DNA of 64,000 nt from a virus: IMG/VR virus record IMGVR_UViG_3300033999_000083, positions 1 through 64,000 of that record; one strand, 5' to 3'. The notes beneath the pieces were generated by a model, which was not told the origin of the DNA, searched no databases, and saw only the letters and a program-made list of their open reading frames with translations. This document shows positions 1 to 64,000 of the stretch, one piece after another. Numbering within the stretch: position 1 is the first letter of the stretch; every line of letters begins with the position of its first letter. A program made the position numbers and the translations under genes.

Positions 1-210
1 ATTATTGCTAGTTCTGGAGAGACAGTACATTCATATTGTCATGTACAGTATGATCCTGAAAAGGATGAAATGTACTATAAGTCTGTAGAAAATGATTATC
101 ATAATGAGGTATCTGGATCTATGAAATATGATCACAGTAAATCTCTAAGTGATAACATTACTGATCTAGGAAAATCTTTCTTGGATAAAGTTTATAATGA
201 ATTGAAGTAA
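1..210 (+). CDS. C-terminal part of unknown protein (5' partial)
   Basis: The frame is open from the first base to a TAA and gives 69 residues, hydrophilic, with many Ser, Asp and Tyr and no motif I recognise. It is the end of a gene that begins upstream of the window. Codon use looks like a real phage gene. No function is proposed. Confidence 0.6.
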   Translation: MIASSGETVHSYCHVQYDPEKDEMYYKSVENDYHNEVSGSMKYDHSKSLSDNITDLGKSFLDKVYNELK

Positions 211-1157
211 TAATATTAAAAAATATTATTCTGGAAATACATTATAATCATATCTGTAATCTGTATATTAAATTTCTTATCAATTATGCAATTTATTAAC
301 TAGTATTGTATTTTTTTATTATTAATAATATTAATATGATAAAAATTATAAATTGCATATTTAATAATATTTTTAATATAATAGAAATATTGATATTTAA
401 ACATATAATGCTTAAAAATTAAAATAGTTGAATAGTAAAATAAGAGATGTAAATAGTTGTGGGTAGAGTAGAGTAGGTGAATATGATTGTATTGAGTTAT
501 TCCCCTACTCTCTAAACATTCCAAATCTTTCAGATTTACTTTCTTATAGTGAAAATGGGTCGTTATTTATCGTTTATCCTAAAACATCTTATAATCCTTT
601 ACAAATACCTAAAATCCTTTTTTCACTATCTATTCAACTTATTTTACAAAACAAGGATCAAACAAAATTTTCCATTTACTAGTTCACTTAATTTGAAGTT
701 ATATTTAGTAGTGAATAGCTTTATCTATACAGCAACCTATTCCTTGAGGTTATAAACATAGACAAAAAGTATATATTAAATATAACATGGTATTAAATAG
801 TTAATACAAGGAAAATCTTTAATACTTGCATTTTAAGTGGACTTTTCATTGAACTTTAATCATCTATAATATAACTCATTCATTTTGGGGTTAATTAATA
901 ACTACTTTTAGTACTGAATACATATTTCCTGGAATATGTATTATATAATAATTAATATATAATAGTGCTTTAAAATGGAGTTGTACGAGTCCATGCAACT
1001 TAATAAATGCGGATCGATAGCATTTAAAATTATAGAATTATAGGTTAGTAATTAATACTATAATTCAGGACACTAAAAGTTAGTTAATAATTTAATGTTA
1101 GTAAATTCAGGAAAATACTAACAATTCCCCAATTTGAATGAGTTTTTAAATAAGATT
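211..1157. other. Non-coding AT-rich stretch with hairpins
   Basis: No convincing gene. Plus- and minus-strand ORFs of 60-75 codons here are rich in Tyr, Ile, Phe and Lys, as chance ORFs in AT-rich DNA are. There is a perfect hairpin, 917-926 against 933-942, and a second AAATGC/GCATTT hairpin around 1005-1027. The stretch separates an upstream gene from the first accessory gene cluster and may hold promoter or other control sequences. I see no clean TTTG/TAnnTTTG promoter in it. Confidence 0.5.
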
Positions 1158-1463
1158 ATGAAAGAATATTATTACTTATGGATGGGTAAAAAAGAAGATC
1201 CGTTCTCTATGTCTATAGCTGTAAAAATAATAGATGGTATTATCACCTCTATAACAACTAGAAATAATAACTGGAAGTTTGATCTCAGAACACTACTAAA
1301 TAAATCTTTAAAGGATGCTGTTCATATTATGTACACCTATCTTCACAGTACTAATATACTTGAACCTCCAATAATCAACTACTTAGATATAGATGAAGGT
1401 GTGTATGAAATACTAAGTTATAGATATGGATCAATACATAACTTTGTTCTAAATTATGAATGA
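1158..1463 (+). CDS. Small early protein, tandem family A member 1
   Basis: First of a row of related small genes. The family shares an N-terminal (K/E)(Y/F)Y.(I/L/W) strand, then a V.(I/V).(D/N)..I strand, a Trp or basic patch and a C-terminal L(L/I).(K/R)..(D/E).A helix. I start it at the ATG giving MKEYYYLWMGKK because this lines up with the starts of its neighbours; an in-frame ATG at 1134 would add 8 residues. It ends in TGA and overlaps the next start. If TGA is Trp here it gains 8 residues. Function unknown. Confidence 0.6.
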   Translation: MKEYYYLWMGKKEDPFSMSIAVKIIDGIITSITTRNNNWKFDLRTLLNKSLKDAVHIMYTYLHSTNILEPPIINYLDIDEGVYEILSYRYGSIHNFVLNYE

Positions 1464-1788
1464 ATATTACTGCATTTGGATAAATAAAAAAGATACTGTT
1501 GAAGAAATTTCATTAGTGGTGAAACTAACTGACCAGGTTATCAAACACATAGAAGCCTTTTATTCAGATATCAAAGTATTAAATCTAAATACTGATGAAT
1601 ACTGTATAGTGGATCCAAAATGTTTATTAGACAAACGTATGGATATAGCATTAGGTATATTAGATAGGTATATTAGTAGTGAAAATCTAAATAAAAAATA
1701 TATCCTAGTTAGATCTAAAAAGATATCTAAATTTTCTTATGATAACATTATGTCAAAAACTAAAGGATTTAACAAACATAAATTATGA
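1456..1788 (+). CDS. Small early protein, tandem family A member 2
   Basis: Begins MNEYYCIWINKK, clearly homologous to its upstream neighbour, and keeps the V..TDQVI strand and the LL..R.D.ALGIL helix. It ends in TGA overlapping the next ATG; under TGA = Trp it would extend about 10 codons to a TAA. Unknown function, probably one of the fast-evolving host-takeover genes common in phage early regions (inference). Confidence 0.6.
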   Translation: MNEYYCIWINKKDTVEEISLVVKLTDQVIKHIEAFYSDIKVLNLNTDEYCIVDPKCLLDKRMDIALGILDRYISSENLNKKYILVRSKKISKFSYDNIMSKTKGFNKHKL

Positions 1789-1871
1789 AAAGATATTATT
1801 ACATTAATGTACACTTAAGAGACTTTCTTGATGATACAGAAGCAATAGTTACTGTTGCTAGAGTTTGTTAA
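1785..1871 (+). CDS. Very short family A member, probably truncated
   Basis: A 28-codon ORF that starts in a 4-base overlap with the gene before it. It begins MKRYYYINVHLRDFLDDTEA, matching the N-terminus of the next gene (MEEFYCIYIDEP...NTEAFVKI), then stops at TAA after the first strand. It looks like a remnant of a family A duplicate or a minimal single-strand product. Confidence 0.4.
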   Translation: MKRYYYINVHLRDFLDDTEAIVTVARVC

Positions 1872-1898
1872 GTATAAATTTAAATATATACATAAGCT

Positions 1899-2189
1899 AT
1901 GGAAGAGTTTTATTGTATTTACATAGATGAACCAAATATAGGTTCTAATACAGAAGCTTTTGTGAAAATAAATCATAACACAATCGTTTCTATAAAGGAT
2001 ACATCAAGACCTAAAAAATATCAATGGGATGGATGGAAAATTAATCTTAACACTCTAATAGGTAAAACATTAGATGAAGCTTTGGACATCTTATCTGATT
2101 CCCTAAATGAAACTAAATACACTTCTGGTGAACCTTATGTCTATTATACAGTAATATCAAAAAATACATACTATAAAGTAACAATTTAA
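1899..2189 (+). CDS. Small early protein, tandem family A member
   Basis: 96 residues with the full family pattern: MEEFYCIYIDEP, AFVKINHNTIVSI, a basic YQWDGWKI segment, then NTLIGKTLDEALDILSDSL. Compact alpha+beta, no signal peptide. Ends in TAA. Function unknown. Confidence 0.65.
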   Translation: MEEFYCIYIDEPNIGSNTEAFVKINHNTIVSIKDTSRPKKYQWDGWKINLNTLIGKTLDEALDILSDSLNETKYTSGEPYVYYTVISKNTYYKVTI

Positions 2190-2203
2190 AACTCTAAAAC
2201 AAA

Positions 2204-2494
2204 ATGGAAAAGAAGTTTCAATTCCGAGTTTCTGAGATATCTCTTAGAGACTCTTCATCAGTTGTTGTCTCAGTAGAAGACAACATTATAACAAAAGCAG
2301 TTAGTATTGCTAGTAAAAAGTGTCACTACTGGGACAATTGTCTTCCTAAAGCCAGTAATATGGTAGGAAGAAACATCAATGAAGTAGAAAAAGAAATTAA
2401 AAAATCTGTTCTACTATATCAAATGAATGGTTACACTCCTTATGTAATAAGAAGAGAAGTAAAATCTTCTGATAAATGTAATAAATATTTGTAA
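2204..2494 (+). CDS. Small early protein, tandem family A member
   Basis: 96 residues. Diverged member: KKFQFRVSEISL, SVVVSVEDNIITKAV, a Cys/His/Trp patch (KKCHYWDNC) and NMVGRNINEVEKEIKKSVLLY. The order of elements matches the preceding gene. Function unknown. Confidence 0.6.
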   Translation: MEKKFQFRVSEISLRDSSSVVVSVEDNIITKAVSIASKKCHYWDNCLPKASNMVGRNINEVEKEIKKSVLLYQMNGYTPYVIRREVKSSDKCNKYL

Positions 2495-2496
2495 TT

Positions 2497-2859
2497 ATGA
2501 AAACTTCTGAAAATAAAGTAAAAATAGAACTTGAGGGGCCAGCACTTGGCACCCTCGAGTGGTTTGAAAAGTTCATGTCTAAAAGCAAGTTTGTAATAAA
2601 AGGAAATGAAGAAGAAACCCCAAGTATTTTTTTAAGACACCTGGAAGATGACAGATTAATATGTAAGAAGAAAACAGAGAAAAGTGATGAAAGGTTCTAT
2701 AATATATCATCTAATGGATGTGCTTACATATCTCCAGAATATGAAGGAAATAAAGAAGGACTTTTTGATTTTCCTCTAACTCCTAAATGTAGAGAAGCTG
2801 TGGAAAATATGATAAATGAAGCAATGACTTTATTTGTCAATTGGTGGAAAGAATCTTAA
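2497..2859 (+). CDS. Small early protein, tandem family B member 1
   Basis: 120 residues. Shares with the next gene the N-terminal GTL(E/D)WFE.FM(S)(K/E)S..VIK, the central (P)..FL.H, the segment GLFDFPL(T/S)P.C..AV..MI.EA..LF and a C-terminal WW. The pair is an evident tandem duplication. No known domain recognised. Confidence 0.65.
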   Translation: MKTSENKVKIELEGPALGTLEWFEKFMSKSKFVIKGNEEETPSIFLRHLEDDRLICKKKTEKSDERFYNISSNGCAYISPEYEGNKEGLFDFPLTPKCREAVENMINEAMTLFVNWWKES

Positions 2860-2870
2860 ATTAAAAGAAA

Positions 2871-3245
2871 ATGGAAATATATTTAAATCATAAACCAACT
2901 TATGTTGGTACTTTAGATTGGTTTGAGGACTTTATGTCCGAAAGTGATTTGGTAATAAAAGAAATAGTTAATGGTATTCCTGGATTATTCTTACATCATA
3001 AAGATGATATGGGAAGAGATTGCTATCACTTTTTATGTAGGAAAGATTTAAATGGTGGATATTATGATGACTTTAACAAAACAGCAGATGGTTATATCTG
3101 TGTTTTTCCATCAACAAAACTATCTGAAAATGGACTTTTTGATTTTCCATTAAGTCCACAGTGTGAAAAAGCTGTAGATAAAATGATTTTGGAAGCAAAG
3201 AATTTATTTAAAAGATGGTGGGAAAATGATGGAGTTCCTTATTAA
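2871..3245 (+). CDS. Small early protein, tandem family B member 2
   Basis: 124 residues, homologous over its whole length to the gene 11 bp upstream (GTLDWFEDFMSESDLVIK near the start, GLFDFPLSPQCEKAVDKMI near the end, terminal RWWE). Predicted soluble. Function unknown. Confidence 0.65.
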   Translation: MEIYLNHKPTYVGTLDWFEDFMSESDLVIKEIVNGIPGLFLHHKDDMGRDCYHFLCRKDLNGGYYDDFNKTADGYICVFPSTKLSENGLFDFPLSPQCEKAVDKMILEAKNLFKRWWENDGVPY

Positions 3246-3256
3246 GATATAAGGCA

Positions 3257-3619
3257 ATGGAAGAAATAATTAAAAAATTAGTAGAATTAGCTACTGAATA
3301 TGCAGAATTTATGGAGAGAAAACCAACCAGACGTGAAGTTGCTTTCTGGTATAGTGAAGATTACTCTGAAAAAATATCTGCATACTTTACTGATAGTAGA
3401 GAATATGTAGTTACTTTTGGAAAAGTTCATATAGCTGAGTATAAAAGTACTATTGAATTTCCTTTCAGTTATACAGTTGAAGACCTTGAAAGAGAATATG
3501 ACAGAGCTAAACTTTTCTTTGAAGAAGAAAAGGAAAGGGTTAAAAGAAAAATTCAAGAAGCTAAGGAAATTGAAATTGAGTGTTTAAAGAAACAATTAGA
3601 GGAGTTAGAAAAAAGTTAA
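3257..3619 (+). CDS. Small coiled-coil protein
   Basis: 120 residues. N-terminal half mixed; from about residue 75 on it is almost all Glu, Lys and Arg with heptad-like spacing (long helix, probably coiled coil). It ends just before a hairpin with a T-rich tail, so it is probably last in the first small operon. Function unknown. Confidence 0.6.
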   Translation: MEEIIKKLVELATEYAEFMERKPTRREVAFWYSEDYSEKISAYFTDSREYVVTFGKVHIAEYKSTIEFPFSYTVEDLEREYDRAKLFFEEEKERVKRKIQEAKEIEIECLKKQLEELEKS

Positions 3620-3639
3620 TAAAGAGTCATCTGTTGTTA

Positions 3640-3671
3640 GTAGGAGAATTCTTAGTAGTTCTCCTACTTTA
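3640..3671 (+). terminator. Probable transcription terminator hairpin
   Basis: Nine-bp perfect stem GTAGGAGAA/TTCTCCTAC with a 10-nt loop, followed by TTTATAAAA. It sits between the coiled-coil gene and the zinc-ribbon gene. The U-tract is weak, so termination strength is uncertain. Confidence 0.5.
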
Positions 3672-3686
3672 TAAAATTAAAAAAAA

Positions 3687-3902
3687 ATGAAAATAGATAA
3701 AATATTAAGTCAGTATCGTAGGGATTTCTATGCAATTTATATCTGTGAACATTGCGGATATAAAGAGGAGAAAAGTGGATATGATGATAATTACTTTCAC
3801 ACTGAAGTAATCCCAAAAATGGTATGTCCTCAATGTGGTAAAACTGCTGATAGTGATTATAGACCACTACAAACAAAATATCCTGATAATTTTGAAATTT
3901 AG
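3687..3902 (+). CDS. Zinc-ribbon protein
   Basis: 71 residues with two CxxC knuckles (CEHCG near residue 20, CPQCG near 50) separated by about 28 residues, the pattern of a small zinc ribbon. Such proteins are common in phage early regions and may bind nucleic acid or host proteins (family knowledge). No further domain. Confidence 0.65.
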   Translation: MKIDKILSQYRRDFYAIYICEHCGYKEEKSGYDDNYFHTEVIPKMVCPQCGKTADSDYRPLQTKYPDNFEI

Positions 3903-3928
3903 GGATAATTTCTTTAAAGATTTATATA

Positions 3929-4300
3929 ATGAAAACTTATGAACAAATTAAAGAATTTTTAGAATCTTTACTAATAGATAAAAATATTGTAGATTCTATT
4001 GATATAAATATGATAGATCAAAACAATCCTTTTGATTCTATCTTTAATTACCTTTCTAGCATAAATGGATTTCATAAGAAATTTGTTAACTCTAAAGAAG
4101 CTATGGATTATTTAACTAGGTATGATACATCTTTAGTTACTAGCTTAAATTTAATTGGAGGTTATGGATTAGGTGTATATGATATAAATGCCATAACTTT
4201 AGCTACAGTGTTATCTAACGAAAGAGGTATAAATAGTCTATATGAAGTAAAAGATCAAATAGAAGACTTCTTTAGAGTTAATAATTATTTTGAAAATTAA
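3929..4300 (+). CDS. Hypothetical protein
   Basis: 123 residues, acidic, mostly helical by composition, no motif recognised. Three bases separate it from the next gene, so the two are probably co-transcribed. Confidence 0.55.
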   Translation: MKTYEQIKEFLESLLIDKNIVDSIDINMIDQNNPFDSIFNYLSSINGFHKKFVNSKEAMDYLTRYDTSLVTSLNLIGGYGLGVYDINAITLATVLSNERGINSLYEVKDQIEDFFRVNNYFEN

Positions 4301-4302
4301 AT

Positions 4303-4614
4303 ATGGAAACAGTAGAAAAGAAAAAATTAAGAATAATCCTAAGTAAACTCTTAGACAACACAAATAAAGCATTTGAAACTCTTATGTTGCATCTAAATGA
4401 GTTAAAGGACTGTAATGACTTTGGTTCTATAAACAAAAAAATTAGAATTATAAGTGAAGATTATGAAAGGTTTAAATTTTATGCAGGTAGGTTAGATAAG
4501 TTAGAAGCACTTTATAGCTTACCAAGCTCTACAAAAAGTATGCATGAAACTGTAGAAGAGTATATAGATAATCTAGGTATCTATGTTAAAGTTGTTAAAT
4601 CACACAATCACTAA
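4303..4614 (+). CDS. Hypothetical helical protein
   Basis: 103 residues rich in Lys, Glu and Leu, likely all-helical. Follows the previous gene by 2 bp. Function unknown. Confidence 0.55.
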   Translation: METVEKKKLRIILSKLLDNTNKAFETLMLHLNELKDCNDFGSINKKIRIISEDYERFKFYAGRLDKLEALYSLPSSTKSMHETVEEYIDNLGIYVKVVKSHNH

Positions 4615-4630
4615 ATTTTATATTAAACTT

Positions 4631-5077
4631 ATGATAGAAATAAAAGCACCAAATCCAATTTTACAGTTAGATGATCACCAGACTATTTTCTTGGCTGGGA
4701 GTATAGAAATGGGTGTAGCTGAAAATTGGCAGGATAGAGTCAAGAATCTACTAAAAGATAAAAAAGTAATATTATTAAATCCGAGACGTGATGATTGGGA
4801 TTCAACTTGGATTCAAAGTAAAGATAATCCTGAATTTGTAAAACAAGTTATGTGGGAATTAAATGCTCAAGAATTAGCAGATAAGATAATTATGTATTTT
4901 GATCCTAACACAAAATCGCCTATTAGTTTATTAGAATTGGGTTTATTTGCTAGAACTGGTAAAATGATTGTTATTTGTCCTAATGGATTTTATAGAAAAG
5001 GAAACGTTGATATTGTGTGCGAAAAATATAATGTAAGACAAATTCAAACATTAGAAGATGTGGTTAATTGCATTTAA
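4631..5077 (+). CDS. Nucleoside 2-deoxyribosyltransferase-like protein
   Basis: 148 residues. IFLAGSIEMG near the start is the phosphate/ribose-binding loop of the nucleoside 2-deoxyribosyltransferase (DRT)-like fold. NPRRDDW, QVMWELNAQELAD and LLELGLFART match the conserved Arg, Trp/Glu and catalytic E.G motifs of that family. These enzymes exchange or hydrolyse the base of deoxynucleosides, so this may salvage or remodel host nucleotides. I start at the ATG giving MIEIKAP; an upstream in-frame ATG overlaps the previous gene. Confidence 0.75.
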   Translation: MIEIKAPNPILQLDDHQTIFLAGSIEMGVAENWQDRVKNLLKDKKVILLNPRRDDWDSTWIQSKDNPEFVKQVMWELNAQELADKIIMYFDPNTKSPISLLELGLFARTGKMIVICPNGFYRKGNVDIVCEKYNVRQIQTLEDVVNCI

Positions 5078-5141
5078 ATATAAGTATATTAATCAAAACT
5101 ATAATTTGCTTTTAAACTTATATTTTTGATATTGCAACACA

Positions 5142-5393
5142 ATGATAAAAATTAATAGAATTATACCTCCAACCTTACAAATTTATACACCAAATGGTGA
5201 ATTATTAGGAACTGTTAATGAATATGAATTTCTGGATATTAGAGTACAAATTAAAAAGCAACAAATATCAGGTTATTATGGTATTTTTAATGGAGAAAGA
5301 ATTAACATAGATAGGAACGGAGAATTAGAAAAATATCCTAATGGTTTACTAGATACAATGACTAGGTATTACCTTGAACTATACAATGACTAG
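5142..5393 (+). CDS. Small early protein, paralogue of the gene at 54.0 kb
   Basis: 83 residues. The core (I..P..(L/I).(I/V)(Y/F).P(N/D)G...G.(V/L)NE(Y/L)EFLD(I/L)R.QIKK...SG(Y/F)Y) is shared with the gene at 54006-54296, so the phage carries two copies 49 kb apart. The last 13 codons lie in a 28-bp tandem repeat that continues beyond the stop, so the C-terminus may differ between isolates. Function unknown. Confidence 0.6.
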   Translation: MIKINRIIPPTLQIYTPNGELLGTVNEYEFLDIRVQIKKQQISGYYGIFNGERINIDRNGELEKYPNGLLDTMTRYYLELYND

Positions 5394-5466
5394 GTATTAC
5401 CTTGAACTATACAATGACTAGGTATTATCTTGAACTATACAATGACTAGGTATTATCTTGAACTTA
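5355..5466. repeat. 28-bp direct tandem repeat, four copies
   Basis: Four head-to-tail copies of a 28-bp unit starting ACAATGACTAGGTATTA and ending TTGAACTAT. Copies 1 and 2 are identical; copies 3 and 4 share a C-to-T change and the last diverges at its end. The first copy codes for the C-terminus of the gene before it and the second brings its TAG stop, so the array looks like slippage expansion of a gene end. Confidence 0.9.
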
Positions 5467-5488
5467 CATAATAAATTTTATTTTAATT

Positions 5489-5674
5489 ATGACAGATTAT
5501 TTTATTAAGTTGGAGGGTATAACAAAGAGAGAATTCTTTGCTATAGAAGCAATGAAAGGATTACTCTCAAATCCTGAATAAGTTAATGCTACTGATTATA
5601 AATGGGCAGCAAAAACCTCTATTGAGTATGCTGATGCTCTTTTAAAAGAATTGAAAGATGAATTACCTCAGTAA
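5489..5674 (+). pseudogene. Small conserved phage protein interrupted by TAA
   Basis: Read through, the frame gives a 60-residue product of a widespread small phage type: a REFFAIEAMKGLLSNP-like first half and an IEYADALLKELK second half. An in-frame TAA at 5579-5581 separates the halves. TAA is the standard stop elsewhere in this genome, so I read this as a nonsense mutation. The TAA replaces the position just after the conserved NP(E) element. Confidence 0.6.
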
Positions 5675-6068
5675 AGACCACTGGAATTATAGGGTAATGG
5701 CGAAGGGATACAAAAATGAAGTATATCTTGGTATATATGAGGTATATTATAAAGACGATATTCCTTCTTCATATTCTAAAGATCCAGTAACCATTGAAGG
5801 AAATAACTTATTTGAGCTTGATAAAGTCTTATCTTTAATGACAGAGTGTTTGGGAAAACCAATACTTTGGTATGGAGAGAAGTTTCCAGAAGAATATAGA
5901 AAAGGAGCTACAGATTATTTTATTTTACATAAAGAATTTGAAAAGCAAAAAGAAAAACATCCTTTTAAGTACAAACTAGAGTCTATCTGGTTTGAATTAT
6001 ACTGTCTCATTACAAATAATAAATTAATGAGATGGATTAAAAGTAAATTCAAAATCAATCAAATATAG
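5658..6068 (+). CDS. Conserved small phage protein (YNYRVM type)
   Basis: 136 residues. WNYRVM......VYLGIYEVYY....PSSYSKDPV near the N-terminus is typical of a common phage protein whose members carry the YRVM...GIHEVYYD..G....T..PV pattern. Function unknown. A truncated paralogue of the middle part lies at 7356-7514 (KPI(L/I)W...(K/R)FPEEY(R/K)K). It overlaps the end of the broken gene before it by 17 bp. Confidence 0.6.
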   Translation: MNYLSKDHWNYRVMAKGYKNEVYLGIYEVYYKDDIPSSYSKDPVTIEGNNLFELDKVLSLMTECLGKPILWYGEKFPEEYRKGATDYFILHKEFEKQKEKHPFKYKLESIWFELYCLITNNKLMRWIKSKFKINQI

Positions 6069-6515
6069 ACAAGAAAGGCTAAACATTGATACCTTATAGA
6101 CTTATTCTATAGAAGATACTAATCTTGAATTGGCAAGATAGCTATTCCTTATGAATAGTTGGAGTAATCCTAGACGTACCATTTGCTCGGAGGAAGCAAT
6201 ATATAAAATTGGTGCGAATGAGTCCTCAGCAAAGATAAATCAACAAAAGGACAGGTTTAACCGACCTGCACCAGCTATAAGGAAGAATTATAGCCACAGT
6301 TTTGCAGTGAGTAAGACACTGTAGAGGGGAAAAGAGTTCATAAGTGAAATGATACCCCACTGCTATTTGAAAAAGTAGCAAGATAAGTAAGAGAGACTCA
6401 TCAACTCTTAAGCTTATTGAAAGCGCCTTGAAATGAGGATTGTATAAGTTGATTTATCCTGACCCTACTTCTAAACAAATGAAGAGGGTGCTAATAAGAA
6501 TAATTTAATAATTAA
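6069..6515 (+). ncRNA. Structured non-coding region, candidate phage RNA
   Basis: About 450 nt without a plausible ORF but dense in short perfect hairpins: CTATTC/GAATAG (6142-6158), TTGCT/AGCAA (6183-6199), CAGGT/ACCTG (6252-6268), GCTATA/TATAGC (6274-6294), CAGTG/CACTG (6305-6321), GGGG/CCCC (6326-6358), TGCTATTT/AAAAAGTAGCA (6361-6380) and ACCCTACTTC/GAAGAGGGT near 6462-6490. GC is higher than in flanking genes. I do not recognise RNase P, tmRNA, or a group I or II core. Strand is assumed from the neighbours. Confidence 0.5.
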
Positions 6516-6519
6516 TAAT

Positions 6520-6945
6520 ATGAAAAATCTTATTGATGAATTTGTAGCTTTTTTAGAAGAAAATAATATAAAAGAACTTTATAAAAAAGCTCTTATAGAA
6601 AATGGAGTAATAAACTACTTGCATTTCTTAGAAGATAGTAAACCACGTAATTTTATATGTGGTGCATTCTCTTGGAGTAATACTCCAGAAGGATATAAAT
6701 TTTGGCAAGATGTAGATTTAAAGTGGGTTACTTTATTAAAGGAATTAGAAACTCCTATTAAAGTAGGTGATAAATGTATATTTTGGAATGATAATCCAGA
6801 GTTGGTAGTAGTTGGAAGATTAGATAAAATAAAGTTAGATAAAGACTTAGAGAATCCTAGTTTTTATCAAACTGGATATTTATTATTTCAAAATTGTGAA
6901 AAATATTCTGAAAAAAGATTAACTGAAATAGCAAATAATGTATAA
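6520..6945 (+). CDS. Hypothetical protein
   Basis: 141 residues. Contains GAFSWSNTPEGYKFWQDVDLKW, which resembles C-terminal modules of small phage proteins with a W.....(G)..FW..V pattern; the genes at 9.35 and 9.81 kb have a comparable GFDWHETVQGYDFWYDI segment. It overlaps the next gene by 8 bp. Function unknown. Confidence 0.6.
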   Translation: MKNLIDEFVAFLEENNIKELYKKALIENGVINYLHFLEDSKPRNFICGAFSWSNTPEGYKFWQDVDLKWVTLLKELETPIKVGDKCIFWNDNPELVVVGRLDKIKLDKDLENPSFYQTGYLLFQNCEKYSEKRLTEIANNV

Positions 6946-7318
6946 AGTAAGTTTTGATTTTGACGGCGTATTAGACAGAGAAGATGTACAAAAATATGCT
7001 AGATCTTTAGTAGATAACGGATTTGAAGTATGGATATGTACATCAAGACTTAGGGATAAAGATTCTCCAAATAGTATGTGGAATGAAGACATATATAAAG
7101 TAGCCAATTATATAGGTATAGATAAAAATCATATTAAGTTTTGTGGGTTAGCAGATAAATATAAATTCTTTATAAAAAAAGATTTTGTATTTCATTTAGA
7201 TGATGATTTAGAAGAAATAAATTTAATAAATAAATATACTAATATTATTGGAATATATCTATATCCTTTAGATAATTGGTTAGAATCTTGTGAAAAAATT
7301 ATTAACCCTTTAAAATAA
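6938..7318 (+). CDS. HAD-like hydrolase
   Basis: 126 residues. The N-terminal SFDFDGVLD is HAD motif I (nucleophile Asp and general-acid Asp). WICTSRL supplies motif II Ser/Thr and FHLDDD fits motif IV acidic residues. Small phage HAD proteins are usually deoxynucleotidases or polynucleotide phosphatases; the substrate cannot be told here. Confidence 0.7.
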   Translation: MYKVSFDFDGVLDREDVQKYARSLVDNGFEVWICTSRLRDKDSPNSMWNEDIYKVANYIGIDKNHIKFCGLADKYKFFIKKDFVFHLDDDLEEINLINKYTNIIGIYLYPLDNWLESCEKIINPLK

Positions 7319-7355
7319 TTACTATGTATAGGTATTCAATTATTTATATTCCAAT

Positions 7356-7514
7356 ATGGGTAATTTTACAAGATGCTGTGAATATGTAATGGCTTCTAGT
7401 AAAATTAGAGAACCTTTAGAAGAAATGGTTAGTGTTATTAATTCGGTATCAGAATCTATTAATAAACCAATAATTTGGTCTGATGATAGATTCCCTGAAG
7501 AATATAAAAAATAG
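7356..7514 (+). CDS. Short fragment related to the gene at 5.66 kb
   Basis: 52 codons from ATG to TAG. The C-terminal INKPIIWSDDRFPEEYKK matches the GKPILWYGEKFPEEYRKG segment of the gene at 5658-6068, so this is a partial duplicate. Whether it is expressed is uncertain. Confidence 0.45.
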   Translation: MGNFTRCCEYVMASSKIREPLEEMVSVINSVSESINKPIIWSDDRFPEEYKK

Positions 7515-7518
7515 TACT

Positions 7519-7800
7519 ATGAATAAAGAAGAGTGGATAAAAGAAGAGGTCATAAATTATGACTGGAAAAATGATGGATTTGGAGATAATTCTATTGCAG
7601 AATTACTAAATAAAGGTTATGAAAGAGGATATAATGATGCTATGAAACTAATAGATCCATTAATAAAATCTCTTGAGTATATTATTGAAAAAGCATATCC
7701 AAATACTATTAAAGAAGCTATTACATTTGTAAATGATTCAAAGAATATAGCTTATAATGCTTTAAATACTTTTAAAAAGCAATATGAAGACTGGACTTAA
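7519..7800 (+). CDS. Hypothetical helical protein
   Basis: 93 residues beginning MNKEEWIKEEVINYDW. I start at the ATG 4 bp after the preceding stop; an upstream in-frame ATG would overlap that gene. Mostly helical. It overlaps the next gene by 17 bp. Function unknown. Confidence 0.55.
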   Translation: MNKEEWIKEEVINYDWKNDGFGDNSIAELLNKGYERGYNDAMKLIDPLIKSLEYIIEKAYPNTIKEAITFVNDSKNIAYNALNTFKKQYEDWT

Positions 7801-7975
7801 GGATAAGAATGGCACAGAAATAATGGTTGGCGATAAGGTGCGATTTAAATGTTATGGAAGGTATTGGACTGAAACTGTATCTAAAATGAGCACAGGATAT
7901 TATCCGTTTAATCCATATATTAGAGTAGATACTGGTTTTTATATAAAACCATCTGATTGTGAAGTTGTAAAATAG
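7784..7975 (+). CDS. Small YopX/SH3-like phage protein
   Basis: 63 residues. GLKDKNGTEIMVGDKVRF is the N-terminal strand pattern of many small SH3-like or YopX-type phage proteins (LKDK.G.EI..GD.V.F). Function unknown. Confidence 0.55.
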   Translation: MKTGLKDKNGTEIMVGDKVRFKCYGRYWTETVSKMSTGYYPFNPYIRVDTGFYIKPSDCEVVK

Positions 7976-7995
7976 CGTAAATTTAAGATATTTAT

Positions 7996-8406
7996 ATGAA
8001 AGAAATTCTTAAAGTAGCAAAGGAAATACTTGATCTAAATGAAAATGCATCTTTAACTGGCACATTGATGTTAAAATTAAGAGGTATTGATTTAGGCAGA
8101 GAACCTAATGACATAGATATACTAATTAACGATTATGCTGTAAATATTAATTTTAATAAAGATTTTGAAGTAGAAATTTTAAGTAACGAATCATATAGAG
8201 AAACATCAATGAAGTACAAATACAAAGGTTTTGTTATTGATGTTATTAGTAGCAATGAAATTCCTGAAATTGTAAACGGATGGCGTTTAGGTTCGATTGA
8301 TGAATTGATGAAAGCAAAATACGAATTTAGTAAACAAGATTATGAGAGCGCGAAAAAACACTATGAGGATCTGGTAAAACTAGGTTTTAAATTTCCTGAA
8401 GAATAG
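7996..8406 (+). CDS. Minimal nucleotidyltransferase-like protein
   Basis: 136 residues. LTGTLMLKLRGIDLGREPNDIDILI near residues 18-42 has the G(S/T)..L...G and D.D arrangement of the polymerase-beta nucleotidyltransferase fold. The next Asp (FVIDVI, near residue 77) could be the third metal ligand. Stand-alone minimal transferases are often antitoxin or toxin partners or phage modifiers; no partner gene is evident next to it. Confidence 0.6.
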   Translation: MKEILKVAKEILDLNENASLTGTLMLKLRGIDLGREPNDIDILINDYAVNINFNKDFEVEILSNESYRETSMKYKYKGFVIDVISSNEIPEIVNGWRLGSIDELMKAKYEFSKQDYESAKKHYEDLVKLGFKFPEE

Positions 8407-8447
8407 TAATTACTATACAATAATATATAAACTAATAATTATCTAAG

Positions 8448-8729
8448 ATGAAAGTGTATGTAGTTGAATCAGATTTCGGTGTCTATGAAGACTATAGAAG
8501 AATAATTAATGGAGTTTATGCACGTCCAGAAGTAGCTGAAATTGAAAGACAAAAAATTCAAGACTATTATCAGGAAATACTTGATAAAGGTGATCCTTCA
8601 GAAAAAATGTTGGATTGGGAAAATATGCCTGATGAAGAGTATGAAAGATTAAATGAGATGTTGGAAAATTATGAAACTGCTATTGATTATAATACTACAA
8701 CAGTAACAGAATATGATGTTATTGATTAA
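8448..8729 (+). CDS. Hypothetical acidic protein
   Basis: 93 residues, strongly acidic. Begins MKVYVVESDFGVYEDYRR..INGVY, reminiscent of small phage proteins of the VY(V/I)V....G..(E)..I.GVF type. Function unknown. Confidence 0.55.
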   Translation: MKVYVVESDFGVYEDYRRIINGVYARPEVAEIERQKIQDYYQEILDKGDPSEKMLDWENMPDEEYERLNEMLENYETAIDYNTTTVTEYDVID

Positions 8730-8840
8730 TATATTATTATAATAAAATAGGACGTGCTTGGTATAAAAATAAATTACTTGGAAGAATTATTTCAGATAGT
8801 GACTATTTAAAATTAATAGAATTACTAAAAAGTAAATAAA

Positions 8841-8981
8841 ATGGAAAACAAAAATTTAAAAAGAGTATATTATCCAGCATCTGATACTTATGGATGGTAT
8901 GATCCAGATACTGATACATACTATGATGATAATTATGAAGAAGAGCCTTATCAAGAGAATTATAAAGATGAAGATGATTAA
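8841..8981 (+). CDS. Very small acidic protein
   Basis: 46 codons, ATG to TAA, with repeated Tyr-Asp-Asp/Glu segments (YYDDNYEEE). Tight spacing to the next gene (17 bp) and phage-like codon use support it. No function suggested. Confidence 0.45.
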   Translation: MENKNLKRVYYPASDTYGWYDPDTDTYYDDNYEEEPYQENYKDEDD

Positions 8982-8998
8982 TATAAAAAATAACTAAA

Positions 8999-9220
8999 AT
9001 GAAACTATATAAATATAAAATAATATTACCCAATGGTAAAAAATTGATACAAGAAGCTAGTTATTTTGATACTAGAACTGGAGATTCAAATATATACTTT
9101 TTTAAAAAAGATCATATGGTTGCAGTAGTTCCTAATGGAAGTGCAGTAATTGAGATTGGTTATGAAGATAATAGTTTTAATCTAAGGGAGAGATATAATG
9201 ATGAACTTCCATGCGATTGA
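8999..9220 (+). CDS. Hypothetical small protein
   Basis: 73 residues, beta-rich N-terminus (LYKYKIILPNGKKLIQEA). Ends in TGA; under TGA = Trp it would run 12 codons further to TAG, into the degraded ORF that follows. Function unknown. Confidence 0.5.
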   Translation: MKLYKYKIILPNGKKLIQEASYFDTRTGDSNIYFFKKDHMVAVVPNGSAVIEIGYEDNSFNLRERYNDELPCD

Positions 9221-9342
9221 AACAGTAGAAGAGCCTATTTTGTTTAGAAGGATGAAAGTCTGTAATAGTAGATGGTGAAACTATAAAAGAGGATACTTAT
9301 TATCAGCTAAAAAATTCAGAAATAACAGAATATAAAGAATAA
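9201..9342 (+). pseudogene. Degraded small ORF
   Basis: Two frames each look protein-like for part of this stretch: ATG-initiated HAIETVEEPILFR in one, then VDGETIKEDTYYQLKNSE in another that ends at TAA 9340-9342. Joining them needs a frameshift near 9255-9265. I read it as a decayed gene rather than two tiny ones. Confidence 0.3.
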
Positions 9343-9348
9343 TCTAAG

Positions 9349-9813
9349 ATGGTAGTAAATACAAGAACTAAAAATGAATTAGCAACTTTATTAAGATTCT
9401 ATAAGGCTCTTAATTACAAGGTAGAAGTTACTGCTAAAGATTGGGATAATTATAAAGACAAAACCTGTATTGAAATAGATTTAGATAAAGAAGAGATAAT
9501 TAACTATTCTTCTATTAACTATTTTAAAGCTAAAGGATTACCTGTAGTTGACTACTCTACTTATGTAGAGGATTTATTTGGATATGAATTAAAAGGACTT
9601 ACAATAGAAATAGTTACTTCTATGTTGATACAACAAAAGAATCAAGGAAATAAACCAAGTTTAGAAGTATTTGAAAATAATGCAACTGCTTCAGCAGATG
9701 GTCGTGGATTTGATTGGCATGAAACTGTTCAAGGATATGATTTCTGGTATGATATAATAGATAGTAGAGACTTTAGTGATTTTAATTTTGTAAAAGCTTC
9801 AAGAATAAAATGA
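9349..9813 (+). CDS. Small early protein, tandem family C member 1
   Basis: 154 residues, clearly homologous over its length to the next gene: VNT(R/K)TK.ELA.LLRF(Y/F)KAL.Y.VEV....W at the start, VT(S/A)M(L/I)(I/V)QQKNQGN.P in the middle and GF(D/N)W..T.QG...W.DII..R.F..FN at the end. Tandem duplicates sharing a 4-base ATGA junction. Function unknown. Confidence 0.65.
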   Translation: MVVNTRTKNELATLLRFYKALNYKVEVTAKDWDNYKDKTCIEIDLDKEEIINYSSINYFKAKGLPVVDYSTYVEDLFGYELKGLTIEIVTSMLIQQKNQGNKPSLEVFENNATASADGRGFDWHETVQGYDFWYDIIDSRDFSDFNFVKASRIK

Positions 9814-10277
9814 TTGTAAATACAAAAACAAAAAAAGAGCTTGCTAGTTTACTAAGGTTTTTTAAAGCCTTAGGATATAACGTAGAAGTAAAGGTAGATG
9901 ATTGGGACTCATATGAGGAAAAAACTTGTATAAAGATAGACCACAAATCAGGTAGTATAAAAGAATTTTCCTCTATAAATTATTATAAAAGTAATAGTAA
10001 TTTTCCTGTTAATAGTTATGATGACTTTATTGAATTAACTATTGATGGAAATATAAGAGGCTTTCCATTAGATGTTGTAACAGCAATGATAGTACAACAA
10101 AAAAATCAAGGTAATCCACCTGATCTTTTAGTATTCAGAGACAGTAGGTATGTTGATAAACCTCTTAAAGGATTTAATTGGAAGGATACTTTTCAAGGAC
10201 AAGAATATTGGAAAGATATAATTGAGAACAGAAATTTTGAAAACTTTAATTACTTACATGCAACAAGAATAAAATGA
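9810..10277 (+). CDS. Small early protein, tandem family C member 2
   Basis: 155 residues, the second copy of the duplication. Overlaps the gene before by ATGA and the tiny gene after by ATGA. In both junctions, reading TGA as Trp would add only one or two residues before TAA/TAG. Function unknown. Confidence 0.65.
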   Translation: MIVNTKTKKELASLLRFFKALGYNVEVKVDDWDSYEEKTCIKIDHKSGSIKEFSSINYYKSNSNFPVNSYDDFIELTIDGNIRGFPLDVVTAMIVQQKNQGNPPDLLVFRDSRYVDKPLKGFNWKDTFQGQEYWKDIIENRNFENFNYLHATRIK

Positions 10278-10369
10278 AAATAGTATTAATAATATTAACA
10301 TTAGTATTCTCTATTCTTATGATTGCCTCTGGATGGAATAATCATGGAAAGAAAAGATTTAGGGATTAG
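10274..10369 (+). CDS. Tiny single-span membrane protein
   Basis: 31 codons: a hydrophobic stretch from about residue 3 to 18 (IVLIILTLVFSILMIASG) then a basic tail. Starts in a 4-base overlap with the upstream stop. Likely an inner-membrane micropeptide; function unknown. Confidence 0.45.
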   Translation: MKIVLIILTLVFSILMIASGWNNHGKKRFRD

Positions 10370-10372
10370 ATT

Positions 10373-10618
10373 ATGAACTCTTTAATAGACAAAATAAAAA
10401 ATTTTATAACTCTTCTTTCTAAAGATTGTAGCTTAGAAACTAAATCTGTGTTAGAAGATATAGTTGGAGAAATAGAAGTTATGGAAGATGAAGCTACTTT
10501 TGAAGAAATAGCTTTAATTTTAAAAAATCATCTCTCTGGTACACAATACTACGGAAATTATAAAATTATAGCTAGTTCAGATTCAGTAGAACTATTAAAA
10601 CTTAAAGATGAAGTATGA
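10373..10618 (+). CDS. Hypothetical small protein
   Basis: 81 residues, helical, acidic. Ends in TGA overlapping the next ATG. Function unknown. Confidence 0.5.
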   Translation: MNSLIDKIKNFITLLSKDCSLETKSVLEDIVGEIEVMEDEATFEEIALILKNHLSGTQYYGNYKIIASSDSVELLKLKDEV

Positions 10619-10830
10619 AAAATAAAGTAATCTGGGAAGGATGGACTATACAAGATTTTATAGATGTTTTAGAACCTTCTATAGATTTAATAATGAATAA
10701 TTCATCCTATCTTCCTAAATTTAAGAATAAAGGAGAATTGAAAAAGTATTGTATGGATAATCAACCATATTACAAGAAACATATACCAGAAGTGGTAAAT
10801 TACTTTGCAAAAAAATATTCTATAAAATGA
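10615..10830 (+). CDS. Hypothetical small protein
   Basis: 71 residues beginning MKNKVIWEGWTIQDFIDVLEPSID, a W.GW...DFI..L.P..D..M pattern I know from small phage proteins. ATGA overlaps on both sides. Function unknown. Confidence 0.55.
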   Translation: MKNKVIWEGWTIQDFIDVLEPSIDLIMNNSSYLPKFKNKGELKKYCMDNQPYYKKHIPEVVNYFAKKYSIK

Positions 10831-11054
10831 AAATATTAGTAATATTAGATAATAATTATTTAGATAAAATATCTTATAATGAAGGTAATTTTGCAAAAGT
10901 AGTTACATTTCATGATTCTTGTATTATTGAGTATAAGGTAAGTAAGCAGTGTATTGTAGATTTTTTAGATGAGTTGGGAATAGAATACTCGGATAACTGG
11001 TTAGAAGATATTTCAACTTATCAAGTTACTGAAGATGTTGGACTATTAATGTAA
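10827..11054 (+). CDS. Hypothetical small protein
   Basis: 75 residues. Starts in ATGA overlap with the previous gene and ends in TAA. No motif recognised. Confidence 0.5.
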   Translation: MKILVILDNNYLDKISYNEGNFAKVVTFHDSCIIEYKVSKQCIVDFLDELGIEYSDNWLEDISTYQVTEDVGLLM

Positions 11055-11061
11055 ATAAATT

Positions 11062-11163
11062 ATGAAACTAAAATACATTGGATACCTTATAACTTTTATA
11101 GTTGTTATGAGATTAATTAATAAAAAACATTACAAGGATTACACTAATACCAATATATTATGA
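11062..11163 (+). CDS. Tiny membrane-associated protein
   Basis: 33 codons with a hydrophobic segment (YIGYLITFIVVM). The end is TGA immediately followed by TAA, so the product differs by one Trp at most between codes. The next gene starts in the overlap. Confidence 0.4.
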   Translation: MKLKYIGYLITFIVVMRLINKKHYKDYTNTNIL

Positions 11164-11342
11164 TAACAGATAAAATGCAAAAAATTGTATTTGGTAAATA
11201 CAGAAATAAAACAATTTATTGGGTAATGCAAAATGACCCAGATTATCTTATTTGGGTATATAGTAATGTTGGATCTTTTAATTTGTCTGATAACATATTA
11301 TTAGAAACAATTAAAAATTGTAGAAACTTAAAGTTAAAATAA
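11160..11342 (+). CDS. Small phage protein, FGKYKGKT type
   Basis: 60 residues. KIVFGKYRNKTIYWVMQNDPDYLIWVY resembles the short FGK(Y)(K)GK.......PDYL.W motif found in many phage proteins and in parts of DUF3820-like proteins. Function unknown. Confidence 0.55.
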   Translation: MITDKMQKIVFGKYRNKTIYWVMQNDPDYLIWVYSNVGSFNLSDNILLETIKNCRNLKLK

Positions 11343-11619
11343 AATTCCGAAACTTTGTTCCTAGAACAAAACTAAGGTACTTCCCACTTGAAAGGAAATC
11401 ATAAGTGGACAATAAAAACCAAAGTAGTATGGTTCTCACTTCATAATGAGTTTTTGAGAGAGAAAACTAAGGATGTTCTCTCTAGCGAGATCCTTTAATC
11501 AAAAAAGTGTCTCCCACGTTGGAGTTTTCGATCGAAGCCTTGCAAAGTAGATTAGGCCCTGAAAGCCTTAATCAAAATGCATCGCTTCGATTTCTTATTA
11601 ATCAATTAATTAAAAAATT
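11343..11619 (+). ncRNA. Structured non-coding region, candidate RNA
   Basis: About 275 nt with no ORF and several nested helices. TTTGTTC/GAACAAA closes a short hairpin at 11353-11369. CCACTT pairs with AAGTGG around 11384-11413. ATCGAAGC near 11530 pairs perfectly with GCTTCGAT near 11583 and encloses GATTAGGC-CCTGAAA-GCCTTAATC. GC is higher than in the flanking genes. I cannot assign a known family. Strand is assumed from the neighbours. Confidence 0.5.
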
Positions 11620-11799
11620 ATGTTAGATATTATTATTATTAGTCTTATATTATTATTAGTTGGAGGTGAGTTAACCTTATATGGATTAGTCATATTTGAT
11701 AGAGACAATGGAGAAAAGTATATGGATATAGCAAGGGTAATGTTACTTGCCTCAACTATATTAGTAATAATTTCTTTCTTATCAATCATGTATCAGTAA
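11620..11799 (+). CDS. Small two-span membrane protein
   Basis: 59 codons, ATG to TAA. Hydrophobic segments at about residues 3-25 and 39-57 with a short charged loop (DRDNGEKY) between. Followed 21 bp later by another two-span membrane protein of equal length, so the two may work together. Confidence 0.55.
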   Translation: MLDIIIISLILLLVGGELTLYGLVIFDRDNGEKYMDIARVMLLASTILVIISFLSIMYQ

Positions 11800-11819
11800 A
11801 CATATTTTATTTTAAAATT

Positions 11820-12002
11820 ATGATGTCAACTATTTTAATGCTCATAGCAGCATTTCTTGATTTTATAGCATTATTTTTATTAGCTTATTCATTTCCTTTA
11901 GAAAATAATAAAAATTCTGGTAAACTTTTAAATGCATCTTTAATACTAGCATGTGCTGGTCTTGTAATAGCTATTATTGCAACAACAATGCACATGACAT
12001 AA
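11820..12002 (+). CDS. Small two-span membrane protein
   Basis: 60 residues, two hydrophobic segments (about 4-24 and 39-57) separated by a polar NNKNSGK loop. One of a row of three mini membrane genes. Holin-like size, but no lysis gene is adjacent, so I make no such claim. Confidence 0.55.
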   Translation: MMSTILMLIAAFLDFIALFLLAYSFPLENNKNSGKLLNASLILACAGLVIAIIATTMHMT

Positions 12003-12037
12003 TAAAATAAATTTACGAAAACAGTAGTATTAAATTA

Positions 12038-12133
12038 ATGAGGATAGGAATAAATATGTTAGCTATTTCAAGTATATTAGCGTTTATATTTATTTTTGTA
12101 ACATTAATTAAATATATGATACATCTGGCCTAA
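12038..12133 (+). CDS. Tiny single-span membrane protein
   Basis: 31 codons, one hydrophobic segment (about residues 7-25). Third in the cluster of tiny membrane genes and followed by a terminator hairpin. Confidence 0.4.
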   Translation: MRIGINMLAISSILAFIFIFVTLIKYMIHLA

Positions 12134-12159
12134 TGGTCAGTCATTTTGTTTTTAGAGTT

Positions 12160-12195
12160 AGAACTGGAGAAAATTAACATCTCCAGTTCTTTTAA
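12160..12195 (+). terminator. Intrinsic terminator
   Basis: Perfect 11-bp stem AGAACTGGAGA/TCTCCAGTTCT with a 9-nt A/T-rich loop, followed by TTTAAAA. It closes the small membrane gene cluster. Confidence 0.7.
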
Positions 12196-12229
12196 AAGAA
12201 ACTAATTAAATAATATAAAACATAAAAAG

Positions 12230-12583
12230 ATGACAAAGAATGAGATCATAGATTTCTGTTTAGATAACGGAAATCTTTCAAATGAAGAACTTGTTAGTAA
12301 GCTTTCTAATAAGTTAAGTAATGAACAGTATGTTCCTTTTAATCATGAAGATAGCGATGTAGTTGCTGCTTGTGGACTGAAAAATTCTAAAATAATTTCA
12401 GGAAATGCAATAGCTATTGCTGCTGATAAAGAAGTAAGTACTACCTCAGAACTTGTAGAATACTTTGAAAATAATTTAACTAAAAGAGAACTAGCATTTG
12501 TATTTGTAAGTGCTATTAACTCTTCTAAAGAATTATATAAAACTAATGAACAATTAAAAGAATTACTAAGGAGATTAATGTAA
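12230..12583 (+). CDS. Hypothetical protein
   Basis: 117 residues, helical. Shares one base with the next start. No motif recognised. Confidence 0.55.
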   Translation: MTKNEIIDFCLDNGNLSNEELVSKLSNKLSNEQYVPFNHEDSDVVAACGLKNSKIISGNAIAIAADKEVSTTSELVEYFENNLTKRELAFVFVSAINSSKELYKTNEQLKELLRRLM

Positions 12584-12840
12584 TGAACAGAGTAGGAGAT
12601 ATGATAACTAGTCTAACTAGTTTAATGAGTTTTGATGATATAGTACTTTTATTAGCAGAGCAGATAAAAGTATATTCTGAAACAAAGTCCAGAAGTGATA
12701 GAGATTATTTGAGTATGATATGCTCTATGGTAATCAGTAAAGAAATTCAGGAATCTGAAAATATTAATAAAGACAAAATAAAAGATCTTCCTCCTGATTT
12801 ACAAGAACTGGCTAGGAAGCTTAAAAATGGAGAACTATGA
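12583..12840 (+). CDS. Hypothetical protein
   Basis: 85 residues, helical. Ends in TGA directly followed by TAA, so it is insensitive to TGA recoding. The next ATG lies in the overlap. Confidence 0.55.
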   Translation: MNRVGDMITSLTSLMSFDDIVLLLAEQIKVYSETKSRSDRDYLSMICSMVISKEIQESENINKDKIKDLPPDLQELARKLKNGEL

Positions 12841-13250
12841 TAAAATCTTTATTTAATACATTAGGAAATCTATTCTATAGTTTAAAATATGGCATTCATA
12901 ATTTAGTAACATGGTTTGGTATAATTTGGAATCTTAGGGAGAATGATTATATTGAAGGAGTAGATTTGTTTGTAAAGTATTTAAGACTGTTTAGAGAAAG
13001 ATTACTTACTCATCATAATTCCGATAATTGGTGTGATATAGTAAATGAAATAAATTACTTTCTCACACTTGAAGAAATTATAAATACTGATAAAATTTTT
13101 GAATGGTACTCTAAAGAAGCAGAAAAATTAGATCCAGAAGATGAGGAAGGAAGATCGAAATTATTTGATTTATGTATAGAAGAAGAAAATAGAACAAAAG
13201 ATGAAGCTTACCAATTTCTAAAAGACCATATCGGAGGTTGGTGGGATTAA
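12837..13250 (+). CDS. Hypothetical protein
   Basis: 137 residues, with a hydrophobic N-terminal part (LFNTLGNLFYSLKYGIHNLVTWFGIIWNL) and an acidic C-terminus ending in WWD. Possibly membrane-associated. Last gene before the unusual cassette. Confidence 0.55.
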   Translation: MIKSLFNTLGNLFYSLKYGIHNLVTWFGIIWNLRENDYIEGVDLFVKYLRLFRERLLTHHNSDNWCDIVNEINYFLTLEEIINTDKIFEWYSKEAEKLDPEDEEGRSKLFDLCIEEENRTKDEAYQFLKDHIGGWWD

Positions 13251-13253
13251 TAA

Positions 13254-13260
13254 AAGGAGG
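13254..13260 (+). promoter_or_regulatory. Strong Shine-Dalgarno sequence
   Basis: AAAGGAGG within TAATAAAAGGAGGGCC lies 12-13 nt before the ATG of the 204-residue gene. A full anti-16S match is unusual here; nearly all neighbouring starts have none, as is normal for Bacteroidota and their phages. Confidence 0.5.
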
Positions 13261-13272
13261 GCCTAAATAAAT

Positions 13273-13887
13273 ATGGCAGGAATTGATAAAACTTACACAG
13301 ACTCTTACAAGGATTACAAAGAGTTTAAAGATTGGGCAGATAAACAAAAATTAACCTTTTTCAACGGACATACAGTTTGTATTGGTGATTGGGTATGGGA
13401 ATATAAAAAAGAAGATTTTGATGGAGGTGAAATACCTATTATGAATACTCCCACTTGGTTAGATATTTATCTTATTCAAAATTGTAAAAGCGATTTTGTT
13501 TTGGATAGAATGAAATCTGTTTATAGTGAAGAGTCTTATAAAAAGTTTCAAACCGTTGATTTAACATCACCACCATCAGGAGATTTTAAACAAAACAGAA
13601 AAATAACCATTAAGCGAAGCGGTAGTACTAAATTTCCGCTACATAAAAGACCTTATGGTGGTAAAACAAAGTGGTGGTTACAATGTAATGGTGATTTTGG
13701 GTATTGTGATAAAACCAAAGTCTGGTCAAGTTATGACAGCTATTATCCATACAACACAGATACTGCATTTATTAAGAGCATTAAAGGTGTTGTAAGACAT
13801 TTAAGAAAACAATACTTACCTAAAGGAATTACATTTAATTTGATAGGTAGATATGTTGGTGAGGACTATTTAATTGTCGTATCTTAA
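13273..13887 (+). CDS. Unknown protein of possible foreign origin
   Basis: 204 residues, Trp/Tyr/Lys-rich, soluble, no signal peptide. GC-richer codons (gac, ggt, aac, tgg) than the flanking phage genes, a real Shine-Dalgarno and a promoter just downstream suggest an acquired cassette. I recognise no domain. The segment GDWVWEYKKED near residue 38 and the closing LPKGITFNLIGRYVGEDYLIV are the best-formed blocks. Confidence 0.6.
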   Translation: MAGIDKTYTDSYKDYKEFKDWADKQKLTFFNGHTVCIGDWVWEYKKEDFDGGEIPIMNTPTWLDIYLIQNCKSDFVLDRMKSVYSEESYKKFQTVDLTSPPSGDFKQNRKITIKRSGSTKFPLHKRPYGGKTKWWLQCNGDFGYCDKTKVWSSYDSYYPYNTDTAFIKSIKGVVRHLRKQYLPKGITFNLIGRYVGEDYLIVVS

Positions 13888-13926
13888 AATGGCATGATGA
13901 ATTTTGTTGATAATTTCATTGATATA

Positions 13927-13958
13927 TTTGTAGGTTTAAAATAAAAGTTATATATTTG
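13927..13958 (+). promoter_or_regulatory. Bacteroidota-type promoter
   Basis: TTTG (13927-13930), 20-nt spacer, TATATTTG (13951-13958), an exact match to the Bacteroidota sigma factor consensus TTTG-N19/21-TAnnTTTG. It would transcribe the 94-residue gene that follows. Confidence 0.65.
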
Positions 13959-14020
13959 TGTAGTTTATATAAGATATGCTGAAATCAATTAAATACGAGC
14001 TTAATCCTACCAGTCAACTA

Positions 14021-14043
14021 CCCACAAACTAAAGATTTGTGGG
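14021..14043. other. Hairpin between promoter and next gene
   Basis: CCCACAAA/TTTGTGGG with a 7-nt loop, in the leader of the next gene. No T-run follows, so a leader structure or a recognition site is as likely as a terminator. Confidence 0.4.
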
Positions 14044-14113
14044 CAGTTTACATTAAACAATTAACCCAGCTATTGTGTAGCATATGTTACCAGTAGTTAT
14101 TATTCCACTAATT

Positions 14114-14398
14114 ATGAAAAGAACAGAAGTAAAAAAAGCAAACGTACACCAATTTGATATTGAAGAATTGGCGTGTAAAATATTAGGAATTGATTATGAT
14201 GAAATAGATGCAGATACGGAAATCATTAATGAAGAATTATACAATCAATTTGAAACCGATTTAGGTAATTTTCAAGACATAGTAAATAGATTATTGCCAT
14301 TAATTGATGTAGGAGAAAGCCCCATCACAGGAGAGAAATACAAAGGTTTTGCATCTGGTAATTCTTGGCTGGCAAAAGTTCCCTATAATTACCGATAA
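14114..14398 (+). CDS. Unknown small protein in the foreign-looking cassette
   Basis: 94 residues from MKRTEVKKANVHQFDIEELACKILG; an in-frame ATG at 14084 adds a 10-residue hydrophobic start that I consider less likely. Acidic, mostly helical, with IDYDEIDADTEIINEELY in the middle. Neither family nor function recognised. Confidence 0.55.
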   Translation: MKRTEVKKANVHQFDIEELACKILGIDYDEIDADTEIINEELYNQFETDLGNFQDIVNRLLPLIDVGESPITGEKYKGFASGNSWLAKVPYNYR

Positions 14399-14443
14399 CG
14401 TTGCGTTTACGAATGTTTGTAATAATATGATACACAGGGCTAA

Positions 14444-14518
14444 GACAAAAACGGGGGGCGTGGGTATCTTTCAGAAGATGAGGTATCTAAAGTTATGAAA
14501 AAAATTCAAGAATTATAA
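14444..14518 (+). pseudogene. C-terminal gene remnant
   Basis: An open frame without a start gives GYLSEDEVSKVMKKIQEL before TAA. It looks like the tail of a helical protein whose front part is missing. It lies at the right edge of the foreign-looking cassette, as expected if the insertion or a deletion removed its 5' part. Confidence 0.35.
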
Positions 14519-14550
14519 AAAGAAAATAAGAGTTATTCTTATATTATAAA

Positions 14551-14877
14551 ATGAATGGAATTATTATTACCACTAATCTGCCAGGCAGAATTGGTGGAAG
14601 TGTTAGCCACACTTCGACACAGGCTGTAACGATTAATGTAGCTCAGGGTAATAAATCTATTAAAATAACAAGAGAGATATTACACACTGACAGACCCTAT
14701 CAATCCTGTTACAAAAAGGTAAATATTTCAGAAGAAGTAGTAAATGATTGGATATCAAATACTATTCCAGAATGGAGTAACAAAAAGGATTGGATGAAGA
14801 TGTCTCCTAAGCAAAGACTTATATCTTACGTTAGTACCTTCGATGAAGGCTTTGGTGTAACTTATGAAGAACTTTGA
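14551..14877 (+). CDS. Hypothetical protein
   Basis: 108 residues. N-terminal strands (IIITTNLPGRIGGSVSH, AVTINVAQGNKSIKITRE) and a C-terminal W..M....RL..Y....DEGFGVTYEEL. Unknown function. Ends in TGA; with TGA = Trp it would extend 25 codons over the next gene, so here TGA is more likely a true stop. Confidence 0.55.
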   Translation: MNGIIITTNLPGRIGGSVSHTSTQAVTINVAQGNKSIKITREILHTDRPYQSCYKKVNISEEVVNDWISNTIPEWSNKKDWMKMSPKQRLISYVSTFDEGFGVTYEEL

Positions 14878-14878
14878 T

Positions 14879-15259
14879 ATGAAAAAAGTATTATTAATGT
14901 TTACAATGATAGTTTTAACACTATCATCATACAGTCAAGGTAATTTTAAATTGAAATCATTTGATTTTAATTATATTGAAAATGATGAAATTACCACAAT
15001 TAAAACTGAAGTAGATATGTACTTAAATCTGAATACCCGTGTTTTAAGTATATATTCAGAAGAAACTCAAATATTTAATTTTTATCCTCAAAGGATTTAT
15101 AAAGAGGATAAATATGATATTTTAGAGTGTGATGCAAGAGACCAAGAAGGAGTTAATTGTTTATTACGTATTTATACTCATGAGAAAGAAAATTTTATAA
15201 TTATAAAAGTGGATTATAGAAATTTTTCTTATTTTTATACATGTTATATGTCTATGTAA
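14879..15259 (+). CDS. Secreted or periplasmic small protein
   Basis: 126 residues with an N-terminal signal peptide (MKKVLLMFTMIVLTLSSYSQG), of the short Lys-then-hydrophobic kind ending S.SQ typical of Bacteroidota exports. The mature part is about 105 residues, beta-rich. It could act in the periplasm or at the surface of the infected cell. Function unknown. Confidence 0.6.
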   Translation: MKKVLLMFTMIVLTLSSYSQGNFKLKSFDFNYIENDEITTIKTEVDMYLNLNTRVLSIYSEETQIFNFYPQRIYKEDKYDILECDARDQEGVNCLLRIYTHEKENFIIIKVDYRNFSYFYTCYMSM

Positions 15260-15342
15260 CAATATTCAAAAGAAAAGAGTTATATAATCAACTTATTTAA
15301 AGAAAGTTACTATTTTATGTAATTTTTTGTTATTAAATTCAC

Positions 15343-15350
15343 TAACTTTG
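15343..15350 (+). promoter_or_regulatory. Promoter -7 element upstream of tRNA
   Basis: TAACTTTG matches TAnnTTTG and lies about 35 nt before the tRNA gene. The upstream TTTG is not at ideal spacing (13 nt), so the -33 element is weak. Probably the promoter of the tRNA and the following gene. Confidence 0.5.
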
Positions 15351-15384
15351 TAAAACCGCATTTTTAACTAAAGCAGTAGTAATA

Positions 15385-15457
15385 TGCGAGGTGGACTGGA
15401 GAGGTTCCAGCTCAGTCCCATAAGCTGAATGACGTAGGTTCGAGTCCTACCCTCGCA
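15385..15457 (+). tRNA. tRNA-Met (CAT)
   Basis: Acceptor TGCGAGG/CCTCGCA (7 bp), D stem CTGG/CCAG, anticodon stem TCAGT/GCTGA around loop CCCATAA with anticodon CAT, T arm GTAGG-TTCGAGT-CCTAC. CCA is not encoded. Two extra bases precede the D stem. The sequence resembles Met tRNAs; whether initiator or elongator is unclear. Confidence 0.8.
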
Positions 15458-15498
15458 ACTACTTGTTTTATAAAGATGCTAAACTAAAATAATTAAAT

Positions 15499-15729
15499 AT
15501 GGAATATACGAAAAGACAACAAGAAATCCTAGCATTACTTGATGTAACTGATGAGCCTCAAGAAATAGTTAGTCCCTCTGGTGAAGTTGTTATATTAGAA
15601 CCATTAGGAGTAGCTCTGTATGACTTCATAAATGGGTGTGAAGCTTTAGAAAATTATGAGGATATGAATGCTGCAATAGATATTTTTGCAGGTATGTATC
15701 CAGAAGAGTATTTTCTACTACTAGATTGA
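15499..15729 (+). CDS. Small conserved phage protein
   Basis: 76 residues, MEYTKRQQEILALLDV... with EPLGVALYDFINGCEAL and YEDMNAAIDIFAGMYPEEYFLLLD, a motif pair I associate with small phage proteins of unknown role. Ends in TGA. Confidence 0.55.
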   Translation: MEYTKRQQEILALLDVTDEPQEIVSPSGEVVILEPLGVALYDFINGCEALENYEDMNAAIDIFAGMYPEEYFLLLD

Positions 15730-15791
15730 ACACACTTACTAGATAAAGAATCTCTATTAGAGATCAGTAATATTAACTTAAACCAAAGTAA

Positions 15792-16130
15792 ATGCGATCT
15801 AAATTAATTATAGTAACTTTATTTCTGGCTATGTCTGTATTTTCTAAAGAAGGTATAGCATCTTATTATCACGATAAACATCATGGTAAGAAAACAGCAA
15901 GTGGAGTTATTTATGATAGAAATAGTTTTGTTTGTGCACATAAGGATCTTCCTTTTGGAACAAAATTATTAGTAACAAATCTTAGTAATAACAAGAAAGT
16001 TATAGTTACTGTCGTTGATAGAGGGCCTTTTATAAGGGGTAGAGAGATAGATTTATCTTTTGCTGCTGCCGATTCTTTAGGAATGATAGAAAAAGGTGTA
16101 CAAAAAGTAGATTATAAAATTATAAAATAG
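15792..16130 (+). CDS. rlpA: RlpA-like double-psi beta-barrel protein, secreted
   Basis: 112 residues. N-terminal signal peptide (about 18 residues, ends VFSKEG), then ASYYHDKHHGKKTASGVIYD, CAHKDLPFGTKLLVTNL and VTVVDRGPFIRGREIDLSFAAADSLGM. These are the RlpA double-psi beta-barrel signatures (G.ASYY...G..TA.GE.(F/Y), A.H..LPFGT...V, V.DRGPF..GR.IDLS..AA). RlpA-type proteins bind or cleave denuded peptidoglycan in the periplasm, so this may act in lysis or envelope remodelling. It lacks a SPOR domain. Confidence 0.8.
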   Translation: MRSKLIIVTLFLAMSVFSKEGIASYYHDKHHGKKTASGVIYDRNSFVCAHKDLPFGTKLLVTNLSNNKKVIVTVVDRGPFIRGREIDLSFAAADSLGMIEKGVQKVDYKIIK

Positions 16131-16299
16131 CTCTTTTGAGTTTTATATATATAATTAGCAATAATTAACGAAAAAAGGATTGTAGTAGTAGCTACCAAAC
16201 CAGAATCCTTGAGCCTTAAGAAATTAATAATTTCAGGCAACAGTCCACGAGGTAATGCTCCAGGAGCGCTGTTAGGGTAGCTTTTTAAATTAAACAAAC
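16131..16299. other. Intergenic stretch with hairpins
   Basis: No ORF. AAGGATT (16175-16181) pairs with AATCCTT (16194-16200), followed by a GAAATT/AATTTC hairpin and a GC-rich stretch. Could be the terminator of the RlpA-like gene or a small RNA. Confidence 0.35.
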
Positions 16300-16383
16300 A
16301 TGTTAATAGCTATATTATTTTTTGTAGTATTATTTATAATACTATTTATAGCAGGAATAATAATTTCATCTGATGATAATTAA
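16300..16383 (+). CDS. Tiny single-span membrane protein
   Basis: 27 codons, nearly all hydrophobic up to ISSDDN at the end. ATG to TAA, 3 bp before the next gene. Possible membrane micropeptide. Confidence 0.4.
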   Translation: MLIAILFFVVLFIILFIAGIIISSDDN

Positions 16384-16386
16384 ATT

Positions 16387-16611
16387 ATGGACATTTATAA
16401 TCTGATAATACCTCATATTGAAAAAGAAGCATTTGGCTTTGATAGATACAGAGTAATTATATCTATAGAAAGTCTTCTTAGGGCTTTTGCAGAGTACAAC
16501 AATACTTCTTATGAGGAAGAAGTGGAAAAATTCAATAAAATTCTAAGTAATGAATATAATGTTAAAGAATTAGAACTAAATGAATTCGATGAATATGAGG
16601 AAATAAAGTAA
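16387..16611 (+). CDS. Hypothetical small protein
   Basis: 74 residues, acidic, helical. Sits between a tiny membrane gene and a tRNA-like gene. Function unknown. Confidence 0.5.
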   Translation: MDIYNLIIPHIEKEAFGFDRYRVIISIESLLRAFAEYNNTSYEEEVEKFNKILSNEYNVKELELNEFDEYEEIK

Positions 16612-16620
16612 TAATTAGAT

Positions 16621-16696
16621 ACTGTGGTATCCACTCTGCCTGATAAGCAGTAGAAATGGTAATCGGTTACATGTGGGTTCAAGTCCCACCCACAGT
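16621..16696 (+). tRNA. tRNA-like gene, Ile (GAT) anticodon loop, no normal D arm
   Basis: Acceptor ACTGTGG/CCACAGT (7 bp) and T arm GTGGG-TTCAAGT-CCCAC are perfect. CTGC-CTGATAA-GCAG has exactly the anticodon loop of tRNA-Ile(GAT). Only 7 nt (TATCCAC) lie between acceptor and anticodon arms, so a normal D arm is missing; instead a GTAA-TCGG-TTAC hairpin sits in the variable region. Either an unusual tRNA, a degenerate one or a tRNA mimic. Confidence 0.6.
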
Positions 16697-16732
16697 ACTC
16701 TATAGATTTATAAACTAATAGATTTTAAAATT

Positions 16733-16951
16733 ATGGTAACAAAAATTAGATTTACTGAAAGCTCTGGAGAGTGCAAAACTGTTGGCACAATAAAAGTAGA
16801 GCATAACTTTGAAAATGAAGAAGATCTTTTGAATTTCATCCAAGACAATTGGCTTAATCTGGAAGATCAAAATGTAGTTAATATCCTTGATGTTGATATT
16901 AGCAGTAATGGTGATTTATATGTAGAATTGAAAACAATTGATGAAGATTAA
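16733..16951 (+). CDS. Hypothetical small protein
   Basis: 72 residues, acidic, beta-rich (KIRFTESSGECKTVGTIKVEH). Function unknown. Confidence 0.5.
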   Translation: MVTKIRFTESSGECKTVGTIKVEHNFENEEDLLNFIQDNWLNLEDQNVVNILDVDISSNGDLYVELKTIDED

Positions 16952-16971
16952 TTAATAAATAATTTACCAAG

Positions 16972-17238
16972 ATGATTAAACAATATTATCGTACTAAAAA
17001 GGGTAACCCAAGAGGTCTTATCATAGCTTTAGATAAAGGTATCTATGGCTGGTCATTGTGTAGTAAGAAAGATGTTTTCAACAAAAAGGTTGGAACTTCT
17101 ATAGCTATGGGTAGAGCTCAAAAAGCAGCTTTACTTTCTGATGATGAAAGGTTCGACTATTATCAATACAGTGTTCCAAATTCTATGTGGGAACTATTTA
17201 CAGAAATTAATAAAAGAGCACATAAGTACTTTAAATGA
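16972..17238 (+). CDS. Conserved small phage protein
   Basis: 88 residues. RTKKGNPRGLIIALDKGIYGWSLCSKKDVFNKKVGTSIAMGRA is a motif seen in a family of small phage proteins (R.G.P.G...A.....GWS.C...D.F.K..G...A.GRA). Role unknown. Ends TGA-TAA, with the next ATG in the overlap. Confidence 0.6.
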   Translation: MIKQYYRTKKGNPRGLIIALDKGIYGWSLCSKKDVFNKKVGTSIAMGRAQKAALLSDDERFDYYQYSVPNSMWELFTEINKRAHKYFK

Positions 17239-17495
17239 TAATTCAAGGTAAAGACTATAAAATAGAGAAGTTAGAAAATTCTGAATTCTATAATCTTAGC
17301 TTGCTATCTATTATAAATAAAGGTACAGATAAAGAAAGAGAGGAATTCAAAGTAATTAGCTATGGTATTCCTTTTGATGAATGTATCAAAAAAATAGTAG
17401 ATTATAAGTTAAGGCAAGTTGATGGTACTTATACTATAAAAGAATATGTAGATAAGTATAAAGACTTGGTAAATGAAATAAGTAATGAATTTTAA
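17235..17495 (+). CDS. Hypothetical small protein
   Basis: 86 residues, mixed charge; no motif recognised. Starts in the ATGA overlap with the upstream gene. Confidence 0.5.
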   Translation: MIIQGKDYKIEKLENSEFYNLSLLSIINKGTDKEREEFKVISYGIPFDECIKKIVDYKLRQVDGTYTIKEYVDKYKDLVNEISNEF

Positions 17496-17512
17496 CAATA
17501 ATAACACATAAG

Positions 17513-18082
17513 ATGGATAAACAAGGACCAAATCATCCAGATGTACCTAATATATTTGGTCATCTAATGCTAGATATTGAAACTATGGGAAGTGAAAGTT
17601 TTTCTAGTATATTAAGTATTGGAGCATTAGAATTTGATATTGAAACAGGTGCTACTGGAAAAGAGTTTTATGTAACTATTGACTTACAAAGTTGTTTAGA
17701 TTTAGGTTTAATAGTAAACGCTTCAACCATTATGTGGTGGTTAGTTCAAAATGAACAAGCTAGAAAAGACCTAGCCGAAAGAGTTACTATACCTATCAGG
17801 GAAGCACTTTTAAGATTTGCACAATTCTGTAATAAGGATTACCAAATATGGGGAAACTCTGTAAGATTTGATTGTGGTATTCTTCAGAATGCTTATAATA
17901 AGGCTGGTATACCTATTCCGTGGGACTTTAGAAAAGAAAGATGCGTTAGGACACTTGTAAGCTTTAATCCTAATATAAAAGATAGTTTTCCAAGAACAGG
18001 AACAGTTCATAATGCCCTTTCTGACTGTTATTCTCAAGTTGGTTATTGTTCAGCTATATGGAAATCTCTACATAACTCTTAA
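17513..18082 (+). CDS. DEDDh 3'-5' exonuclease (RNase T/Rv2179c type)
   Basis: 189 residues. Exo I LMLDIETMG (about residues 18-26) gives Asp and Glu. Exo II IWGNSVRFDCGIL (about 113-125) gives Asp. Exo III VHNALSDC (about 163-170) gives the catalytic His and final Asp. STIMWWL...EQAR matches the Rv2179c/DUF5051 type of exoribonuclease-like phage proteins. Probable RNA or ssDNA exonuclease. Confidence 0.8.
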   Translation: MDKQGPNHPDVPNIFGHLMLDIETMGSESFSSILSIGALEFDIETGATGKEFYVTIDLQSCLDLGLIVNASTIMWWLVQNEQARKDLAERVTIPIREALLRFAQFCNKDYQIWGNSVRFDCGILQNAYNKAGIPIPWDFRKERCVRTLVSFNPNIKDSFPRTGTVHNALSDCYSQVGYCSAIWKSLHNS

Positions 18083-18104
18083 TAAATTGTAGTAGATTAA
18101 AATT

Positions 18105-18380
18105 ATGAGACAAGTAGTTGGTAATATTGATGGTAATGATGTAATATATAATACAGAAGACGAAACTGTTTTTTGTAAAAATACCGAATTACCTTATAAA
18201 TTGCTTAAAAAGGTTTTTGATAGCAGTTTAAATAGAGTTAAAATAAAAGATGATTTATACTATATAGATCACGGTTTTAACATGTCTATTGGATGTCTAA
18301 AATTAGACAAAAATGAATATAAAGAGATGATTAATAATATTGAAAAGATTAAATTAAATTATGGAAAGAGAAATCACTAA
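18105..18380 (+). CDS. Hypothetical small protein
   Basis: 91 residues, overlaps the following ATPase gene by 20 bp. No motif recognised. Confidence 0.5.
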   Translation: MRQVVGNIDGNDVIYNTEDETVFCKNTELPYKLLKKVFDSSLNRVKIKDDLYYIDHGFNMSIGCLKLDKNEYKEMINNIEKIKLNYGKRNH

Positions 18381-20131
18381 TTCAAAGATTCACACTCAAA
18401 TTAAATCTTACGAACAAAGACAAAAAGAAAAACTTGTAGAACTTGGTCAATCAAATAAAAGCTATAAAAATATTTTAGCTTATTTGGAGGCTGAAATCAA
18501 GCAATCTACTAAAATTTCAACATTTAACTACAAAATTAAATGTTTTAAAGATGATGGAGTATATCAACTAAATAGAGCTATAGAAGAAATCTATGGTTCT
18601 GTAAGTTTTAAGAAAGATGAAAGTCCTTCAGGAGGATCTGACTCTATTCAAACTATAGATATAACTTTAGCATCTGGAGAAAGAATTAAAACTTTGTTTG
18701 GTAAGATAGCTTTACCAGAAGCAGGAGAAGGAGCCTACATTGATATATCTTATGATAGTGCGAATGATACTTTGCATGTTGTAGGCAACTGCGAATTCAG
18801 ATTTTCAAGTATGATTGATGAGATTGTTAAAAGAGCAGAAAAACTCTTGAAAACTGATTCAATCTATAAGGATCAAGCTATTGAGTTAGATGAATCTTTT
18901 TCACCAAGAATAATGGATTTAACTTCATATACTAAAGAGTTTGTTGTTCTTAGTAGCCAAACTAAGTATGAATTACAACCATTAATGAATAGGATATTTG
19001 ATCCTGCAAAATGTAAGGCAAAAGGTATTCCACTTAAACTGGGAGTGCTCTTAGATGGCCCATACGGTTGGTAGTTTAATATTATATATAAATATTTAAC
19101 TTAAACAGCCCTTATGCGAGGTAACTCGTATTAAGAATTCTAGTGAATTGCTGGAAAATCCTTAGAGCTATATAGACTACAACATAGATAGTAATATCAA
19201 GTGTGAATGTTTAAAAACTATATAGATTGGAAAATCAGCAGCGAAGCTTCTTATAAATAAGAAGAACGTTCAACGACTATCCCTGAAATGGGAGTACACT
19301 CAAATGAGTGGAAGTACTAGACATCCTTATAGGATGAAGATATAGTCTGGTCTTTATAGAAATATAAAGAAGTTCATAAGAGAACTGCATAAGAGTAATG
19401 AACTTATGTGAACAACAACGACAGGAAAAACTTTATTAGCATTTAAACTAGCAGCAGATGCTATTAAAAACAATTGGAGTTTTATTTATCTTAAAGAACC
19501 TAGTTATTTAGCAAGAACTTTAAGATTAGCAAAAACCCTTGATCAAAATGGCAATGGTGTAATAATTTTCTTAGAGGATCTTGATCAAATAACTAGAGGA
19601 GAAAGAGATGCTGCTATGCAGGACATCTTAAATACCTTAGATGGTGGAGATACTAAGAGTATGAATGTAATCTCAATATTTACTACTAATCATCTAGAAC
19701 TAATTGAACCAACATTCTTAAGAGGAAAAAGAATTGGTTCTCTTATCTCACTTGGTTTCTTGGATAAAGAAACTGCTCTGGAATATATCACCACAACTTT
19801 TGAACGTGATGGTTACAGAGTAGATAATAATGGGATGGATAAAGTATGTAAACTTATTGAAGAAAGTAACATAGCTCCTGCTTTTATGGCAGAAATATGT
19901 GAATCTGTTAAATCTCATGTACTATATGAAGATGATGTAATTATCAAACCAGAGTATATTGAGAATGCAGTAAAATCTTATTTAAGGCAAGTTAATATTG
20001 CTAAGAAGAAAGATATGTCTGAAACAGATGAATCTCGCCTTGCTGATTCTTTAAGAAAGATTATTAATAAAGATTTAATGAAATTACTTGAAGAACAGAA
20101 ACAATTTATTGAAGAACGTTTTGGAGAATGA
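18361..20131 (+). CDS. AAA+ ATPase, split by a group I intron
   Basis: Joining 18361-19068 to 19421-20131 gives a 472-residue protein in frame. The junction falls inside Walker A: DGPYG from exon 1 and TGKT from exon 2 make GPYGTGKT. Walker B is VIIFLEDLDQ, sensor 1 ISIFTTNH, arginine finger region RGKR, then a C-terminal helical lid. This is the FtsH/BCS1-like AAA class. A role in remodelling or proteolysis partner work is inference. The stop is TGA, two codons before TAG. Confidence 0.8.
19069..19420 (+). ncRNA. Group I intron without ORF, in AAA+ gene
   Basis: 352 nt. Contains the four conserved group I elements in order: P (AATTGCTGGAAAA near 19143), Q (AATCAGCAGC near 19226), R (GTTCAACGACTA near 19268) and S (AAGATATAGTCTG near 19337). 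It starts after a U of the upstream exon and ends in G, and removal restores Walker A exactly. No endonuclease gene, so it depends on others for mobility or has lost its own. Confidence 0.85.
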
Positions 20132-20409
20132 AGTTAGTTTATAAAGATTTCGTAATAGAGTGTGATGGAACATTCACACTCTATTACAAATATTTAAAGA
20201 AAGATAAAGTAGAGCATAAACTACTTGGATATTTTTCTAATTTTGAATCAGTTTTAAGAAGAATCATATCTATTTCTAAAGATAAGGAACTTATTACTTA
20301 TTATAATGAATACAAGGAATATAAACAAAAACTAAACTATATATCTAACATAGTTTATAAACCAATAAAACAATTATATAGCCAAATATATGGAATTAGA
20401 AAAGTATAA
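20128..20409 (+). CDS. Hypothetical small protein
   Basis: 93 residues, basic. Begins in the ATGA overlap with the AAA+ gene, so probably translated with it. Function unknown. Confidence 0.5.
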   Translation: MKLVYKDFVIECDGTFTLYYKYLKKDKVEHKLLGYFSNFESVLRRIISISKDKELITYYNEYKEYKQKLNYISNIVYKPIKQLYSQIYGIRKV

Positions 20410-20665
20410 GGTAGAAATAGATCCTAAATTAGGAATAATATCAGTAGAGCATCCATACAAATCTACTACTTTATCTAAGTTAATGGAAATTAAGGAAACT
20501 ATAGAAAAATCTACTAAGTCTAAGTATAATTACGGCATTTTATTAAGAATGCCAGGATATTATTTTAGTTATAGATTAAGCGATGAAAAAGTTATAGTTT
20601 GTGGTAGCTTTAATAAAAAAGAAACAATAGAAGAAACTAAAAATTTTATAAATAATGTTAAGTAG
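20390..20665 (+). CDS. Hypothetical small protein
   Basis: 91 residues, overlaps the gene before by 20 bp. No motif recognised. Confidence 0.5.
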   Translation: MELEKYKVEIDPKLGIISVEHPYKSTTLSKLMEIKETIEKSTKSKYNYGILLRMPGYYFSYRLSDEKVIVCGSFNKKETIEETKNFINNVK

Positions 20666-20701
20666 ATTAGAACTTCAGTTACTAAAAAATATAATAAAAC
20701 T

Positions 20702-21382
20702 ATGAAAATATGTGCAATATCTGATTTACACGGTAAGTTAATAGAATTACCAGATTCTGATCTTACTTTAATAGCTGGAGATATTACTCCGCCAGCAAAA
20801 GAAAATAATCCAGATTTGGTATTCAAATGGCTAGACAATGAATTCAAACAGTGGTGTAAAAATATAGAAACTTATGAAATAGTTTTAGTAGCTGGAAACC
20901 ATGATTTTGTTTTTCAATCCCATCCAGATGAAGTAAAAAGTATATTTAAAAATTATGGAAATTGGTTTCATTATTTAGAAAATGAAACTAAAGTAATAAA
21001 CATAGAAGGATTTCCTAGTTTATCTATATATGGTACTCCATATTGTCATGAATTTGGTTACTGGGCTTTTATGCCAGGAGATGAACATCTTCCAGAATTA
21101 TTCTCTGTTTGTCCAGATAAAGTTGACATTATATTATCACATGATGCTCCTTATGGGATAAGTGATATGTGTCTTCAAAAGAAATTTGGAAATGATGAAC
21201 ATTTAGGAAATAAAGCTCTAAGAGAAAGATTAAATTGTGTAGATTACAAATATTTAATTCATGGACACTTACACTCATCTTCTCATTATTTTGAAAAATT
21301 TAAGCTTGGTAAAATAGCTTGTGCTAGTATATTAGATGAAAGTTATCAAGTAGCTTATAAACCATTATTATTTGAGTATTAA
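20702..21382 (+). CDS. Calcineurin-like metallophosphoesterase
   Basis: 226 residues. All motifs of the calcineurin fold are seen: ISDLHG (about 5-10), AGDITPP (about 28), VAGNHDF (about 65), ILSHDAPYG (about 146) and LIHGHLHSS (about 183-191). This type acts on phosphodiesters of nucleotides or nucleic acids with a bimetal centre. One of three such enzymes in the window; its neighbour is the second. Confidence 0.85.
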   Translation: MKICAISDLHGKLIELPDSDLTLIAGDITPPAKENNPDLVFKWLDNEFKQWCKNIETYEIVLVAGNHDFVFQSHPDEVKSIFKNYGNWFHYLENETKVINIEGFPSLSIYGTPYCHEFGYWAFMPGDEHLPELFSVCPDKVDIILSHDAPYGISDMCLQKKFGNDEHLGNKALRERLNCVDYKYLIHGHLHSSSHYFEKFKLGKIACASILDESYQVAYKPLLFEY

Positions 21383-22033
21383 ATGAATAAGATTTTTGTA
21401 ACAGCTGATTTACATTATAAACATAAAAATATTGTAAAAGGTGTTTCTTGTTGGGATAATGTAAATGCTACTAGAGATTTTGATACTGTAGAAGAAATGG
21501 ATGAAGCAATAGTAGAATCTATAAATAATACAGTAGGAAAACAAGATACTTTATATATCTTAGGAGATATAGCTTTTGGGAATGTAGATTGTTTATTAGA
21601 GCTAATGAAAAAAATAAGATGTGAAAATATACATTGTATCTTAGGTAATCATGATAAATATATAAAGAAGAATGTATCTTTTACTAAAACAATTCCCAAT
21701 GGATTGTTAGGTTATGAGTTTTTAGGTAAAACTCTAGTTCCTGGAAATACTTATACTTTTAATGTAAGAGATTTATTTAAAAGTGTTAGTACTAGAGAAG
21801 AAGTATATTATAAAGGTAAATTATTTGTACTGGATCATTATCCGTTAGAAGCTTGGAAAGATTCTTTTAAAGGGTCTTATATGATACATGGTCACGTACA
21901 TGGTTCTTTAGATTATTCTGATACTAGTATGTTTAATAAACGTATTGATGTAGATTGGGGAAAATTCAAAAGACCTATTAGCCTTGATGAGATTATGGAA
22001 CTACTTAGTAATAGAGAAAAATTAAATATTTAG
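21383..22033 (+). CDS. Calcineurin-like metallophosphoesterase
   Basis: 216 residues. TADLHYKHKNI, LGDIAFG, CILGNHDKY, LDHYPLE and MIHGHVHG are the five metal-binding motifs. TADLH..H.NI is usual for phage or bacterial phosphoesterases of the YfcE-unrelated, phage-type branch. Directly abuts the gene before with no gap, so translation is probably coupled. Confidence 0.85.
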   Translation: MNKIFVTADLHYKHKNIVKGVSCWDNVNATRDFDTVEEMDEAIVESINNTVGKQDTLYILGDIAFGNVDCLLELMKKIRCENIHCILGNHDKYIKKNVSFTKTIPNGLLGYEFLGKTLVPGNTYTFNVRDLFKSVSTREEVYYKGKLFVLDHYPLEAWKDSFKGSYMIHGHVHGSLDYSDTSMFNKRIDVDWGKFKRPISLDEIMELLSNREKLNI

Positions 22034-22035
22034 CC

Positions 22036-22368
22036 ATGTCAATGTTTGATACAATAGAAGTTCCAAAAGAATTTCTACCATTACCTAACAACTTTATAAA
22101 AACACTTCCAGATGTTATTAGTTTTCAAACAAGAGATTTAGGAGAGAATTTAGATACTTATATAGTAGATGATACTGCGCAATTAATAGAATATGTTATT
22201 AATAGTGAGGGTACTACCTACTATTCTAATTATGACTATGATGGGTATGTATTATTTTATGGATATATAAATGAAACAATGTATGAATTTAAAGCTAATT
22301 TTTCTAATGGTAAACTGATATCTGTAGTAAATTCCGATAACACTATTAAAACAATAATAATTTTATAA
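22036..22368 (+). CDS. Hypothetical protein
   Basis: 110 residues, beginning MSMFDTIEVPKEFLPLP and then DVISFQTRDLGENLDTYIV. The MFD.I......P.......FQT(K)(D/S)L...L..Y.(I/V) pattern is common in small phage proteins. Function unknown. Overlaps RNase H start by one base. Confidence 0.55.
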   Translation: MSMFDTIEVPKEFLPLPNNFIKTLPDVISFQTRDLGENLDTYIVDDTAQLIEYVINSEGTTYYSNYDYDGYVLFYGYINETMYEFKANFSNGKLISVVNSDNTIKTIIIL

Positions 22369-22778
22369 TGTATATAATTTATACTGATGGAGCTTGTAAA
22401 AGTTCTAATAAAACTGGAGGATGGGCTTTTGTAGTAATCAAAGATGATAAAAAGATTTATTTTGATTTTAACTCAGAAGACGACACAACAAATAATCGCA
22501 TGGAAATAACAGCTTGTATCAAAGCTCTTGAATATTGTATTGATAATAATATAAAAGAAGTGGTGATTCAAACTGATTCCATGTATGTAATTGGTACTAT
22601 TAAATATGGTTGGAAAAGAAATGTTAATAATGATTTATGGCCAGTATTAAGTAGTATGTGTAATCGTGTTAGAGTGGTATGGCAACATGTTAAAGGACAT
22701 AATGGAGATAAATATAATTCTCTTTGTGATTCTTTAGCTTCTGTTGCAAGTAATTATAAAAAAATAAAGAAAGTATGA
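22368..22778 (+). CDS. rnhA: Ribonuclease H (type I)
   Basis: 136 residues. IYTDGACK (first Asp), NNRMEI (Glu), QTDSMYV (second Asp), HVKGHNGD (His loop) and SLCDSLA (final Asp) are the RNase HI catalytic set. Removes RNA primers at the replication fork. Ends TGA-TAA, overlapping the protease gene. Confidence 0.9.
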   Translation: MYIIYTDGACKSSNKTGGWAFVVIKDDKKIYFDFNSEDDTTNNRMEITACIKALEYCIDNNIKEVVIQTDSMYVIGTIKYGWKRNVNNDLWPVLSSMCNRVRVVWQHVKGHNGDKYNSLCDSLASVASNYKKIKKV

Positions 22779-23338
22779 TAAGAACAATCGTAGAAGAGAG
22801 GACTAAGAATATAGCAGTTATGGATGTATTTTCCAAATTAGCCCAAAATAGAATTGTATATATAGATGGCCCTATAGACGATGAATTGGCTAATGGAGTT
22901 ATATCTCAACTACTATATTTAGATTCTCTTAATAATAATGAAATATCTATTTATATAAACTCTTATGGAGGTTATATATATGATGGGTTAGGTATTATAG
23001 ATGCTATGAATTTAATTAAAAGTCCTGTAAAAACAGTTTGTATAGGAAAAGCTATGAGTATGGCAGCTATAATTTTAATTTGTGGTAAGACTAGATATGC
23101 CACAGAAAATGCAACAATAATGTTACATGAACCTTCTGGAGGTACAATAGGTACATTTAGAGAAGTAGAAACTACTTATAAGGAAATAGAGAGAACAAAA
23201 AACATACTCTATGGTATTATTAGGAAAAAAACAAATATTTCTGACCCAGAAGATATTTTAGATAGAGATGTATATTATACACCAATAGATGCTAAAAAGT
23301 TAAACATAATAGATGAGATTTTAATTGGAGAATTCTAA
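22775..23338 (+). CDS. clpP: ClpP-like serine protease
   Basis: 187 residues, the usual ClpP length. VYIDGPIDDELA, ISIYINSYGG (oxyanion strand), GKAMSMAAII (catalytic Ser), ATIMLHEPSGG (catalytic His) and a C-terminal RDVYYTPIDAKKLNIIDEIL (Asp region). The AAA+ ATPases in the window could be unfoldase partners (speculation; no IGF/LGF-type docking loop checked). Alternatively it is a prohead-type protease, but its place in the early strand argues against that. Confidence 0.85.
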   Translation: MIRTIVEERTKNIAVMDVFSKLAQNRIVYIDGPIDDELANGVISQLLYLDSLNNNEISIYINSYGGYIYDGLGIIDAMNLIKSPVKTVCIGKAMSMAAIILICGKTRYATENATIMLHEPSGGTIGTFREVETTYKEIERTKNILYGIIRKKTNISDPEDILDRDVYYTPIDAKKLNIIDEILIGEF

Positions 23339-23648
23339 ATTGATTTATATAAAAGATGATGAAGTTGTATATGCAGGAAACTCATTTATATATGAAGTAA
23401 GTGTATATAATTATTTTAAAAATTATTTTTCATTAGTTAAAACAACTTTATATGAATCAAAGATTCCAATAAAACATACAATTAGATCATTTTTTATAAA
23501 CAAGTACACAGAGATATGTTGTGATTTATATCAAGCACCTCTGGAATATTTAATTGATAATAATTATGAGTCGCAAGCAAACTTTAATAAGCGAAAAATT
23601 AAGCACAATGCTAGTAAAACAACTAGCTCACGAACTAAAAAATTATAA
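23325..23648 (+). CDS. Hypothetical protein
   Basis: 107 residues, basic, Tyr-rich. Overlaps ClpP by 14 bp and the ferritin gene by 83 bp, which is a long overlap for this genome. Function unknown. Confidence 0.45.
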   Translation: MENSKLIYIKDDEVVYAGNSFIYEVSVYNYFKNYFSLVKTTLYESKIPIKHTIRSFFINKYTEICCDLYQAPLEYLIDNNYESQANFNKRKIKHNASKTTSSRTKKL

Positions 23649-24069
23649 TCTGTATAAAACTTTTGCAAACTATTTTGATGTGGAAGGTGTAGTTGATTTA
23701 GCAGAATACTATAGTAAGAGGGCTGATGAAGAATTCAAACACCAAGATTGGATATATAAATACTTAACTGATGCTGATATAGTATTTCAATATCCAGCCA
23801 TAGAAGCTAATAATTATGTAGTAAAAAACTATGTAGAACCTTTTCAGTTAACTGTGGATAGAGAAATTGAAACTACTGATGGGATTTATAAAATTTATGA
23901 AGAAGCTCAGATGGAAAAGGATTATATGACAGTAGTATGGTTACAACAACATCTTGTTCCAGAACAAATAGAAGAAGAAAATACTAGTAGGATGGCATTA
24001 GTTATAATGGAAGAAGATGCAGATTTATATATTAAAGCAGAACGTGTTCTACATTTACTTGATAAATAA
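23566..24069 (+). CDS. ftn: Ferritin-like diiron protein
   Basis: 167 residues, bacterial ferritin (FtnA) length. Aligning by eye to FtnA, the ferroxidase ligands are present: Glu in HELKNYNLY (helix A), EE..H in ADEEFKHQD (helix B), Glu in VDREIETT (helix C) and Q..E in PEQIEEE (helix D). ALVIMEEDADLYIKAERVL closes it. It would oxidise and store iron. Start chosen at MSRKQTL; an in-frame ATG 12 bp upstream also exists. Confidence 0.85.
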   Translation: MSRKQTLISEKLSTMLVKQLAHELKNYNLYKTFANYFDVEGVVDLAEYYSKRADEEFKHQDWIYKYLTDADIVFQYPAIEANNYVVKNYVEPFQLTVDREIETTDGIYKIYEEAQMEKDYMTVVWLQQHLVPEQIEEENTSRMALVIMEEDADLYIKAERVLHLLDK

Positions 24070-24248
24070 TGATTTTTTTGGTTCTAAATAAAGAAACTGA
24101 CGAATTAGTAGAAGTTCTTAAAGATCCTACTAAAGAATATTTGGAAAAATACACAGAAGAACACCCAAACGTATATATACGAGATGAAAATTACTTAATA
24201 GATAAACAATTTTATGAAGATGGTATAGACTACAATGATCTATGGTAG
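24069..24248 (+). CDS. Small acidic protein
   Basis: 59 codons from an ATG that overlaps the ferritin stop by one base, to TAG. Begins MIFLVLNKETDELVEVLKD. Phage-like codon use. Unknown. Confidence 0.5.
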   Translation: MIFLVLNKETDELVEVLKDPTKEYLEKYTEEHPNVYIRDENYLIDKQFYEDGIDYNDLW

Positions 24249-24541
24249 AAAAAGTAGAAAGAGTAGAATTAGTAGCAGTAAGGGAAGGATCATATACTAT
24301 CTACGTATTTAAAAAGGTAGAAGACTCTGAATATATTATGTGTACCAGACTTCCTAATTGGAATGTTCCTGATGTGCATATAGGAGAAAAAGGATTTCTA
24401 AATTATCAGATAGTTAAAGCTGGAGAAACATATTATAATCCTTCAATCGATGAAACTGTTAAATATCAATACTCTAATATCTACTTTATCAACTTCATAA
24501 AGGAATCAGATGTAACAGACAACGATAGTATTATAATATGA
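24242..24541 (+). CDS. Hypothetical protein
   Basis: 99 residues. VAVREGSYTIYVFKKVEDSEYIMCTRLPNWNVPDVHIGEKGFL is a beta-rich block of the phage type (Y..YVFKK..D.EYI.CT..PNW....I..G..GF). Ends TGA-TAG in overlap with the next ATG. Function unknown. Confidence 0.55.
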   Translation: MVEKVERVELVAVREGSYTIYVFKKVEDSEYIMCTRLPNWNVPDVHIGEKGFLNYQIVKAGETYYNPSIDETVKYQYSNIYFINFIKESDVTDNDSIII

Positions 24542-25362
24542 TAGAAAAAAGTATAAATCAAGATATAAATTCTTTTACTTGGAAATGGGAAAAAGAGTTA
24601 ACTGATAAAGGAGAGTATAAACAGAAAGAGTGTAAGATGGTTGACATGACTGAGGATGAGCTAAGACTAGCTTATAATCAATGTAAAACTATGTTATATA
24701 ATAGAGATCCTGATAAAAGTGGAAGATATCTAGTACTTGAAAGTATATATGATCAAAGAAATAGATGTGGAGCAGAACTATTCTTACGATATGCCGAAAG
24801 AACAAAAGGCATTAGTAGAATAAGTCTCATAAACTCTATTAATGAATTTATGTTAAATAATAAAGAAGCTCTTGCTAGTATTAAACCAACTTTAGATATA
24901 GCTTTTCAAAACTTACCAGATGAATTTAAAAACATACCACTAGACTTAGTGTTAGATGGCTGTCTGGATAGATTAGGAGCTTTTTCTAAAAAGCATATAA
25001 CAAGAACTTTTATTTTAAAACAGGGGGTTTGGTTAACTCCTGCTGAAGCTATTGACCTTACAGAATTAGATAAGGACAATAAACCTATAAATAAGTTAGA
25101 TGTAATTAGGGAACGTCTAAATATAAAGGAGGTTGAAAAACTATCCCTAAATTCCAAAGGTTTAAGTTATACAGAATTAAGAGCTATGCTTACATTAAGA
25201 CCCAATAAAAAATACAGGGACTTAACTACTGTACAACTAGAAACTTTAAGAAATAAAATTTTATTTATTCTAGAAGAAAATGTTAGGAAACATATAGACT
25301 TCTGGGAAGATAAAATAGATCAAATAGAAAAAGTAGCAAAATACAAAAATATAAAACTTTAA
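24538..25362 (+). CDS. Conserved hypothetical helical protein
   Basis: 274 residues, helical throughout. The central part (LYNRDPDKSGRYLVLESIYDQRNRCGAELFLRY) looks like the best-conserved block. No enzyme motif recognised. It lies just before the DNA polymerase operon and could be a replication accessory (inference). Confidence 0.6.
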   Translation: MIEKSINQDINSFTWKWEKELTDKGEYKQKECKMVDMTEDELRLAYNQCKTMLYNRDPDKSGRYLVLESIYDQRNRCGAELFLRYAERTKGISRISLINSINEFMLNNKEALASIKPTLDIAFQNLPDEFKNIPLDLVLDGCLDRLGAFSKKHITRTFILKQGVWLTPAEAIDLTELDKDNKPINKLDVIRERLNIKEVEKLSLNSKGLSYTELRAMLTLRPNKKYRDLTTVQLETLRNKILFILEENVRKHIDFWEDKIDQIEKVAKYKNIKL

Positions 25363-25363
25363 T

Positions 25364-25624
25364 ATGGATAAATATTACTTTTTTAAAGACGAGAGAGTAT
25401 CAATTTGGCATAGAACATATTTTACTGTAGAAGCTGATTCTATTGAAGAAGCTGTAGATAAAATAAAGTCAGATCCATATAGTTTAGATTTTGATGGTGT
25501 AGAAATAACTGATTCTGAATTTTTATATGATAGTATGGAATTACTCTCTACTAATGCAGTAGGTGGAGCTACACTAGAAGTATTTGAGGATGATGGAGAT
25601 ATGATATATAATAACTATGAATAA
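25364..25624 (+). CDS. Hypothetical small protein
   Basis: 86 residues. The FTVEADSIEEAVDKIKSDP block is a short 'V.A.s.eEA...i' repeat unit frequent in phage small proteins; the next gene has a comparable FFVFAESKEEADKKAIEIV. Function unknown. Confidence 0.55.
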   Translation: MDKYYFFKDERVSIWHRTYFTVEADSIEEAVDKIKSDPYSLDFDGVEITDSEFLYDSMELLSTNAVGGATLEVFEDDGDMIYNNYE

Positions 25625-26018
25625 TATAAATGAAAAGAAATTTACTAGTTCTTTAAAGTATATTAAAAAAGTAATTAGTAACATTAGTTCCTACTATGAA
25701 TTACCAGAAGAAGTTAAAAGTATAATTAGTAAAGAAGATTTCGATAATCTGAAACAAATACTAAGAAATAGGTATGAATATTGTATAAAGAAAAAGGTAA
25801 TGATTATTAAAGAAACAACTTTTTTTGTATTTGCAGAAAGTAAAGAAGAAGCTGATAAAAAAGCAATTGAAATTGTTGCAAATAATATTAAAGTTGAGTC
25901 TACTAATATAGTTCTCAGACCTAGTACAATGGAAGATGTACCTCCAAAAGAAGGTGAACCAACAATAGAACTTTACTCAACTTTAGATAGTCAAAATATT
26001 TTATACAAAAATGGATAA
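25617..26018 (+). CDS. Hypothetical small protein
   Basis: 133 residues, overlaps both neighbours by 8 bp. C-terminal half related in pattern to the gene before. Function unknown. Confidence 0.55.
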   Translation: MNNINEKKFTSSLKYIKKVISNISSYYELPEEVKSIISKEDFDNLKQILRNRYEYCIKKKVMIIKETTFFVFAESKEEADKKAIEIVANNIKVESTNIVLRPSTMEDVPPKEGEPTIELYSTLDSQNILYKNG

Positions 26019-29000
26019 ATATTTAATAGAATATGGTTTAGAAAATAAAGATAAAATAATTGAAATTATATACTGTAATCATTATCTAGATGCAATAGAT
26101 ATAGCTCAATCTAGGGCTATAAAGCTTTTAGATGATATTAAAGAATATAAAAACTTAAAAGAAGAAATCTATAAAACTTACAATTATAATCCTTTTACAC
26201 CGTATGCCTATTATTTATCAACTATTTTAAGTCTTATAACATACAGTGTGGAAAAAATAGACAAAGATCAATCTATAATATATTTAGTATCTAATGAAGC
26301 TAGTTTATTTGATAGTAAATTTAAAACTATATCTTTAGATAGGGCTATACAATTACTCAGTGAGTGTGACATTCTAGGATTAGATTCTGAAACTGAAGGG
26401 TTAGATCCCTATACAAAGGCTCTATTGTTACTTCAGATTGGTAATAAAGAATTTCAAGTGGTATTTGATATAGCTAGCTTTGGTGGTATAATACCTAAGA
26501 AGTTAGTTAATTTTTTAAATAACTATCCAAATACTTTTATATTACAGAATGCTAAATTTGATTTAAAATTCTTATTTAAACAAGGGGTAATACTTAAAAG
26601 AGTATTTGATACTATGCTCTGTGAAATAATTCTTACTAATGGATTAGAATATGAAGGTAGGGATTTAAAGAGTTTGGCAAAGAAATATTGTAATGTAGAA
26701 TTAGATAAATCTGTTAGAGGGGAAATTATAAGTAATGGTTTATCTAGTGCTGTAATAGAATATGGAGCTAATGATGTAAAGTATCTTCCAGAAATAAGAG
26801 AGAAACAATTAATAGAAGTTAATAAATACAATCTTAAAGGTGCAGTAGATTTAGATAATACGTTTGTGGTAGTCTTAGCTTATACTGAATATTGCGGTAT
26901 AAAGTTAGATTATGAAAAATGGAAGATAAAAGTATTAAAAAATATAGAGACTGCTGAGAAATATAAAAAAGAATTAGAAGATTATATTTATAACGATAAA
27001 AAATATGAATACTTTTCTGGAATGGTAGATATGTTCACAGGAAAGCAGGAATGTATTATCAATTGGGATTCTCCAAAACAAGTTACTAAACTTCTTAAAG
27101 AGTATGGTGTTAATACTGAAATAGTAATTAAAGGAGAAAAGAAAGAATCTATAGATTCTAAAGTTTTAGAACCTCAACAAGATCAATTTCCTATTATAAA
27201 GCCATATCTTAAATATAAAGAAATGCAAAAAGAAGTTAGTACTTATGGATATAACTGGAAAAACTATATAAATCCTATTACTGGCAGAATACATACTTCT
27301 TTTACCCAAATACTTAACACAGGGCGTATGTCATCTGGAAATAAGTATGAAAACCTTCCCAATATTCAAAACCTACCTCGAGGAGAAGATACTAGGTCTT
27401 GTTTTATAAGTGAACCAGGAAATTTACTAATTGATGCAGACTATGCAAGCCAAGAACAAATAGTCTTAGCTAACTTCTCTAAAGAACCTAATCTTTTAGA
27501 ATTTTATCATAGAGGTTTTCAAGATATGCACAGCTATGTAGCTTTTTTAATGTATAAAGACATTAGGAAATGCACTGTAGAAGAATTAACTCCTGAAAAA
27601 CTTTCATACGTTAAAGAAGAATACTCAGAGAAAAGAAGAATTGCTAAATCTGCTGGATTTGCGATGAACAAACCATTTTATTTAATTTAGGTGTAACTGA
27701 ACTTAAAAATAAAAAATTTGCCATTAACTACTAATTTATGACAAAACTTTTTATTATATTTGTGTGTAATTAAAATACATAAATATGGATAAAAATAAAA
27801 TAAATGAACTATTAGAAGATTATTCTTCTGGAATGTCTTTAAAAGACATTAAAAGTAAATACCAGACTAGTTCTGATACAATTTATAAATTAGTAGATGC
27901 TAATGGCATAAATAGAAAGAATTATAAAAATTTAGATAAATTTTATGACTTAAATAATCCTGAAACACAATATTGGCTAGGATATATATGTGCAGATGGA
28001 AATATTCAATACGATATTGTTAAAAGAATATATAAAGTATCTTTGTTTAGTAAGGAAGAAGAACCTATCAACAGATTTAAAGAGTATTTTGGAAATATGG
28101 TATGTATTCATAGAAGACCTACAGGTATCATTGAAGCATACATAAATTCTAAAAAATTATGTGAATACTTTATAAATGTTCTAAACATACTTCCTAATAA
28201 ATCTTTAATTCTAGATCCTAATTTAGAATTTACAACAAATTTTATATTAGGATATTTTGATGGAGACGGTTCTATAATGAATAGTTCTGAAACTAGAATT
28301 AGATATGAAACTAAAATAACAAGTGGTAGTAAAACCTTTATCAATAAAATATGTAAAATATTAGATAATAAGGGTATCTACTATATACTTAGAGAAAAAA
28401 GCAGTGCTTTTGACATTAGTATTGAGAGAAAAGAAGAGTCTAAAAAATTTTATAATTGAATTTATTCTGAAAAAGTTTGGTGTTTATCACGAAAATTAAA
28501 TAACTTTGTCGCTCTCTTTGGAAACTTAGAGATAAATAATCGGGAGAATTGCGGGGAAATTAATGGACAATCCGCAGCCGAACTATCTGAATAGCATAAA
28601 AGTAAGATAGGAGGTTCAACGACTAACAATTGAGGAGCTAATCCAATAATATTGACACGAGTACCCGACACCTAAGGAGAAATCTATGGTGAAGATATAG
28701 TCTGAGCTATATAGTAATATATAGAAGTAAGTATAAAGAGACTTACGATAACATAACTGAAATTATGGAGGAAATGGTAGTACTATAGCTAAAAATTGTA
28801 ACATAAGCAAAGCAGAAGGAGATTTTGTATATAATTCATATTTTGAAGCCTTCCCTAAACTCAAAGATTATTTTGATCTAATGTTTAGAAAATCAGCTTA
28901 TTCTGGATATATAGAGTATAATCATGTAACTAAAAGAAAATATTTCTTTAATAAAGAAACCAATGATTATTACAGATATAAAGATATAGTAGAAAAGAAT

Positions 29001-30397
29001 CTACTTTATGAAGAAGACAACCCAAGAGATGTTATATCTAAATATAATAGAGCTAAAAATGAGATACAACGCCTATCTCAAAACTATCCTATAATTGAAT
29101 GGGACTTTATACAGTAATGTATATCGAAAATTGGGTGAATTGCTGGAAACCTAAGTATTATTAAATATAAGGCAATCAGCAGCCAAGCTAGTGAATATCT
29201 TAATGTAACTAGAAGGTTCAGAGACTAGAGGGTGAGTAGATAAACAATAACCTCTCAAAAAGCGCCCGACAACCAATAAATTGGTTGATAATATAGTCCA
29301 ATCTACATCTAAAGATGTAGCAAGATTTTTTAAAAATTATACATTTTATGTGTTGATAATTTTATATCTTTGTATTATTAATAATTTTAAATACAAAGAA
29401 AATGGAAAAAGTAAAAACATGTAAAATTTGTAATTTGAGTGAACCAGAGGTAGAATTTTATAAGAATTCTGGTTCAAAATGTAAAAAATGTAAAAATAGA
29501 GAAGACAGCAGGAGAAGGGCTGAGAAAGCTGGTAGAGAGTATATTCCTAGAGAAAAAGTAGAAGTACCCGAAGAATATAAACTCTGTACTAAGTGTAAAA
29601 GAGTATTACCTATAGATGATTTTTATGTATTAGGGGCAACTAATAAAGACGGTACTAATAGAATATATTCAAGATGTAAAGAATGTGAAAGACAAATTGT
29701 CTTAGAGCATCCTAACAGAAAAGAATATATTGAGAAATCTAATAAAAATAAGTTAGAAAAATCTCAAGAAGACCCTGATTATAGAGATTATCTAAATGAA
29801 ATAAACAAAAAATATTATCATAGTGAAAAAGGTATAATTGCACACATGCTTTATGAGGCTAAGAAAAGAGCTGCTAAGAAGAATTTAGAGTTTGATCTTA
29901 CAGAAGAAGATATTATATTACCTACACACTGTCCTATTTTAGAAACAGAGTTTGTAAAAGGTGATAGTTCTGATTATTCTATGACATATTCTTTAGATAG
30001 AATAGATAACTCTAAGGGATATGTTAAAGGAAATGTAAGAGTAATTTCTATGTTAGCTAACTCAATGAAGAACTCAGCTACACCAGAACAACTAGAAGCA
30101 TTCTCTAGAAACATTTTAAACTACATTAAAAAATCTTAAATGATTCAAGGCTCTTCAGCAGATATAACTAAGTATGCAGGAATACTATTTATGAGAGAGA
30201 TTCTTAAAAGAGATTGGTTTATGAAAGTAAAAATAGTAAATTTTGTTCATGATGAGATACTAGTTGAAGCTCCTAAAGAGATAGCTGAAGAAGTTAAAGA
30301 TGTTTTAGTAAGTTGCATGGAAGAAGCTGGAAAGCCTTTCTGTAAGATATTACCTTTACATGCTGAAGCATTAATAGGAGATCACTGGGTTCATTAA
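26011..30397 (+). CDS. polA: DNA polymerase family A, split by two group I introns
   Basis: Exons 26011-27665, 28760-29090 and 30143-30397 join to 746 residues in frame. DEDDy exonuclease: LGLDSETEG (about 125), FILQNAKFDLKFL, YGANDVKYL. Polymerase: motif A DADYASQEQ (about 476), O helix KRRIAKSAGFAI|NYGGNG at the first junction, NYP|IQGSSADI at the second, motif C NFVHDEI (about 697). No 5' nuclease domain. The splice sites lie in the two most invariant stretches of the enzyme, as expected for homing introns. Confidence 0.92.
27755..27762 (+). promoter_or_regulatory. Promoter -7 element before intronic endonuclease
   Basis: TATATTTG, an exact TAnnTTTG, lies 22 nt before the ATG of the endonuclease gene. 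No TTTG at ideal distance. It would let the endonuclease be made from its own transcript, not from the pre-mRNA. Confidence 0.45.
27785..28594 (+). CDS. LAGLIDADG homing endonuclease with in-frame TGA
   Basis: N-terminal helix-turn-helix (KDIKSKYQTSSDTIYKLVDANGI), then two LAGLIDADG helices, YWLGYICADGN and FILGYFDGDGS. At 28457-28459 a TGA interrupts a typical C-terminus: ...KKFYN(W)IYSEKVWCLSRKLNNF fits the usual FL.WLY......L.RK...F ending of the family. Read as Trp, the frame continues to TAG at 28592-28594, running into the intron core. If TGA is a stop, the protein is 224 residues and lacks this final helix. Confidence 0.75.
28476..28508 (+). promoter_or_regulatory. Bacteroidota-type promoter inside intron
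   Basis: TTTG (28476-28479), 21-nt spacer, TAACTTTG (28501-28508), a full consensus match. It overlaps the 3' end of the endonuclease frame and would transcribe the intron core and polymerase exon 2. It may be chance. Confidence 0.4.
29365..29372 (+). promoter_or_regulatory. Promoter -7 element before intronic endonuclease
   Basis: TATCTTTG matches TAnnTTTG, 29 nt before the ATG of the second intronic endonuclease. The -33 element is poor. Parallel to the element before the first one. Confidence 0.45.
29402..30139 (+). CDS. HNH/His-Me finger homing endonuclease with zinc ribbons
   Basis: 245 residues. N-terminal CKICNLSE...CKKCK and CTKCK...CKECE knuckles (residues about 6-35 and 60-97), then a nuclease part: HCPILETEF and YSLDRIDNSKGYVKGNVRVIS, the DRID...GY..GNV phage HNH signature, then MLANSMKNSAT. 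It ends 3 nt before the intron end, so coding and splice site nearly meet. Confidence 0.8.
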   Translation: MEKVKTCKICNLSEPEVEFYKNSGSKCKKCKNREDSRRRAEKAGREYIPREKVEVPEEYKLCTKCKRVLPIDDFYVLGATNKDGTNRIYSRCKECERQIVLEHPNRKEYIEKSNKNKLEKSQEDPDYRDYLNEINKKYYHSEKGIIAHMLYEAKKRAAKKNLEFDLTEEDIILPTHCPILETEFVKGDSSDYSMTYSLDRIDNSKGYVKGNVRVISMLANSMKNSATPEQLEAFSRNILNYIKKS

Positions 30398-30450
30398 GAT
30401 TGTTAGTTCAAAAATATCAATATTTTCATTTTTTAGGTAGATATTTTTTG

Positions 30451-30459
30451 TAACTTTAC
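30451..30459 (+). promoter_or_regulatory. Possible promoter before helicase gene
   Basis: TAACTTTAC, close to TAnnTTTG, about 26 nt before the helicase ATG, in the only larger gap after polA. Imperfect at the last G. Confidence 0.35.
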
Positions 30460-30484
30460 AGTCCAATTAAAATTAGAATATGTA

Positions 30485-31708
30485 ATGAATAGAACTGAGA
30501 GACAGAATTTATCAGTTTCAAAATGGATTAAGGCTGGTGGTAGAGGTGTAGTAGTTGCTGCTACAGGGGTGGGTAAAACTATGATAGCATTAATTGCTAT
30601 TAAATCTTTTCTGTCCAAAAATCCAAATAAAGTTGTTAAGATAATAGTTCCTACAGAACCATTAAAACTACAATGGATATCAGAACTTAATAAATACAAT
30701 TTAAATGCTTCAGTAGAAATAATAAATTCAGCTATTAGGAAAGAAGAATATGTAGATTTGTTAATATTAGATGAAATACATAGATATTTCTCTGATACAT
30801 TTGTAAATATTTTTAAAATAAAACATCCAAAACTTATCTTAGGATTGTCTGCAACATTTCATAGGCTAGATGGAAAACAAAAAATAATACAAAAGTATTG
30901 TCCTATTGTGGACACAATATCAATTCAAGAGGCTTTAGAAAATGGGTGGTTATCTAATTATAGGGAATATAAAGTTCTTATAGAAGTAGATGACTATCCT
31001 GTATATCAACAAGCTTCTTCTGATTTTCAAGAAACTTTTAGTATATTTAATTATGATTTTAAACTAGCTATGAAATGTCTTACTAATATATTATATAGAA
31101 GACAATATGGCAAATCTTTAGGAATGTCACCAAAAGATATGGATGCTATAGTATTTACTTGGAATAGGGCTCTTAAGAAAAGAAAAGATTTTGTAATGAA
31201 TCATCCATCTAAAATTGCTATAACAAGAAAAATTCTTGCTTCAAGACCTTTTTCTAAAGCAATAACTTTTTCTGGAACTATATCTCAGTCAGAAAAAATA
31301 GGTTCTGGTTATATAGTAAATTCCAAAAAGACTAAAAAAGAAAATAGAGCAATTATAGAGAAATTCTCTAAATTGTCTTGTGGTATAATAAATACTAGTA
31401 AAGTCTTAAATGAGGGAATAGATATTCCAGGATTAAATTTAGCTGTTATTCTTACTAATTCTTCTTCTCCTACAGAAAAAACTCAAAGAATAGGTAGAGT
31501 TATAAGAAAGGAAGAGGACAAAATAGCTGAAGTATTTACTTTAGTAATTAAAGATACTATTGAAGAAAGATGGTTTGAAAACAGTAGTCAGTTTTCTGAT
31601 TATATAGAAATAACTGAGGAAGAACTTGATTTAGTATTAAATAATTCTGATTTTAGATCAGATAAAATAGAAACTGGAAAAGAGGTAGATGAACTTTTTA
31701 GGAACTAA
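30485..31708 (+). CDS. SF2 DEAD/DEAH-type helicase
   Basis: 407 residues. Motif I AATGVGKTMIAL (about 24-35), motif Ia IVPTEPLKLQW, motif II LILDEIH (DEIH), motif III GLSATFHR, motif V NEGIDIPGLNLAV, motif VI TQRIGRVIR. SNF2/RecG-like phage helicases of this kind act in replication or recombination. N-terminus is short; nothing precedes the helicase core. A further in-frame start is not evident. Confidence 0.85.
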   Translation: MNRTERQNLSVSKWIKAGGRGVVVAATGVGKTMIALIAIKSFLSKNPNKVVKIIVPTEPLKLQWISELNKYNLNASVEIINSAIRKEEYVDLLILDEIHRYFSDTFVNIFKIKHPKLILGLSATFHRLDGKQKIIQKYCPIVDTISIQEALENGWLSNYREYKVLIEVDDYPVYQQASSDFQETFSIFNYDFKLAMKCLTNILYRRQYGKSLGMSPKDMDAIVFTWNRALKKRKDFVMNHPSKIAITRKILASRPFSKAITFSGTISQSEKIGSGYIVNSKKTKKENRAIIEKFSKLSCGIINTSKVLNEGIDIPGLNLAVILTNSSSPTEKTQRIGRVIRKEEDKIAEVFTLVIKDTIEERWFENSSQFSDYIEITEEELDLVLNNSDFRSDKIETGKEVDELFRN

Positions 31709-31729
31709 AATAGATAGACATACTAAACC

Positions 31730-31879
31730 ATGACAGTAGAGCGAATGTTAGAATACTTAATGTGTAGAAATATATTATTAAGTAGAGTGGAAATGACTCC
31801 AGAGGAAACAGCTTCTCTGGAAAATAGACTAAGGTTGCTGGAAGATGAATTTGTAGTAGAATACAGATTACCAGCGTAA
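31730..31879 (+). CDS. Small hypothetical protein
   Basis: 49 codons, ATG to TAA, one amphipathic helical stretch (MTPEETASLENRLRLLEDEF). Sits in the gap between helicase and the next gene. Function unknown. Confidence 0.5.
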   Translation: MTVERMLEYLMCRNILLSRVEMTPEETASLENRLRLLEDEFVVEYRLPA

Positions 31880-31914
31880 TTCTTAAACAAAGGTAATCTG
31901 AATAAATATTTAAT

Positions 31915-32526
31915 ATGAATTCAGACTTATCCTTTAGAGAGGAAATTCAAATTTATATAGATAGTGGACTTACTCCATCTGAACTATTTATATTAAGATT
32001 GCTATTTTTAGCACAAGATGGAGAATTACAGTTAATAAATAACTATTTGAGTAATACAGTTAATGGAAAAGAAGTTTTCAGAACTGTATTAAGGACATTA
32101 CAAGAAAAGGGTATTATATTAGCTTCTTTTAAACTTCCTAAAGAAGGAGAAGTACTAAAATACACAGACATACCAATTAATAAAAACTTTGTAAAAAAGT
32201 ATATAAAAGAATCTCATCAAGCAGGTAAAGAATTCTTTGGTACTTATCCACCATTTATATATATAAATGGAAAAATGGCCTCTATTAAGAATATAACTAA
32301 AGCAGGTTTATTTAGTATAGATGATTTTTGTTTATATTATAATAAACACATAAAAACGTCATCCATAACTCATGAAAGAATTATGGAAGATTTAAAATAT
32401 GCTATAGAAAACGGTTTAATCCATTATTCTATTATTGAATTTCTAGCTAGTCAAAAATATTTAGAGATAGAATATATTAGAGATTCTGGAGAAGTAGCTG
32501 GATACAAAAATAGTGAGTTATTATAG
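31915..32526 (+). CDS. Conserved hypothetical replication-region protein
   Basis: 203 residues. The first 80 look like a winged helix (LTPSELFILRLLFLAQDGE....VFRTVLRTLQEKGIILASF). It directly precedes and overlaps the DnaB-like helicase gene, which suggests a loader or initiator role (inference only). Confidence 0.6.
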   Translation: MNSDLSFREEIQIYIDSGLTPSELFILRLLFLAQDGELQLINNYLSNTVNGKEVFRTVLRTLQEKGIILASFKLPKEGEVLKYTDIPINKNFVKKYIKESHQAGKEFFGTYPPFIYINGKMASIKNITKAGLFSIDDFCLYYNKHIKTSSITHERIMEDLKYAIENGLIHYSIIEFLASQKYLEIEYIRDSGEVAGYKNSELL

Positions 32527-33589
32527 TATGGTAGTAGAAAGCTTACTAAAACAAATAGAAGATGGTAGGTCTGGAAAGAATATAGGTATTTCTATGGGAT
32601 TACCTGCTATAGATAAAGTTCTTTATGGTATTCAGAGAAGATATATATATACAATAGGAGCCGATACTTCTGGAGGAAAGACAAGTTTTGGATTAGATAT
32701 ATTTGTATATAATCTTATTAAAAATGCTGGAAGTAGAAAAGTTAATATTTTATATTACTCTTTTGAAATGGCTTCTGAAGTATTATATGCAAAATTATTA
32801 TCTAGATATATATATGATGAGTATCATGTAGTTATCACTTTTGAAGAAATATTATCATTAACTAAACCTATTAGTGATGATAAACTCAAAATAGTAAATA
32901 AATGTGTTCCATTTTTAAATAAACTGGAAAATACCCTTACTATATATGATAGACCCTTATCTCCTAATTATATATATGGCACATTAAAAGATTGGCTAAA
33001 AAGATTTGGTACTTTTATTCCTATCAATGAACATAAAGAAGATTATGTAGAAAATGATATAGAAGAATATAAAGTAGCTATAATCGATCATATGGGGTTG
33101 ATTTCAGGGCCAGGAACTAAAAAAGAAAGAATAGATACTGTCGTAGATTATTTTATATATTTTAGAAATAAATGTGGATTAACTGGTGTATTTATTCAGC
33201 AGTTAAATAGAGGACAAAAGTCTATGGACAGGAAGCTTAATGGATACGAGCTTACTCAACTCGATGATTTTAAAGATACTTCAGGAACTACTGATGGCTC
33301 TGAAGTTGTATTAGCTTTATATTATCCATATAGAGAGAAAATACCAAGAGTTGAAGGATATCCTATACAAAATGTCCTTAAAGATAGGTTTAGGCTGGTT
33401 ATGGTACTTAAAAACAGGTTTGGGAAGTCTGATGTTAATAAAGGAGTAGTATTTCATGGTGAAATAGGAATGTTTAGAGAATTACCAAAGCCTGAAGAAA
33501 TTACTGATTATTCAGAATATTTATTATTAACTGGAGCAGATAAATCAACTACAATAGATAACGATGATAGGAATGTTTTTAAATTATAG
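32513..33589 (+). CDS. dnaB: SF4 (DnaB/gp4-like) replicative helicase
   Basis: 358 residues. RecA-fold helicase core: Walker A IGADTSGGKTSFGLD (about 46-60), ILYYSFEMASE (H1a Glu), Walker B VAIIDHMGLI, H3 VFIQQLNRG, H4 LVMVLKNRFGKSD with Arg finger. No N-terminal primase-interaction domain. Start could also be the ATG 15 bp later (MVVESLLKQ), which reduces the overlap. Confidence 0.85.
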   Translation: MSYYSMVVESLLKQIEDGRSGKNIGISMGLPAIDKVLYGIQRRYIYTIGADTSGGKTSFGLDIFVYNLIKNAGSRKVNILYYSFEMASEVLYAKLLSRYIYDEYHVVITFEEILSLTKPISDDKLKIVNKCVPFLNKLENTLTIYDRPLSPNYIYGTLKDWLKRFGTFIPINEHKEDYVENDIEEYKVAIIDHMGLISGPGTKKERIDTVVDYFIYFRNKCGLTGVFIQQLNRGQKSMDRKLNGYELTQLDDFKDTSGTTDGSEVVLALYYPYREKIPRVEGYPIQNVLKDRFRLVMVLKNRFGKSDVNKGVVFHGEIGMFRELPKPEEITDYSEYLLLTGADKSTTIDNDDRNVFKL

Positions 33590-33592
33590 ATA

Positions 33593-34297
33593 ATGGCTGA
33601 ATCAATAGCTATTGTAGGTGCTTCGGGATCTGGAAAGAGCACTTCATTAAGAAATCTAGATCCAAAATCAACTTTTATTATTAATGTTACTGGAAAAAGC
33701 TTGCCTTTTCCAGGTTTTAAGAAAAATTATACTCTTTTTAAGCAAGACCCAGAAACAAAAAAGTTTGTGGGTAATTTATATAATACTTCTGATGTAAAGA
33801 AAATTGCACAAGCTTTAAAAATTATAGATAAAACTAGACCAGATATAAAGGTTGTAGTTTTAGAAGATGCACAATATCTTATGGGATTTGAAATGATGGA
33901 TAGAGCCAATGAAAAAGGGTATGATAAGTTCTCTCAAATTTCAGCTAATTTTTATTCAGTTTTAAAAGAAATTATGAATATGAGAGACGATTTAAAAGTC
34001 TGTGTAATTACTCATAGTGAAAATATAGGCGATTCTACCAATCCTAGTTATAAAATTAAGACTGTTGGAAAAATGTTGGACACTTTTATAACTATAGAAG
34101 GGTTATTCACATATGTACTATTCACAGAAGTAATAAGAACTGAAGATGCTAATGGTAAGAAAATAGAATATAAATTTATCACTAAGTCTGATGGCACAAC
34201 CACAGCAAAAACTCCTATGGGATGTTTTGAAGATTTATATATAGATAACGATCTAAAATATGTTTTAGAAAAAATAGACGAATATAACAATGGTTAA
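33593..34297 (+). CDS. Sak4-like RecA-fold ATPase
   Basis: 234 residues. Walker A IVGASGSGKSTSLRNL at the very N-terminus, Walker B VVVLEDAQYLM, then VCVITHSENIGD and VGKMLDTFITIEGLFTYVLFTEV. This is the AAA_24/Sak4 class of phage annealing and recombination ATPases. The SSB-like gene two positions downstream fits, as Sak4 proteins work with phage SSBs. Confidence 0.8.
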   Translation: MAESIAIVGASGSGKSTSLRNLDPKSTFIINVTGKSLPFPGFKKNYTLFKQDPETKKFVGNLYNTSDVKKIAQALKIIDKTRPDIKVVVLEDAQYLMGFEMMDRANEKGYDKFSQISANFYSVLKEIMNMRDDLKVCVITHSENIGDSTNPSYKIKTVGKMLDTFITIEGLFTYVLFTEVIRTEDANGKKIEYKFITKSDGTTTAKTPMGCFEDLYIDNDLKYVLEKIDEYNNG

Positions 34298-34838
34298 GGC
34301 AATAACTATAAGTTTTGATGTAGACACTGATACCGGAGAAGTTACTAACGTAAAAGCTCATGTAGAAGGTGAAGTAAAGAAAAAAACTACTACTAAAAAG
34401 AAGAAAGAAGTAATAGAAGAATTGGAAAATACTCCTCTTATTATAAGAGAGGATGGAAAATTAATATTTAACAATAAAGCTATAGATGAAATGGGATTAA
34501 CTTCTGAATCTAGAGTAGTTGTTGAATATGAGAAAGATAAAGGTAAATTATTTCCTGTAATAGGAACTGATGTGTCTTTTGATACAATAGGAGCTGGTAA
34601 TAAACTTACCAAATCTAAAACTGTTTCCTTTAGAGGAAACCAAAATACAGTATTAGGTGAATTTGGAGATGAATTTACTATACAAAAATATAGAGATGGA
34701 GTGTGGAAACTAGTATCTAATTCTAAAGTGGCTGAAACAGTAGAAGAGGCTATGGAATTATCAGATGAGGTTGATACACAATTACTTGTAGATGATGATG
34801 AAACTTATGAGATAGATGAATTAGAATTTAAGTTATAA
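34290..34838 (+). CDS. Conserved protein between Sak4 and SSB genes
   Basis: 182 residues. N-terminal beta-hairpin (ITISFDVDTDTGEVTNVKAHVEG), a Lys/Thr linker (KKKTTTKKKKE) and an acidic C-terminus. Overlaps the ATPase gene by 8 bp. Probably a recombination accessory (context inference). Confidence 0.6.
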   Translation: MVKAITISFDVDTDTGEVTNVKAHVEGEVKKKTTTKKKKEVIEELENTPLIIREDGKLIFNNKAIDEMGLTSESRVVVEYEKDKGKLFPVIGTDVSFDTIGAGNKLTKSKTVSFRGNQNTVLGEFGDEFTIQKYRDGVWKLVSNSKVAETVEEAMELSDEVDTQLLVDDDETYEIDELEFKL

Positions 34839-34845
34839 TAAGAAA

Positions 34846-35544
34846 ATGACAATGGACGGATTTAATTTTAACATTACTGCAAATGCATCACAATCTACAT
34901 TTAAACCTCAATTACCAGGAAACGAAATACATGAAGTAAGATTCGATGGAATAGTTTCTGAAGACATGCAAGGTAGAAAAGAACCTGATAAAACTTTTAG
35001 AGTACTAAGAATAAAATTCTCAAATGACAAAGGTCAGTTTGAGCATACTATATTTGAACCTAGACCAGAGGACTCCAAAAGAAGGGAGAATACTGTAGTA
35101 AGAGACGGTAAAGAGCAAAAAATACCTTCTGCTTCAAATAAAGAAAATATGATGCTATTACTTAAGCATTTAATTGATGCAGTTCTCCCAGAAGTGGGAA
35201 AGAAAATAGATAAAGGGGAGGTAACTCTAGGTGGTAAAGACTGGGAACAATTTAGAAATAATGTAGTCGCCATTCTTAATAAAGGTATAGGTGCTACAGT
35301 TAAAATAAAATTAGTAAAAGATCAAGAAGGTAAAGTAATATTTCCTAAATATTTTACTGGAATAAATCAAGAAGGAAGAGCATACGTTAGAAATAATTTT
35401 ATAGGAAGTAACTTAGCATTTACTGCTTATGAAAAATCAAATATGAACAATGAAGCTAAAGCTACTCCTACTAAAGTAGATGACGAAATGGATTTTCCAG
35501 AAGTAGGTAACTTAGATTTAGATTTTGATGTTTCTGGACTATAA
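34846..35544 (+). CDS. ssb: ssDNA-binding-like protein
   Basis: 232 residues. Central beta-rich part with HEVRFDGIVSEDMQGRK...FRVLRIKFSNDKGQF, then GATVKIKLVKDQEGKVIFPKYFTGI and a strongly acidic tail ending DLDLDFDVSGL. An acidic tip with a terminal hydrophobic is characteristic of SSBs. OB fold is not proven by eye. Confidence 0.6.
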   Translation: MTMDGFNFNITANASQSTFKPQLPGNEIHEVRFDGIVSEDMQGRKEPDKTFRVLRIKFSNDKGQFEHTIFEPRPEDSKRRENTVVRDGKEQKIPSASNKENMMLLLKHLIDAVLPEVGKKIDKGEVTLGGKDWEQFRNNVVAILNKGIGATVKIKLVKDQEGKVIFPKYFTGINQEGRAYVRNNFIGSNLAFTAYEKSNMNNEAKATPTKVDDEMDFPEVGNLDLDFDVSGL

Positions 35545-35555
35545 TTGAATAATTA

Positions 35556-36605
35556 ATGGAGTTTAAGTATGAAGGAGCTCCAAAGATTACTAAAGAATTC
35601 CTATATAATACGATAGGACAAGAAAGATTGATGGAGCATTATTTAGGAGTCCCTGTAAAAAAGGGACTCTTTATATGCCCATCTTTTTTAAGAAAAGACA
35701 CTAGGCCAACCTGTGCTTTCTATAAAAATAAAAATGGGATTCTTATATTTAAGGATTTTGCAGGAATTTCTGGAGATGCTGCAACTGTAGTTATGAATAT
35801 ATTCCATTGTAGTTATTATCAATCTTTAAGAATAATAGCTAATGATTTTGGATTAATACCATATACTAAACTAGATACTAATCCACCTAAGATACAATAC
35901 TCTGGTAATGTTTTAGAAGAAACTAAACATGCTAATATACAAATAGAAGCAAAAGATTTTTCTGAAAAGGAGTTAAATTGGTGGAAAGAATTTGGTATAT
36001 CTTATGATATATTAAAAAAATTTAGAGTTTATTCCGTAAAGTCTGTATTTTTAAATGGAAATTATTTTACAGGCTCATCAGAAAAAACTTCTATATATGG
36101 ATATTATGGAGGTAAAAGTAAAAATGGAGACGAGTTCTGGAGATTATATTTTCCAACAAAAACTAAATATAGATTTTTAAGTAATTGGAGCTCTTCCATG
36201 TTACAAGGAATAAGACAACTTCCAGTTTCTGGAGAAAATCTTATAATAACTAAATCATTAAAAGATGTCATGACATTATACAGTATAGGGATAAATTCAG
36301 TTGCCCCTATATCTGAAACTATTGTAATAAATAAAGCTAGATTTGAAAAATTACAAAATAGTTTTAATAATATAATATGTTTATATGATAATGATTTAGC
36401 TGGAGTAAAAGGTGCTCAAAAATATAAAAAACTCTATAATACGAGATGTATATTTATAAAAAGAAAATATGCCAAAGATATTAGTGATTTATGGAAAAAA
36501 TCAAACTATGTTCAAAGGTATGAAATAATCAAAGATATGGAATTAATACTACAAGATAAAACTATTCATAATACAAAATATTTTTATATATTCAATGGAA
36601 AATAA
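35556..36605 (+). CDS. dnaG: DnaG-type primase
   Basis: 349 residues. N-terminal part (GLFICPSFLRKDTRPTCAFYKN...LIFKDFA) is the phage primase zinc-ribbon-like region in which the zinc ligands are partly lost. TOPRIM: LIITKSLKDVMTLYSIGI (motif with Ser/Lys in place of the usual Glu-Gly-Glu) and ICLYDNDLAGVKGA (D.D). Synthesises RNA primers with the SF4 helicase. The start overlaps nothing; the end overlaps the nuclease gene. Confidence 0.8.
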   Translation: MEFKYEGAPKITKEFLYNTIGQERLMEHYLGVPVKKGLFICPSFLRKDTRPTCAFYKNKNGILIFKDFAGISGDAATVVMNIFHCSYYQSLRIIANDFGLIPYTKLDTNPPKIQYSGNVLEETKHANIQIEAKDFSEKELNWWKEFGISYDILKKFRVYSVKSVFLNGNYFTGSSEKTSIYGYYGGKSKNGDEFWRLYFPTKTKYRFLSNWSSSMLQGIRQLPVSGENLIITKSLKDVMTLYSIGINSVAPISETIVINKARFEKLQNSFNNIICLYDNDLAGVKGAQKYKKLYNTRCIFIKRKYAKDISDLWKKSNYVQRYEIIKDMELILQDKTIHNTKYFYIFNGK

Positions 36606-36996
36606 CGAATTAGAGGAAAAACCCAAGAAAAAAGTAAATGGCAGCAAAAATAAGAGAAAAGGAAGTTCTTATGAAAGAAAGATTGTAAATGAATTAAAGG
36701 AAATAACCAGAGATTCTGAACTATGTACATCTAGATCTGAAAGTAAGAGGTTAGATGATGCTAAAATAGATATAGCAGATCCCAATAATGTGTTAGATTT
36801 CTATGTACAATGTAAAAATACTCAATCTAATCCTAGTGTTAAAAAACTTAATGCTGAAGTAGGAAAAAAAGATAAACCACTGGCTATATTCTGAAATGCA
36901 CAAGAAAAAAGAGAAGTAAACAGTGTTAGTGTAGGAGAATATGTTATAATACCAAAAGAGTTATTCTATAAACTATTAAAACTTAAATATGACTAA
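36595..36996 (+). CDS. Resolvase-like PD-(D/E)XK nuclease with in-frame TGA
   Basis: 133 residues if the TGA at 36892-36894 is Trp. N-terminal Lys-rich tail, then KGSSYERKIVNELKEI, DDAKIDI and VQCKN (the E, D and (E/Q).K of the fold), then KPLAIF(W)NAQEKREVNSVSVGEYVIIPKELFYKLLK. The sequence after TGA is a natural strand-helix end for such nucleases and the frame runs to TAA just inside the next gene. With TGA as a stop it would be 99 residues and lose the last strand. Confidence 0.8.
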
Positions 36997-37456
36997 ACAA
37001 ATTATTATTATACTGTCTTTACTCTTATTTATATCTTGTAGTGGATATAATGTAGAATATTTTAAAAACAACAAAAATAATAAAGTAAAAATTCCTATTA
37101 TAGAGAAAGATATAGGAAATAAAAAAGTTTTATTTATAGTAGATTCTGGAGCTAATTTATCTGTTATAGATAGTACTTGGTATTTCAATAACTCTGATTT
37201 ATTTCGTAAAGAAGGTGAAGAAACTAGTACTATTATAACAGGTATATCAGGTACCTCAAATTTAAAAACTATTTTGGTATCTACAATCATAGATGGCAGA
37301 CGTATCCTTTTTTCTACTTCAGATTTAAGTCCTATTATTAAAGACTTAGAGACACAAGGTTTTAATATAGTAGGAATATTAGGTTCAGATTATTTAAGGG
37401 ATAATTATTCAATAATAGATTATAAAAAACAAGCTGTTTATTCAGCTAAAAGATGA
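36989..37456 (+). CDS. Lipoprotein retropepsin-like aspartic protease
   Basis: 155 residues. Lipoprotein signal: hydrophobic IIIILSLLLFIS followed by Cys (LFISCSG lipobox, about residues 13-19). FIVDSGANLSVID is the aspartic protease active-site loop (D(S/T)G(A)) and VGILGSDYL the second psi-loop (G.LG.D.L) of the bacterial retropepsin-like class. The mature enzyme would sit on a membrane facing the periplasm or outside. Confidence 0.75.
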   Translation: MTKQIIIILSLLLFISCSGYNVEYFKNNKNNKVKIPIIEKDIGNKKVLFIVDSGANLSVIDSTWYFNNSDLFRKEGEETSTIITGISGTSNLKTILVSTIIDGRRILFSTSDLSPIIKDLETQGFNIVGILGSDYLRDNYSIIDYKKQAVYSAKR

Positions 37457-37464
37457 AATAAAAT

Positions 37465-37722
37465 ATGATAAGTTTAGATAATTTTGCTAAATTAGCGCAT
37501 TATATAAGAGAGAGTATTAATACTAAGGACTTTCTATCAGAAAGATATGATATTGATATCTATCCTTTAACTAAGAATTTAGAAAATGCTTTAGATATAA
37601 CTTTAAGAGAGGTTCTTCCAGATAAATTAGATATATTAGATTATTTCATGGATATGATAATATATACTGATTTAACTGACGATGATATAAAAGAAACATA
37701 TGATTATATATTTAATGAATAA
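37465..37722 (+). CDS. Tandem family D, copy 1
   Basis: 85 residues. First of four tandem copies with MISLDNF..L...I......L...YDIDIYPL.KNLE.ALD..L.E..P.....YFMDM..Y.DL.D..I.E.Y.YIFNE. All-helical by appearance. Function unknown. Confidence 0.65.
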   Translation: MISLDNFAKLAHYIRESINTKDFLSERYDIDIYPLTKNLENALDITLREVLPDKLDILDYFMDMIIYTDLTDDDIKETYDYIFNE

Positions 37723-37728
37723 CAGAAT

Positions 37729-37980
37729 ATGATGAATTTAGATGATTTTAATCGTTTAGTGCGTGCTATAGCAAGTAATGATGATACTAAACAATTTCTG
37801 TATGATAAATATGGTATAGATATTTATCCATTAACAGAAAATTTGGAAATTGCTTTGGATATAGTTCTTAATGAACTTATTCCAAAAGAAAAAATAGACT
37901 ATCTCATCGATATGGTAGCATATGATGATTTGACTGATAGTGAAATAGAGGAAGCATATAATTACATATTTAATGAATAA
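37729..37980 (+). CDS. Tandem family D, copy 2
   Basis: 83 residues, the copy closest to number 1 (FL.(E/D)(R/K)YGIDIYPLTENLE.ALDI.L.E..P). Starts 6 bp after it. Function unknown. Confidence 0.65.
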   Translation: MMNLDDFNRLVRAIASNDDTKQFLYDKYGIDIYPLTENLEIALDIVLNELIPKEKIDYLIDMVAYDDLTDSEIEEAYNYIFNE

Positions 37981-37986
37981 TGAGTT

Positions 37987-38238
37987 ATGATAAGCTTAGA
38001 AAATTTTAACATACTAGTATCTGGTATATTAAGGAGTAACAAACTCTCAAAGAAATTATCTAAAAAATATGGTATAGATTTATATCCTGTGGTTAAAGAT
38101 TTAGATATGGCTCTTTCAGCAGCTATAGATGAAATTATTCCTAAAGATAAGTCTGACTACTTTTATGATATAGTGTATTCTGGTTATTTGAAAGAAGATA
38201 ATATAGAAGACTTATATCATGATATATTTGAAATATAA
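37987..38238 (+). CDS. Tandem family D, copy 3
   Basis: 83 residues, MISLENFNILVSGIL...KKYGIDLYPVVKDLDMALSAAIDEIIPKDKSDYFYDIVYSG. Closer to copy 4 than to copies 1 and 2. Function unknown. Confidence 0.65.
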   Translation: MISLENFNILVSGILRSNKLSKKLSKKYGIDLYPVVKDLDMALSAAIDEIIPKDKSDYFYDIVYSGYLKEDNIEDLYHDIFEI

Positions 38239-38240
38239 CT

Positions 38241-38492
38241 ATGATTAGTTTAGATAATTTTTCCATTATAGTAAATAATATATTGGAGAATAATAGGCTC
38301 CTAAAAGAGGTTCCAATAGAACATGATGTTGATTTATATTCTGTGTTTAATAATTTTGATGAAGCACTGTCAACTGCTTTAGAAGAAATTATACCAGAAG
38401 ATAAGATAGATTATTTTTACAAAACAGTATATTCAAAATCTATGTCAGAAAATAAAATAGAAGAGTTATATAATAATATATTCAATAAATAA
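38241..38492 (+). CDS. Tandem family D, copy 4
   Basis: 83 residues, MISLDNFSIIVNNILENNRL.KE...HDVDLYSVFNNFDEALSTALEEIIPEDKIDYFYKTVYSK. The core IYP is changed to LYS, the most diverged copy. Function unknown. Confidence 0.65.
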   Translation: MISLDNFSIIVNNILENNRLLKEVPIEHDVDLYSVFNNFDEALSTALEEIIPEDKIDYFYKTVYSKSMSENKIEELYNNIFNK

Positions 38493-38494
38493 AT

Positions 38495-38986
38495 ATGTTA
38501 AGGATAGCATGTGATATTGACGACTGCATTGCGGATTTTTTGAATCCATATTATAGATTATATGGAAAACCTAAAAAGGGAGATTATGAAATCACCAGAA
38601 ATGTATATAAACTCAGAAATAATAAAAATTTCTGGGAAAGTTTACCAGTATTAGAAACTATGGATTTTGAACCTCATATATATTGTACTAAAAGGGTAAA
38701 TAGTAAAAGATATACTAAGAATTGGTTATTAAAAAATAACTTTCCTGTAAAACCTATATATCAATTATACAATCAAAAAGGAAATAAAGCTACTTTAATT
38801 AAGGGAAGGTGTGATGTGCTGGTAGACGACTCTTATAGTAATGTAATAAAAGCTATAGAATCTGGACTACCAGCATTATTATTAACTAGACCTCATAATA
38901 TCAATATATTAACTCCTTATAGAATAAATTCTTTAAGATATAAAGAAATTGAGGAGAAGTATAATAGATTTTTTAATAATAAATAA
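38495..38986 (+). CDS. HAD-family nucleotidase-like protein
   Basis: 163 residues. IACDIDDCIADF is HAD motif I of the 5'(3')-deoxyribonucleotidase class (D.DD.(L/I)(A/L)); HIYCTKR carries the motif II Ser/Thr position; CDVLVDDSYSN is motif IV (DD). Probably dephosphorylates nucleotides, in line with other nucleotide genes here. Confidence 0.7.
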   Translation: MLRIACDIDDCIADFLNPYYRLYGKPKKGDYEITRNVYKLRNNKNFWESLPVLETMDFEPHIYCTKRVNSKRYTKNWLLKNNFPVKPIYQLYNQKGNKATLIKGRCDVLVDDSYSNVIKAIESGLPALLLTRPHNINILTPYRINSLRYKEIEEKYNRFFNNK

Positions 38987-38987
38987 T

Positions 38988-39968
38988 ATGACATTTAAAG
39001 AATTAGAGGCCAGATATGGAAAACAAAATAGATCTGAGTGGAGTCAACATCCTAATGGTGGAGGTTGGGTATACAAAAAGGCTGAGGTAGCTGATAGTGC
39101 CTTTGTAGGAGAAAATGCAGTAGTACTTTCAGGTTATGTAGCTATATATGCCAGAATAGAAGATTATGCTGTAATACGTGATAGTGCAAGAATACTTGAT
39201 AACGCTGTTATAAAAGGCAATGCACAAATATTTGATAATGCTACTGTATGTAAAAATGCAGTGGTAAAAGATAATGTTATTATACTTGATCAAGCAATAG
39301 TAACCGATAATGCAGAAGTATCTGGAAATGTTATAATAAAAGATCATAGTGAAATACGTGATTCAGCTAAAGTAATGGATAATGTTGTCATATCAGAAGA
39401 AGCTAACATATATGATAGTGCCAAAGTATTTGGAAATGCAAAAATATCAGGAAGTGCTAAAATATTCGGAAATGCAAAAGTATATGACAATGCTATAGTA
39501 AAAGATAGAGTAAGTATATATGATAATGCAGAAATATATGGCAGTGCTAAAATATATGGCAAAGCTAAAATACTAGATAATTGTAAAGTATATGATGATG
39601 CACAGATATTTGATCATGCTAGATTAAAAAACTTTTCTCAAGTATTTGAAAATGCTAGAGTATTTGGTTTTGCAGTAATATATGATAATGCTAAAATATC
39701 AGGCAATGCTATAGTATATGGTGGTGCTAAGGTATTTAATAAAGCTATTATAACAGGAAGTCCAGAAGTATATGGAGATGCAATGGTTTTTGAAGAAGCA
39801 GTTATAGAAGGTTATGCTAAAATATTTGACCTAGCAAAAATATATGGTAAAGCTAAAGTATCTGATGATGTATTTATATATGAATGTTCTAGAATTTTTG
39901 GTAATACTGTATTATCAGGAGAGTTAAGTATATTTGGAAACACTGAAATACCTAATAAAAAGATATAA
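38988..39968 (+). CDS. Left-handed beta-helix hexapeptide-repeat protein
   Basis: 326 residues. After 35 residues (FKELEARYGKQNRSEWSQHPNGGGWVYKKA, a Gly-rich lead) the rest is one uninterrupted array of about 45 hexapeptides of type (I/V/A).(D/G)(N/S/D)A(K/E/I), the pattern of a left-handed beta-helix. Such proteins occur in phages and bacteria as trimeric scaffolds or acyltransferase-like folds; no acyltransferase loop is seen. I start at the ATG after the upstream stop. Confidence 0.75.
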   Translation: MTFKELEARYGKQNRSEWSQHPNGGGWVYKKAEVADSAFVGENAVVLSGYVAIYARIEDYAVIRDSARILDNAVIKGNAQIFDNATVCKNAVVKDNVIILDQAIVTDNAEVSGNVIIKDHSEIRDSAKVMDNVVISEEANIYDSAKVFGNAKISGSAKIFGNAKVYDNAIVKDRVSIYDNAEIYGSAKIYGKAKILDNCKVYDDAQIFDHARLKNFSQVFENARVFGFAVIYDNAKISGNAIVYGGAKVFNKAIITGSPEVYGDAMVFEEAVIEGYAKIFDLAKIYGKAKVSDDVFIYECSRIFGNTVLSGELSIFGNTEIPNKKI

Positions 39969-39999
39969 ATGAATAAAATATGTTTAGTAGTATGTAATA

Positions 40000-40998
40000 G
40001 TGAAAATAGATAATGAAATATCTTTAAAAGTAGTTCCGGGTAGTTTACAACTCCTACGAATGAGTGACGAAGAATATTTTTCTGATAAATATTCTGATTA
40101 TATAAGTAATAGTAGGTTAAGCCTTATTAATCCTGAAGAAGATGGTTCTATAGATAAGTTTAAAAAAGGATTAGAGTCAAAATATTCTAGTTCATTAGAA
40201 TTAGGTTCTAGTATCCATTGTATGCTCTTACAACCAGATGAATATGAAATATCTGATATTAGAAAACCATCTGGAAAATTAGGAGTATTTGCAGAGAATG
40301 TTTATCTGTATAGAAAAGAAGGATATAGTATAGAAGACTCAATAAAATTAGCTTCTGAAAAATCTGACTATTATAAGGATAAATTAACAAGTAAAAGATT
40401 AAAAACTGCAATAAAAGAATCTATTGAATTCTATTTAAATAGACTTAGAGTAAAAGAAAGTTTAGATAAATCTACTATATTCTTATCTAAGTCTATGGCT
40501 AGTATATTTGATATTTGTATTTCTAATATAATAAGTAATAATGAATTTATGAGCACATTGTACCCAAAAGGAATTATAAATGATCCTGAAGTATATAATG
40601 AATATGCTATATTAGGAGAAATACAGGCTGGAGACAAAATAGTAAAGGTAAAAGGTAAATTAGATAATTTTACTATTGACCATGAACAAAAAATCATAAC
40701 TCTTAATGATGTAAAATCTACTGGCAAGCCTTTATCTTTTTTTATGGGTAATGAATTTAATGGGATTTATATTCCTGGATCATTTGAGAAATACAGATAT
40801 TATAGACAGTTGGCAATGTATTTATATTTACTAAATAACTGTTTAAATTTAGAAGGATATAAATATAAAGCTAATATTCTAGCTATAGAAACTATTCCAG
40901 AATATAATTCTGGAGTATTTAAAATATCAGATAAATGGATTAAAAAAGGCTTAGAAGAGTTTAAAAATTTATTAATACTTGTTGCCTATGAATGTTGA
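40000..40998 (+). CDS. PD-(D/E)XK exonuclease (RecE/DUF3799-like)
   Basis: 332 residues from a GTG; an ATG at 40060 (MSDEEYF) is the other plausible start. YISNSRLSLI, LELGSSIHCMLLQPDEYE (the G...H...L..P..(F/Y) block), VKGKLDNFTIDHEQKIITLNDVKSTG (the GK.D...D....I.D.K core) and a final YRYYRQLAMYLYLL (Q.A.Y) match the DUF3799 putative exodeoxyribonuclease VIII family. Probably pairs with the Sak4/SSB recombination set. Confidence 0.8.
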   Translation: MKIDNEISLKVVPGSLQLLRMSDEEYFSDKYSDYISNSRLSLINPEEDGSIDKFKKGLESKYSSSLELGSSIHCMLLQPDEYEISDIRKPSGKLGVFAENVYLYRKEGYSIEDSIKLASEKSDYYKDKLTSKRLKTAIKESIEFYLNRLRVKESLDKSTIFLSKSMASIFDICISNIISNNEFMSTLYPKGIINDPEVYNEYAILGEIQAGDKIVKVKGKLDNFTIDHEQKIITLNDVKSTGKPLSFFMGNEFNGIYIPGSFEKYRYYRQLAMYLYLLNNCLNLEGYKYKANILAIETIPEYNSGVFKISDKWIKKGLEEFKNLLILVAYEC

Positions 40999-41362
40999 TG
41001 AGATAACTAATGAGATTAATAAGTTATCATATGAGGATAGATTTAAGTTATATGTAAGATGTTTTGGATTTGGGAATTTATTATCTGATGAGTTTGATGA
41101 TAAACTAATTCTTATATCATTAGTAGCCTTAACAGCTAATAAATTAAAAGAGAAAAATCCTAAACTTACTACACTAGATGTATTATTACAAATAACTAAA
41201 GAAAAAGAAGGAACTTCTTTCTATAATGCTTTAGAAAATTTATCTATGTTAGTAGATGATTTATCATATGGTGTTAGTAAATTTAATTCATATGGATTAA
41301 CTGATTCAAAACAAATTATAAATAAAATAAAGGAGTTATTAAATACATGGACTCCATTTTAA
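40988..41362 (+). CDS. Hypothetical helical protein
   Basis: 124 residues from the ATG giving MNVDEITNEINKL; all-helical. Overlaps the nuclease gene by 11 bp. Function unknown. Confidence 0.55.
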   Translation: MNVDEITNEINKLSYEDRFKLYVRCFGFGNLLSDEFDDKLILISLVALTANKLKEKNPKLTTLDVLLQITKEKEGTSFYNALENLSMLVDDLSYGVSKFNSYGLTDSKQIINKIKELLNTWTPF

Positions 41363-41371
41363 TTTTTAGTT

Positions 41372-42280
41372 ATGGAGAGTATAACAGAATTTAGTGAGGA
41401 ATATTATATGGATGAGGATATAGTTAGTAAAGCGTCCATATGGGTTAGAGACAAGGATGTCTTTATGCCATCTACAGATATTACTATATATAAGGAACTG
41501 CCTCCTGGAATGTATAAAATAGATTATAGTAATGACAAAGGATTTACTTGTAAACCTATAAATGTTGATACAGATGAATTATTTGTTTTTAGTGATTCTA
41601 TAACTAAAAATTTATTAGATGAAATTCAAACATTTTGGGATAAAAAAGATGTATATGAAAAAAAGAAACTAATACATAAAAGAGGAATTTTATTGGCAGG
41701 TTTCGCAGGTACTGGTAAAAGTACTATCATAAACATTATAAGTAAAGAGTTAATTAAAAATGGAGGTGTAGTGTTTAAAGTATATGGTATAAATAATTTA
41801 TCTAATTACATAGACTTTATTCAGTACGGATTTAGAAAAATTCAAAAAGACACTCCTATAATAACTATATTAGAAGACATAGATCAATATAGAGAAGTAG
41901 AAGCAGGTTTATTGGATTTTTTAGACGGTCAGTTTCATTTAAATCATCATTTAGTTATAGGAACTAGCAACAATACTGAGGACATTCCTGAAACTTTTTT
42001 AAGACCAAGTAGATTAGATTTAAAAATAGAAATAGGATACCCATCTGAAAAAACTAGAGAAGAATATTTTAGATATAAAAATGTTCCAGAAGAAGATATA
42101 AGTACCTTAGTTGAAGCAACTAAGGATTGCTCGTTAGCTGATTTAAAGGAAATATTTATATGTGTGTATGTTTTAGATTATAGTATTGATAAAGCAGTAA
42201 ATCAAGTATTAAATCCAACAGATAAGAAAAATTATACCAATGCAAAGTATAATAAATCTAGAATAGGATTTGGAATATAA
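41372..42280 (+). CDS. AAA+ ATPase (BCS1/FtsH-like)
   Basis: 302 residues. N-terminal 90 residues variable; then Walker A GILLAGFAGTGKSTIINI (about 104-121), Walker B ITILEDIDQY, sensor 1 VIGTSNN, arginine fingers RPSRLD, then a small helical lid. A second ATPase of the same class as the intron-split one at 18.4 kb. Could serve the ClpP-like protease or remodel complexes. Confidence 0.8.
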   Translation: MESITEFSEEYYMDEDIVSKASIWVRDKDVFMPSTDITIYKELPPGMYKIDYSNDKGFTCKPINVDTDELFVFSDSITKNLLDEIQTFWDKKDVYEKKKLIHKRGILLAGFAGTGKSTIINIISKELIKNGGVVFKVYGINNLSNYIDFIQYGFRKIQKDTPIITILEDIDQYREVEAGLLDFLDGQFHLNHHLVIGTSNNTEDIPETFLRPSRLDLKIEIGYPSEKTREEYFRYKNVPEEDISTLVEATKDCSLADLKEIFICVYVLDYSIDKAVNQVLNPTDKKNYTNAKYNKSRIGFGI

Positions 42281-42401
42281 TATGAGTTTATTATAATAAT
42301 TATTTTTAGATTTATTATATACATATACTATGTTTAGACACTAACCAAGTAAACAGATAAAAATTATCAAAGTTGAGGCAATTTTAGAATTTTAATTGTT
42401 G

Positions 42402-42409
42402 TAACTTTG
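42402..42409 (+). promoter_or_regulatory. Promoter -7 element of the isolated gene
   Basis: TAACTTTG, an exact TAnnTTTG, 65 nt before the ATG, in a 190-bp gap. With the terminator after the gene this defines a single-gene unit. No good TTTG at the -33 spacing. Confidence 0.5.
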
Positions 42410-42473
42410 TAATACAATTAGATGGAAATACTAGTAGATGGTAAATTAACAATTTTTAATGTAATATGTAAAT

Positions 42474-43055
42474 ATGAAAATTGCAGAATCGCAGGGATAC
42501 AGCAAGAAAAAAGCTTATGAAGAAACAGGATTTGTAATTCCTTTTGAGAAATTAAAAAATGCCACACTCTCCTGGAAAAAGGCAGGTGAGCCACAAGGTG
42601 GTAAAAAATTAGCGGAATTCCTTGAAAACTATTTAAAAGAAAATAGAAATTCAGGGGCTTATATTGTTCTGGAGTCCGCTTCAGAAGATACTCGAGAACG
42701 ACCGTATAAAATTATTAATGAGGCTACTAAAGGTAAGAGAAAAACAACTACTACTTACCAAATAAAAGAAGCTGAATTTAAGGTAAAATACCGCACGGTA
42801 AAAGATGAAAATGGAGAAGATGTAGATGTTCCTGAAGTAACTGTTATATCTACTGGTAAAGTAGAGGGAAAGGCTACTAAGAAAGACCAAGCTTTAGATC
42901 TTATGAAGGAACTTATTAAGGAAAATCGGAAACCTTACGTAATTGAAATCGTTAAAGAGGTGACCGAAGGGCAGAAGTACGCAGCTTATGGAGAATATAC
43001 TCCGTCTGCTTCCGCTAAAATGGGTAAATTTGTTTTTGCCGTAGAAGAGTACTAA
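42474..43055 (+). CDS. Unknown, independently transcribed protein
   Basis: 193 residues, Lys/Glu-rich, soluble. SYKIINEATKGKRKTTTTYQIKEAEFKVKYRT-like strands in the middle, C-terminal GQKYAAYGEYTPSASAKMGKFVFAVEEY. Codons such as ccg, cgg, gcc, gtc and ctc are more frequent than in neighbouring genes. It has its own promoter element and a strong terminator. Such a unit is typical of highly expressed proteins (DNA-binding or decoy type), but no function can be read from the sequence. Confidence 0.65.
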   Translation: MKIAESQGYSKKKAYEETGFVIPFEKLKNATLSWKKAGEPQGGKKLAEFLENYLKENRNSGAYIVLESASEDTRERPYKIINEATKGKRKTTTTYQIKEAEFKVKYRTVKDENGEDVDVPEVTVISTGKVEGKATKKDQALDLMKELIKENRKPYVIEIVKEVTEGQKYAAYGEYTPSASAKMGKFVFAVEEY

Positions 43056-43065
43056 AAACAATTAC

Positions 43066-43095
43066 AAAGGTGGGGAAACATTCCTCACCTTTTTT
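43066..43095 (+). terminator. Intrinsic terminator
   Basis: AAAGGTGGGGAA/TTCCTCACCTTT stem with one mismatch and a 3-4-nt loop, followed by TTT. The best GC-rich terminator of the early strand. Confidence 0.8.
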
Positions 43096-43130
43096 AGTCT
43101 AATTTAAGATTTAAACTTATAGATTACATA

Positions 43131-44474
43131 ATGAAAAAAAAGAAAGATTTACGAGAAGTTGAATATAATGCCTCACAGGATGAAGCATTTGACCAAAGGT
43201 CTGTAGGAGAACCAGTTAGAGACGAAGACGGAAAGATAAATGGCTATAGATTTAAGATATATGTTAGAGATTCTAGACCGTTAGAAGGATTTCTTACTAA
43301 CGAAGAAATGGAACTAATATATAGAGAGTACTCTTCTGATGGAGCTAATCTTACTCAGAGGAATATATCTAGACATTTTCCATATACAGTATCTGAATTT
43401 AAAAAGATACTACGTGCTTTTAATGTCACTAAGTCTGTAGTACCATTTCCTCCTCATGTTCTAGAATCTAGAACAACCGAAGAGTTACTAGAATTACATA
43501 TAAAGCAGAAAGAGGTAGATTTTCTTAAGAAGTATGAACAAGATAAAGGAGATTTATATAAGAAAAAATATAATGAACTTTTATTAGAACATCAAAAACT
43601 TAAAGAAGATTTTGAATCTGCAAAATATATTTCCGAAGACATAAATAAAGATAAGTTTAATACTATCAAATTAGATAGCTCTAATGAAACTATTATAGTG
43701 TATTTAAGTGATATGCATATTGGAGCTTATGTGTCTGAAGAAGGAGTATATGATAATAAGTATGATGAGGAAGAAGTTCATAGAAGGTTAAATATAATCC
43801 TAAACAAAATAAATAGTTATAATGGTACATTTAAAAATATAATTATTTTAAATTTAGGAGATGCAATTGATGGATATAATGCACAAACCTCAAGACCTGA
43901 TTCAACTCACATTCTTCCACAAAATATGTCTAATAAAGAACAAGGACAAGTTTTATTAAGACAAATGAGTGGTTTCTTTACAAATTTAAAAGATAATAAT
44001 CCAAATTCTGATATATTCTTTGTATCTGTTGGTCATTCAAATCATGGTGGAGATTTTGAACATAGTATTATTACAGCATTAGCTATAATGCTAGAGCATG
44101 AAGGTATTAGTACATATGTAGCGGTTAGGCCTATAGATCACTTTATTATTGGTGATAAAACTGTTATATTCTTACATGGTAAAGATAATATGGACCAATT
44201 TAAGAATTTTCCCCTTGTACTTAATGACAGAACAGAGTTATACTTTGATGAATATATAAGATATCATAGTTTAGGAGGCGATATTACTGTAGTAAAAGGT
44301 GATTTACATCATAGTGCTACAACGTATGGAAGAGCTTTTAAATACAAATCTGTAAGTAGCTTATTTGGTTCTAGTAATTGGATACATGCTAATTTCGGAT
44401 TTGCTAAATGGGGATGTGACTTTACCCTCATAGATAAAAACGGAGATACATTAGACGGCATAATAAAAGAATGA
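43131..44474 (+). CDS. Large metallophosphoesterase with DNA-binding-like N-terminus
   Basis: 447 residues. The first 130 carry a helix-turn-helix-like stretch (LTQRNISRHFPYTVSEFKKILRAF), then a coiled-coil linker (KKEVDFLKKYEQDK...), then calcineurin motifs YLSDMHIGAYV, ILNLGDAIDG, SVGHSNHGG, FLHGKD and VKGDLHHS. Ends in TGA. The next gene follows in the same frame 3 bp on, so readthrough as Trp would make a 704-residue fusion. Confidence 0.75.
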   Translation: MKKKKDLREVEYNASQDEAFDQRSVGEPVRDEDGKINGYRFKIYVRDSRPLEGFLTNEEMELIYREYSSDGANLTQRNISRHFPYTVSEFKKILRAFNVTKSVVPFPPHVLESRTTEELLELHIKQKEVDFLKKYEQDKGDLYKKKYNELLLEHQKLKEDFESAKYISEDINKDKFNTIKLDSSNETIIVYLSDMHIGAYVSEEGVYDNKYDEEEVHRRLNIILNKINSYNGTFKNIIILNLGDAIDGYNAQTSRPDSTHILPQNMSNKEQGQVLLRQMSGFFTNLKDNNPNSDIFFVSVGHSNHGGDFEHSIITALAIMLEHEGISTYVAVRPIDHFIIGDKTVIFLHGKDNMDQFKNFPLVLNDRTELYFDEYIRYHSLGGDITVVKGDLHHSATTYGRAFKYKSVSSLFGSSNWIHANFGFAKWGCDFTLIDKNGDTLDGIIKE

Positions 44475-44477
44475 ATT

Positions 44478-45245
44478 ATGGAAATTAGTGCAGATGCATT
44501 GCTTAAAGGCAAAAGCACAATAATTAAAAATAGAGAATACTTACCTACTAGAGAATATGCAGAACCATTTTTTGAGAAACTTAGTAAAGTAACTGATAAC
44601 TTTATTATACAGGTTAAGGAAGCAGATCAAATGAGTCTTACAAAAGATTCTAAAGATGTGGTATATAATAGAGTATGGATACAAGCTGTATTACCAGATA
44701 AATATACTGTAGATAATCATGCAGAAACATATGGTTTAATATATGGCTTAGATGTTAGGAAACCTGTTGCAAAAATTTATAGAGGTGTATTAAATAAAGC
44801 GTGTTTAAACTTATGTGTATTTGATCCATCTTGGTTAAATATTCAAGAATTAAAACCAGATGAACCTATAAATTATAGTTCTTTAAAAGAGCTTGTTGAA
44901 AAGGAAAATAATATGCATAAAGTATTAGAGGGAATGAAAAATGAATATTTTGTCCGTGAGGATAAAAAGATTCAACTAGGAGAATGGGTAGATTTTACAA
45001 TAAGTCATTATGATGATAAGGGCTTTGATAAAATAAGAATACCTTCGTCTGTTCCTATTGAAGTATATAAAGATTTATATTTAGATTCGGATAGTAAGTA
45101 TTTTGTGCCTGGAGGAATTAATCCTAGTAAATTTCAAGTATATAATGCTTTTACCGACATTATCAGCCACGATAAAAAAGATATAGTTAACATAGCAGAT
45201 AAAACAATACTGTTATCAAAACTATTGAATGTATCAGTTAATTAA
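44478..45245 (+). CDS. Conserved phage protein, in frame with upstream gene
   Basis: 255 residues with its own ATG. YGLIYGLDVRKPVAKIYRGVLNKACLNLCVFDPSW resembles DUF932/phage-plasmid-like proteins (NL.VF.......), a weak assignment. It is in the same frame as the metallophosphoesterase gene, separated only by TGA and an Ile codon. Confidence 0.6.
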   Translation: MEISADALLKGKSTIIKNREYLPTREYAEPFFEKLSKVTDNFIIQVKEADQMSLTKDSKDVVYNRVWIQAVLPDKYTVDNHAETYGLIYGLDVRKPVAKIYRGVLNKACLNLCVFDPSWLNIQELKPDEPINYSSLKELVEKENNMHKVLEGMKNEYFVREDKKIQLGEWVDFTISHYDDKGFDKIRIPSSVPIEVYKDLYLDSDSKYFVPGGINPSKFQVYNAFTDIISHDKKDIVNIADKTILLSKLLNVSVN

Positions 45246-45492
45246 AATTGTGTATGACGACGACTGTAAATTTATTCTAGACATTGTTAAAGACTATAAT
45301 GTAAAGAAGGAAATTTACAGTCTAAGTCATTACAAAGAAAAGAAAAAAGGAATTCCTATTCTTACAAAGAATGGAACTAAAAAAGTTCCACTAGTAGAAT
45401 TAGTGGGAGAAGATTCAGAAAAGGTTATCTGGAGTGAAAGTAACCCTGATTGGAAGAAAGAACTAGATTCATTACTAAAAGATGATAAATAA
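45229..45492 (+). CDS. Small protein before RNR, possibly thioredoxin-fold
   Basis: 87 residues. IPILTKNGTKKVPLVELVG has the cis-Pro-like G...VP.V.L of glutaredoxin/NrdH proteins, and the gene sits two positions before ribonucleotide reductase, where NrdH often lies. There is no CxxC, so it cannot be a classical redoxin. Weak. Confidence 0.5.
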   Translation: MYQLIKIVYDDDCKFILDIVKDYNVKKEIYSLSHYKEKKKGIPILTKNGTKKVPLVELVGEDSEKVIWSESNPDWKKELDSLLKDDK

Positions 45493-45512
45493 TTAATTAT
45501 AAAATTTTAAAA

Positions 45513-45800
45513 ATGGTAACACTATTTGATGAAAGAGATTTAGTATCATTTGGAGCTTATATGATTTCAGATACAAGAAGAAAATCTATAGAAGAAAATC
45601 CAGATATAAAAAGTCAAGAAGAGATGGATAAAGTATTAAAAATGGTTACTCAATTTGACTTTAATAACTGGCTGACTTTGAAATTAAGATCTGAACAAGA
45701 GGAAAAAGACACAACTTTAGATAATGAAATATCTGATGAAGATATTATAGATGAAGAAGATCATCCTAAAATTGTAAAACTTAATCCTAATAATAATTAA
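45513..45800 (+). CDS. Hypothetical small protein upstream of RNR
   Basis: 95 residues, acidic C-terminus (EISDEDIIDEEDHPK). Its stop overlaps the RNR start by one base, so the two are probably translated together. Function unknown. Confidence 0.55.
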   Translation: MVTLFDERDLVSFGAYMISDTRRKSIEENPDIKSQEEMDKVLKMVTQFDFNNWLTLKLRSEQEEKDTTLDNEISDEDIIDEEDHPKIVKLNPNNN

Positions 45801-48800
45801 TGGAAGATTATTTTAAACATGATGAACTAGCCTATGATGTTTGGAAAGACAAGTATAGACAAGAAGGAGAAAGTTTAGAACAATTTTTTGAAAGACTGGA
45901 AAAAGGGTTTGATAGATCTTTTAGTTATGATAGAAATCTATCAGAGTATGGAAAAAAGAGGCTAAACAATCCATATAGAGAAACCTTACATACTTTATTT
46001 AAAGATTTTAAATATATAATTCCTGGAGGCTCTGTACTATATGGAATAGGTACTGATAAGCCTGTAAGCCTTAGTAATTGCTATGTTCTTAGCACTGAAG
46101 ATTCTATATCAGAAATCTTTGATACAGCTAAATATATGGCTAATATCTATAAAAGAAGAGGAGGAGTTGGAGTAGACATTTCAGTTTTAAGACCTAAAGG
46201 CGCTTCTGTTAATAATGCTGCTAAAACTACTACTGGGATTATACCATTTATGGATTTATTTAGTAATGTAACCAATACAATTGGGCAGAGTGGAAGACGT
46301 AAAACAGATGAAACATTTTTTAATATTGAAAATATACAGAGTAAATATTATGGACGAACAATTTTTAATGGAATGCTTAGAGAAAGGACTAAGTACTAGA
46401 CAAATAGAAGCTCTTCCTGGAGTTAATATAAAGAGAAGTGCTATAAGTTATTGAATTCATAAATATGGTTTAGAAAATGATATGAAATATAAAAAACCTA
46501 TTTACAATGAAAATTACTTTAGTACTATTGACACTAAGGAAAAAGCTTATATTTTAGGATACACTTTAGCAGATGGGTATATTAGTAATTCTGATTTAGT
46601 TTATGGATGTGCTATTGCAGATAAAGAAATACTAGACTTTATAGCCTCAGAAATAGGAGGACAAGTAAGAACTTATACCAAGTTAAATAGAGAATCTAGA
46701 ACATTTCCTAATGCAAAATTGAGTATAGGTAATAGAAAAATAGTAGAAGATATAAATAGGTTATGTAATTCTAAAGAGAATAAAACATTTCCTAGAATAA
46801 GAAAAGATTTACAACCATATATGCTATTAGGTTTTTTTGATGGAGATGGATGTTTAACATTCGGACATAGAAAAGATCGTAATAGATTATGGTATAAAAT
46901 ATGTTTTACAGGTTCTTATAAACTATTATATGCTATACAAAAATTACTTGAAAAGAATAAAGTTGTATCAAGCCTTCACCCTAAAGGTGATGAAAATTGT
47001 TATGTCCTAGAAATGTCATCGAAAGATTCAGTATTAAGAATTTTAAAAGCCATGTATGGTAAAGAAGATTTAATTGTACTGAAAAGAAAATATAATAAAT
47101 ACAATGCGCTGCGTCTTGAATTGGGAGAATTCGGTGAAACTACTATAAATAGTACAATACCGAGCCGAGCTTCAGACCATTCTGAAGAAGGTGTAGAGAC
47201 TACTGGAGGGAAAGAGGATTCCCTTAATAACCAGCTAGAGAACCCAAGTCTTACTATTAAGTAAGATAAGATATAGTCCAAATAAAGGGGCGCATTAATG
47301 ATAACCCTAGATATCAGACATCCTGATTCTCCAGATTTTGCTATTTGTAAAAGGGATTTAACTAAAATAACTGGTGCTAATATATCTTTAAAAGTATCTA
47401 AAGATTTTATATATGCTGTAGAAGGTAATAAAGATTACCTATTAAGATGGCCTGTAGATATAAATATAGATGATATAGATTTAAGTAAATTAGAATATGA
47501 TAAACTATATGAAGTATCTACTAAGAGATATATCAAGAAAATAAAAGCTAAAGAATTATGGGATACTATAATAGAATCTAATTGGCAGTCGGCTGAACCA
47601 GGAATACTTTTCTGGGATAACATTGTAGATTATGATTTAGCTAGTGTATATCCAGAGTATAAACCTATATCAACAAATCCTTGCGGTAGATTTTGCTGCA
47701 AGTAAAAAAATTCGAGAATTGCTGGAAACTTGGGATAGTTATACAACTACAACAAAACTAGAAATGGTATTTGTGAATGTTTGAAAATAGTATAACGTTA
47801 AGTAATCAGCAGCCGAGCTCCTAAGTTATTTATAATATGGAGAAGGTTCACAGACTATGTACGAATCAAAATTAATTTATGAAAACATTTAAAGAAAGGG
47901 CAGAAGAATTAGCCCTATCATGTACAAGAGTTAAAAATAATAATGTTTATGAAACTCTTGCAAAAGAATTTGGAATATGTAAAAGGACAGCTGGAGATAG
48001 GTTTAAGAGCCTATTTGGAATGCCTGTTAGTGAGTTTATTTCTAATAATCTTATTCCTTCAGAAGAAAAGGTAATTGATTGTTTAGTTCAATCAGAAACT
48101 TATAAAGAGTTTTATGATTTAACTGGAATAAATGATAGTGTAAGATTAGCTAATACATTAAAAAAATATTTTGGTACATCAGATTACTATAAATTAAAAG
48201 TATTAGCTTTATCTAAAATACCAAGTAAGAAATATAATCCAACTCCTGAAGATAATGAAGCTATTTTAGTTTCTCAAATGTTAGGAGATGGTTCTATAGA
48301 AAGAGAAAATTCTTTTAAAATAGAACATGGTTATAAACAGTATGAATACTTAAAATTTAAGGTCTCATTATTTAATAAAGCTTACCCTCAAACAAATGGT
48401 TTAGAGAAAATAAGAAAGAGAATATCTAAAGATAATTATGAATCTTATGTTTATAGAACTGGAGAGGTTTTACATAAACAATTATCAAGATTACTACATT
48501 TATCTAAAAAAGATTTAGTAAGTAAATTAACACCTTTTGGAGTTATGCTTTATTTTCTGGATGATGGATATTTTTCTATAAGTAAGGGTAAATATATTAC
48601 TTGGGAATTAGGTTTTAGCACTATAAATACAGAGTTACAAGAAGCTTTGTTTGAGTACTTTAAAACGTATGGATATACTTTTAACATCACTCCTAAAGCT
48701 ATAATCTTACAAAGTAAACCCACTATAATTAAGTTCATAAAAGATTTCTTAGAACCTTTTAAAGATATTATTCCAAAAAGTATGTATTATAAATTTAATT

Positions 48801-50412
48801 TAGAAGATATAGTCGAAATGATTTAATTAAATTTAAATCATAGGAAATTCCACTTAGTGCTTTAGATTCTTGTCGCTTAATTGCAGTTAACTTATATAGT
48901 CTTGTTAAGTATCCTTTTACAAAAGAAGCTTATATAAATGAAGATCTAGCATATACCGTATTTTATGAAGCTCAGGTTATTGCAGATACTCTTGTTGATG
49001 TTGAATTAAAGCATATAAAAAGAATTATAGATCTTAATGATGAGCCTGAACTTTGGAAAAAAGTATATGCTGTAGGAAAAAATGGAAGACGAACAGGTAC
49101 AGGAATAACTGCATTAGGTGACATGTGTGCTGCACTAGGAGTTCCATATGGAGATCCTTCAGTAGTAGAAAGAATAATGCATATAAAATTGCAAGCAGAA
49201 TTAGATGCTTCTATTGATTTAGCAATTACTGATGGGCCTTTTCCAGTTTATAATGGGGCTCTAGAGTATTATTCAGGAGAATATGGACTAGAAGGCGGTA
49301 ACAAGTTGTATGAATTTCTTCTAAAAGAATATCCAGAACAAGTAAGTAAAATGGTGCTGTACGGTCGGAGGAACATTTCAATTAGTACTGTGGCTCCTAC
49401 GGGGTCTCTAAGTATATTAACAGGTACTACTTCTGGTTGTGAACCTGTATTTTCATTATACTACCAAAGAAGGAAGAAATGTAATCCTGGAGAAACTCCT
49501 GATTTTGTAGATCAAAATGGAGTAGGTTTTAAGACTTATATGGTTATTCATCCTAAGTTTAGAGAATGGTATAAAGTAAAATATGGTGAAGAATTAAAAG
49601 ATGAGTCAGTAGAAAATTTGGACAGATTATATAAAGAATCTCCATATTATCTACAAACTGCTAATGATTTAACACCAGAACAAAGAATAGATACGCAAGC
49701 TATTTTACAGAAATATACAACTCATAGTATCAGTTCTACAGTTAATTTACCTGAGAATATAGATAAAGAAACTGTTAATAAGTTGTATATATTAGGTTAT
49801 GAAAAAAACTTAAAAGGTTTAACAACTTATAGAGCTGGAAGTAGATCTGGTATTTTAATTAACATAGAAAGTAAAGATTCTACAAGACCTCCTGAATTAC
49901 CTTGTAAAGTATTAAGATTTAAAAATGAAAAAAAGGATTGGATAGCTTTTATAGGTATAAAAGATGGTAAACCATATGAAATATTCACAGGTATTAATGA
50001 CCTAGATGAATTTCCAATACCATCTTATATAGAAGAAGGTACTATTATAAAAATACCTTCTGAAGGAAAATCTAGATATGATTTTAGGTATGTTGACAAT
50101 TATGGATACTCTAATACATTAGGTGGATTAAATAGAATATTTAATAAAGAGTATTGGAATTATGCCAGGTTTGTATCTGCTTTACTAAGAGAAGGAGTAG
50201 CTTTAGAAAATATTATTCATATTATAGAGAAATTAGAATTTAATAATAAATCTCTAAATTCTTGGCAATATGGAGTTATTAGAGCTATAAAGTCTTTTAT
50301 TGAAGATGGAACAAAGACTGATGAGGTTTGTTCAGAATGCGGAGAAAAAGCTATAGTATATGAAAATGGATGTAAAATCTGCAAGAACTGTGGAAACAGT
50401 AAATGTGGTTAA
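45800..50412 (+). CDS. nrdJ: Class II (B12-dependent) ribonucleotide reductase, two group I introns
   Basis: Exons 45800-46300, 47289-47687 and 48844-50412 give 822 residues in frame. SLSNCYVL has the first redox Cys. RRGGVGVDISVLRPKGA and the rebuilt QSGRR|GALMITLDIRHPD and TNPCG|EIPLSALDSC follow, the latter bearing the radical Cys and NPC.E. STVAPTGSLS is the P(T)GS phosphate loop. A C-terminal zinc/redox tail has CSECG...CKICKNCG. Makes dNTPs using adenosylcobalamin, so no NrdB partner is needed. Confidence 0.9.
46301..47288 (+). mobile_element. Group I intron with LAGLIDADG gene, in nrdJ
   Basis: 988 nt, after exon U (GGAAGACGT), ends in G. R (GGTGTAGAGACTAC near 47192) and S (AAGATATAGTCC near 47268) are clear; P- and Q-like elements (GAATTCGGTGAAACT, AATACCGAGCCGAGC) lie at 47125-47165. 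The endonuclease reading frame covers the P-Q-R region, so the same bases serve protein and ribozyme. Confidence 0.8.
46350..47264 (+). CDS. LAGLIDADG homing endonuclease with in-frame TGA
   Basis: From ATG 46350 with TGA (46452-46454) as Trp: 304 residues. The N-terminus RQIEALPGVNIKRSAISYW|IHKYGL is the helix-turn-helix typical of this type, in which the position read by TGA is the usual Trp (..I.YWL.KYG). Then YILGYTLADGY and MLLGFFDGDGC. Without recoding the first usable ATG is 46482 (260 residues) and the helix-turn-helix is lost. The last 50 residues overlap the intron core. Confidence 0.75.
47688..48843 (+). mobile_element. Group I intron with LAGLIDADG gene, in nrdJ
   Basis: 1156 nt, after exon U (CCTTGCGGT), ends in G. 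P (AATTGCTGGAAACT near 47715), Q (AATCAGCAGC near 47803) and R (GGTTCACAGACTA near 47846) precede the endonuclease. S (GAAGATATAGTCG near 48803) is inside the 3' end of the endonuclease frame. The insertion in NPCG|E sits at the radical-cysteine motif. Confidence 0.85.
47879..48826 (+). CDS. LAGLIDADG homing endonuclease
   Basis: 315 residues. N-terminal DNA-binding part (NVYETLAKEFGICKRTAGDRFKSLFGMP), then SQMLGDGSIE and YFLDDGYFS, the two LAGLIDADG-type helices of the LAGLIDADG_2 kind. Its last residues LEDIVEMI are encoded by the S element of the ribozyme. Standard TAA stop, no internal TGA. Confidence 0.8.
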   Translation: MKTFKERAEELALSCTRVKNNNVYETLAKEFGICKRTAGDRFKSLFGMPVSEFISNNLIPSEEKVIDCLVQSETYKEFYDLTGINDSVRLANTLKKYFGTSDYYKLKVLALSKIPSKKYNPTPEDNEAILVSQMLGDGSIERENSFKIEHGYKQYEYLKFKVSLFNKAYPQTNGLEKIRKRISKDNYESYVYRTGEVLHKQLSRLLHLSKKDLVSKLTPFGVMLYFLDDGYFSISKGKYITWELGFSTINTELQEALFEYFKTYGYTFNITPKAIILQSKPTIIKFIKDFLEPFKDIIPKSMYYKFNLEDIVEMI

Positions 50413-50749
50413 CAAAATAAAACAAAATTTAAGAGATTTTTACTTAATCTATTTTTCTAAAAAGATGTCTAAAGATGATGCTGTTAGATTAATAATAAAT
50501 AAAGAATTAAAGAGATACAAAGTTGATATAGATTATGTTAAAGATAATCCTACAATAGAAGGAGAAAGATGGTACGAATATTATACTTTTAACTCTGAAG
50601 AAGAATATGAAAAATGGGAGAAATTTTCTAAAAGAATACTTAGAAAAGTATTTCCTTATTCAGACAAAAAGTTCATAGATAATGAATTTAGCTATCTTAA
50701 TTTAGCCTATGGTTTAAGATGTAAATATGGTAATAAAAATAATAAATAA
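50405..50749 (+). CDS. Small conserved phage protein
   Basis: 114 residues from a GTG overlapping the end of nrdJ by 8 bp; an ATG at 50360 is also open but would overlap more. LRDFYLIYFSKKMSKDDAVRLIINKELKRYKVDIDYV and GERWYEYYTFNSEEEYEKW are a known phage pattern. Function unknown. Confidence 0.6.
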   Translation: MVNKIKQNLRDFYLIYFSKKMSKDDAVRLIINKELKRYKVDIDYVKDNPTIEGERWYEYYTFNSEEEYEKWEKFSKRILRKVFPYSDKKFIDNEFSYLNLAYGLRCKYGNKNNK

Positions 50750-51158
50750 ATCAAAAAATCCACTACCTAAATATGCACATGATGAAGATTCTGGATTGGA
50801 TCTATATGCTTCTTTAGATTTCGAAATTGTTATAAAACCTGGAGAAAGAGCCCTTATACCTACTGATATTTATGTAGCACTTCCTAAAGGTTTTGAGTTT
50901 CAGGTAAGAAGTAGATCAGGTTTAGCTTTAAAACATGGTATATTTGTATTAAATTCTCCAGGAACTATAGACTCTGGATACAGAAATTCTATAGGAGTTA
51001 TTTTATATAACTCTGGAAAGGAAGATTATATTGTTAGAAATGGAGATCGCATAGCACAGTTAGTACTACAAGAAGTACCCAAAGTAGTATGGAAAGAAGT
51101 TGATACTTTGGATAACACAGAAAGAGGTACAAAAGGTTATGGATCTAGTGGATATTAA
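50727..51158 (+). CDS. dut: dUTPase
   Basis: 143 residues. Motif 1 AHDEDSGLDLYAS, motif 2 VRSRSGLALKHGI, motif 3 GTIDSGYRNSIGVIL, motif 4 NGDRIAQLVL, motif 5 ERGTKGYGSSGY. Complete trimeric dUTPase; removes dUTP and yields dUMP for thymidylate synthase. Confidence 0.93.
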   Translation: MVIKIINKSKNPLPKYAHDEDSGLDLYASLDFEIVIKPGERALIPTDIYVALPKGFEFQVRSRSGLALKHGIFVLNSPGTIDSGYRNSIGVILYNSGKEDYIVRNGDRIAQLVLQEVPKVVWKEVDTLDNTERGTKGYGSSGY

Positions 51159-51166
51159 TTATTAAA

Positions 51167-52333
51167 ATGGTAATATTAAAGGATATATATTTAGTTAGCA
51201 GAAATGCTAGAGACAAAGTTCAACAGGTAGAGGTTCAATTAATTCAAGATACTAAGTCTTTTATTATAAAGAGATTTACTGGGCAATATTTAGGTAAACA
51301 GACAGAGCAGCCAGACCTAATTATAACTAGTGGTAAAGTTAAAAGATCTTCTATAGAACAGGCTGAATTACAGTTTAACAGCATAATTAACAAGTATCTT
51401 GATAAAGGATATAAGAAAGTATCTGACCTTACTAAGACACCTTTTAATGAGATTAATGAATCTGAAATGAATAGACTTGTTCCATCAGTTAGTACAGATT
51501 CAGATGGATTCTTAAAACCGATGTTAGCTAAAGACTCTAATAAGTGTCAAACGTCTGTATTAAATAAGAGGATGTTATGTAGCAAAAAGTTAAATGGCAC
51601 CAGAGCTATGATTCAGAAGAGAGGTGATGAAATCTATGCAATCTCTAGAGGTGGTAAGGATTATAATATACCTACTACATTAATTAGAAATCAATTAAAA
51701 GATTTCTTTGATAAACATCCTACTGTAATATTGGATGGAGAATTATATAGACACGGACACCATTTACAAGAATTGAGTGGCATAGCTAGATTAAAAGAAT
51801 GGGATGATAGGTGTAACCTACTAGAATATTGGGTTTATGATATAGCTGATTCAGAAAAAACTTTTGAAGAAAGATTAGAACTTTTAAAAGAATATGAAAA
51901 AGAATTGATAGATGCTGATAAGATAAAGTTTCTTGAACATGTAGAAACTAACAGTTTTAGTGAAATTAAAAAACTTCATGATCAATGGGTTAAAGAAGGG
52001 TTTGAAGGATTAGTTGCTAGAAAACCTACTAGTACTTATCAATTCGGTAAAAGAGGTTCTGATATGATTAAAGTTAAAGAATATATGGAACAAGAATTTG
52101 AGATTGTAGATTATAAAGATGGTCTTAGAGATGAAGATTTTTGTTTCATATTACAAACTGAAGATGGTAAGTTATTTTCTGCTAAACCTATAGGAGATAG
52201 AGAACTTAAAAAACAATATCTTGAAAATATTGATAATATTATTGGTAAAAAAGGAACGGTAAAATTCTTTGAATGGTCTAAAGATGGAGTTCCTTTGCAA
52301 CCCATATTTCAAGTTGTAAGAGATTATGAATAA
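51167..52333 (+). CDS. lig: ATP-dependent DNA ligase
   Basis: 388 residues. N-terminal 120 residues (a WGR-like or ligase-N region), adenylation motif I CSKKLNGTRAM with catalytic Lys, then ILDGELY (motif III), EGFEGLVARKPTSTY (motif IV) and SDMIKVKE (motif V), with an OB domain at the end. Seals Okazaki fragments. Confidence 0.88.
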   Translation: MVILKDIYLVSRNARDKVQQVEVQLIQDTKSFIIKRFTGQYLGKQTEQPDLIITSGKVKRSSIEQAELQFNSIINKYLDKGYKKVSDLTKTPFNEINESEMNRLVPSVSTDSDGFLKPMLAKDSNKCQTSVLNKRMLCSKKLNGTRAMIQKRGDEIYAISRGGKDYNIPTTLIRNQLKDFFDKHPTVILDGELYRHGHHLQELSGIARLKEWDDRCNLLEYWVYDIADSEKTFEERLELLKEYEKELIDADKIKFLEHVETNSFSEIKKLHDQWVKEGFEGLVARKPTSTYQFGKRGSDMIKVKEYMEQEFEIVDYKDGLRDEDFCFILQTEDGKLFSAKPIGDRELKKQYLENIDNIIGKKGTVKFFEWSKDGVPLQPIFQVVRDYE

Positions 52334-52342
52334 TAAATATAT

Positions 52343-52384
52343 GGTATAGAGGAGGTTATTATAGCTACTCTATACCTATATTTT
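52343..52384 (+). terminator. Terminator-like hairpin
   Basis: GGTATAGAG/CTCTATACC, 9 bp, with a 16-nt loop and TATATTTTA after it. Ends the ligase operon, weakly. Confidence 0.45.
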
Positions 52385-52405
52385 AAAAGTAAACTATTAA
52401 TATTT

Positions 52406-52588
52406 ATGCAAGAAAATAAAAATTCTATTTATACTGGGTATAGCACCCTAAGTAATAAACTAAGAATAGAACCTTTTTATTCTGGAGAAAGTACAGCTGT
52501 AACTCAATATAAAGTTGTTGATGAATTTGGAAATATATGGTTTATAGGTGAAAGAAATGAATGTGAACAATTATTAAATACCAAGTGA
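52406..52588 (+). CDS. Small hypothetical protein
   Basis: 60 residues: NKLRIEPFYSGESTAVTQYKVVDEFGNIWFIGERNECEQLL. Ends TGA-TGA-AAA-TAA, with the next start in the overlap. Unknown. Confidence 0.5.
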   Translation: MQENKNSIYTGYSTLSNKLRIEPFYSGESTAVTQYKVVDEFGNIWFIGERNECEQLLNTK

Positions 52589-53319
52589 TGAAAATAAATA
52601 AGTTAAATATTATATTACTTATTGTTTTGGGTATAGTTATATTTATAACTATAATAAGAATAAATACTTATAAAAATAAATATGATAATCAGATAGAATT
52701 ATATAATGCAATAACTGATTCTTTAAAAGTATATAAAAACAAAGATTCTTTAAATGTAGCTAAAATTAGAGTAATGCAAACAGATAAAGAATCAGATTTT
52801 TTAAAAATTAAGAATCTTACAGGCACTAATTTAGAGCTGCAAAATCTTATTAAGAATAAAGATAAGAAAATTAAAGATTTAAATACTGCATTGATATTAA
52901 AAGATGAAACTGTTTTTATTGATACATTAAGGCAATTCTATCCTATAGGAGGAGATACAATTGTGTTTTCTCAATCTACTATATTAGATACTATATCTGA
53001 TAAATGGATAAATACAGTATTTGGATTTAGAAAGGGTTTTTCTTATTTGGATTTAAAAGTATATAATGAATATCAACTTACTATAGGGTATGAAGGAGGT
53101 AATATATTTAGACAGGGAACTCCTTATGGTATAGTAACTAACTTAAATCCTTATACTGTTACTAAAGATATGAAAGTATATCAAGTTAATATACCACAAA
53201 AGAAATTTGGGGTATCTCTACAATTAGGGGTTGGTAGTTTATATGATTTAAATACTAAGTTACTTGGGTATGGCCCATATGCAGGTATAGGATTTAATTA
53301 TAATTTTATGTTATGGTAA
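52585..53319 (+). CDS. Membrane-anchored coiled-coil protein with beta-barrel-like end
   Basis: 244 residues. N-terminal transmembrane helix (IILLIVLGIVIFITII, about 9-24), a long coiled coil (about 25-110) and a C-terminal beta-rich part ending GPYAGIGFNYNFML, with the alternating aromatic terminus of outer-membrane proteins. A protein bridging inner and outer membranes would fit a single-molecule spanin, but this is inference; related ORFs in Bacteroides phages have no proven role that I can cite. Confidence 0.55.
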   Translation: MMKINKLNIILLIVLGIVIFITIIRINTYKNKYDNQIELYNAITDSLKVYKNKDSLNVAKIRVMQTDKESDFLKIKNLTGTNLELQNLIKNKDKKIKDLNTALILKDETVFIDTLRQFYPIGGDTIVFSQSTILDTISDKWINTVFGFRKGFSYLDLKVYNEYQLTIGYEGGNIFRQGTPYGIVTNLNPYTVTKDMKVYQVNIPQKKFGVSLQLGVGSLYDLNTKLLGYGPYAGIGFNYNFMLW

Positions 53320-53546
53320 ATATAGAATGGAATTCATATTTAGCTTGTGCTTATGCAGAAGGTTTCTGTGAGGGTGAAGATGCTACAATAGAAGAACAAA
53401 TGGAAGCTTGGGCTTATATAATTAAGAATAAGCTTTATAGAAATTTACAGGGATTCTATGGTAGAATTTCAAGTGAATTGATAAATAATGGATATATATC
53501 TATAGATGGAAAAATAAATTGGGATAAAGTATATAATAGTGAATAA
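53313..53546 (+). CDS. Small protein, paralogue pair E, copy 1
   Basis: 77 residues. YLACAYAEGFCEGED...EQMEAWAYIIKNKLYRNLQGFYGRISSELINNGYISIDGKI matches the gene at 53777 (YLACTCVES...IQLDAWAYIIRNKLY.....W......FIRTGLISEDGVI). Function unknown. Confidence 0.6.
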   Translation: MVNIEWNSYLACAYAEGFCEGEDATIEEQMEAWAYIIKNKLYRNLQGFYGRISSELINNGYISIDGKINWDKVYNSE

Positions 53547-53548
53547 AT

Positions 53549-53773
53549 ATGATGATGAAAAAAATAGAAATAAGTAAAGAGCTAGAGAATTTACTTGATA
53601 AAGCCAATCTATTAACTAATAGCTGTAGAAACGACATAACTATATTAGAACACATGGATAAAAGCTCAGGAGACTTTGAAAAAAGAATTAGTAGTTTAGA
53701 AAAGAAACTTAATGACTTAAATGCATTAGCTAATTTAATTAATGATATGGTTTATAAAGTTAAAAAACAATAG
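53549..53773 (+). CDS. Small coiled-coil protein
   Basis: 74 residues, Lys/Glu/Leu-rich with heptads. Lies between the two copies of pair E. Function unknown. Confidence 0.5.
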   Translation: MMMKKIEISKELENLLDKANLLTNSCRNDITILEHMDKSSGDFEKRISSLEKKLNDLNALANLINDMVYKVKKQ

Positions 53774-53776
53774 TCT

Positions 53777-54013
53777 ATGGGATTTTATTTGGTATGGACT
53801 CCATATCTAGCTTGCACTTGTGTGGAAAGTGGTACCAAAGATGTAATGATACAATTGGATGCTTGGGCTTATATTATTAGAAACAAATTATATAACAAAA
53901 ACCGTGAAAAATGGTATAATGATATGGCAGAAGCATTTATTAGAACTGGTCTTATATCTGAAGATGGAGTTATAGACTTATATAAAATTAATGAAGCTTT
54001 AAATAATGAGTAA
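53777..54013 (+). CDS. Small protein, paralogue pair E, copy 2
   Basis: 78 residues, homologue of the gene at 53313 with the AWAYIIRNKLY core. Overlaps the next gene by 8 bp. Function unknown. Confidence 0.6.
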   Translation: MGFYLVWTPYLACTCVESGTKDVMIQLDAWAYIIRNKLYNKNREKWYNDMAEAFIRTGLISEDGVIDLYKINEALNNE

Positions 54014-54296
54014 AATAAAGATTAAGGTTATTGAACCAGAGACTATAGAAGTATTCGGGCCAGATGGGTCTTCATATGGTAAATTGAATGAGTTAGAATT
54101 CTTAGATTTAAGATGCCAAATAAAGAAAAATAAACAATCTGGGTTTTATATATATTACAACGGAGAAAAAGTTAAGATAAGAAGAGATGGGTTAATGGAA
54201 AAATATGTTCCAATTTTTGTAGATAGTATATATAAATACAATTATCTATTAGATATACCTAATGAAAGTTTTAAAAATGATACTTTAAATGGATAA
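54006..54296 (+). CDS. Small protein, paralogue of the gene at 5.1 kb
   Basis: 96 residues. IKVIEPETIEVFGPDGSSYGKLNELEFLDLRCQIKKNKQSGFYIYYNGEKVKI has the same pattern as 5142-5393. Function unknown; the two copies belong to different operons. Confidence 0.6.
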   Translation: MSKIKIKVIEPETIEVFGPDGSSYGKLNELEFLDLRCQIKKNKQSGFYIYYNGEKVKIRRDGLMEKYVPIFVDSIYKYNYLLDIPNESFKNDTLNG

Positions 54297-54555
54297 TATA
54301 GAAAGGTTTAAGAATATAACTGATTATATGATTAAATTGTACGAAGAGAAGAATAAGAACTATGGAAATAGTTTTGATAAAACTCTTGATGATGATGGAT
54401 TGATAGTAGCTAAAATAAGGTTATCAGATAAACTAAATAGATTCTCAAATATAATTAAAAATGGTATTGGAGAAACTGATGAGTCTATAACTGATACATT
54501 AATTGATTTAGCTAATTATGCTATTATGACTGTTATGTGGATAAATAAAAAATAA
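54289..54555 (+). CDS. DUF1599-like nucleotide-modification-associated protein
   Basis: 88 residues. YEEKNKNYGNSFDKTLDDDGLIVAKIRLSDKLNRF......ETDESITDTLIDLANYAIMTVMW is the PF07659-type pattern (KN..YG.S.......G.......R..DK..R.......N....ES..DTL.DLA.YA). These are MazG-related all-alpha folds associated with nucleotide metabolism. Adjacent ThyX fits. Confidence 0.7.
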   Translation: MDNIERFKNITDYMIKLYEEKNKNYGNSFDKTLDDDGLIVAKIRLSDKLNRFSNIIKNGIGETDESITDTLIDLANYAIMTVMWINKK

Positions 54556-54561
54556 TAAACT

Positions 54562-54996
54562 ATGAGTTTAGATGTAACACTAAGAGATAATAAAAAATCT
54601 ACTAGACTAAGAACTGGTATATTTGTAAGAGAAGATGGAAAGAATAAGGAACTAACTTTAGAGGAAGCCAAACAAAGATATCCTGACAAAGATATAAATC
54701 TTTATGAAGTTGAAGATGATGTATTATATTCCGATAATATAACACATAATCTAACACATATGGCTAGAGAAGCTGGTTTATATGAAGCTTTATGGAATCC
54801 TAAAGTACACAGAGCTGGAGATTTAATAGAGCCTTTAAAAGAAGGATTACACTTATTAAAATTAGATCCAGAAAAGTATAAAAAATTTAATCCAGAAAAT
54901 GGATGGGGTAACTATGAAACTTTAGTAAATTTTGTACAAAGTTATCTAGATGCTTGTTATAAATATCCAGATTCTATTGTTGAAATTGATAAATAA
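54562..54996 (+). CDS. Conserved phage protein
   Basis: 144 residues: MSLDVTLRDN...LYSDNITHNLTHMAREAGLYEALWNP, LIEPLKEGL and NGWGNYETLVNFVQSYLDAC. Family widespread in phages and often near ThyX, function unknown. It ends on the ThyX start (one-base overlap). Confidence 0.65.
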   Translation: MSLDVTLRDNKKSTRLRTGIFVREDGKNKELTLEEAKQRYPDKDINLYEVEDDVLYSDNITHNLTHMAREAGLYEALWNPKVHRAGDLIEPLKEGLHLLKLDPEKYKKFNPENGWGNYETLVNFVQSYLDACYKYPDSIVEIDK

Positions 54997-56009
54997 TGAA
55001 TAAAATAAGTGCTAATATTGTAGCTGACTCAATATCTATACATGGGGATAGAGTTACTACATTTTTACTTACCTTTCCTAGATTTATACTACCTGAATTA
55101 AATACTCACAGAATGTTTTCACGTAATAGTGCTAGTAGTAGGGCTATACCTTTTGAAAAAATGGTTAAAATGGTAGAAGAAGATCCATTTATACCTATAG
55201 CCTGGCAAAAAGATCACAAAGGTATGCAGGGTACTGAGTATTTTAATGAAGAGGAATCTAAATCTAAAATTAAAGAGTGGTTAATTGCTAGAGATAATGC
55301 TGTTACTCAAGCTAAAAAACTACATTCTGAAGGTGTAACAAAACAACTATGTAATAGATTATTAGAACCTTTTTTATGGCATACAGTATTACTTACTGCA
55401 ACTGAGTTTGAAAACTTTTTTAAACTCAGATGTCCGCAATATGTAATTAATTGGTATCCAAAAGATAGACCAGAAGCTTTAGAACCAACTCAAGCTACAT
55501 TTAAAAGTAAAGAGCAAGCAATCCTATATACAGGAGAATGTTCTAATTGGACAGAAAATGATTGGAGAATGAGTAACATAGCTCAAGCAGAAATACATAT
55601 GCAAGCATTAGCAGAAGCTATGTGGGATGCTTATAATAAATCTACCCCTGTATTTCTTAGAGAGAATCAGTGGCATATTCCTTATAGAGAGAATATAGAT
55701 AAAGATAATATTGATGATGTTATTAAAATAGCAACTGCAAGATGTGCTAGACTGTCTTATATGACATTTGATAATGAGATTGATTATGAAAAAGATATAA
55801 AACTTCATGACAAACTCATAGAAAATTGTCATTTAAGCCCTTTAGAGCACATTTGTCAATGTTTAACTGAAGAAGAATATCAAGCTAGTACAAAAACAAT
55901 AGGTTTTTATAATGGAAGAATAATTCTGGAAGAGGGTTGGTGTGGTAATCTTAGAGGATTTAAATCTTATAGATATATAATAGAGAATGGAATATATAGA
56001 TCTTATTAA
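54996..56009 (+). CDS. thyX: Flavin-dependent thymidylate synthase (ThyX)
   Basis: 337 residues. PRFILPELNTHRMFSRNSASSRAIP holds the ThyX R(H)...S..R motif; NVTK-like EGVTKQLCNRLLEP, LLTATEFENFFKLRCP and IATARCARLSY follow; LSPLEH is the C-terminal His site. FAD- and folate-dependent conversion of dUMP to dTMP, completing the dUTPase pathway. Larger than bacterial ThyX (about 220-250), as in other phages. Confidence 0.88.
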   Translation: MNKISANIVADSISIHGDRVTTFLLTFPRFILPELNTHRMFSRNSASSRAIPFEKMVKMVEEDPFIPIAWQKDHKGMQGTEYFNEEESKSKIKEWLIARDNAVTQAKKLHSEGVTKQLCNRLLEPFLWHTVLLTATEFENFFKLRCPQYVINWYPKDRPEALEPTQATFKSKEQAILYTGECSNWTENDWRMSNIAQAEIHMQALAEAMWDAYNKSTPVFLRENQWHIPYRENIDKDNIDDVIKIATARCARLSYMTFDNEIDYEKDIKLHDKLIENCHLSPLEHICQCLTEEEYQASTKTIGFYNGRIILEEGWCGNLRGFKSYRYIIENGIYRSY

Positions 56010-56199
56010 TAATGCATATTTACACAAAGTAAAAAATTACACTATTAATATAATAAGTAAATATCCTAATATTAAGAATTTAATAGAAGATGAATATTAC
56101 AAACTTCTTATAAAAATAGCTAACAGAGAATTAAAAAATAATGATTTTTCAAATTATTATAGACAAACTGAAATTTTGATTATGAAAAATTTAGGATAA
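55987..56199 (+). CDS. Small hypothetical helical protein
   Basis: 70 residues, helical, overlapping thyX by 23 bp. Last plus-strand gene. Function unknown. Confidence 0.5.
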   Translation: MEYIDLINNAYLHKVKNYTINIISKYPNIKNLIEDEYYKLLIKIANRELKNNDFSNYYRQTEILIMKNLG

Positions 56200-56319
56200 T
56201 AATATATTGTAAAATCAATGTAAAGGCTATACAAATACATTAGGATCAATTCAAAAGTTGGTTATGAAGAAGATGTTAACTGAAATTTTTTAAAGTCTTA
56301 GAAAGGATATTTAAAAATA

Positions 56320-56537
56320 GGAGAGATGGCGGAATTGGTTAGACGCATAGAGATGGTAAGATTGGTAGAGACCGTGTTTTGCGACATGGAATAATACATA
56401 AACCCATGTGAGTTAGTGAATTGAAGGCTTTTGTCAAAAACACATAACAAGCATGACTGTTCAATTCAGTCCTAGAAACTGGAAGCTGACCTCCATTTCA
56501 AAATCCAATCATGCAGGTTCAAATCCTGCTCTCTCCC
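56320..56537 (+). tRNA. Nested tRNA-like element, possibly intron-split tRNA
   Basis: The outer ends form a good tRNA frame: acceptor GGAGAGA/TCTCTCC, D arm GCG...GGTT...CGC of Leu type and T arm GCAGG-TTCAAAT-CCTGC. Between them lie about 165 nt instead of 30. Inside is a second, imperfect copy of the 5' half (GAGATGGTAAGATTGGTAGAGACC), a long stem (GTGTTTTGCGACA/TGTCAAAAACAC) and a second perfect T arm (GACTG-TTCAATT-CAGTC). Counting back from the outer T arm with standard spacing puts TCA at 56498-56500, but a matching anticodon stem is not contiguous. Intron-split, nested or degenerate; not resolved. Confidence 0.45.
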
Positions 56538-56595
56538 CAATTAAAATAGTTAAAAACTATTTTGTTTCCATTTTATTTTTGTTTGTTTGTTAGAA

Positions 56596-56635
56596 AAAGG
56601 GAATAGTCTGTATAGATTATTCCCTTTATTTTTTT
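56596..56635 (+). terminator. Intrinsic terminator of the early strand
   Basis: AAAGGGAATA/TATTCCCTTT, 10 bp, loop 12 nt, followed by ATTTTTTT. Stops the plus-strand early transcripts before the late block. Confidence 0.85.
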
Positions 56636-56642
56636 AATAAAA

Positions 56643-56682
56643 AAGCCGAGTACAGAAATTACTGTATTCGGCTTATTTTTTT
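56643..56682. terminator. Bidirectional intrinsic terminator
   Basis: AAGCCGAGTACAG/CTGTATTCGGCTT, 13 bp with one G-T pair, loop AAATTA, flanked by A-runs on the left and T-runs on the right, so it works for both strands. It lies exactly between the convergent early and late blocks and touches the late stop codon. Confidence 0.88.
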
Positions 56683-59600
56683 TATCTTAACATTTCAAAC
56701 ATACCTATAGATTGTGCAGCTGCTTTACCCAAAGTCTTGTCACCTTGAATAACATCTCCTACATTTTGCGTGGCTCCTAAACTCCAACTTAATCATGCTG
56801 GTTCGGAACTTAATGCTCCAAAAGTATTATTTCATAAATTATACTCATTAAGTACTTTTGTATTAACAGCATCCATAAAGGCTACAGTTTCACCACTAAA
56901 AGTACCTCTTTCAGTAGAATCTTTCATTGAGTCGTATATAGCTCTCATAATACCTAATATCATAAAGATCAAAACAGAATCTCCTATAGCATAAAGAGTT
57001 CTATTCACTCTTCATTTATTCTTTTTAAGATCATCCCAGTTTAATCTAACCAAATCATTTATTGTATAAAAGACAGAATAAAATATACCTTCTTGTGGAG
57101 TACCATTTCAAGCCATAAGTTTTTCATCTGTTTCATATTCTACAATTTCTCTTTTTGGAACACCATACTCATCTAATACTGGATCACCATTTTCATCTAC
57201 AACATCTTTAAGATATAAATGTATTGGTTTACCTTTATCATCGAGTATTAGATTGCCATCAGCATCTTTTTTGACTGCATGTTCAAACTTACCTACAGGA
57301 GATGCATCAGCTGATATTGGTTTACCAAATCAAAATTGCATCTTAGATGGCCAATACTGCATAAATTGAAAGAATGCAATTCCTGCTAACTTATTATTAA
57401 TTTGAGCTTGTGCATCTTTATCATATGCTCCATATACTCTATCAGCCATAGCTTTTATTGAGTTTCTTTCTTTAAGAGTATAAGCTTTAGGAATTAAATC
57501 TTTTTCTGTAAGATGACCTTCTCCTACAATAGCATATTCAGAATTAAATTGTTCTATCATTAAAAGATATAGATTTCTTTGCTCATTGTATAAAGAGTCT
57601 CCAGATTTTTTAGTATAATTGCCATCAGCATCCTTATACTTTTCCCTTTCTGCTAAGTAATAGGAAAATCTTTTATCTTTTCTTGGATCATATACTAAAG
57701 TATTTCCTTTCATAGAATGCGCTTCATAAGAACCATCTTTAATCATTCTAGCTAATAATATGGCTAACCTATTAAAGTAATCTCCACCAGTTGATGTAGC
57801 AAACATTCATCTACCTAATCCCCTTGCCAATCCTAATTTATCATGTTGAACTTTTTCTGGCATGGTTGCTATATCCATATTAGCTATTCTATACTCATTA
57901 TTTAATGCCTCTATTAAATTATGTTCTACAGCTTGTTTTAACCCTACAGTTAATAACTTTTCATAAGCCTTTATCATTTCTTTTTCTCCAAAGTCAGCAT
58001 GTATTCCTGTACCAGCAGTAAGTAGATTTCTTATAGTTCCAACAGTTATTTCTTTTACTAACATAGTTGGTCTAAAAGCTAGCATTGCTATAGTAGAAAA
58101 TTTCTTTTGAAAAGCTAATCCTTGAGCTATATTTTTCTCTTCATCATCCACTAATGGTTTACTAAATACTGCTAGGTTTACCTGGTTAACTATATAGTTT
58201 AGTTGCTTCCTAACCTTTTCATCCATCTTTCCTCCCATTAACTTCATTCACCATACATATGATTCAATAGTTGGGAGTATTATATCAAATATTCTTTTTC
58301 TAGTTTTATAAAAAGCTACCTTATGAGCTATAGTATCAAGATTTAGTTCAAAATAATCTATTTGCTCCCTATCCATCATTCTTGCTCTTGTCTCATCATC
58401 TTGACTTCCAAACACATCATACATTTGAAAAAACCCAAGTCTTTGATGTTCTATATTTTCTACATCAAGTGAGGAGAATTCTCTAGGATCTATGGTGTCT
58501 CTTAGATTATCTTTTACCATATTATATCACTCACCAAACCCAGTTACAAGTCTTTTATATTTAGAGATTTCTTCTCTCCTCATAAGTGGCATTTTAAAAT
58601 AATCTCCAGATTCTATTCTAGCTTTTAGTCATTTATTATTAGTAATGTTCTCTAAGTTAGTTGGATCTATAGAATAAATTTCATTTTCTGGTAATCCAGC
58701 CATGAAACCATTTATATAAAGCAATGTTTGTTTTAAATATTTTCTCTGGTCTTCAGTTAAAGCATTTTCTTCATCAATTATATATGGATTTTTAGCTCTA
58801 AAAGATTTATCAATTTTTCCAGTTTCTTTATCCTTTACAAAAAAGTCAGCATGTATAGATTGAGTTTCCCCTCAAGTCATTTGTTTAAACTTACCATATC
58901 CTAGTTTTCTATAAAGTTCATCAGTTAAAGGTCATTGGTGTTCACTAAATTTATTAAGTTTCTGTCCATTTATAGAGTTGCCATTAGCAACCATCTCATT
59001 TATATTCCTTAAGTCTTTGGATTGAACAAATTCTGGATTAATCCAGGATAACCCACCTATTATACCAAGTATTCTATTACCTTTTTTATCATATTTTCTT
59101 TGATTCTTGTTAAGAATACCTAATCACAGAGACTGAAAATCTCCAGCCTCGATACTATATTCTGTTAAACCTTGAAAATCAACTTCAGGTTTTATACCAG
59201 ATTTAGATAATATAGCTGTTTGTAATAAAGCATATAATACTTCTGTTGGATTTTGAAAATCTAGTTCTTTAGTTGGTTCTACATCTCTATATTCAGGAAA
59301 AGCTATTAGAAATTGATCCCTTGCTTCAATTAATCTTTCTCTTGATATTTCGTCAAACCTATTATTTTGCAGTATAGAAAATATATTTTCAACTTCTTTT
59401 TGTCCTTTACCTGCATAGTTTTTTACATAAGTATTTAGAGTCATTAATGCAAGATCTTCTGTTCCTACTAAATCATTGTCATTAATTTTTATTTTATCTC
59501 CCATACCTACTTCATTCATTCTTCTTCTAAACCAAGTAAGAACAGTTGCAGAAGACCTATATCTACTTTTTCCATTCCTACTATTAAAAACTATTATTTC

Positions 59601-61322
59601 TCCTAACTTATAAGCTCCTTTGGCTAAAAGAACATCTTTATATTCATTTAAGAAATACATAGCTTTTAACATTTCTACCTGGTCATAAGTCATTCCTTTA
59701 ATTCCAGATTCTGCTCATAAGTTATGAACTGTAATATCAAATAAATTTATTATTCCAGTTTTAGTATTTCTCATGACAATTATTCCTAAGGCATCAGCTT
59801 CGTTAATACCTTCTAAAACTTGCCAATCATCATTTAAATATTCTGTTAATACGTGGTCTAAAGCTATATCTTTTTTACTTGGATTTTTTCCTAATTTTAT
59901 ACTAGAACCTGTAGCAATAGATGATATTACAGCATTTTTTACTACACTAACACCTCTACCTTCTAATGATTTTACATGATTTACATATAAAGCCATCTTT
60001 TCTCTAAACTTTGCTTCTGCTTCCTCAGCAGTTTGATGTTCAGTAGTTTCTATTATCATCCCTTCTGGTAATCCATCTATATCTTTAAAACCATTATATT
60101 TTTTAAATACTCCAGTTTTTTCAAATCTTTCTCTAGAGTTTTTCATTAATAACTCTAAATCATTATCTTCCCACTCTGTTTTAACTCTGTAATCTGGAAA
60201 CAATAATTTATTCAAAGAATCTTTAAGTGCTGCTATTTTATTTGGATCATACTCAGGTTTAATTTTTCTAGGAAGTAATATCTCAGCAATAGAAGATATT
60301 TGTCTATACTTTTCTAAACCAGAGACTCCTTGAGTAGTTCTGTTTATTGGAGTTCCAAATTTTAAAGTAGTTACATCACCTAACTTACTAAATTCTATAG
60401 GTATTATATAAAGCCTAGTGTTTTCTACATCTATATGTTGTCCTAATAATTGTCTTTCTAGAGCTAGCTCCCAATCATAAGTAAGAGTTTTAGATTCATC
60501 CCAATCACTAAAAGGATGTTTAGATATTTTCACATCATATATACTAGCCACTCCAGAAGTATTAACAGTTACTATACCTAGTTTAGCTTTTAATTGAACA
60601 TTATTTGCTTTATTAGGTAAAGATACTAAATGAATAGAGCGTAAGGGTTCTCCTTCTAAAGAACGTATTATATTACCAATAATAGACTTTATTCTTTCTT
60701 CTCATATAGATATATCTACATCATTACCAAATATCTCTGGATTCTCTGAATAAAATTTTCTAAAATCTTCTTCAAATTTTCCATTATTTGATAAAATCAT
60801 ATCTACTCATTCATGAAACTTAATACTAAAATTTTTAGTCATTTCTTCTATTCTAATCCTACTTTCTACTTCAGCAAGTGCAGGTATTAAGTCTTTATCA
60901 TCGTATTGTTTTAATACAGGATCTCTCTTTAACATCTCTAAATATTCTGGAGTATAGACTGCACCAGTGTTGTTAGTATACTCTTCTAAATGTGCCTTAA
61001 CAAATTCTAGAATTCTATTTTCTTGTATAAATTCTGGAGCTAACCTACTCTGTCCTTTTAGTGCTGCTATATTTCCAAATATTTCAGCATGAGGTTTAGT
61101 AATAAATTCATACACAGTTTCTACATCTGTAGCTTCATAATAAGATTTAGGAGAATTAGCTTTAAGTATTTCTCTTTTAATACTATCTACCACATCTTCA
61201 GAACTAAATATAGAATTTGAAGCTAAAATACTAGTTTCTTTTAGAAAATCTTCATATACAGAACTTTCTAAATCATATCTTATTAATTCACCATTTTCTT
61301 TTTTATAATAAAAGCATCCCAT
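56682..61322 (-). CDS. Giant late protein, TGA read as Trp (15 times)
   Basis: One frame from ATG (MGCFYYKKENG) to TAA gives 1546 residues if TGA is Trp. The TGAs are at 56795, 56834, 57014, 57110, 57332, 57809, 58250, 58529, 58631, 58874, 58934, 59126, 59717, 60704 and 60809 (first base, minus strand). TGG also occurs. Mostly soluble, with one hydrophobic segment near the C-terminus (SVLIFMILGIM). No polymerase DxDGD motif seen. Its place and size match the giant late proteins of crAss-like phages, some linked to the virion-associated RNA polymerase or ejected proteins; exact role unknown. Start overlaps nothing; the upstream gene stops 2 nt earlier. Confidence 0.8.
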
Positions 61323-61323
61323 A

Positions 61324-64000
61324 TTAATCACATTTTAGTATTATTTTATTTTTAGCCCATTCTCTAAATGAAGCTTCTGAATCTATTAATCTAACATTAT
61401 AGTAAGGAGAAGATATATCACTTTTATAATTAAATATATCTTTTAAAGATGACTTAAACAATTCTTCAGGATTATTTATTGCTCTTTCTATATTTAAACT
61501 AAAATCAGGATTTATTTTTTTAATTACATTATATAACTGTTGAGCTACTATCTCTGCTTTATCTAAAAAATCAGTAATATAATCACCTTGTAAAGCATTA
61601 ACTATAGCTTTAACAAACTGTTCCTCTCTTTCTGAAATATCTTCCTCATTTTCATTTTTTCCTAGTACAGATTCAATTGTTCTTTCGTATGTACTGTAAT
61701 CACTGTATCTGAGTAATGTTAAAAATATATGTAAATTTTCATGAACTAGATCTGACTTAGTACCTTTATTTCCATTTAATAATATAGAAGTTTTTAGTTT
61801 ATCATCTACTACTTCAGTTTTTATTTTAGCAAATTGATTATTTTTAAACTCTTTACTATCATTACTTATATCTACATCTATACTATAATTTCCAAAGTAT
61901 GCTTTCATTTTATCTAATAAATCCTGCATACCAGCAATATTAAGAATTTCATCATGAGATAAGATACCTCCCGTAGCTTTTAACAAAACATTGGTTTTAC
62001 TGTTACCACTTTGTAAGTATAGATTATATATTGCACCATCTGGAGTTGTGTCTTTACCATCTATCTTTATTGGGGTTTGATATAATTGTTTTTTACTAAA
62101 TATTCTTTCTACAGTTATAATATCACCTTTATCATTAGTTCTGTTTGTATGAGCTATAATTTCATTTCCAACATCTTCCATAACTCTGTACATAGTGTCA
62201 GATAAACTTCCATGTTCAGCTATAGTAAAATATACACCTTTCTTTAAAGGATTTATTCTTTCTTTTTCTTCTATCGGTATTTTATTAAAATCAGTAATCT
62301 TTCTAAGATCAGATAAATTTCTTTGATACTTTCTAGAACCATTTAAGTCAGTAACATAAAGTTTAGTATTTTTATCTATAATTTTAAAGAATGTAGCTTT
62401 TACATAATTAGTAATATCTTTATATCCTCTTGGAATATCGGTATATTTATCTATATATCTACCTATATTAGCATAACCAGTTGGAAAAAATACTAAACTA
62501 TTTTCATCTACATCGTTAGGAATAATATATTTCACTTCTACAAGATTAGTTTCTTGTTCTGCAATCCCAATTGGTTTAGGGGTTACTTTTCAATTATTGA
62601 CTCTTAAAATATGCACAGTGTATGGAGATGAGATATCTCTTGGAGTATAAAATTGTATATTAGATATATTGGATATATCTACTGTTTCATATACTTTAGA
62701 GGTGTCTGTAAATATTATACCTTTATTTTTATCTACTATTTTACCATATACTGTAGTTCCATTTAGTTTGCCATAAAAATAATCCCCTTTAGTAGCTTTA
62801 TTAATATCAAAAAATGAAGATAGTGTTCTAGCTGATATACTCGAAGTATTAACGTTATCTATTATTTCTTTTCTTTCATTACTAGTAAACACAGCATTCG
62901 AGTGCATCCATGCTTTACTATCTCTTAATTCTATTCTTGAAATTGGTTTTATGTACCTTTTATTGTCATTACCTACTATTATAAATACATAATCTGGATT
63001 AGAATATACCACAACTGCTTTATTTTTAATAGTAGATGTGGGATCTACTATAATATCATCTTTTGATATAAGATTTACATCACGTATTTCTGTATAAGCA
63101 TTATAATTAAAGTTCTTAAGTACATTAGAATATACTTTATACAATTCTCCTAATTTGGCTGAATTAAAATTCTTTACATCAGAATATGCTTGTTTAATAA
63201 ATTCATCACCAGATTTTACATATAGATATGCAGGATATACACCTACTACAGTACCTATATCTGTTTTATCGCCAATCATTGCATTGTCTTTTATAAACTC
63301 TTGCAAATCGTTTCTAGACAAATACTTAAAATTTCTTCTTAATTCTACAAGATTATCATTAGTTAAAATCTCAGCATCTGGATCATATGGTATTTTAGGA
63401 TTTTCTCTTTTTCTTATAAACAACTCATCTCCTGGTAAATATGCTTTCTTAAAATATTTGTAATTACCTTCCTGATCTTTGTATAAACTAACTATATAGA
63501 CACCATTATTTTTTGGAAATATGTTCTGAATAATATATGGATTAAAATGTTTTTTACCAGTTTCATCTACTCTAGGAACCATTAACAAGTCTTTTCCTAT
63601 GGAAACATTTTGAACTATATATTTATAATCTACGTTGTCTAATTTAATCATTTCAGAAAATAAATCATCCTTAGCTTTTGTATAATCAAATAAATTTATA
63701 GCTTCAGCATAAGACTTTATCTTATCAACATTATATTCACTACTAAATGCTTTTTCCATTTCTAGAAATTGCTGTTGATTTATAATCTCCCTAATTACAT
63801 TGTATCCGTAACTATTTGGGTTTAAATTTTGAAACACACTTTTAGTAGTACTATATAAAGAATTTGTAGAGTCTAGTCTATTAGTGACTAACTTTATTAT
63901 TTCAGAAATTACATTATTATTCTCTTTACTTTCTAATAATTTTTCAAACTTAGAAGGATTAACTGCTTCTTCTGCTATATTATCAAAAAATTCTTTAGAA
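61324..64000 (-). CDS. Giant late protein with zincin-like motif (5' partial)
   Basis: The frame is open from the window edge to TAA, 891 codons seen, if TGA at 62592-62590 is Trp (VNN(W)KVTPKPIG). Near its C-terminus, DLVHENLHIFLTLL is an HExxH zinc-peptidase-like motif, followed about 30 residues on by SEREEQFVKAIV, which could give the third Glu ligand. Such domains occur in giant phage polyvalent proteins. Other parts are beta-rich repeats with no match by eye. Transcribed before the 1546-residue gene. Confidence 0.75.

Follow-up and report, generated by a model that had tools for sequence, protein, structure and literature searches.

A ferritin of the FtnA type in the replication operon of a crAss-like phage

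The window analysed here is a 64,000-nucleotide stretch of viral DNA (positions 1 to 64,000 of IMG/VR record IMGVR_UViG_3300033999_000083), part of a linear virus contig of 93,401 bases. Its plus strand carries a ferritin gene, the only copy in the contig (table 1). The preliminary description, made from the sequence without database searches, had reported an FtnA-length phage ferritin at precisely this position; the observation is confirmed, and the reading of the protein as a ferritin is supported. The start codon matches the methionine at which homologues begin. The gene had also been placed between ClpP-like and small genes. These neighbours are as described, but a 107-aa open reading frame (ORF), which matched no family in profile searches, intervenes between ClpP and ferritin. 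A functional tie of ferritin to this overlapping frame is rejected, because the relative L077 retains the frame and has no ferritin. The ClpP-like protease stands outside any capsid module; where the upstream DNA of a close relative is available, the protease is almost always found beside ferritin. Two metallophosphoesterases are recognized upstream of ferritin (Pfam). A search for Bacteroidota-type promoters was uninformative (4 matches, with 3.3 expected).

Table 1. Positions of the ferritin gene, its ligand codons, neighbouring genes and related genes in comparison records (positions refer to the window unless a record is named).
Feature	Position	Strand	Details
RNase H	22368..22778	+	syntenic; Pfam RNase_H 5.5e-32
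ClpP-like protease	22775..23338	+	syntenic; Pfam CLP_protease 9.3e-47
107-aa ORF	23325..23648	+	3' end overlaps ferritin start by 83 nt
Ferritin (FtnA type)	23566..24069	+	167 aa; ATG start, TAA stop; Pfam, PDB, AlphaFold2
E23 codon	23632..23634	+	FtnA E17; diiron ligand; alignments
E55-E56-x-x-H59 codons	23728..23742	+	FtnA E49, E50, H53; site C and diiron; alignments
E100 codon	23863..23865	+	FtnA E94; diiron ligand; alignments
E133-Q134-I-E136-E137 codons	23962..23976	+	FtnA E126, Q127, E129, E130; alignments
Helix E, the short fifth helix (residues 154-163)	24025..24054	+	AlphaFold2 model
59-aa ORF	24069..24248	+	ATG overlaps ferritin stop (TAATG)
99-aa conserved ORF	24242..24541	+	syntenic
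274-aa conserved ORF	24538..25362	+	anchor for ferritin-independent survey
DNA polymerase I, first exon	26011..27690	+	group I introns and homing endonucleases split the gene
Class II (B12-dependent, NrdJ-type) ribonucleotide reductase	45800..50412	+	in pieces
Dps-like protein, crAss001 gp7 'putative DpsA'	L116:4551-5000
Phage-type ferritin in metagenome-assembled genome (MAG) contigs	L033:4968-5525, L034:4414-4971, L035:4968-5525

The assignment of the virus to the crAss-like phages, already made in the preliminary description, is supported by the matches of crAss001 proteins to the record in tblastn searches: DNA polymerase I (PolA, 37%), ribonucleotide reductase (RNR, 38-50%), Sak4 (35%) and primase (25%). 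A dUTPase-like protein is also matched, and the order of the replication genes is common to crAss001. When PolA is searched against GenBank phages, the best rows are mostly crAss-like phages. The crAss001 TerL, portal and capsid proteins have no match in the 93-kb linear record, which may lack that end. The hosts of the ferritin-bearing virus are gut-type bacteria. Both terminal exons of the RNR have NrdJ_Z as their best NCBIfam match, and a ThyX is recognized in the window (Pfam Thy1).

The polymerase gene is interrupted (27691-30139) by group I introns at 28487-28724 and 29081-29320 and by homing endonuclease-like frames at 27785-28459 and 29402-30139. The class II RNR (46400-49122) is split by endonuclease-like frames at 46482-47264 and 47879-48826, seemingly mobile introns too. 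In the window, at 18361-20131, and likewise in its relative L001, an AAA-type ATPase gene is broken into frames of 237 and 171 aa with about 540 bases between them; L011 and L018 have a single intact 467-aa frame. The split is probably an intron, undetected by Rfam. The minus-strand late genes (56682-64000, continuing to record position 91973) are open for 1,400-3,000 codons only when TGA is read through. The largest late frames hold 15, 11 and 8 in-frame TGA codons, and early genes stop at TGA. Such read-through of late genes in crAss-like phages is published (PMC7886860). No opal suppressor is seen among the tRNAs at 15385 and 16621; both were rejected as candidates on their anticodons, read by eye as CAT and GAT, respectively.

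Pfam Ferritin (PF00210) matches the 167-aa frame at 3.1e-18 and 66.5 bits, above the curated cut-off of 24.5, and phrog_16594 matches it at 1.5e-9, as it does all tested IMG/VR ferritins. The best PDB sequence match is the ferritin of Thermotoga maritima (1z4a, E 1.4e-15). The equivalog for E. coli-type non-heme ferritin, NF007638, scores 34.6 bits, well below its cut-off of 178. Judged by sequence, the phage protein is classed as a ferritin, yet one outside the narrow NF007638 group. Its best matches in the NCBIfam and PDB sequence searches are non-heme ferritins, not the bacterioferritin type. Dps is rejected as the closest family, since the top matches in Pfam and in the PDB, by sequence as well as by fold, are ferritins.

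Ligand residues were assigned by alignment with three ferritins, that of T. maritima and two of the Firmicutes type. E23, E56, H59, E100, Q134 and E137 align with the FtnA diiron ligands E17, E50, H53, E94, Q127 and E130; E55, E133 and E136 align with the site-C residues E49, E126 and E129, and Y30 with the conserved Tyr24. Across 24 viral ferritins, with identity to the query down to about 20%, the alignment has only nine invariant columns, all of them among these ten. The exception is E55, replaced by G or D in a few of the 24. Invariance at 133-137 is partly built in, because EQIEE was among the search patterns; L090 and L101, retrieved by a neighbouring gene rather than by the motif, keep the ligand set intact, the EQ..E motif included. 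L031 reads KEQAEEE at the motif and has the same ligand set except at position 55. Relative to bacterial FtnA, helix D of the phage protein carries one extra residue, with a proline, immediately before the EQ..E motif (P-E-Q). The diiron centre, earlier called apparently complete, is indeed so by this measure: all six FtnA ligands are aligned and conserved across viral ferritins.

An AlphaFold2 monomer model, computed from the 24-row alignment of viral ferritins, has a mean pLDDT of 95.4 and a pTM of 0.89. Its helices span residues 10-40, 43-69, 91-116, 120-149 and 154-163, a four-helix bundle with a fifth helix. The best 50 Foldseek matches in the PDB are ferritins only, with TM scores of 0.85-0.87 for T. 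maritima (full-length chains), 0.87-0.88 for E. coli and 0.90 for Helicobacter pylori; the Vibrio cholerae ferritin also reaches 0.90, with an rmsd of 1.6 across 165 columns. Superposition of the model on solved ferritins is almost gapless (Foldseek), the D-E connection and helix E being shorter than in FtnA. A model without the bundle, or with the ligands apart, would have contradicted the earlier reading. The bundle is predicted with high confidence, and the ligands are judged to fall together from near-gapless superposition and conserved columns, not from geometry.

Three IMG/VR scans recover a close set of ferritins at 47-87% identity and other viral ferritins scattered at 20-34%. The close set preserves most of the gene order RNase H - ClpP - 107 aa - ferritin - (59 aa) - 99 aa - 274 aa - PolA or helicase, with identities of 45-60%. 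A matching PolA is absent from three close-set contigs, so ferritin stays despite a different polymerase. In a survey anchored on the 274-aa neighbour, and therefore independent of ferritin itself, 16 of 17 crAss-like relatives carry ferritin in the same slot of the replication operon; the 17 loci are those with a neighbour identity of at least 47% and the upstream stretch present, and two pairs among them look identical at the locus. The one exception, L077, is a close relative cleanly without ferritin in an otherwise whole operon, in which the 107-aa frame is followed by a 75-aa frame and the 99-aa gene. Among relatives with 37-44% neighbour identity, ferritin is present in L101 and absent in L093-L100. 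Whole-record searches of L077, L093, L097 and L099 found no ferritin elsewhere. The gene is therefore dispensable, as L077 and most of the 37-44% relatives lack it. The survey of other crAss-like phages proposed earlier thus finds ferritin in nearly all close relatives and its absence from most of the more distant ones. Iron storage had been called unusual for a lytic-type phage; 'unusual' applies only with a limit, since the gene is nearly fixed in the present clade and other viruses also have ferritins on record.

The distances between ferritins correlate with those between the neighbouring proteins (Mantel r 0.92, p 0.0001, n=16), which indicates that ferritin is mostly inherited together with the operon. 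In the close crAss-like clade it is not stray cargo. The gene is under purifying selection, with a dN/dS of 0.20 between the window and L001 and of 0.033 between L016 and L017. Most flanking genes of the window and L001 are 98-100% identical, and ferritin codons 42-115 have 78% nucleotide identity. This divergent patch, at about 23660-23900, differs from L001 by 22%, and the ligands inside it are unchanged. Allelic exchange, or recombination with a relative's allele, is its likely origin.

Phage-type ferritins also occur in bacterial chromosomes. A genome scan identified three Bacteroidales MAG contigs whose copies have 46-48% identity to the phage protein and all ligands. Two of these (L033, L034) lie in chromosomal surroundings of SusC/SusD-like and GlmS genes; the third (L035) is at a different site, among sugar-nucleotide and glycosyltransferase (polysaccharide) genes. 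No phage genes surround any of them. Against a phage ferritin profile the MAG copies score 197-206 bits; no other ferritin exceeds 87.5 in the comparison, which covered 396 Bacteroidota and 297 same-family genomes. An ordinary FtnA-like ferritin is present in 188 of the 297 same-family genomes; at the cut-off used, no second FtnA-like match was found in the three MAGs, which may be incomplete. The tree groups the phage clade with the MAG copies and two more viral ferritins, separate from bacterial FtnA (100/99). The MAG copies nest inside the phage set with moderate support (91/89), and the AU test is borderline when all phage rows are required to form a single clade (p 0.09; p 0.03 without L101). 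On these grounds no strict claim of phage-to-host transfer is made; the sequences suggest, rather than prove, transfer in that direction as the simpler reading.

The preliminary description had suggested protection against oxidative damage, or the supply or withholding of iron. The reading judged reasonably probable is that the phage makes a catalytically complete FtnA-type ferritin together with its replication proteins, and that this ferritin limits Fenton damage to phage DNA. The proposed course is as follows. (i) Subunits are predicted, with high confidence, to fold as a ferritin bundle. (ii) Fe2+ would be bound at the diiron centre, whose ligands are assigned by alignment. (iii) The bound iron would be oxidized with O2 or H2O2, as expected from established ferritin biochemistry. 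(iv) The ferric mineral would be stored inside a cage, probably a 24-mer. (v) The protein, presumably made early and acting as ferroxidase and iron sink, may thereby remove Fe2+ and peroxide during infection. (vi) Phage proteins and replicating phage DNA would then suffer less Fenton damage, with iron buffering as a possible side benefit. Protection of DNA is favoured because of the replication-gene setting, the B12-dependent RNR and the occurrence of a Dps-like protein in other crAss-like phages. That two branches of a single virus order each have a protein of the ferritin superfamily suggests a need common to both, and the simplest candidate is the shielding of DNA against iron and peroxide.

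The same fold and ferroxidase site would suit iron management, in which ferritin keeps a store of iron for phage or host enzymes needed later, or denies iron to the host, and the giant-virus ferritin has been interpreted in this way (PMC7136201). The nucleotide-synthesis genes of the phage speak against such a role. A class II RNR needs no iron-containing R2 subunit, so the classic iron client is gone; supply of iron to an R2-type enzyme is accordingly unlikely and is set aside. ThyX is a flavin-dependent enzyme, and with a cobalamin-dependent RNR and ThyX the obvious iron client of nucleotide synthesis is missing. Iron management as the main function is therefore doubtful, if still the most credible of the alternatives. 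A more distant prospect is that the protein is a diiron oxidase or peroxidase of ferritin fold without an iron-storing cage. The short helix E, the shortened D-E loop and the proline-bearing insertion in helix D could alter cage contacts, and site-C residue E55 is incompletely conserved in the wider viral set. Sequence and fold are nevertheless most similar to cage-forming ferritins, and the model retains helix E, which makes a non-cage enzyme improbable.

A virion-associated ferritin that brings iron into or onto the host, of the Ferrojan-horse type, has been proposed for a Vi01-like phage, in which mass spectrometry detected the ferritin-like gp217 (PMC10892097). In the present virus the gene belongs to the plus-strand replication operon, away from the minus-strand late block, and TonB or FeoB deficiency of the host made no difference to infection by Vi01-like phages (PMC10892097); a virion role is thus very improbable here. 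Still less credit is due to an assembly artefact, or bacterial DNA misjoined to a phage contig. Such artefacts do exist: ferritin matches in GenBank 'Bacteriophage sp.' contigs proved bacterial by gene content. Two of these (L003, L004) were rejected as bacterial contigs with desulfoferrodoxin-like, thioredoxin-reductase-like and sensor genes. Other viral ferritins also match records named S. aureus 'phage', which carry no annotation. At the present locus, however, more than 12 contigs, obtained from different samples, repeat the gene order with protein identities of 45-60% and co-evolving neighbours, and this recurrent synteny already refutes the artefact.

Iron chemistry is seldom considered in phage infection. 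A selected ferritin between ClpP and replication genes implies that iron or peroxide handling is worth one gene during infection. If protection of phage DNA is the true function, loss or inactivation of ferritin should change DNA damage or yield when iron or oxygen is a stress. The Bacteroidales copies suggest that phage genes enter host iron metabolism. A tentative extension, which we regard as possible and no stronger, is that a crAss-like lineage kept ferritin as a near-core gene of the replication operon, as an alternative to the Dps-like protein, and passed it to Bacteroidales hosts, whose own FtnA it displaced as iron store.

Viral ferritins as such are a known kind, from giant viruses, in which ferritin is reported (PMC7136201), and from annotations in uncultured phages. 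The ferritin family, viruses included, was surveyed in 2015, as cited in PMC11780533. In the open-access literature, the Crassvirales papers PMC7886860, PMC10136315 and PMC12386605 mention neither 'ferritin' nor 'Dps', and the operon-bound crAss-like ferritin appears to be a new viral subfamily, undescribed in the literature searched. With bacterial FtnA (T. maritima 1z4a/1vlg, V. cholerae 3qz3, E. coli 4reu) the phage protein has in common its fold, length, diiron ligands, tyrosine and five helices; it differs in its identity of only about 23-33%, its place in a phage replication operon and its separate clade (100/99). PHROG 16594 (unannotated), BFVD A0A8D9C9X5 from an uncultured marine phage and the giant-virus ferritins likewise have a viral ferritin fold, but they belong to other virus lineages and lie outside crAss-like replication operons, and the nearest BFVD model has about 22% identity. 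The MAG ferritins are of the same subfamily, as their identity and ligands show, and differ in having longer ends and an inserted segment in helix D. The predicted ferritin gp217 of Vi01-like phages, a protein detected by mass spectrometry (PMC10892097), is assigned by Phyre2 only and lies in a tail-gene operon.

Proteins of the Dps family have an intersubunit ferroxidase site and assemble as 12-mers. A Dps-like protein, annotated DpsA, occurs in 49 GenBank records of Bacteroides crAss-like phages; a search of the records that bear ferritin, several of them fragments, did not detect it. That of crAss001, gp7, lies in a tRNA cluster and is weakly Dps-like by sequence (best PDB match a solved Dps, E 0.0097; DUF5856 is also matched). 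Dps and Mn-catalase are reported in Gratiaviridae (PMC8008677). Like the ferritin described here, gp7 and the Gratiaviridae proteins belong to the ferritin superfamily and were recruited by phages of Bacteroidetes, presumably for the handling of iron and peroxide.

Follow-up and report, generated by a model that had tools for sequence, protein, structure and literature searches.

Reassignment of the opal stop codon has been described in the Zeta crAss-like phages, where TGA is read as Trp, chiefly in late genes (Yutin et al. 2021, PMC7886860; PMC12386605). Several opal-recoded genomes were reported without a detectable suppressor tRNA, and host tRNAs or highly divergent tRNAs were named as possible reasons (PMC7886860, PMC12386605). 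Introns are known from tRNA anticodon loops of bacteria, and the tRNA-fMet intron has an anticodon-specific endonuclease, as cited in PMC3984707. TGA recoding in the late genes of Zeta-type phages is already published; what the species described here appears to add is a decoder tRNA that is itself split by an intron.

The window, a 64,000-nt stretch, is part of a 93,401-bp record (G000, IMGVR_UViG_3300033999_000083). A second contig, G001 (IMGVR_UViG_3300034683_000142), matches it at ~98% identity over most of 60 kb, dropping to 91% in one 6.9-kb stretch, and contributes 35 kb of additional sequence; a third, G002 (IMGVR_UViG_3300033999_000053), aligns with G001 at 97% identity across 33 kb and extends the sequence by another 22.8 kb, such that the three jointly span ~152 kb. 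All contigs, including G002 and L095 introduced below, are metagenome assemblies. The major capsid (MCP) and muzzle proteins belong to Crassvirales families of Pfam, and a 3021-aa late protein carries a DFDVD motif like that of the crAss-like RNA polymerase. A full-length relative of 178 kb, G006, is syntenic throughout and has 28 tRNA matches, CTA and TCA tRNAs among them. Judged by these sequence features, the phage is a Zeta-type crAss-like phage of gut type and at least about 150 kb; the Zeta placement rests on the crAss MCP and muzzle, the giant RNA polymerase (DxDxD), the large genome and the late-limited recoding, together with PMC7886860. Three genetic codes (standard, TAG=Gln and TGA=Trp) are found among MT835470, MT835492 and G006, with MCP identities of ~45–65%.

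Two adjacent late genes lie at the end of the window:

56682–61331, minus strand, late gene; a single frame of 1549 codons under code 4 (1546 counted from the first ATG), terminator TAA
61324–64755 in the full record (window part 61324–64000), minus strand, upstream late gene; 1143 aa, TAA at 61324

The 1549-codon gene contains 15 TGA and 10 TGG codons and not a single internal TAA or TAG, where base composition predicts ~75 TAA and ~35 TAG; the other five reading frames of this region are dense with stops. The TGA codons span positions 56793–60809, in agreement with the breaks in the open reading frame list:

60807–60809, minus strand, TGA, codon 175
60702–60704, minus strand, TGA, codon 210
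59715–59717, minus strand, TGA, codon 539
59124–59126, minus strand, TGA, codon 736
58932–58934, minus strand, TGA, codon 800
58872–58874, minus strand, TGA, codon 820
58629–58631, minus strand, TGA, codon 901
58527–58529, minus strand, TGA, codon 935
58248–58250, minus strand, TGA, codon 1028
57807–57809, minus strand, TGA, codon 1175
57330–57332, minus strand, TGA, codon 1334
57108–57110, minus strand, TGA, codon 1408
57012–57014, minus strand, TGA, codon 1440
56832–56834, minus strand, TGA, codon 1500
56793–56795, minus strand, TGA, codon 1513

The upstream gene has a single in-frame TGA, at 62590–62592. The 1549-codon protein has no match in Pfam, PHROG, NCBIfam or PDB and is not assigned to a family. 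An initial annotation had described two minus-strand frames broken by TGA alone, 15 times and once, and never by TAA or TAG, with TAA ending both genes and TGG used alongside TGA; the code-4 reading agrees on every point, and the two papers cited above do describe TGA-to-Trp recoding with late genes most affected, which that annotation had called established. It had confined the recoding to 56682–64000, and here the recoding stands but its limits were drawn too narrowly. Every large minus-strand gene of the full record between 56.7 and 92.8 kb, two ORFs of 3021 and 3002 codons among them, stays open only if TGA is a sense codon, and the same pattern extends through G001 and G002. Across 42 late ORFs of this block there are 189 TGA versus 153 TGG codons.

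Several comparisons bear on the amino acid inserted at TGA. First, homologues of the 1549-aa protein are encoded in three codes, namely the standard code in MT835470 (no stops, 24 TGG), a TAG code in MT835492 (48 TAG) and a TGA code in G006 (12 TGA), G001 and G006 being the TGA-rich cases. These homologues align through the TGA sites, which argues that the proteins are not truncated there. Second, at 184 aligned sites where a relative shows an unambiguous codon facing a TGA of this species, the residue seen most often is Trp (n=46), then Tyr, Leu, Ile and Phe, and a BLOSUM-based likelihood places Trp ahead of the next-best residue by ~97 log units, although the columns are not independent. Trp is rarer at these sites than at TGG control sites (46 of 184 versus 118 of 227, counts that are likewise not independent), suggesting that TGA sites fall in less conserved columns. 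Third, TGA and TGG exchange for one another: 53 columns have TGG in this species and TGA in a relative, and 24 of the 28 codon changes involving TGA among same-species contigs are to or from TGG.

That TGA might instead specify another amino acid, such as Tyr, Phe, Cys or selenocysteine, is suggested by the frequency of Tyr and Phe opposite TGA and by the default ARAGORN label of SeC for the TCA tRNAs. Given the likelihood margin for Trp, the interchange with TGG within the species, the G73 of the suppressor tRNA described below and the lack of Cys at the TGA columns examined, this reading is extremely improbable. The available sequences thus support a reading of late-gene TGA as Trp, with the same sense meaning as TGG. 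This was the initial annotation's central claim, and it is backed by the homologue alignment, the column residues, the exchange within species and a UCA tRNA with G73. The alignment of giant-protein homologues that it had proposed as a check favours Trp at the TGA columns, but its view that other residues in homologues would speak against Trp was too strict. Many TGA columns hold Tyr, Phe, Leu or Ile in relatives, as is expected for Trp, so a non-Trp residue in a homologue is no refutation.

In the genes on the opposite strand, TGA still functions as a stop:

1158–56009, plus strand, early/middle gene block; TGA terminates 20 of 102 genes (simple calling)
43131–44474, plus strand, early gene for an SbcD-like exonuclease; TGA terminator, followed in frame by the next gene from 44478

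In G006, the homologues of the exonuclease and of the gene following it are ~780 bp apart, indicating that the TGA at 44474 is a real stop. Backup TAA or TAG codons, considered as a possible sign of readthrough, follow 12 of the 20 early TGA stops versus 33 of the 82 other stops, a difference that is not significant (p=0.09). On the early strand, a gene that probably encodes a homing endonuclease (46281–47264, plus strand) contains a single in-frame TGA, and Trp would suit the helix-turn-helix-like segment in which it lies.

These early stops bear on the question of who decodes TGA. Host machinery could do so without any phage suppressor, either through near-cognate tRNA-Trp(CCA) or because the host itself has a code-4 background, and the window record indeed has no intact TCA tRNA. 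However, early genes that still stop at TGA rule out a host that simply uses code 4, and a UCA tRNA occurs at one syntenic place in the relatives and in same-species contigs. Decoding by the host alone is therefore very unlikely, and a phage-encoded suppressor is the preferred reading. Searches of eight records for a phage release factor or TrpRS turned up neither.

Intact TCA tRNAs are present in G004, G006 and G008, which are more distant relatives, in each case upstream of phoH and on the minus strand, and these tRNAs share the anticodon loop CTTCAAA and G73. The G006 tRNA (161242–161337, minus strand, L042) measures 96 nt and its variable arm is long, whereas G004 and G008 carry a short type; the long arm suggests replacement of the suppressor, or a separate origin, at one locus. 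Searches with ARAGORN, Rfam and a relaxed pattern gave no TCA tRNA in the window's full record, which stops short of the phoH/tRNA region, and canonical and relaxed searches gave no intron-free TCA tRNA in G001 or G002. The tRNA of this species was found in two allelic forms:

G002, 53483–54174, minus strand, UCA tRNA carrying a 620-nt insert that separates U34 from C35
L095 (IMGVR_UViG_3300034684_000127), intact intron-free tRNA at the same place; contig 99% identical to G002 over 10.7 kb

In G002, exon 1 ends in GTGGTCTT and exon 2 starts with CAAAACCAC. Joined, the exons give GTGGT CTTCAAA ACCAC within a full cloverleaf with anticodon UCA, G73 and perfect acceptor and anticodon stems. The alignment of L095 with G002 breaks exactly at the intron borders (53521/54142), and the anticodon stem differs by compensatory changes, ATTGT/ACAAT in L095 versus GTGGT/ACCAC in G002, with pairing kept on both sides. 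The features of a suppressor (cloverleaf, UCA, U33, purine 37 and G73) are thus all found, in contigs other than the window record. Default ARAGORN detects the intact L095 allele but misses the split G002 allele, as does Rfam. Near this region, the DUF805b RNA motif occurs twice in G002 (Rfam RF02914; L060, 16981–17016 and 17301–17336, plus strand).

By sequence comparison, the 620-nt insert is a group I intron, predicted to be self-splicing. Its 3' part is 76% identical to a tRNA-Leu(UAA) intron in a 735-kb phage record. The 21 viral loci recovered by a scan with the 3' core include G002 and L174 (see below); most of the others are in tRNA-Leu(UAA), with a single Met(CAU) and a single Gln(UUG), and the 3' core and terminal GTAGTAAG are common to the G002 intron and the phage introns in all three tRNA types. 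Several of the records with this core have Intron_gpI matches above the Rfam cut-off, as do ORF-less relatives in the family. P7 covaries with pairing kept across 17 distinct sequences (GACU/AGUC, GAAU/AUUC and, in the G002 intron, GAGU/ACUC), and P4 reads CGATG/CATCG in the G002 intron versus CGGTG/TACCG in the tRNA-Leu introns (seven sequences). The 5' exon ends in U and the intron in G. An unrelated contig, L174 (IMGVR_UViG_3300001598_000346), provides a second example at the same U34|C35 position:

L174, 7957–8290, plus strand, UCA tRNA split by an ORF-less member of the family, a group I intron of 236 nt

The L174 tRNA has a tRNA-Sec-like shape with a 6-bp D stem, a long variable arm and an odd T loop, and on its contig a homing-endonuclease match spans an in-frame TGA.

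It might be argued that the split tRNA of G002 is a dead gene, in which the suppressor was inactivated by the intron or a degenerate relic of it, leaving decoding to some other factor. The G002 intron gave no Rfam match, its P3 is imperfect by eye, its P1 is not established beyond a 4-bp candidate, and its ORF overlaps the core. The missing Rfam match is probably explained by the ORF breaking the core. Against loss of function, the exons have retained their perfect stems. Full pairing is kept in P4 and P7, both of which covary, the G at the splice site is conserved along with the terminal sequence, and TGA abounds in the late genes of G002. A dead gene is thus unlikely, and the split allele is taken here to be a functional precursor.

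The intron also has features of a mobile element, namely a 174-aa ORF matching PDDEXK_5 (E=8e-11), of the PD-(D/E)XK endonuclease family, and an exact empty-site allele in L095. Among phages and viral contigs, other carriers of the ORF were limited to the same contig, and none of the bacterial genomes searched has the intron 3' end followed by CAAA. The likeliest interpretation is that of a selfish homing element aimed at the conserved anticodon loop, as for bacterial tRNA introns (PMC3984707). That the intron is more than a passenger, with splicing of the suppressor precursor timing or limiting UGA decoding and the ribozyme gating the switch from the standard to the late code, is a speculative proposal and rather doubtful.

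Three additional group I introns are present in the window:

19086–19369, plus strand, group I intron splitting an AAA+ ATPase gene near the Walker A motif
28487–28724, plus strand, group I intron
29081–29320, plus strand, group I intron

Further tRNA-like elements occur on the same strand:

15385–15459, plus strand, CAT-anticodon tRNA left untyped by ARAGORN; position 33 is C instead of U
16621–16697, plus strand, tRNA hit in Rfam with a GAT anticodon loop; the D arm is absent and a long stretch separates the anticodon from the T arm
56320–56540, plus strand, tRNA-Leu-like element with a 7-bp acceptor, Leu-type D arm and T arm, an insert of ~150 nt replacing the anticodon arm

The flanks of the 56320–56540 element are 99% identical between G000 and G001, and the insert is only ~55% identical. 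The insert contains a covarying hairpin (ACATGG/CCATGT versus ACGTGG/CCACGT) and, in both contigs, a 13-codon frame from ATG to TAA with its stop within the hairpin loop, a layout that may be said to resemble a small tmRNA. The element was considered as a suppressor owing to TTTCAAA in its 3' half; no exon join yields a good UCA tRNA, and it was rejected because the real decoder is located elsewhere.

Taken together, it is very likely that this is a Zeta-type crAss-like phage whose early genes use the standard code and whose late genes read UGA as Trp by means of a UCA tRNA, which in its species exists as intact and intron-split alleles. The UCA tRNA would be charged by the host TrpRS, consistent with its G73 and with no phage TrpRS having been found, and would outcompete host RF2 at UGA during late-gene expression. 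In intron-bearing phages the precursor would have to self-splice before UGA could be read, and the intron may be mobile, homing into intron-free suppressor alleles at their conserved anticodon loop. Insertion in the anticodon makes a predicted catalytic RNA a step on the way to the code switch. In the open-access literature searched, no earlier report of a group I intron in a phage stop-codon suppressor tRNA was found.

Similar to the published Zeta crAss-like phages (PMC7886860; Lera/Echekvirus, PMC12386605), this phage has a crAss MCP and muzzle, a large genome, giant late genes of RNA polymerase type (DFDVD), late TGA=Trp, TCA as well as CTA tRNAs (seen in G006, the full-length relative) and code switching among close relatives. 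However, unlike the published Zeta cases with no detectable suppressor, the suppressor of one species was found here, split by a group I intron. Since default ARAGORN and Rfam miss the split tRNA, such splitting is one way to explain recoded crAss-like phages for which no suppressor was reported; within a single species the intact allele is found and the split one missed by the default search, so intron-aware searches can revisit those cases. The intron shares with the bacterial tRNA-anticodon group I introns of tRNA-Leu(UAA) and tRNA-fMet, as portrayed in PMC3984707, the insertion in the anticodon loop, the group I core and the PD-(D/E)XK family, but its host gene is a phage stop-codon suppressor tRNA and the recoding anticodon itself is split U|CA, unlike the introns covered there. 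As in the Lak megaphages (PMC6784885), phage tRNAs carry introns that are present or absent between related genomes; the available part of that paper terms the Lak introns enigmatic and neither calls them group I nor places them in a suppressor tRNA. The theta ribozymes (PMC10879173) similarly tie a ribozyme to the maturation of phage suppressor tRNAs, but they are HDV-like and self-cleave at the tRNA 3' end, whereas the putative ribozyme here is an intron within the anticodon.
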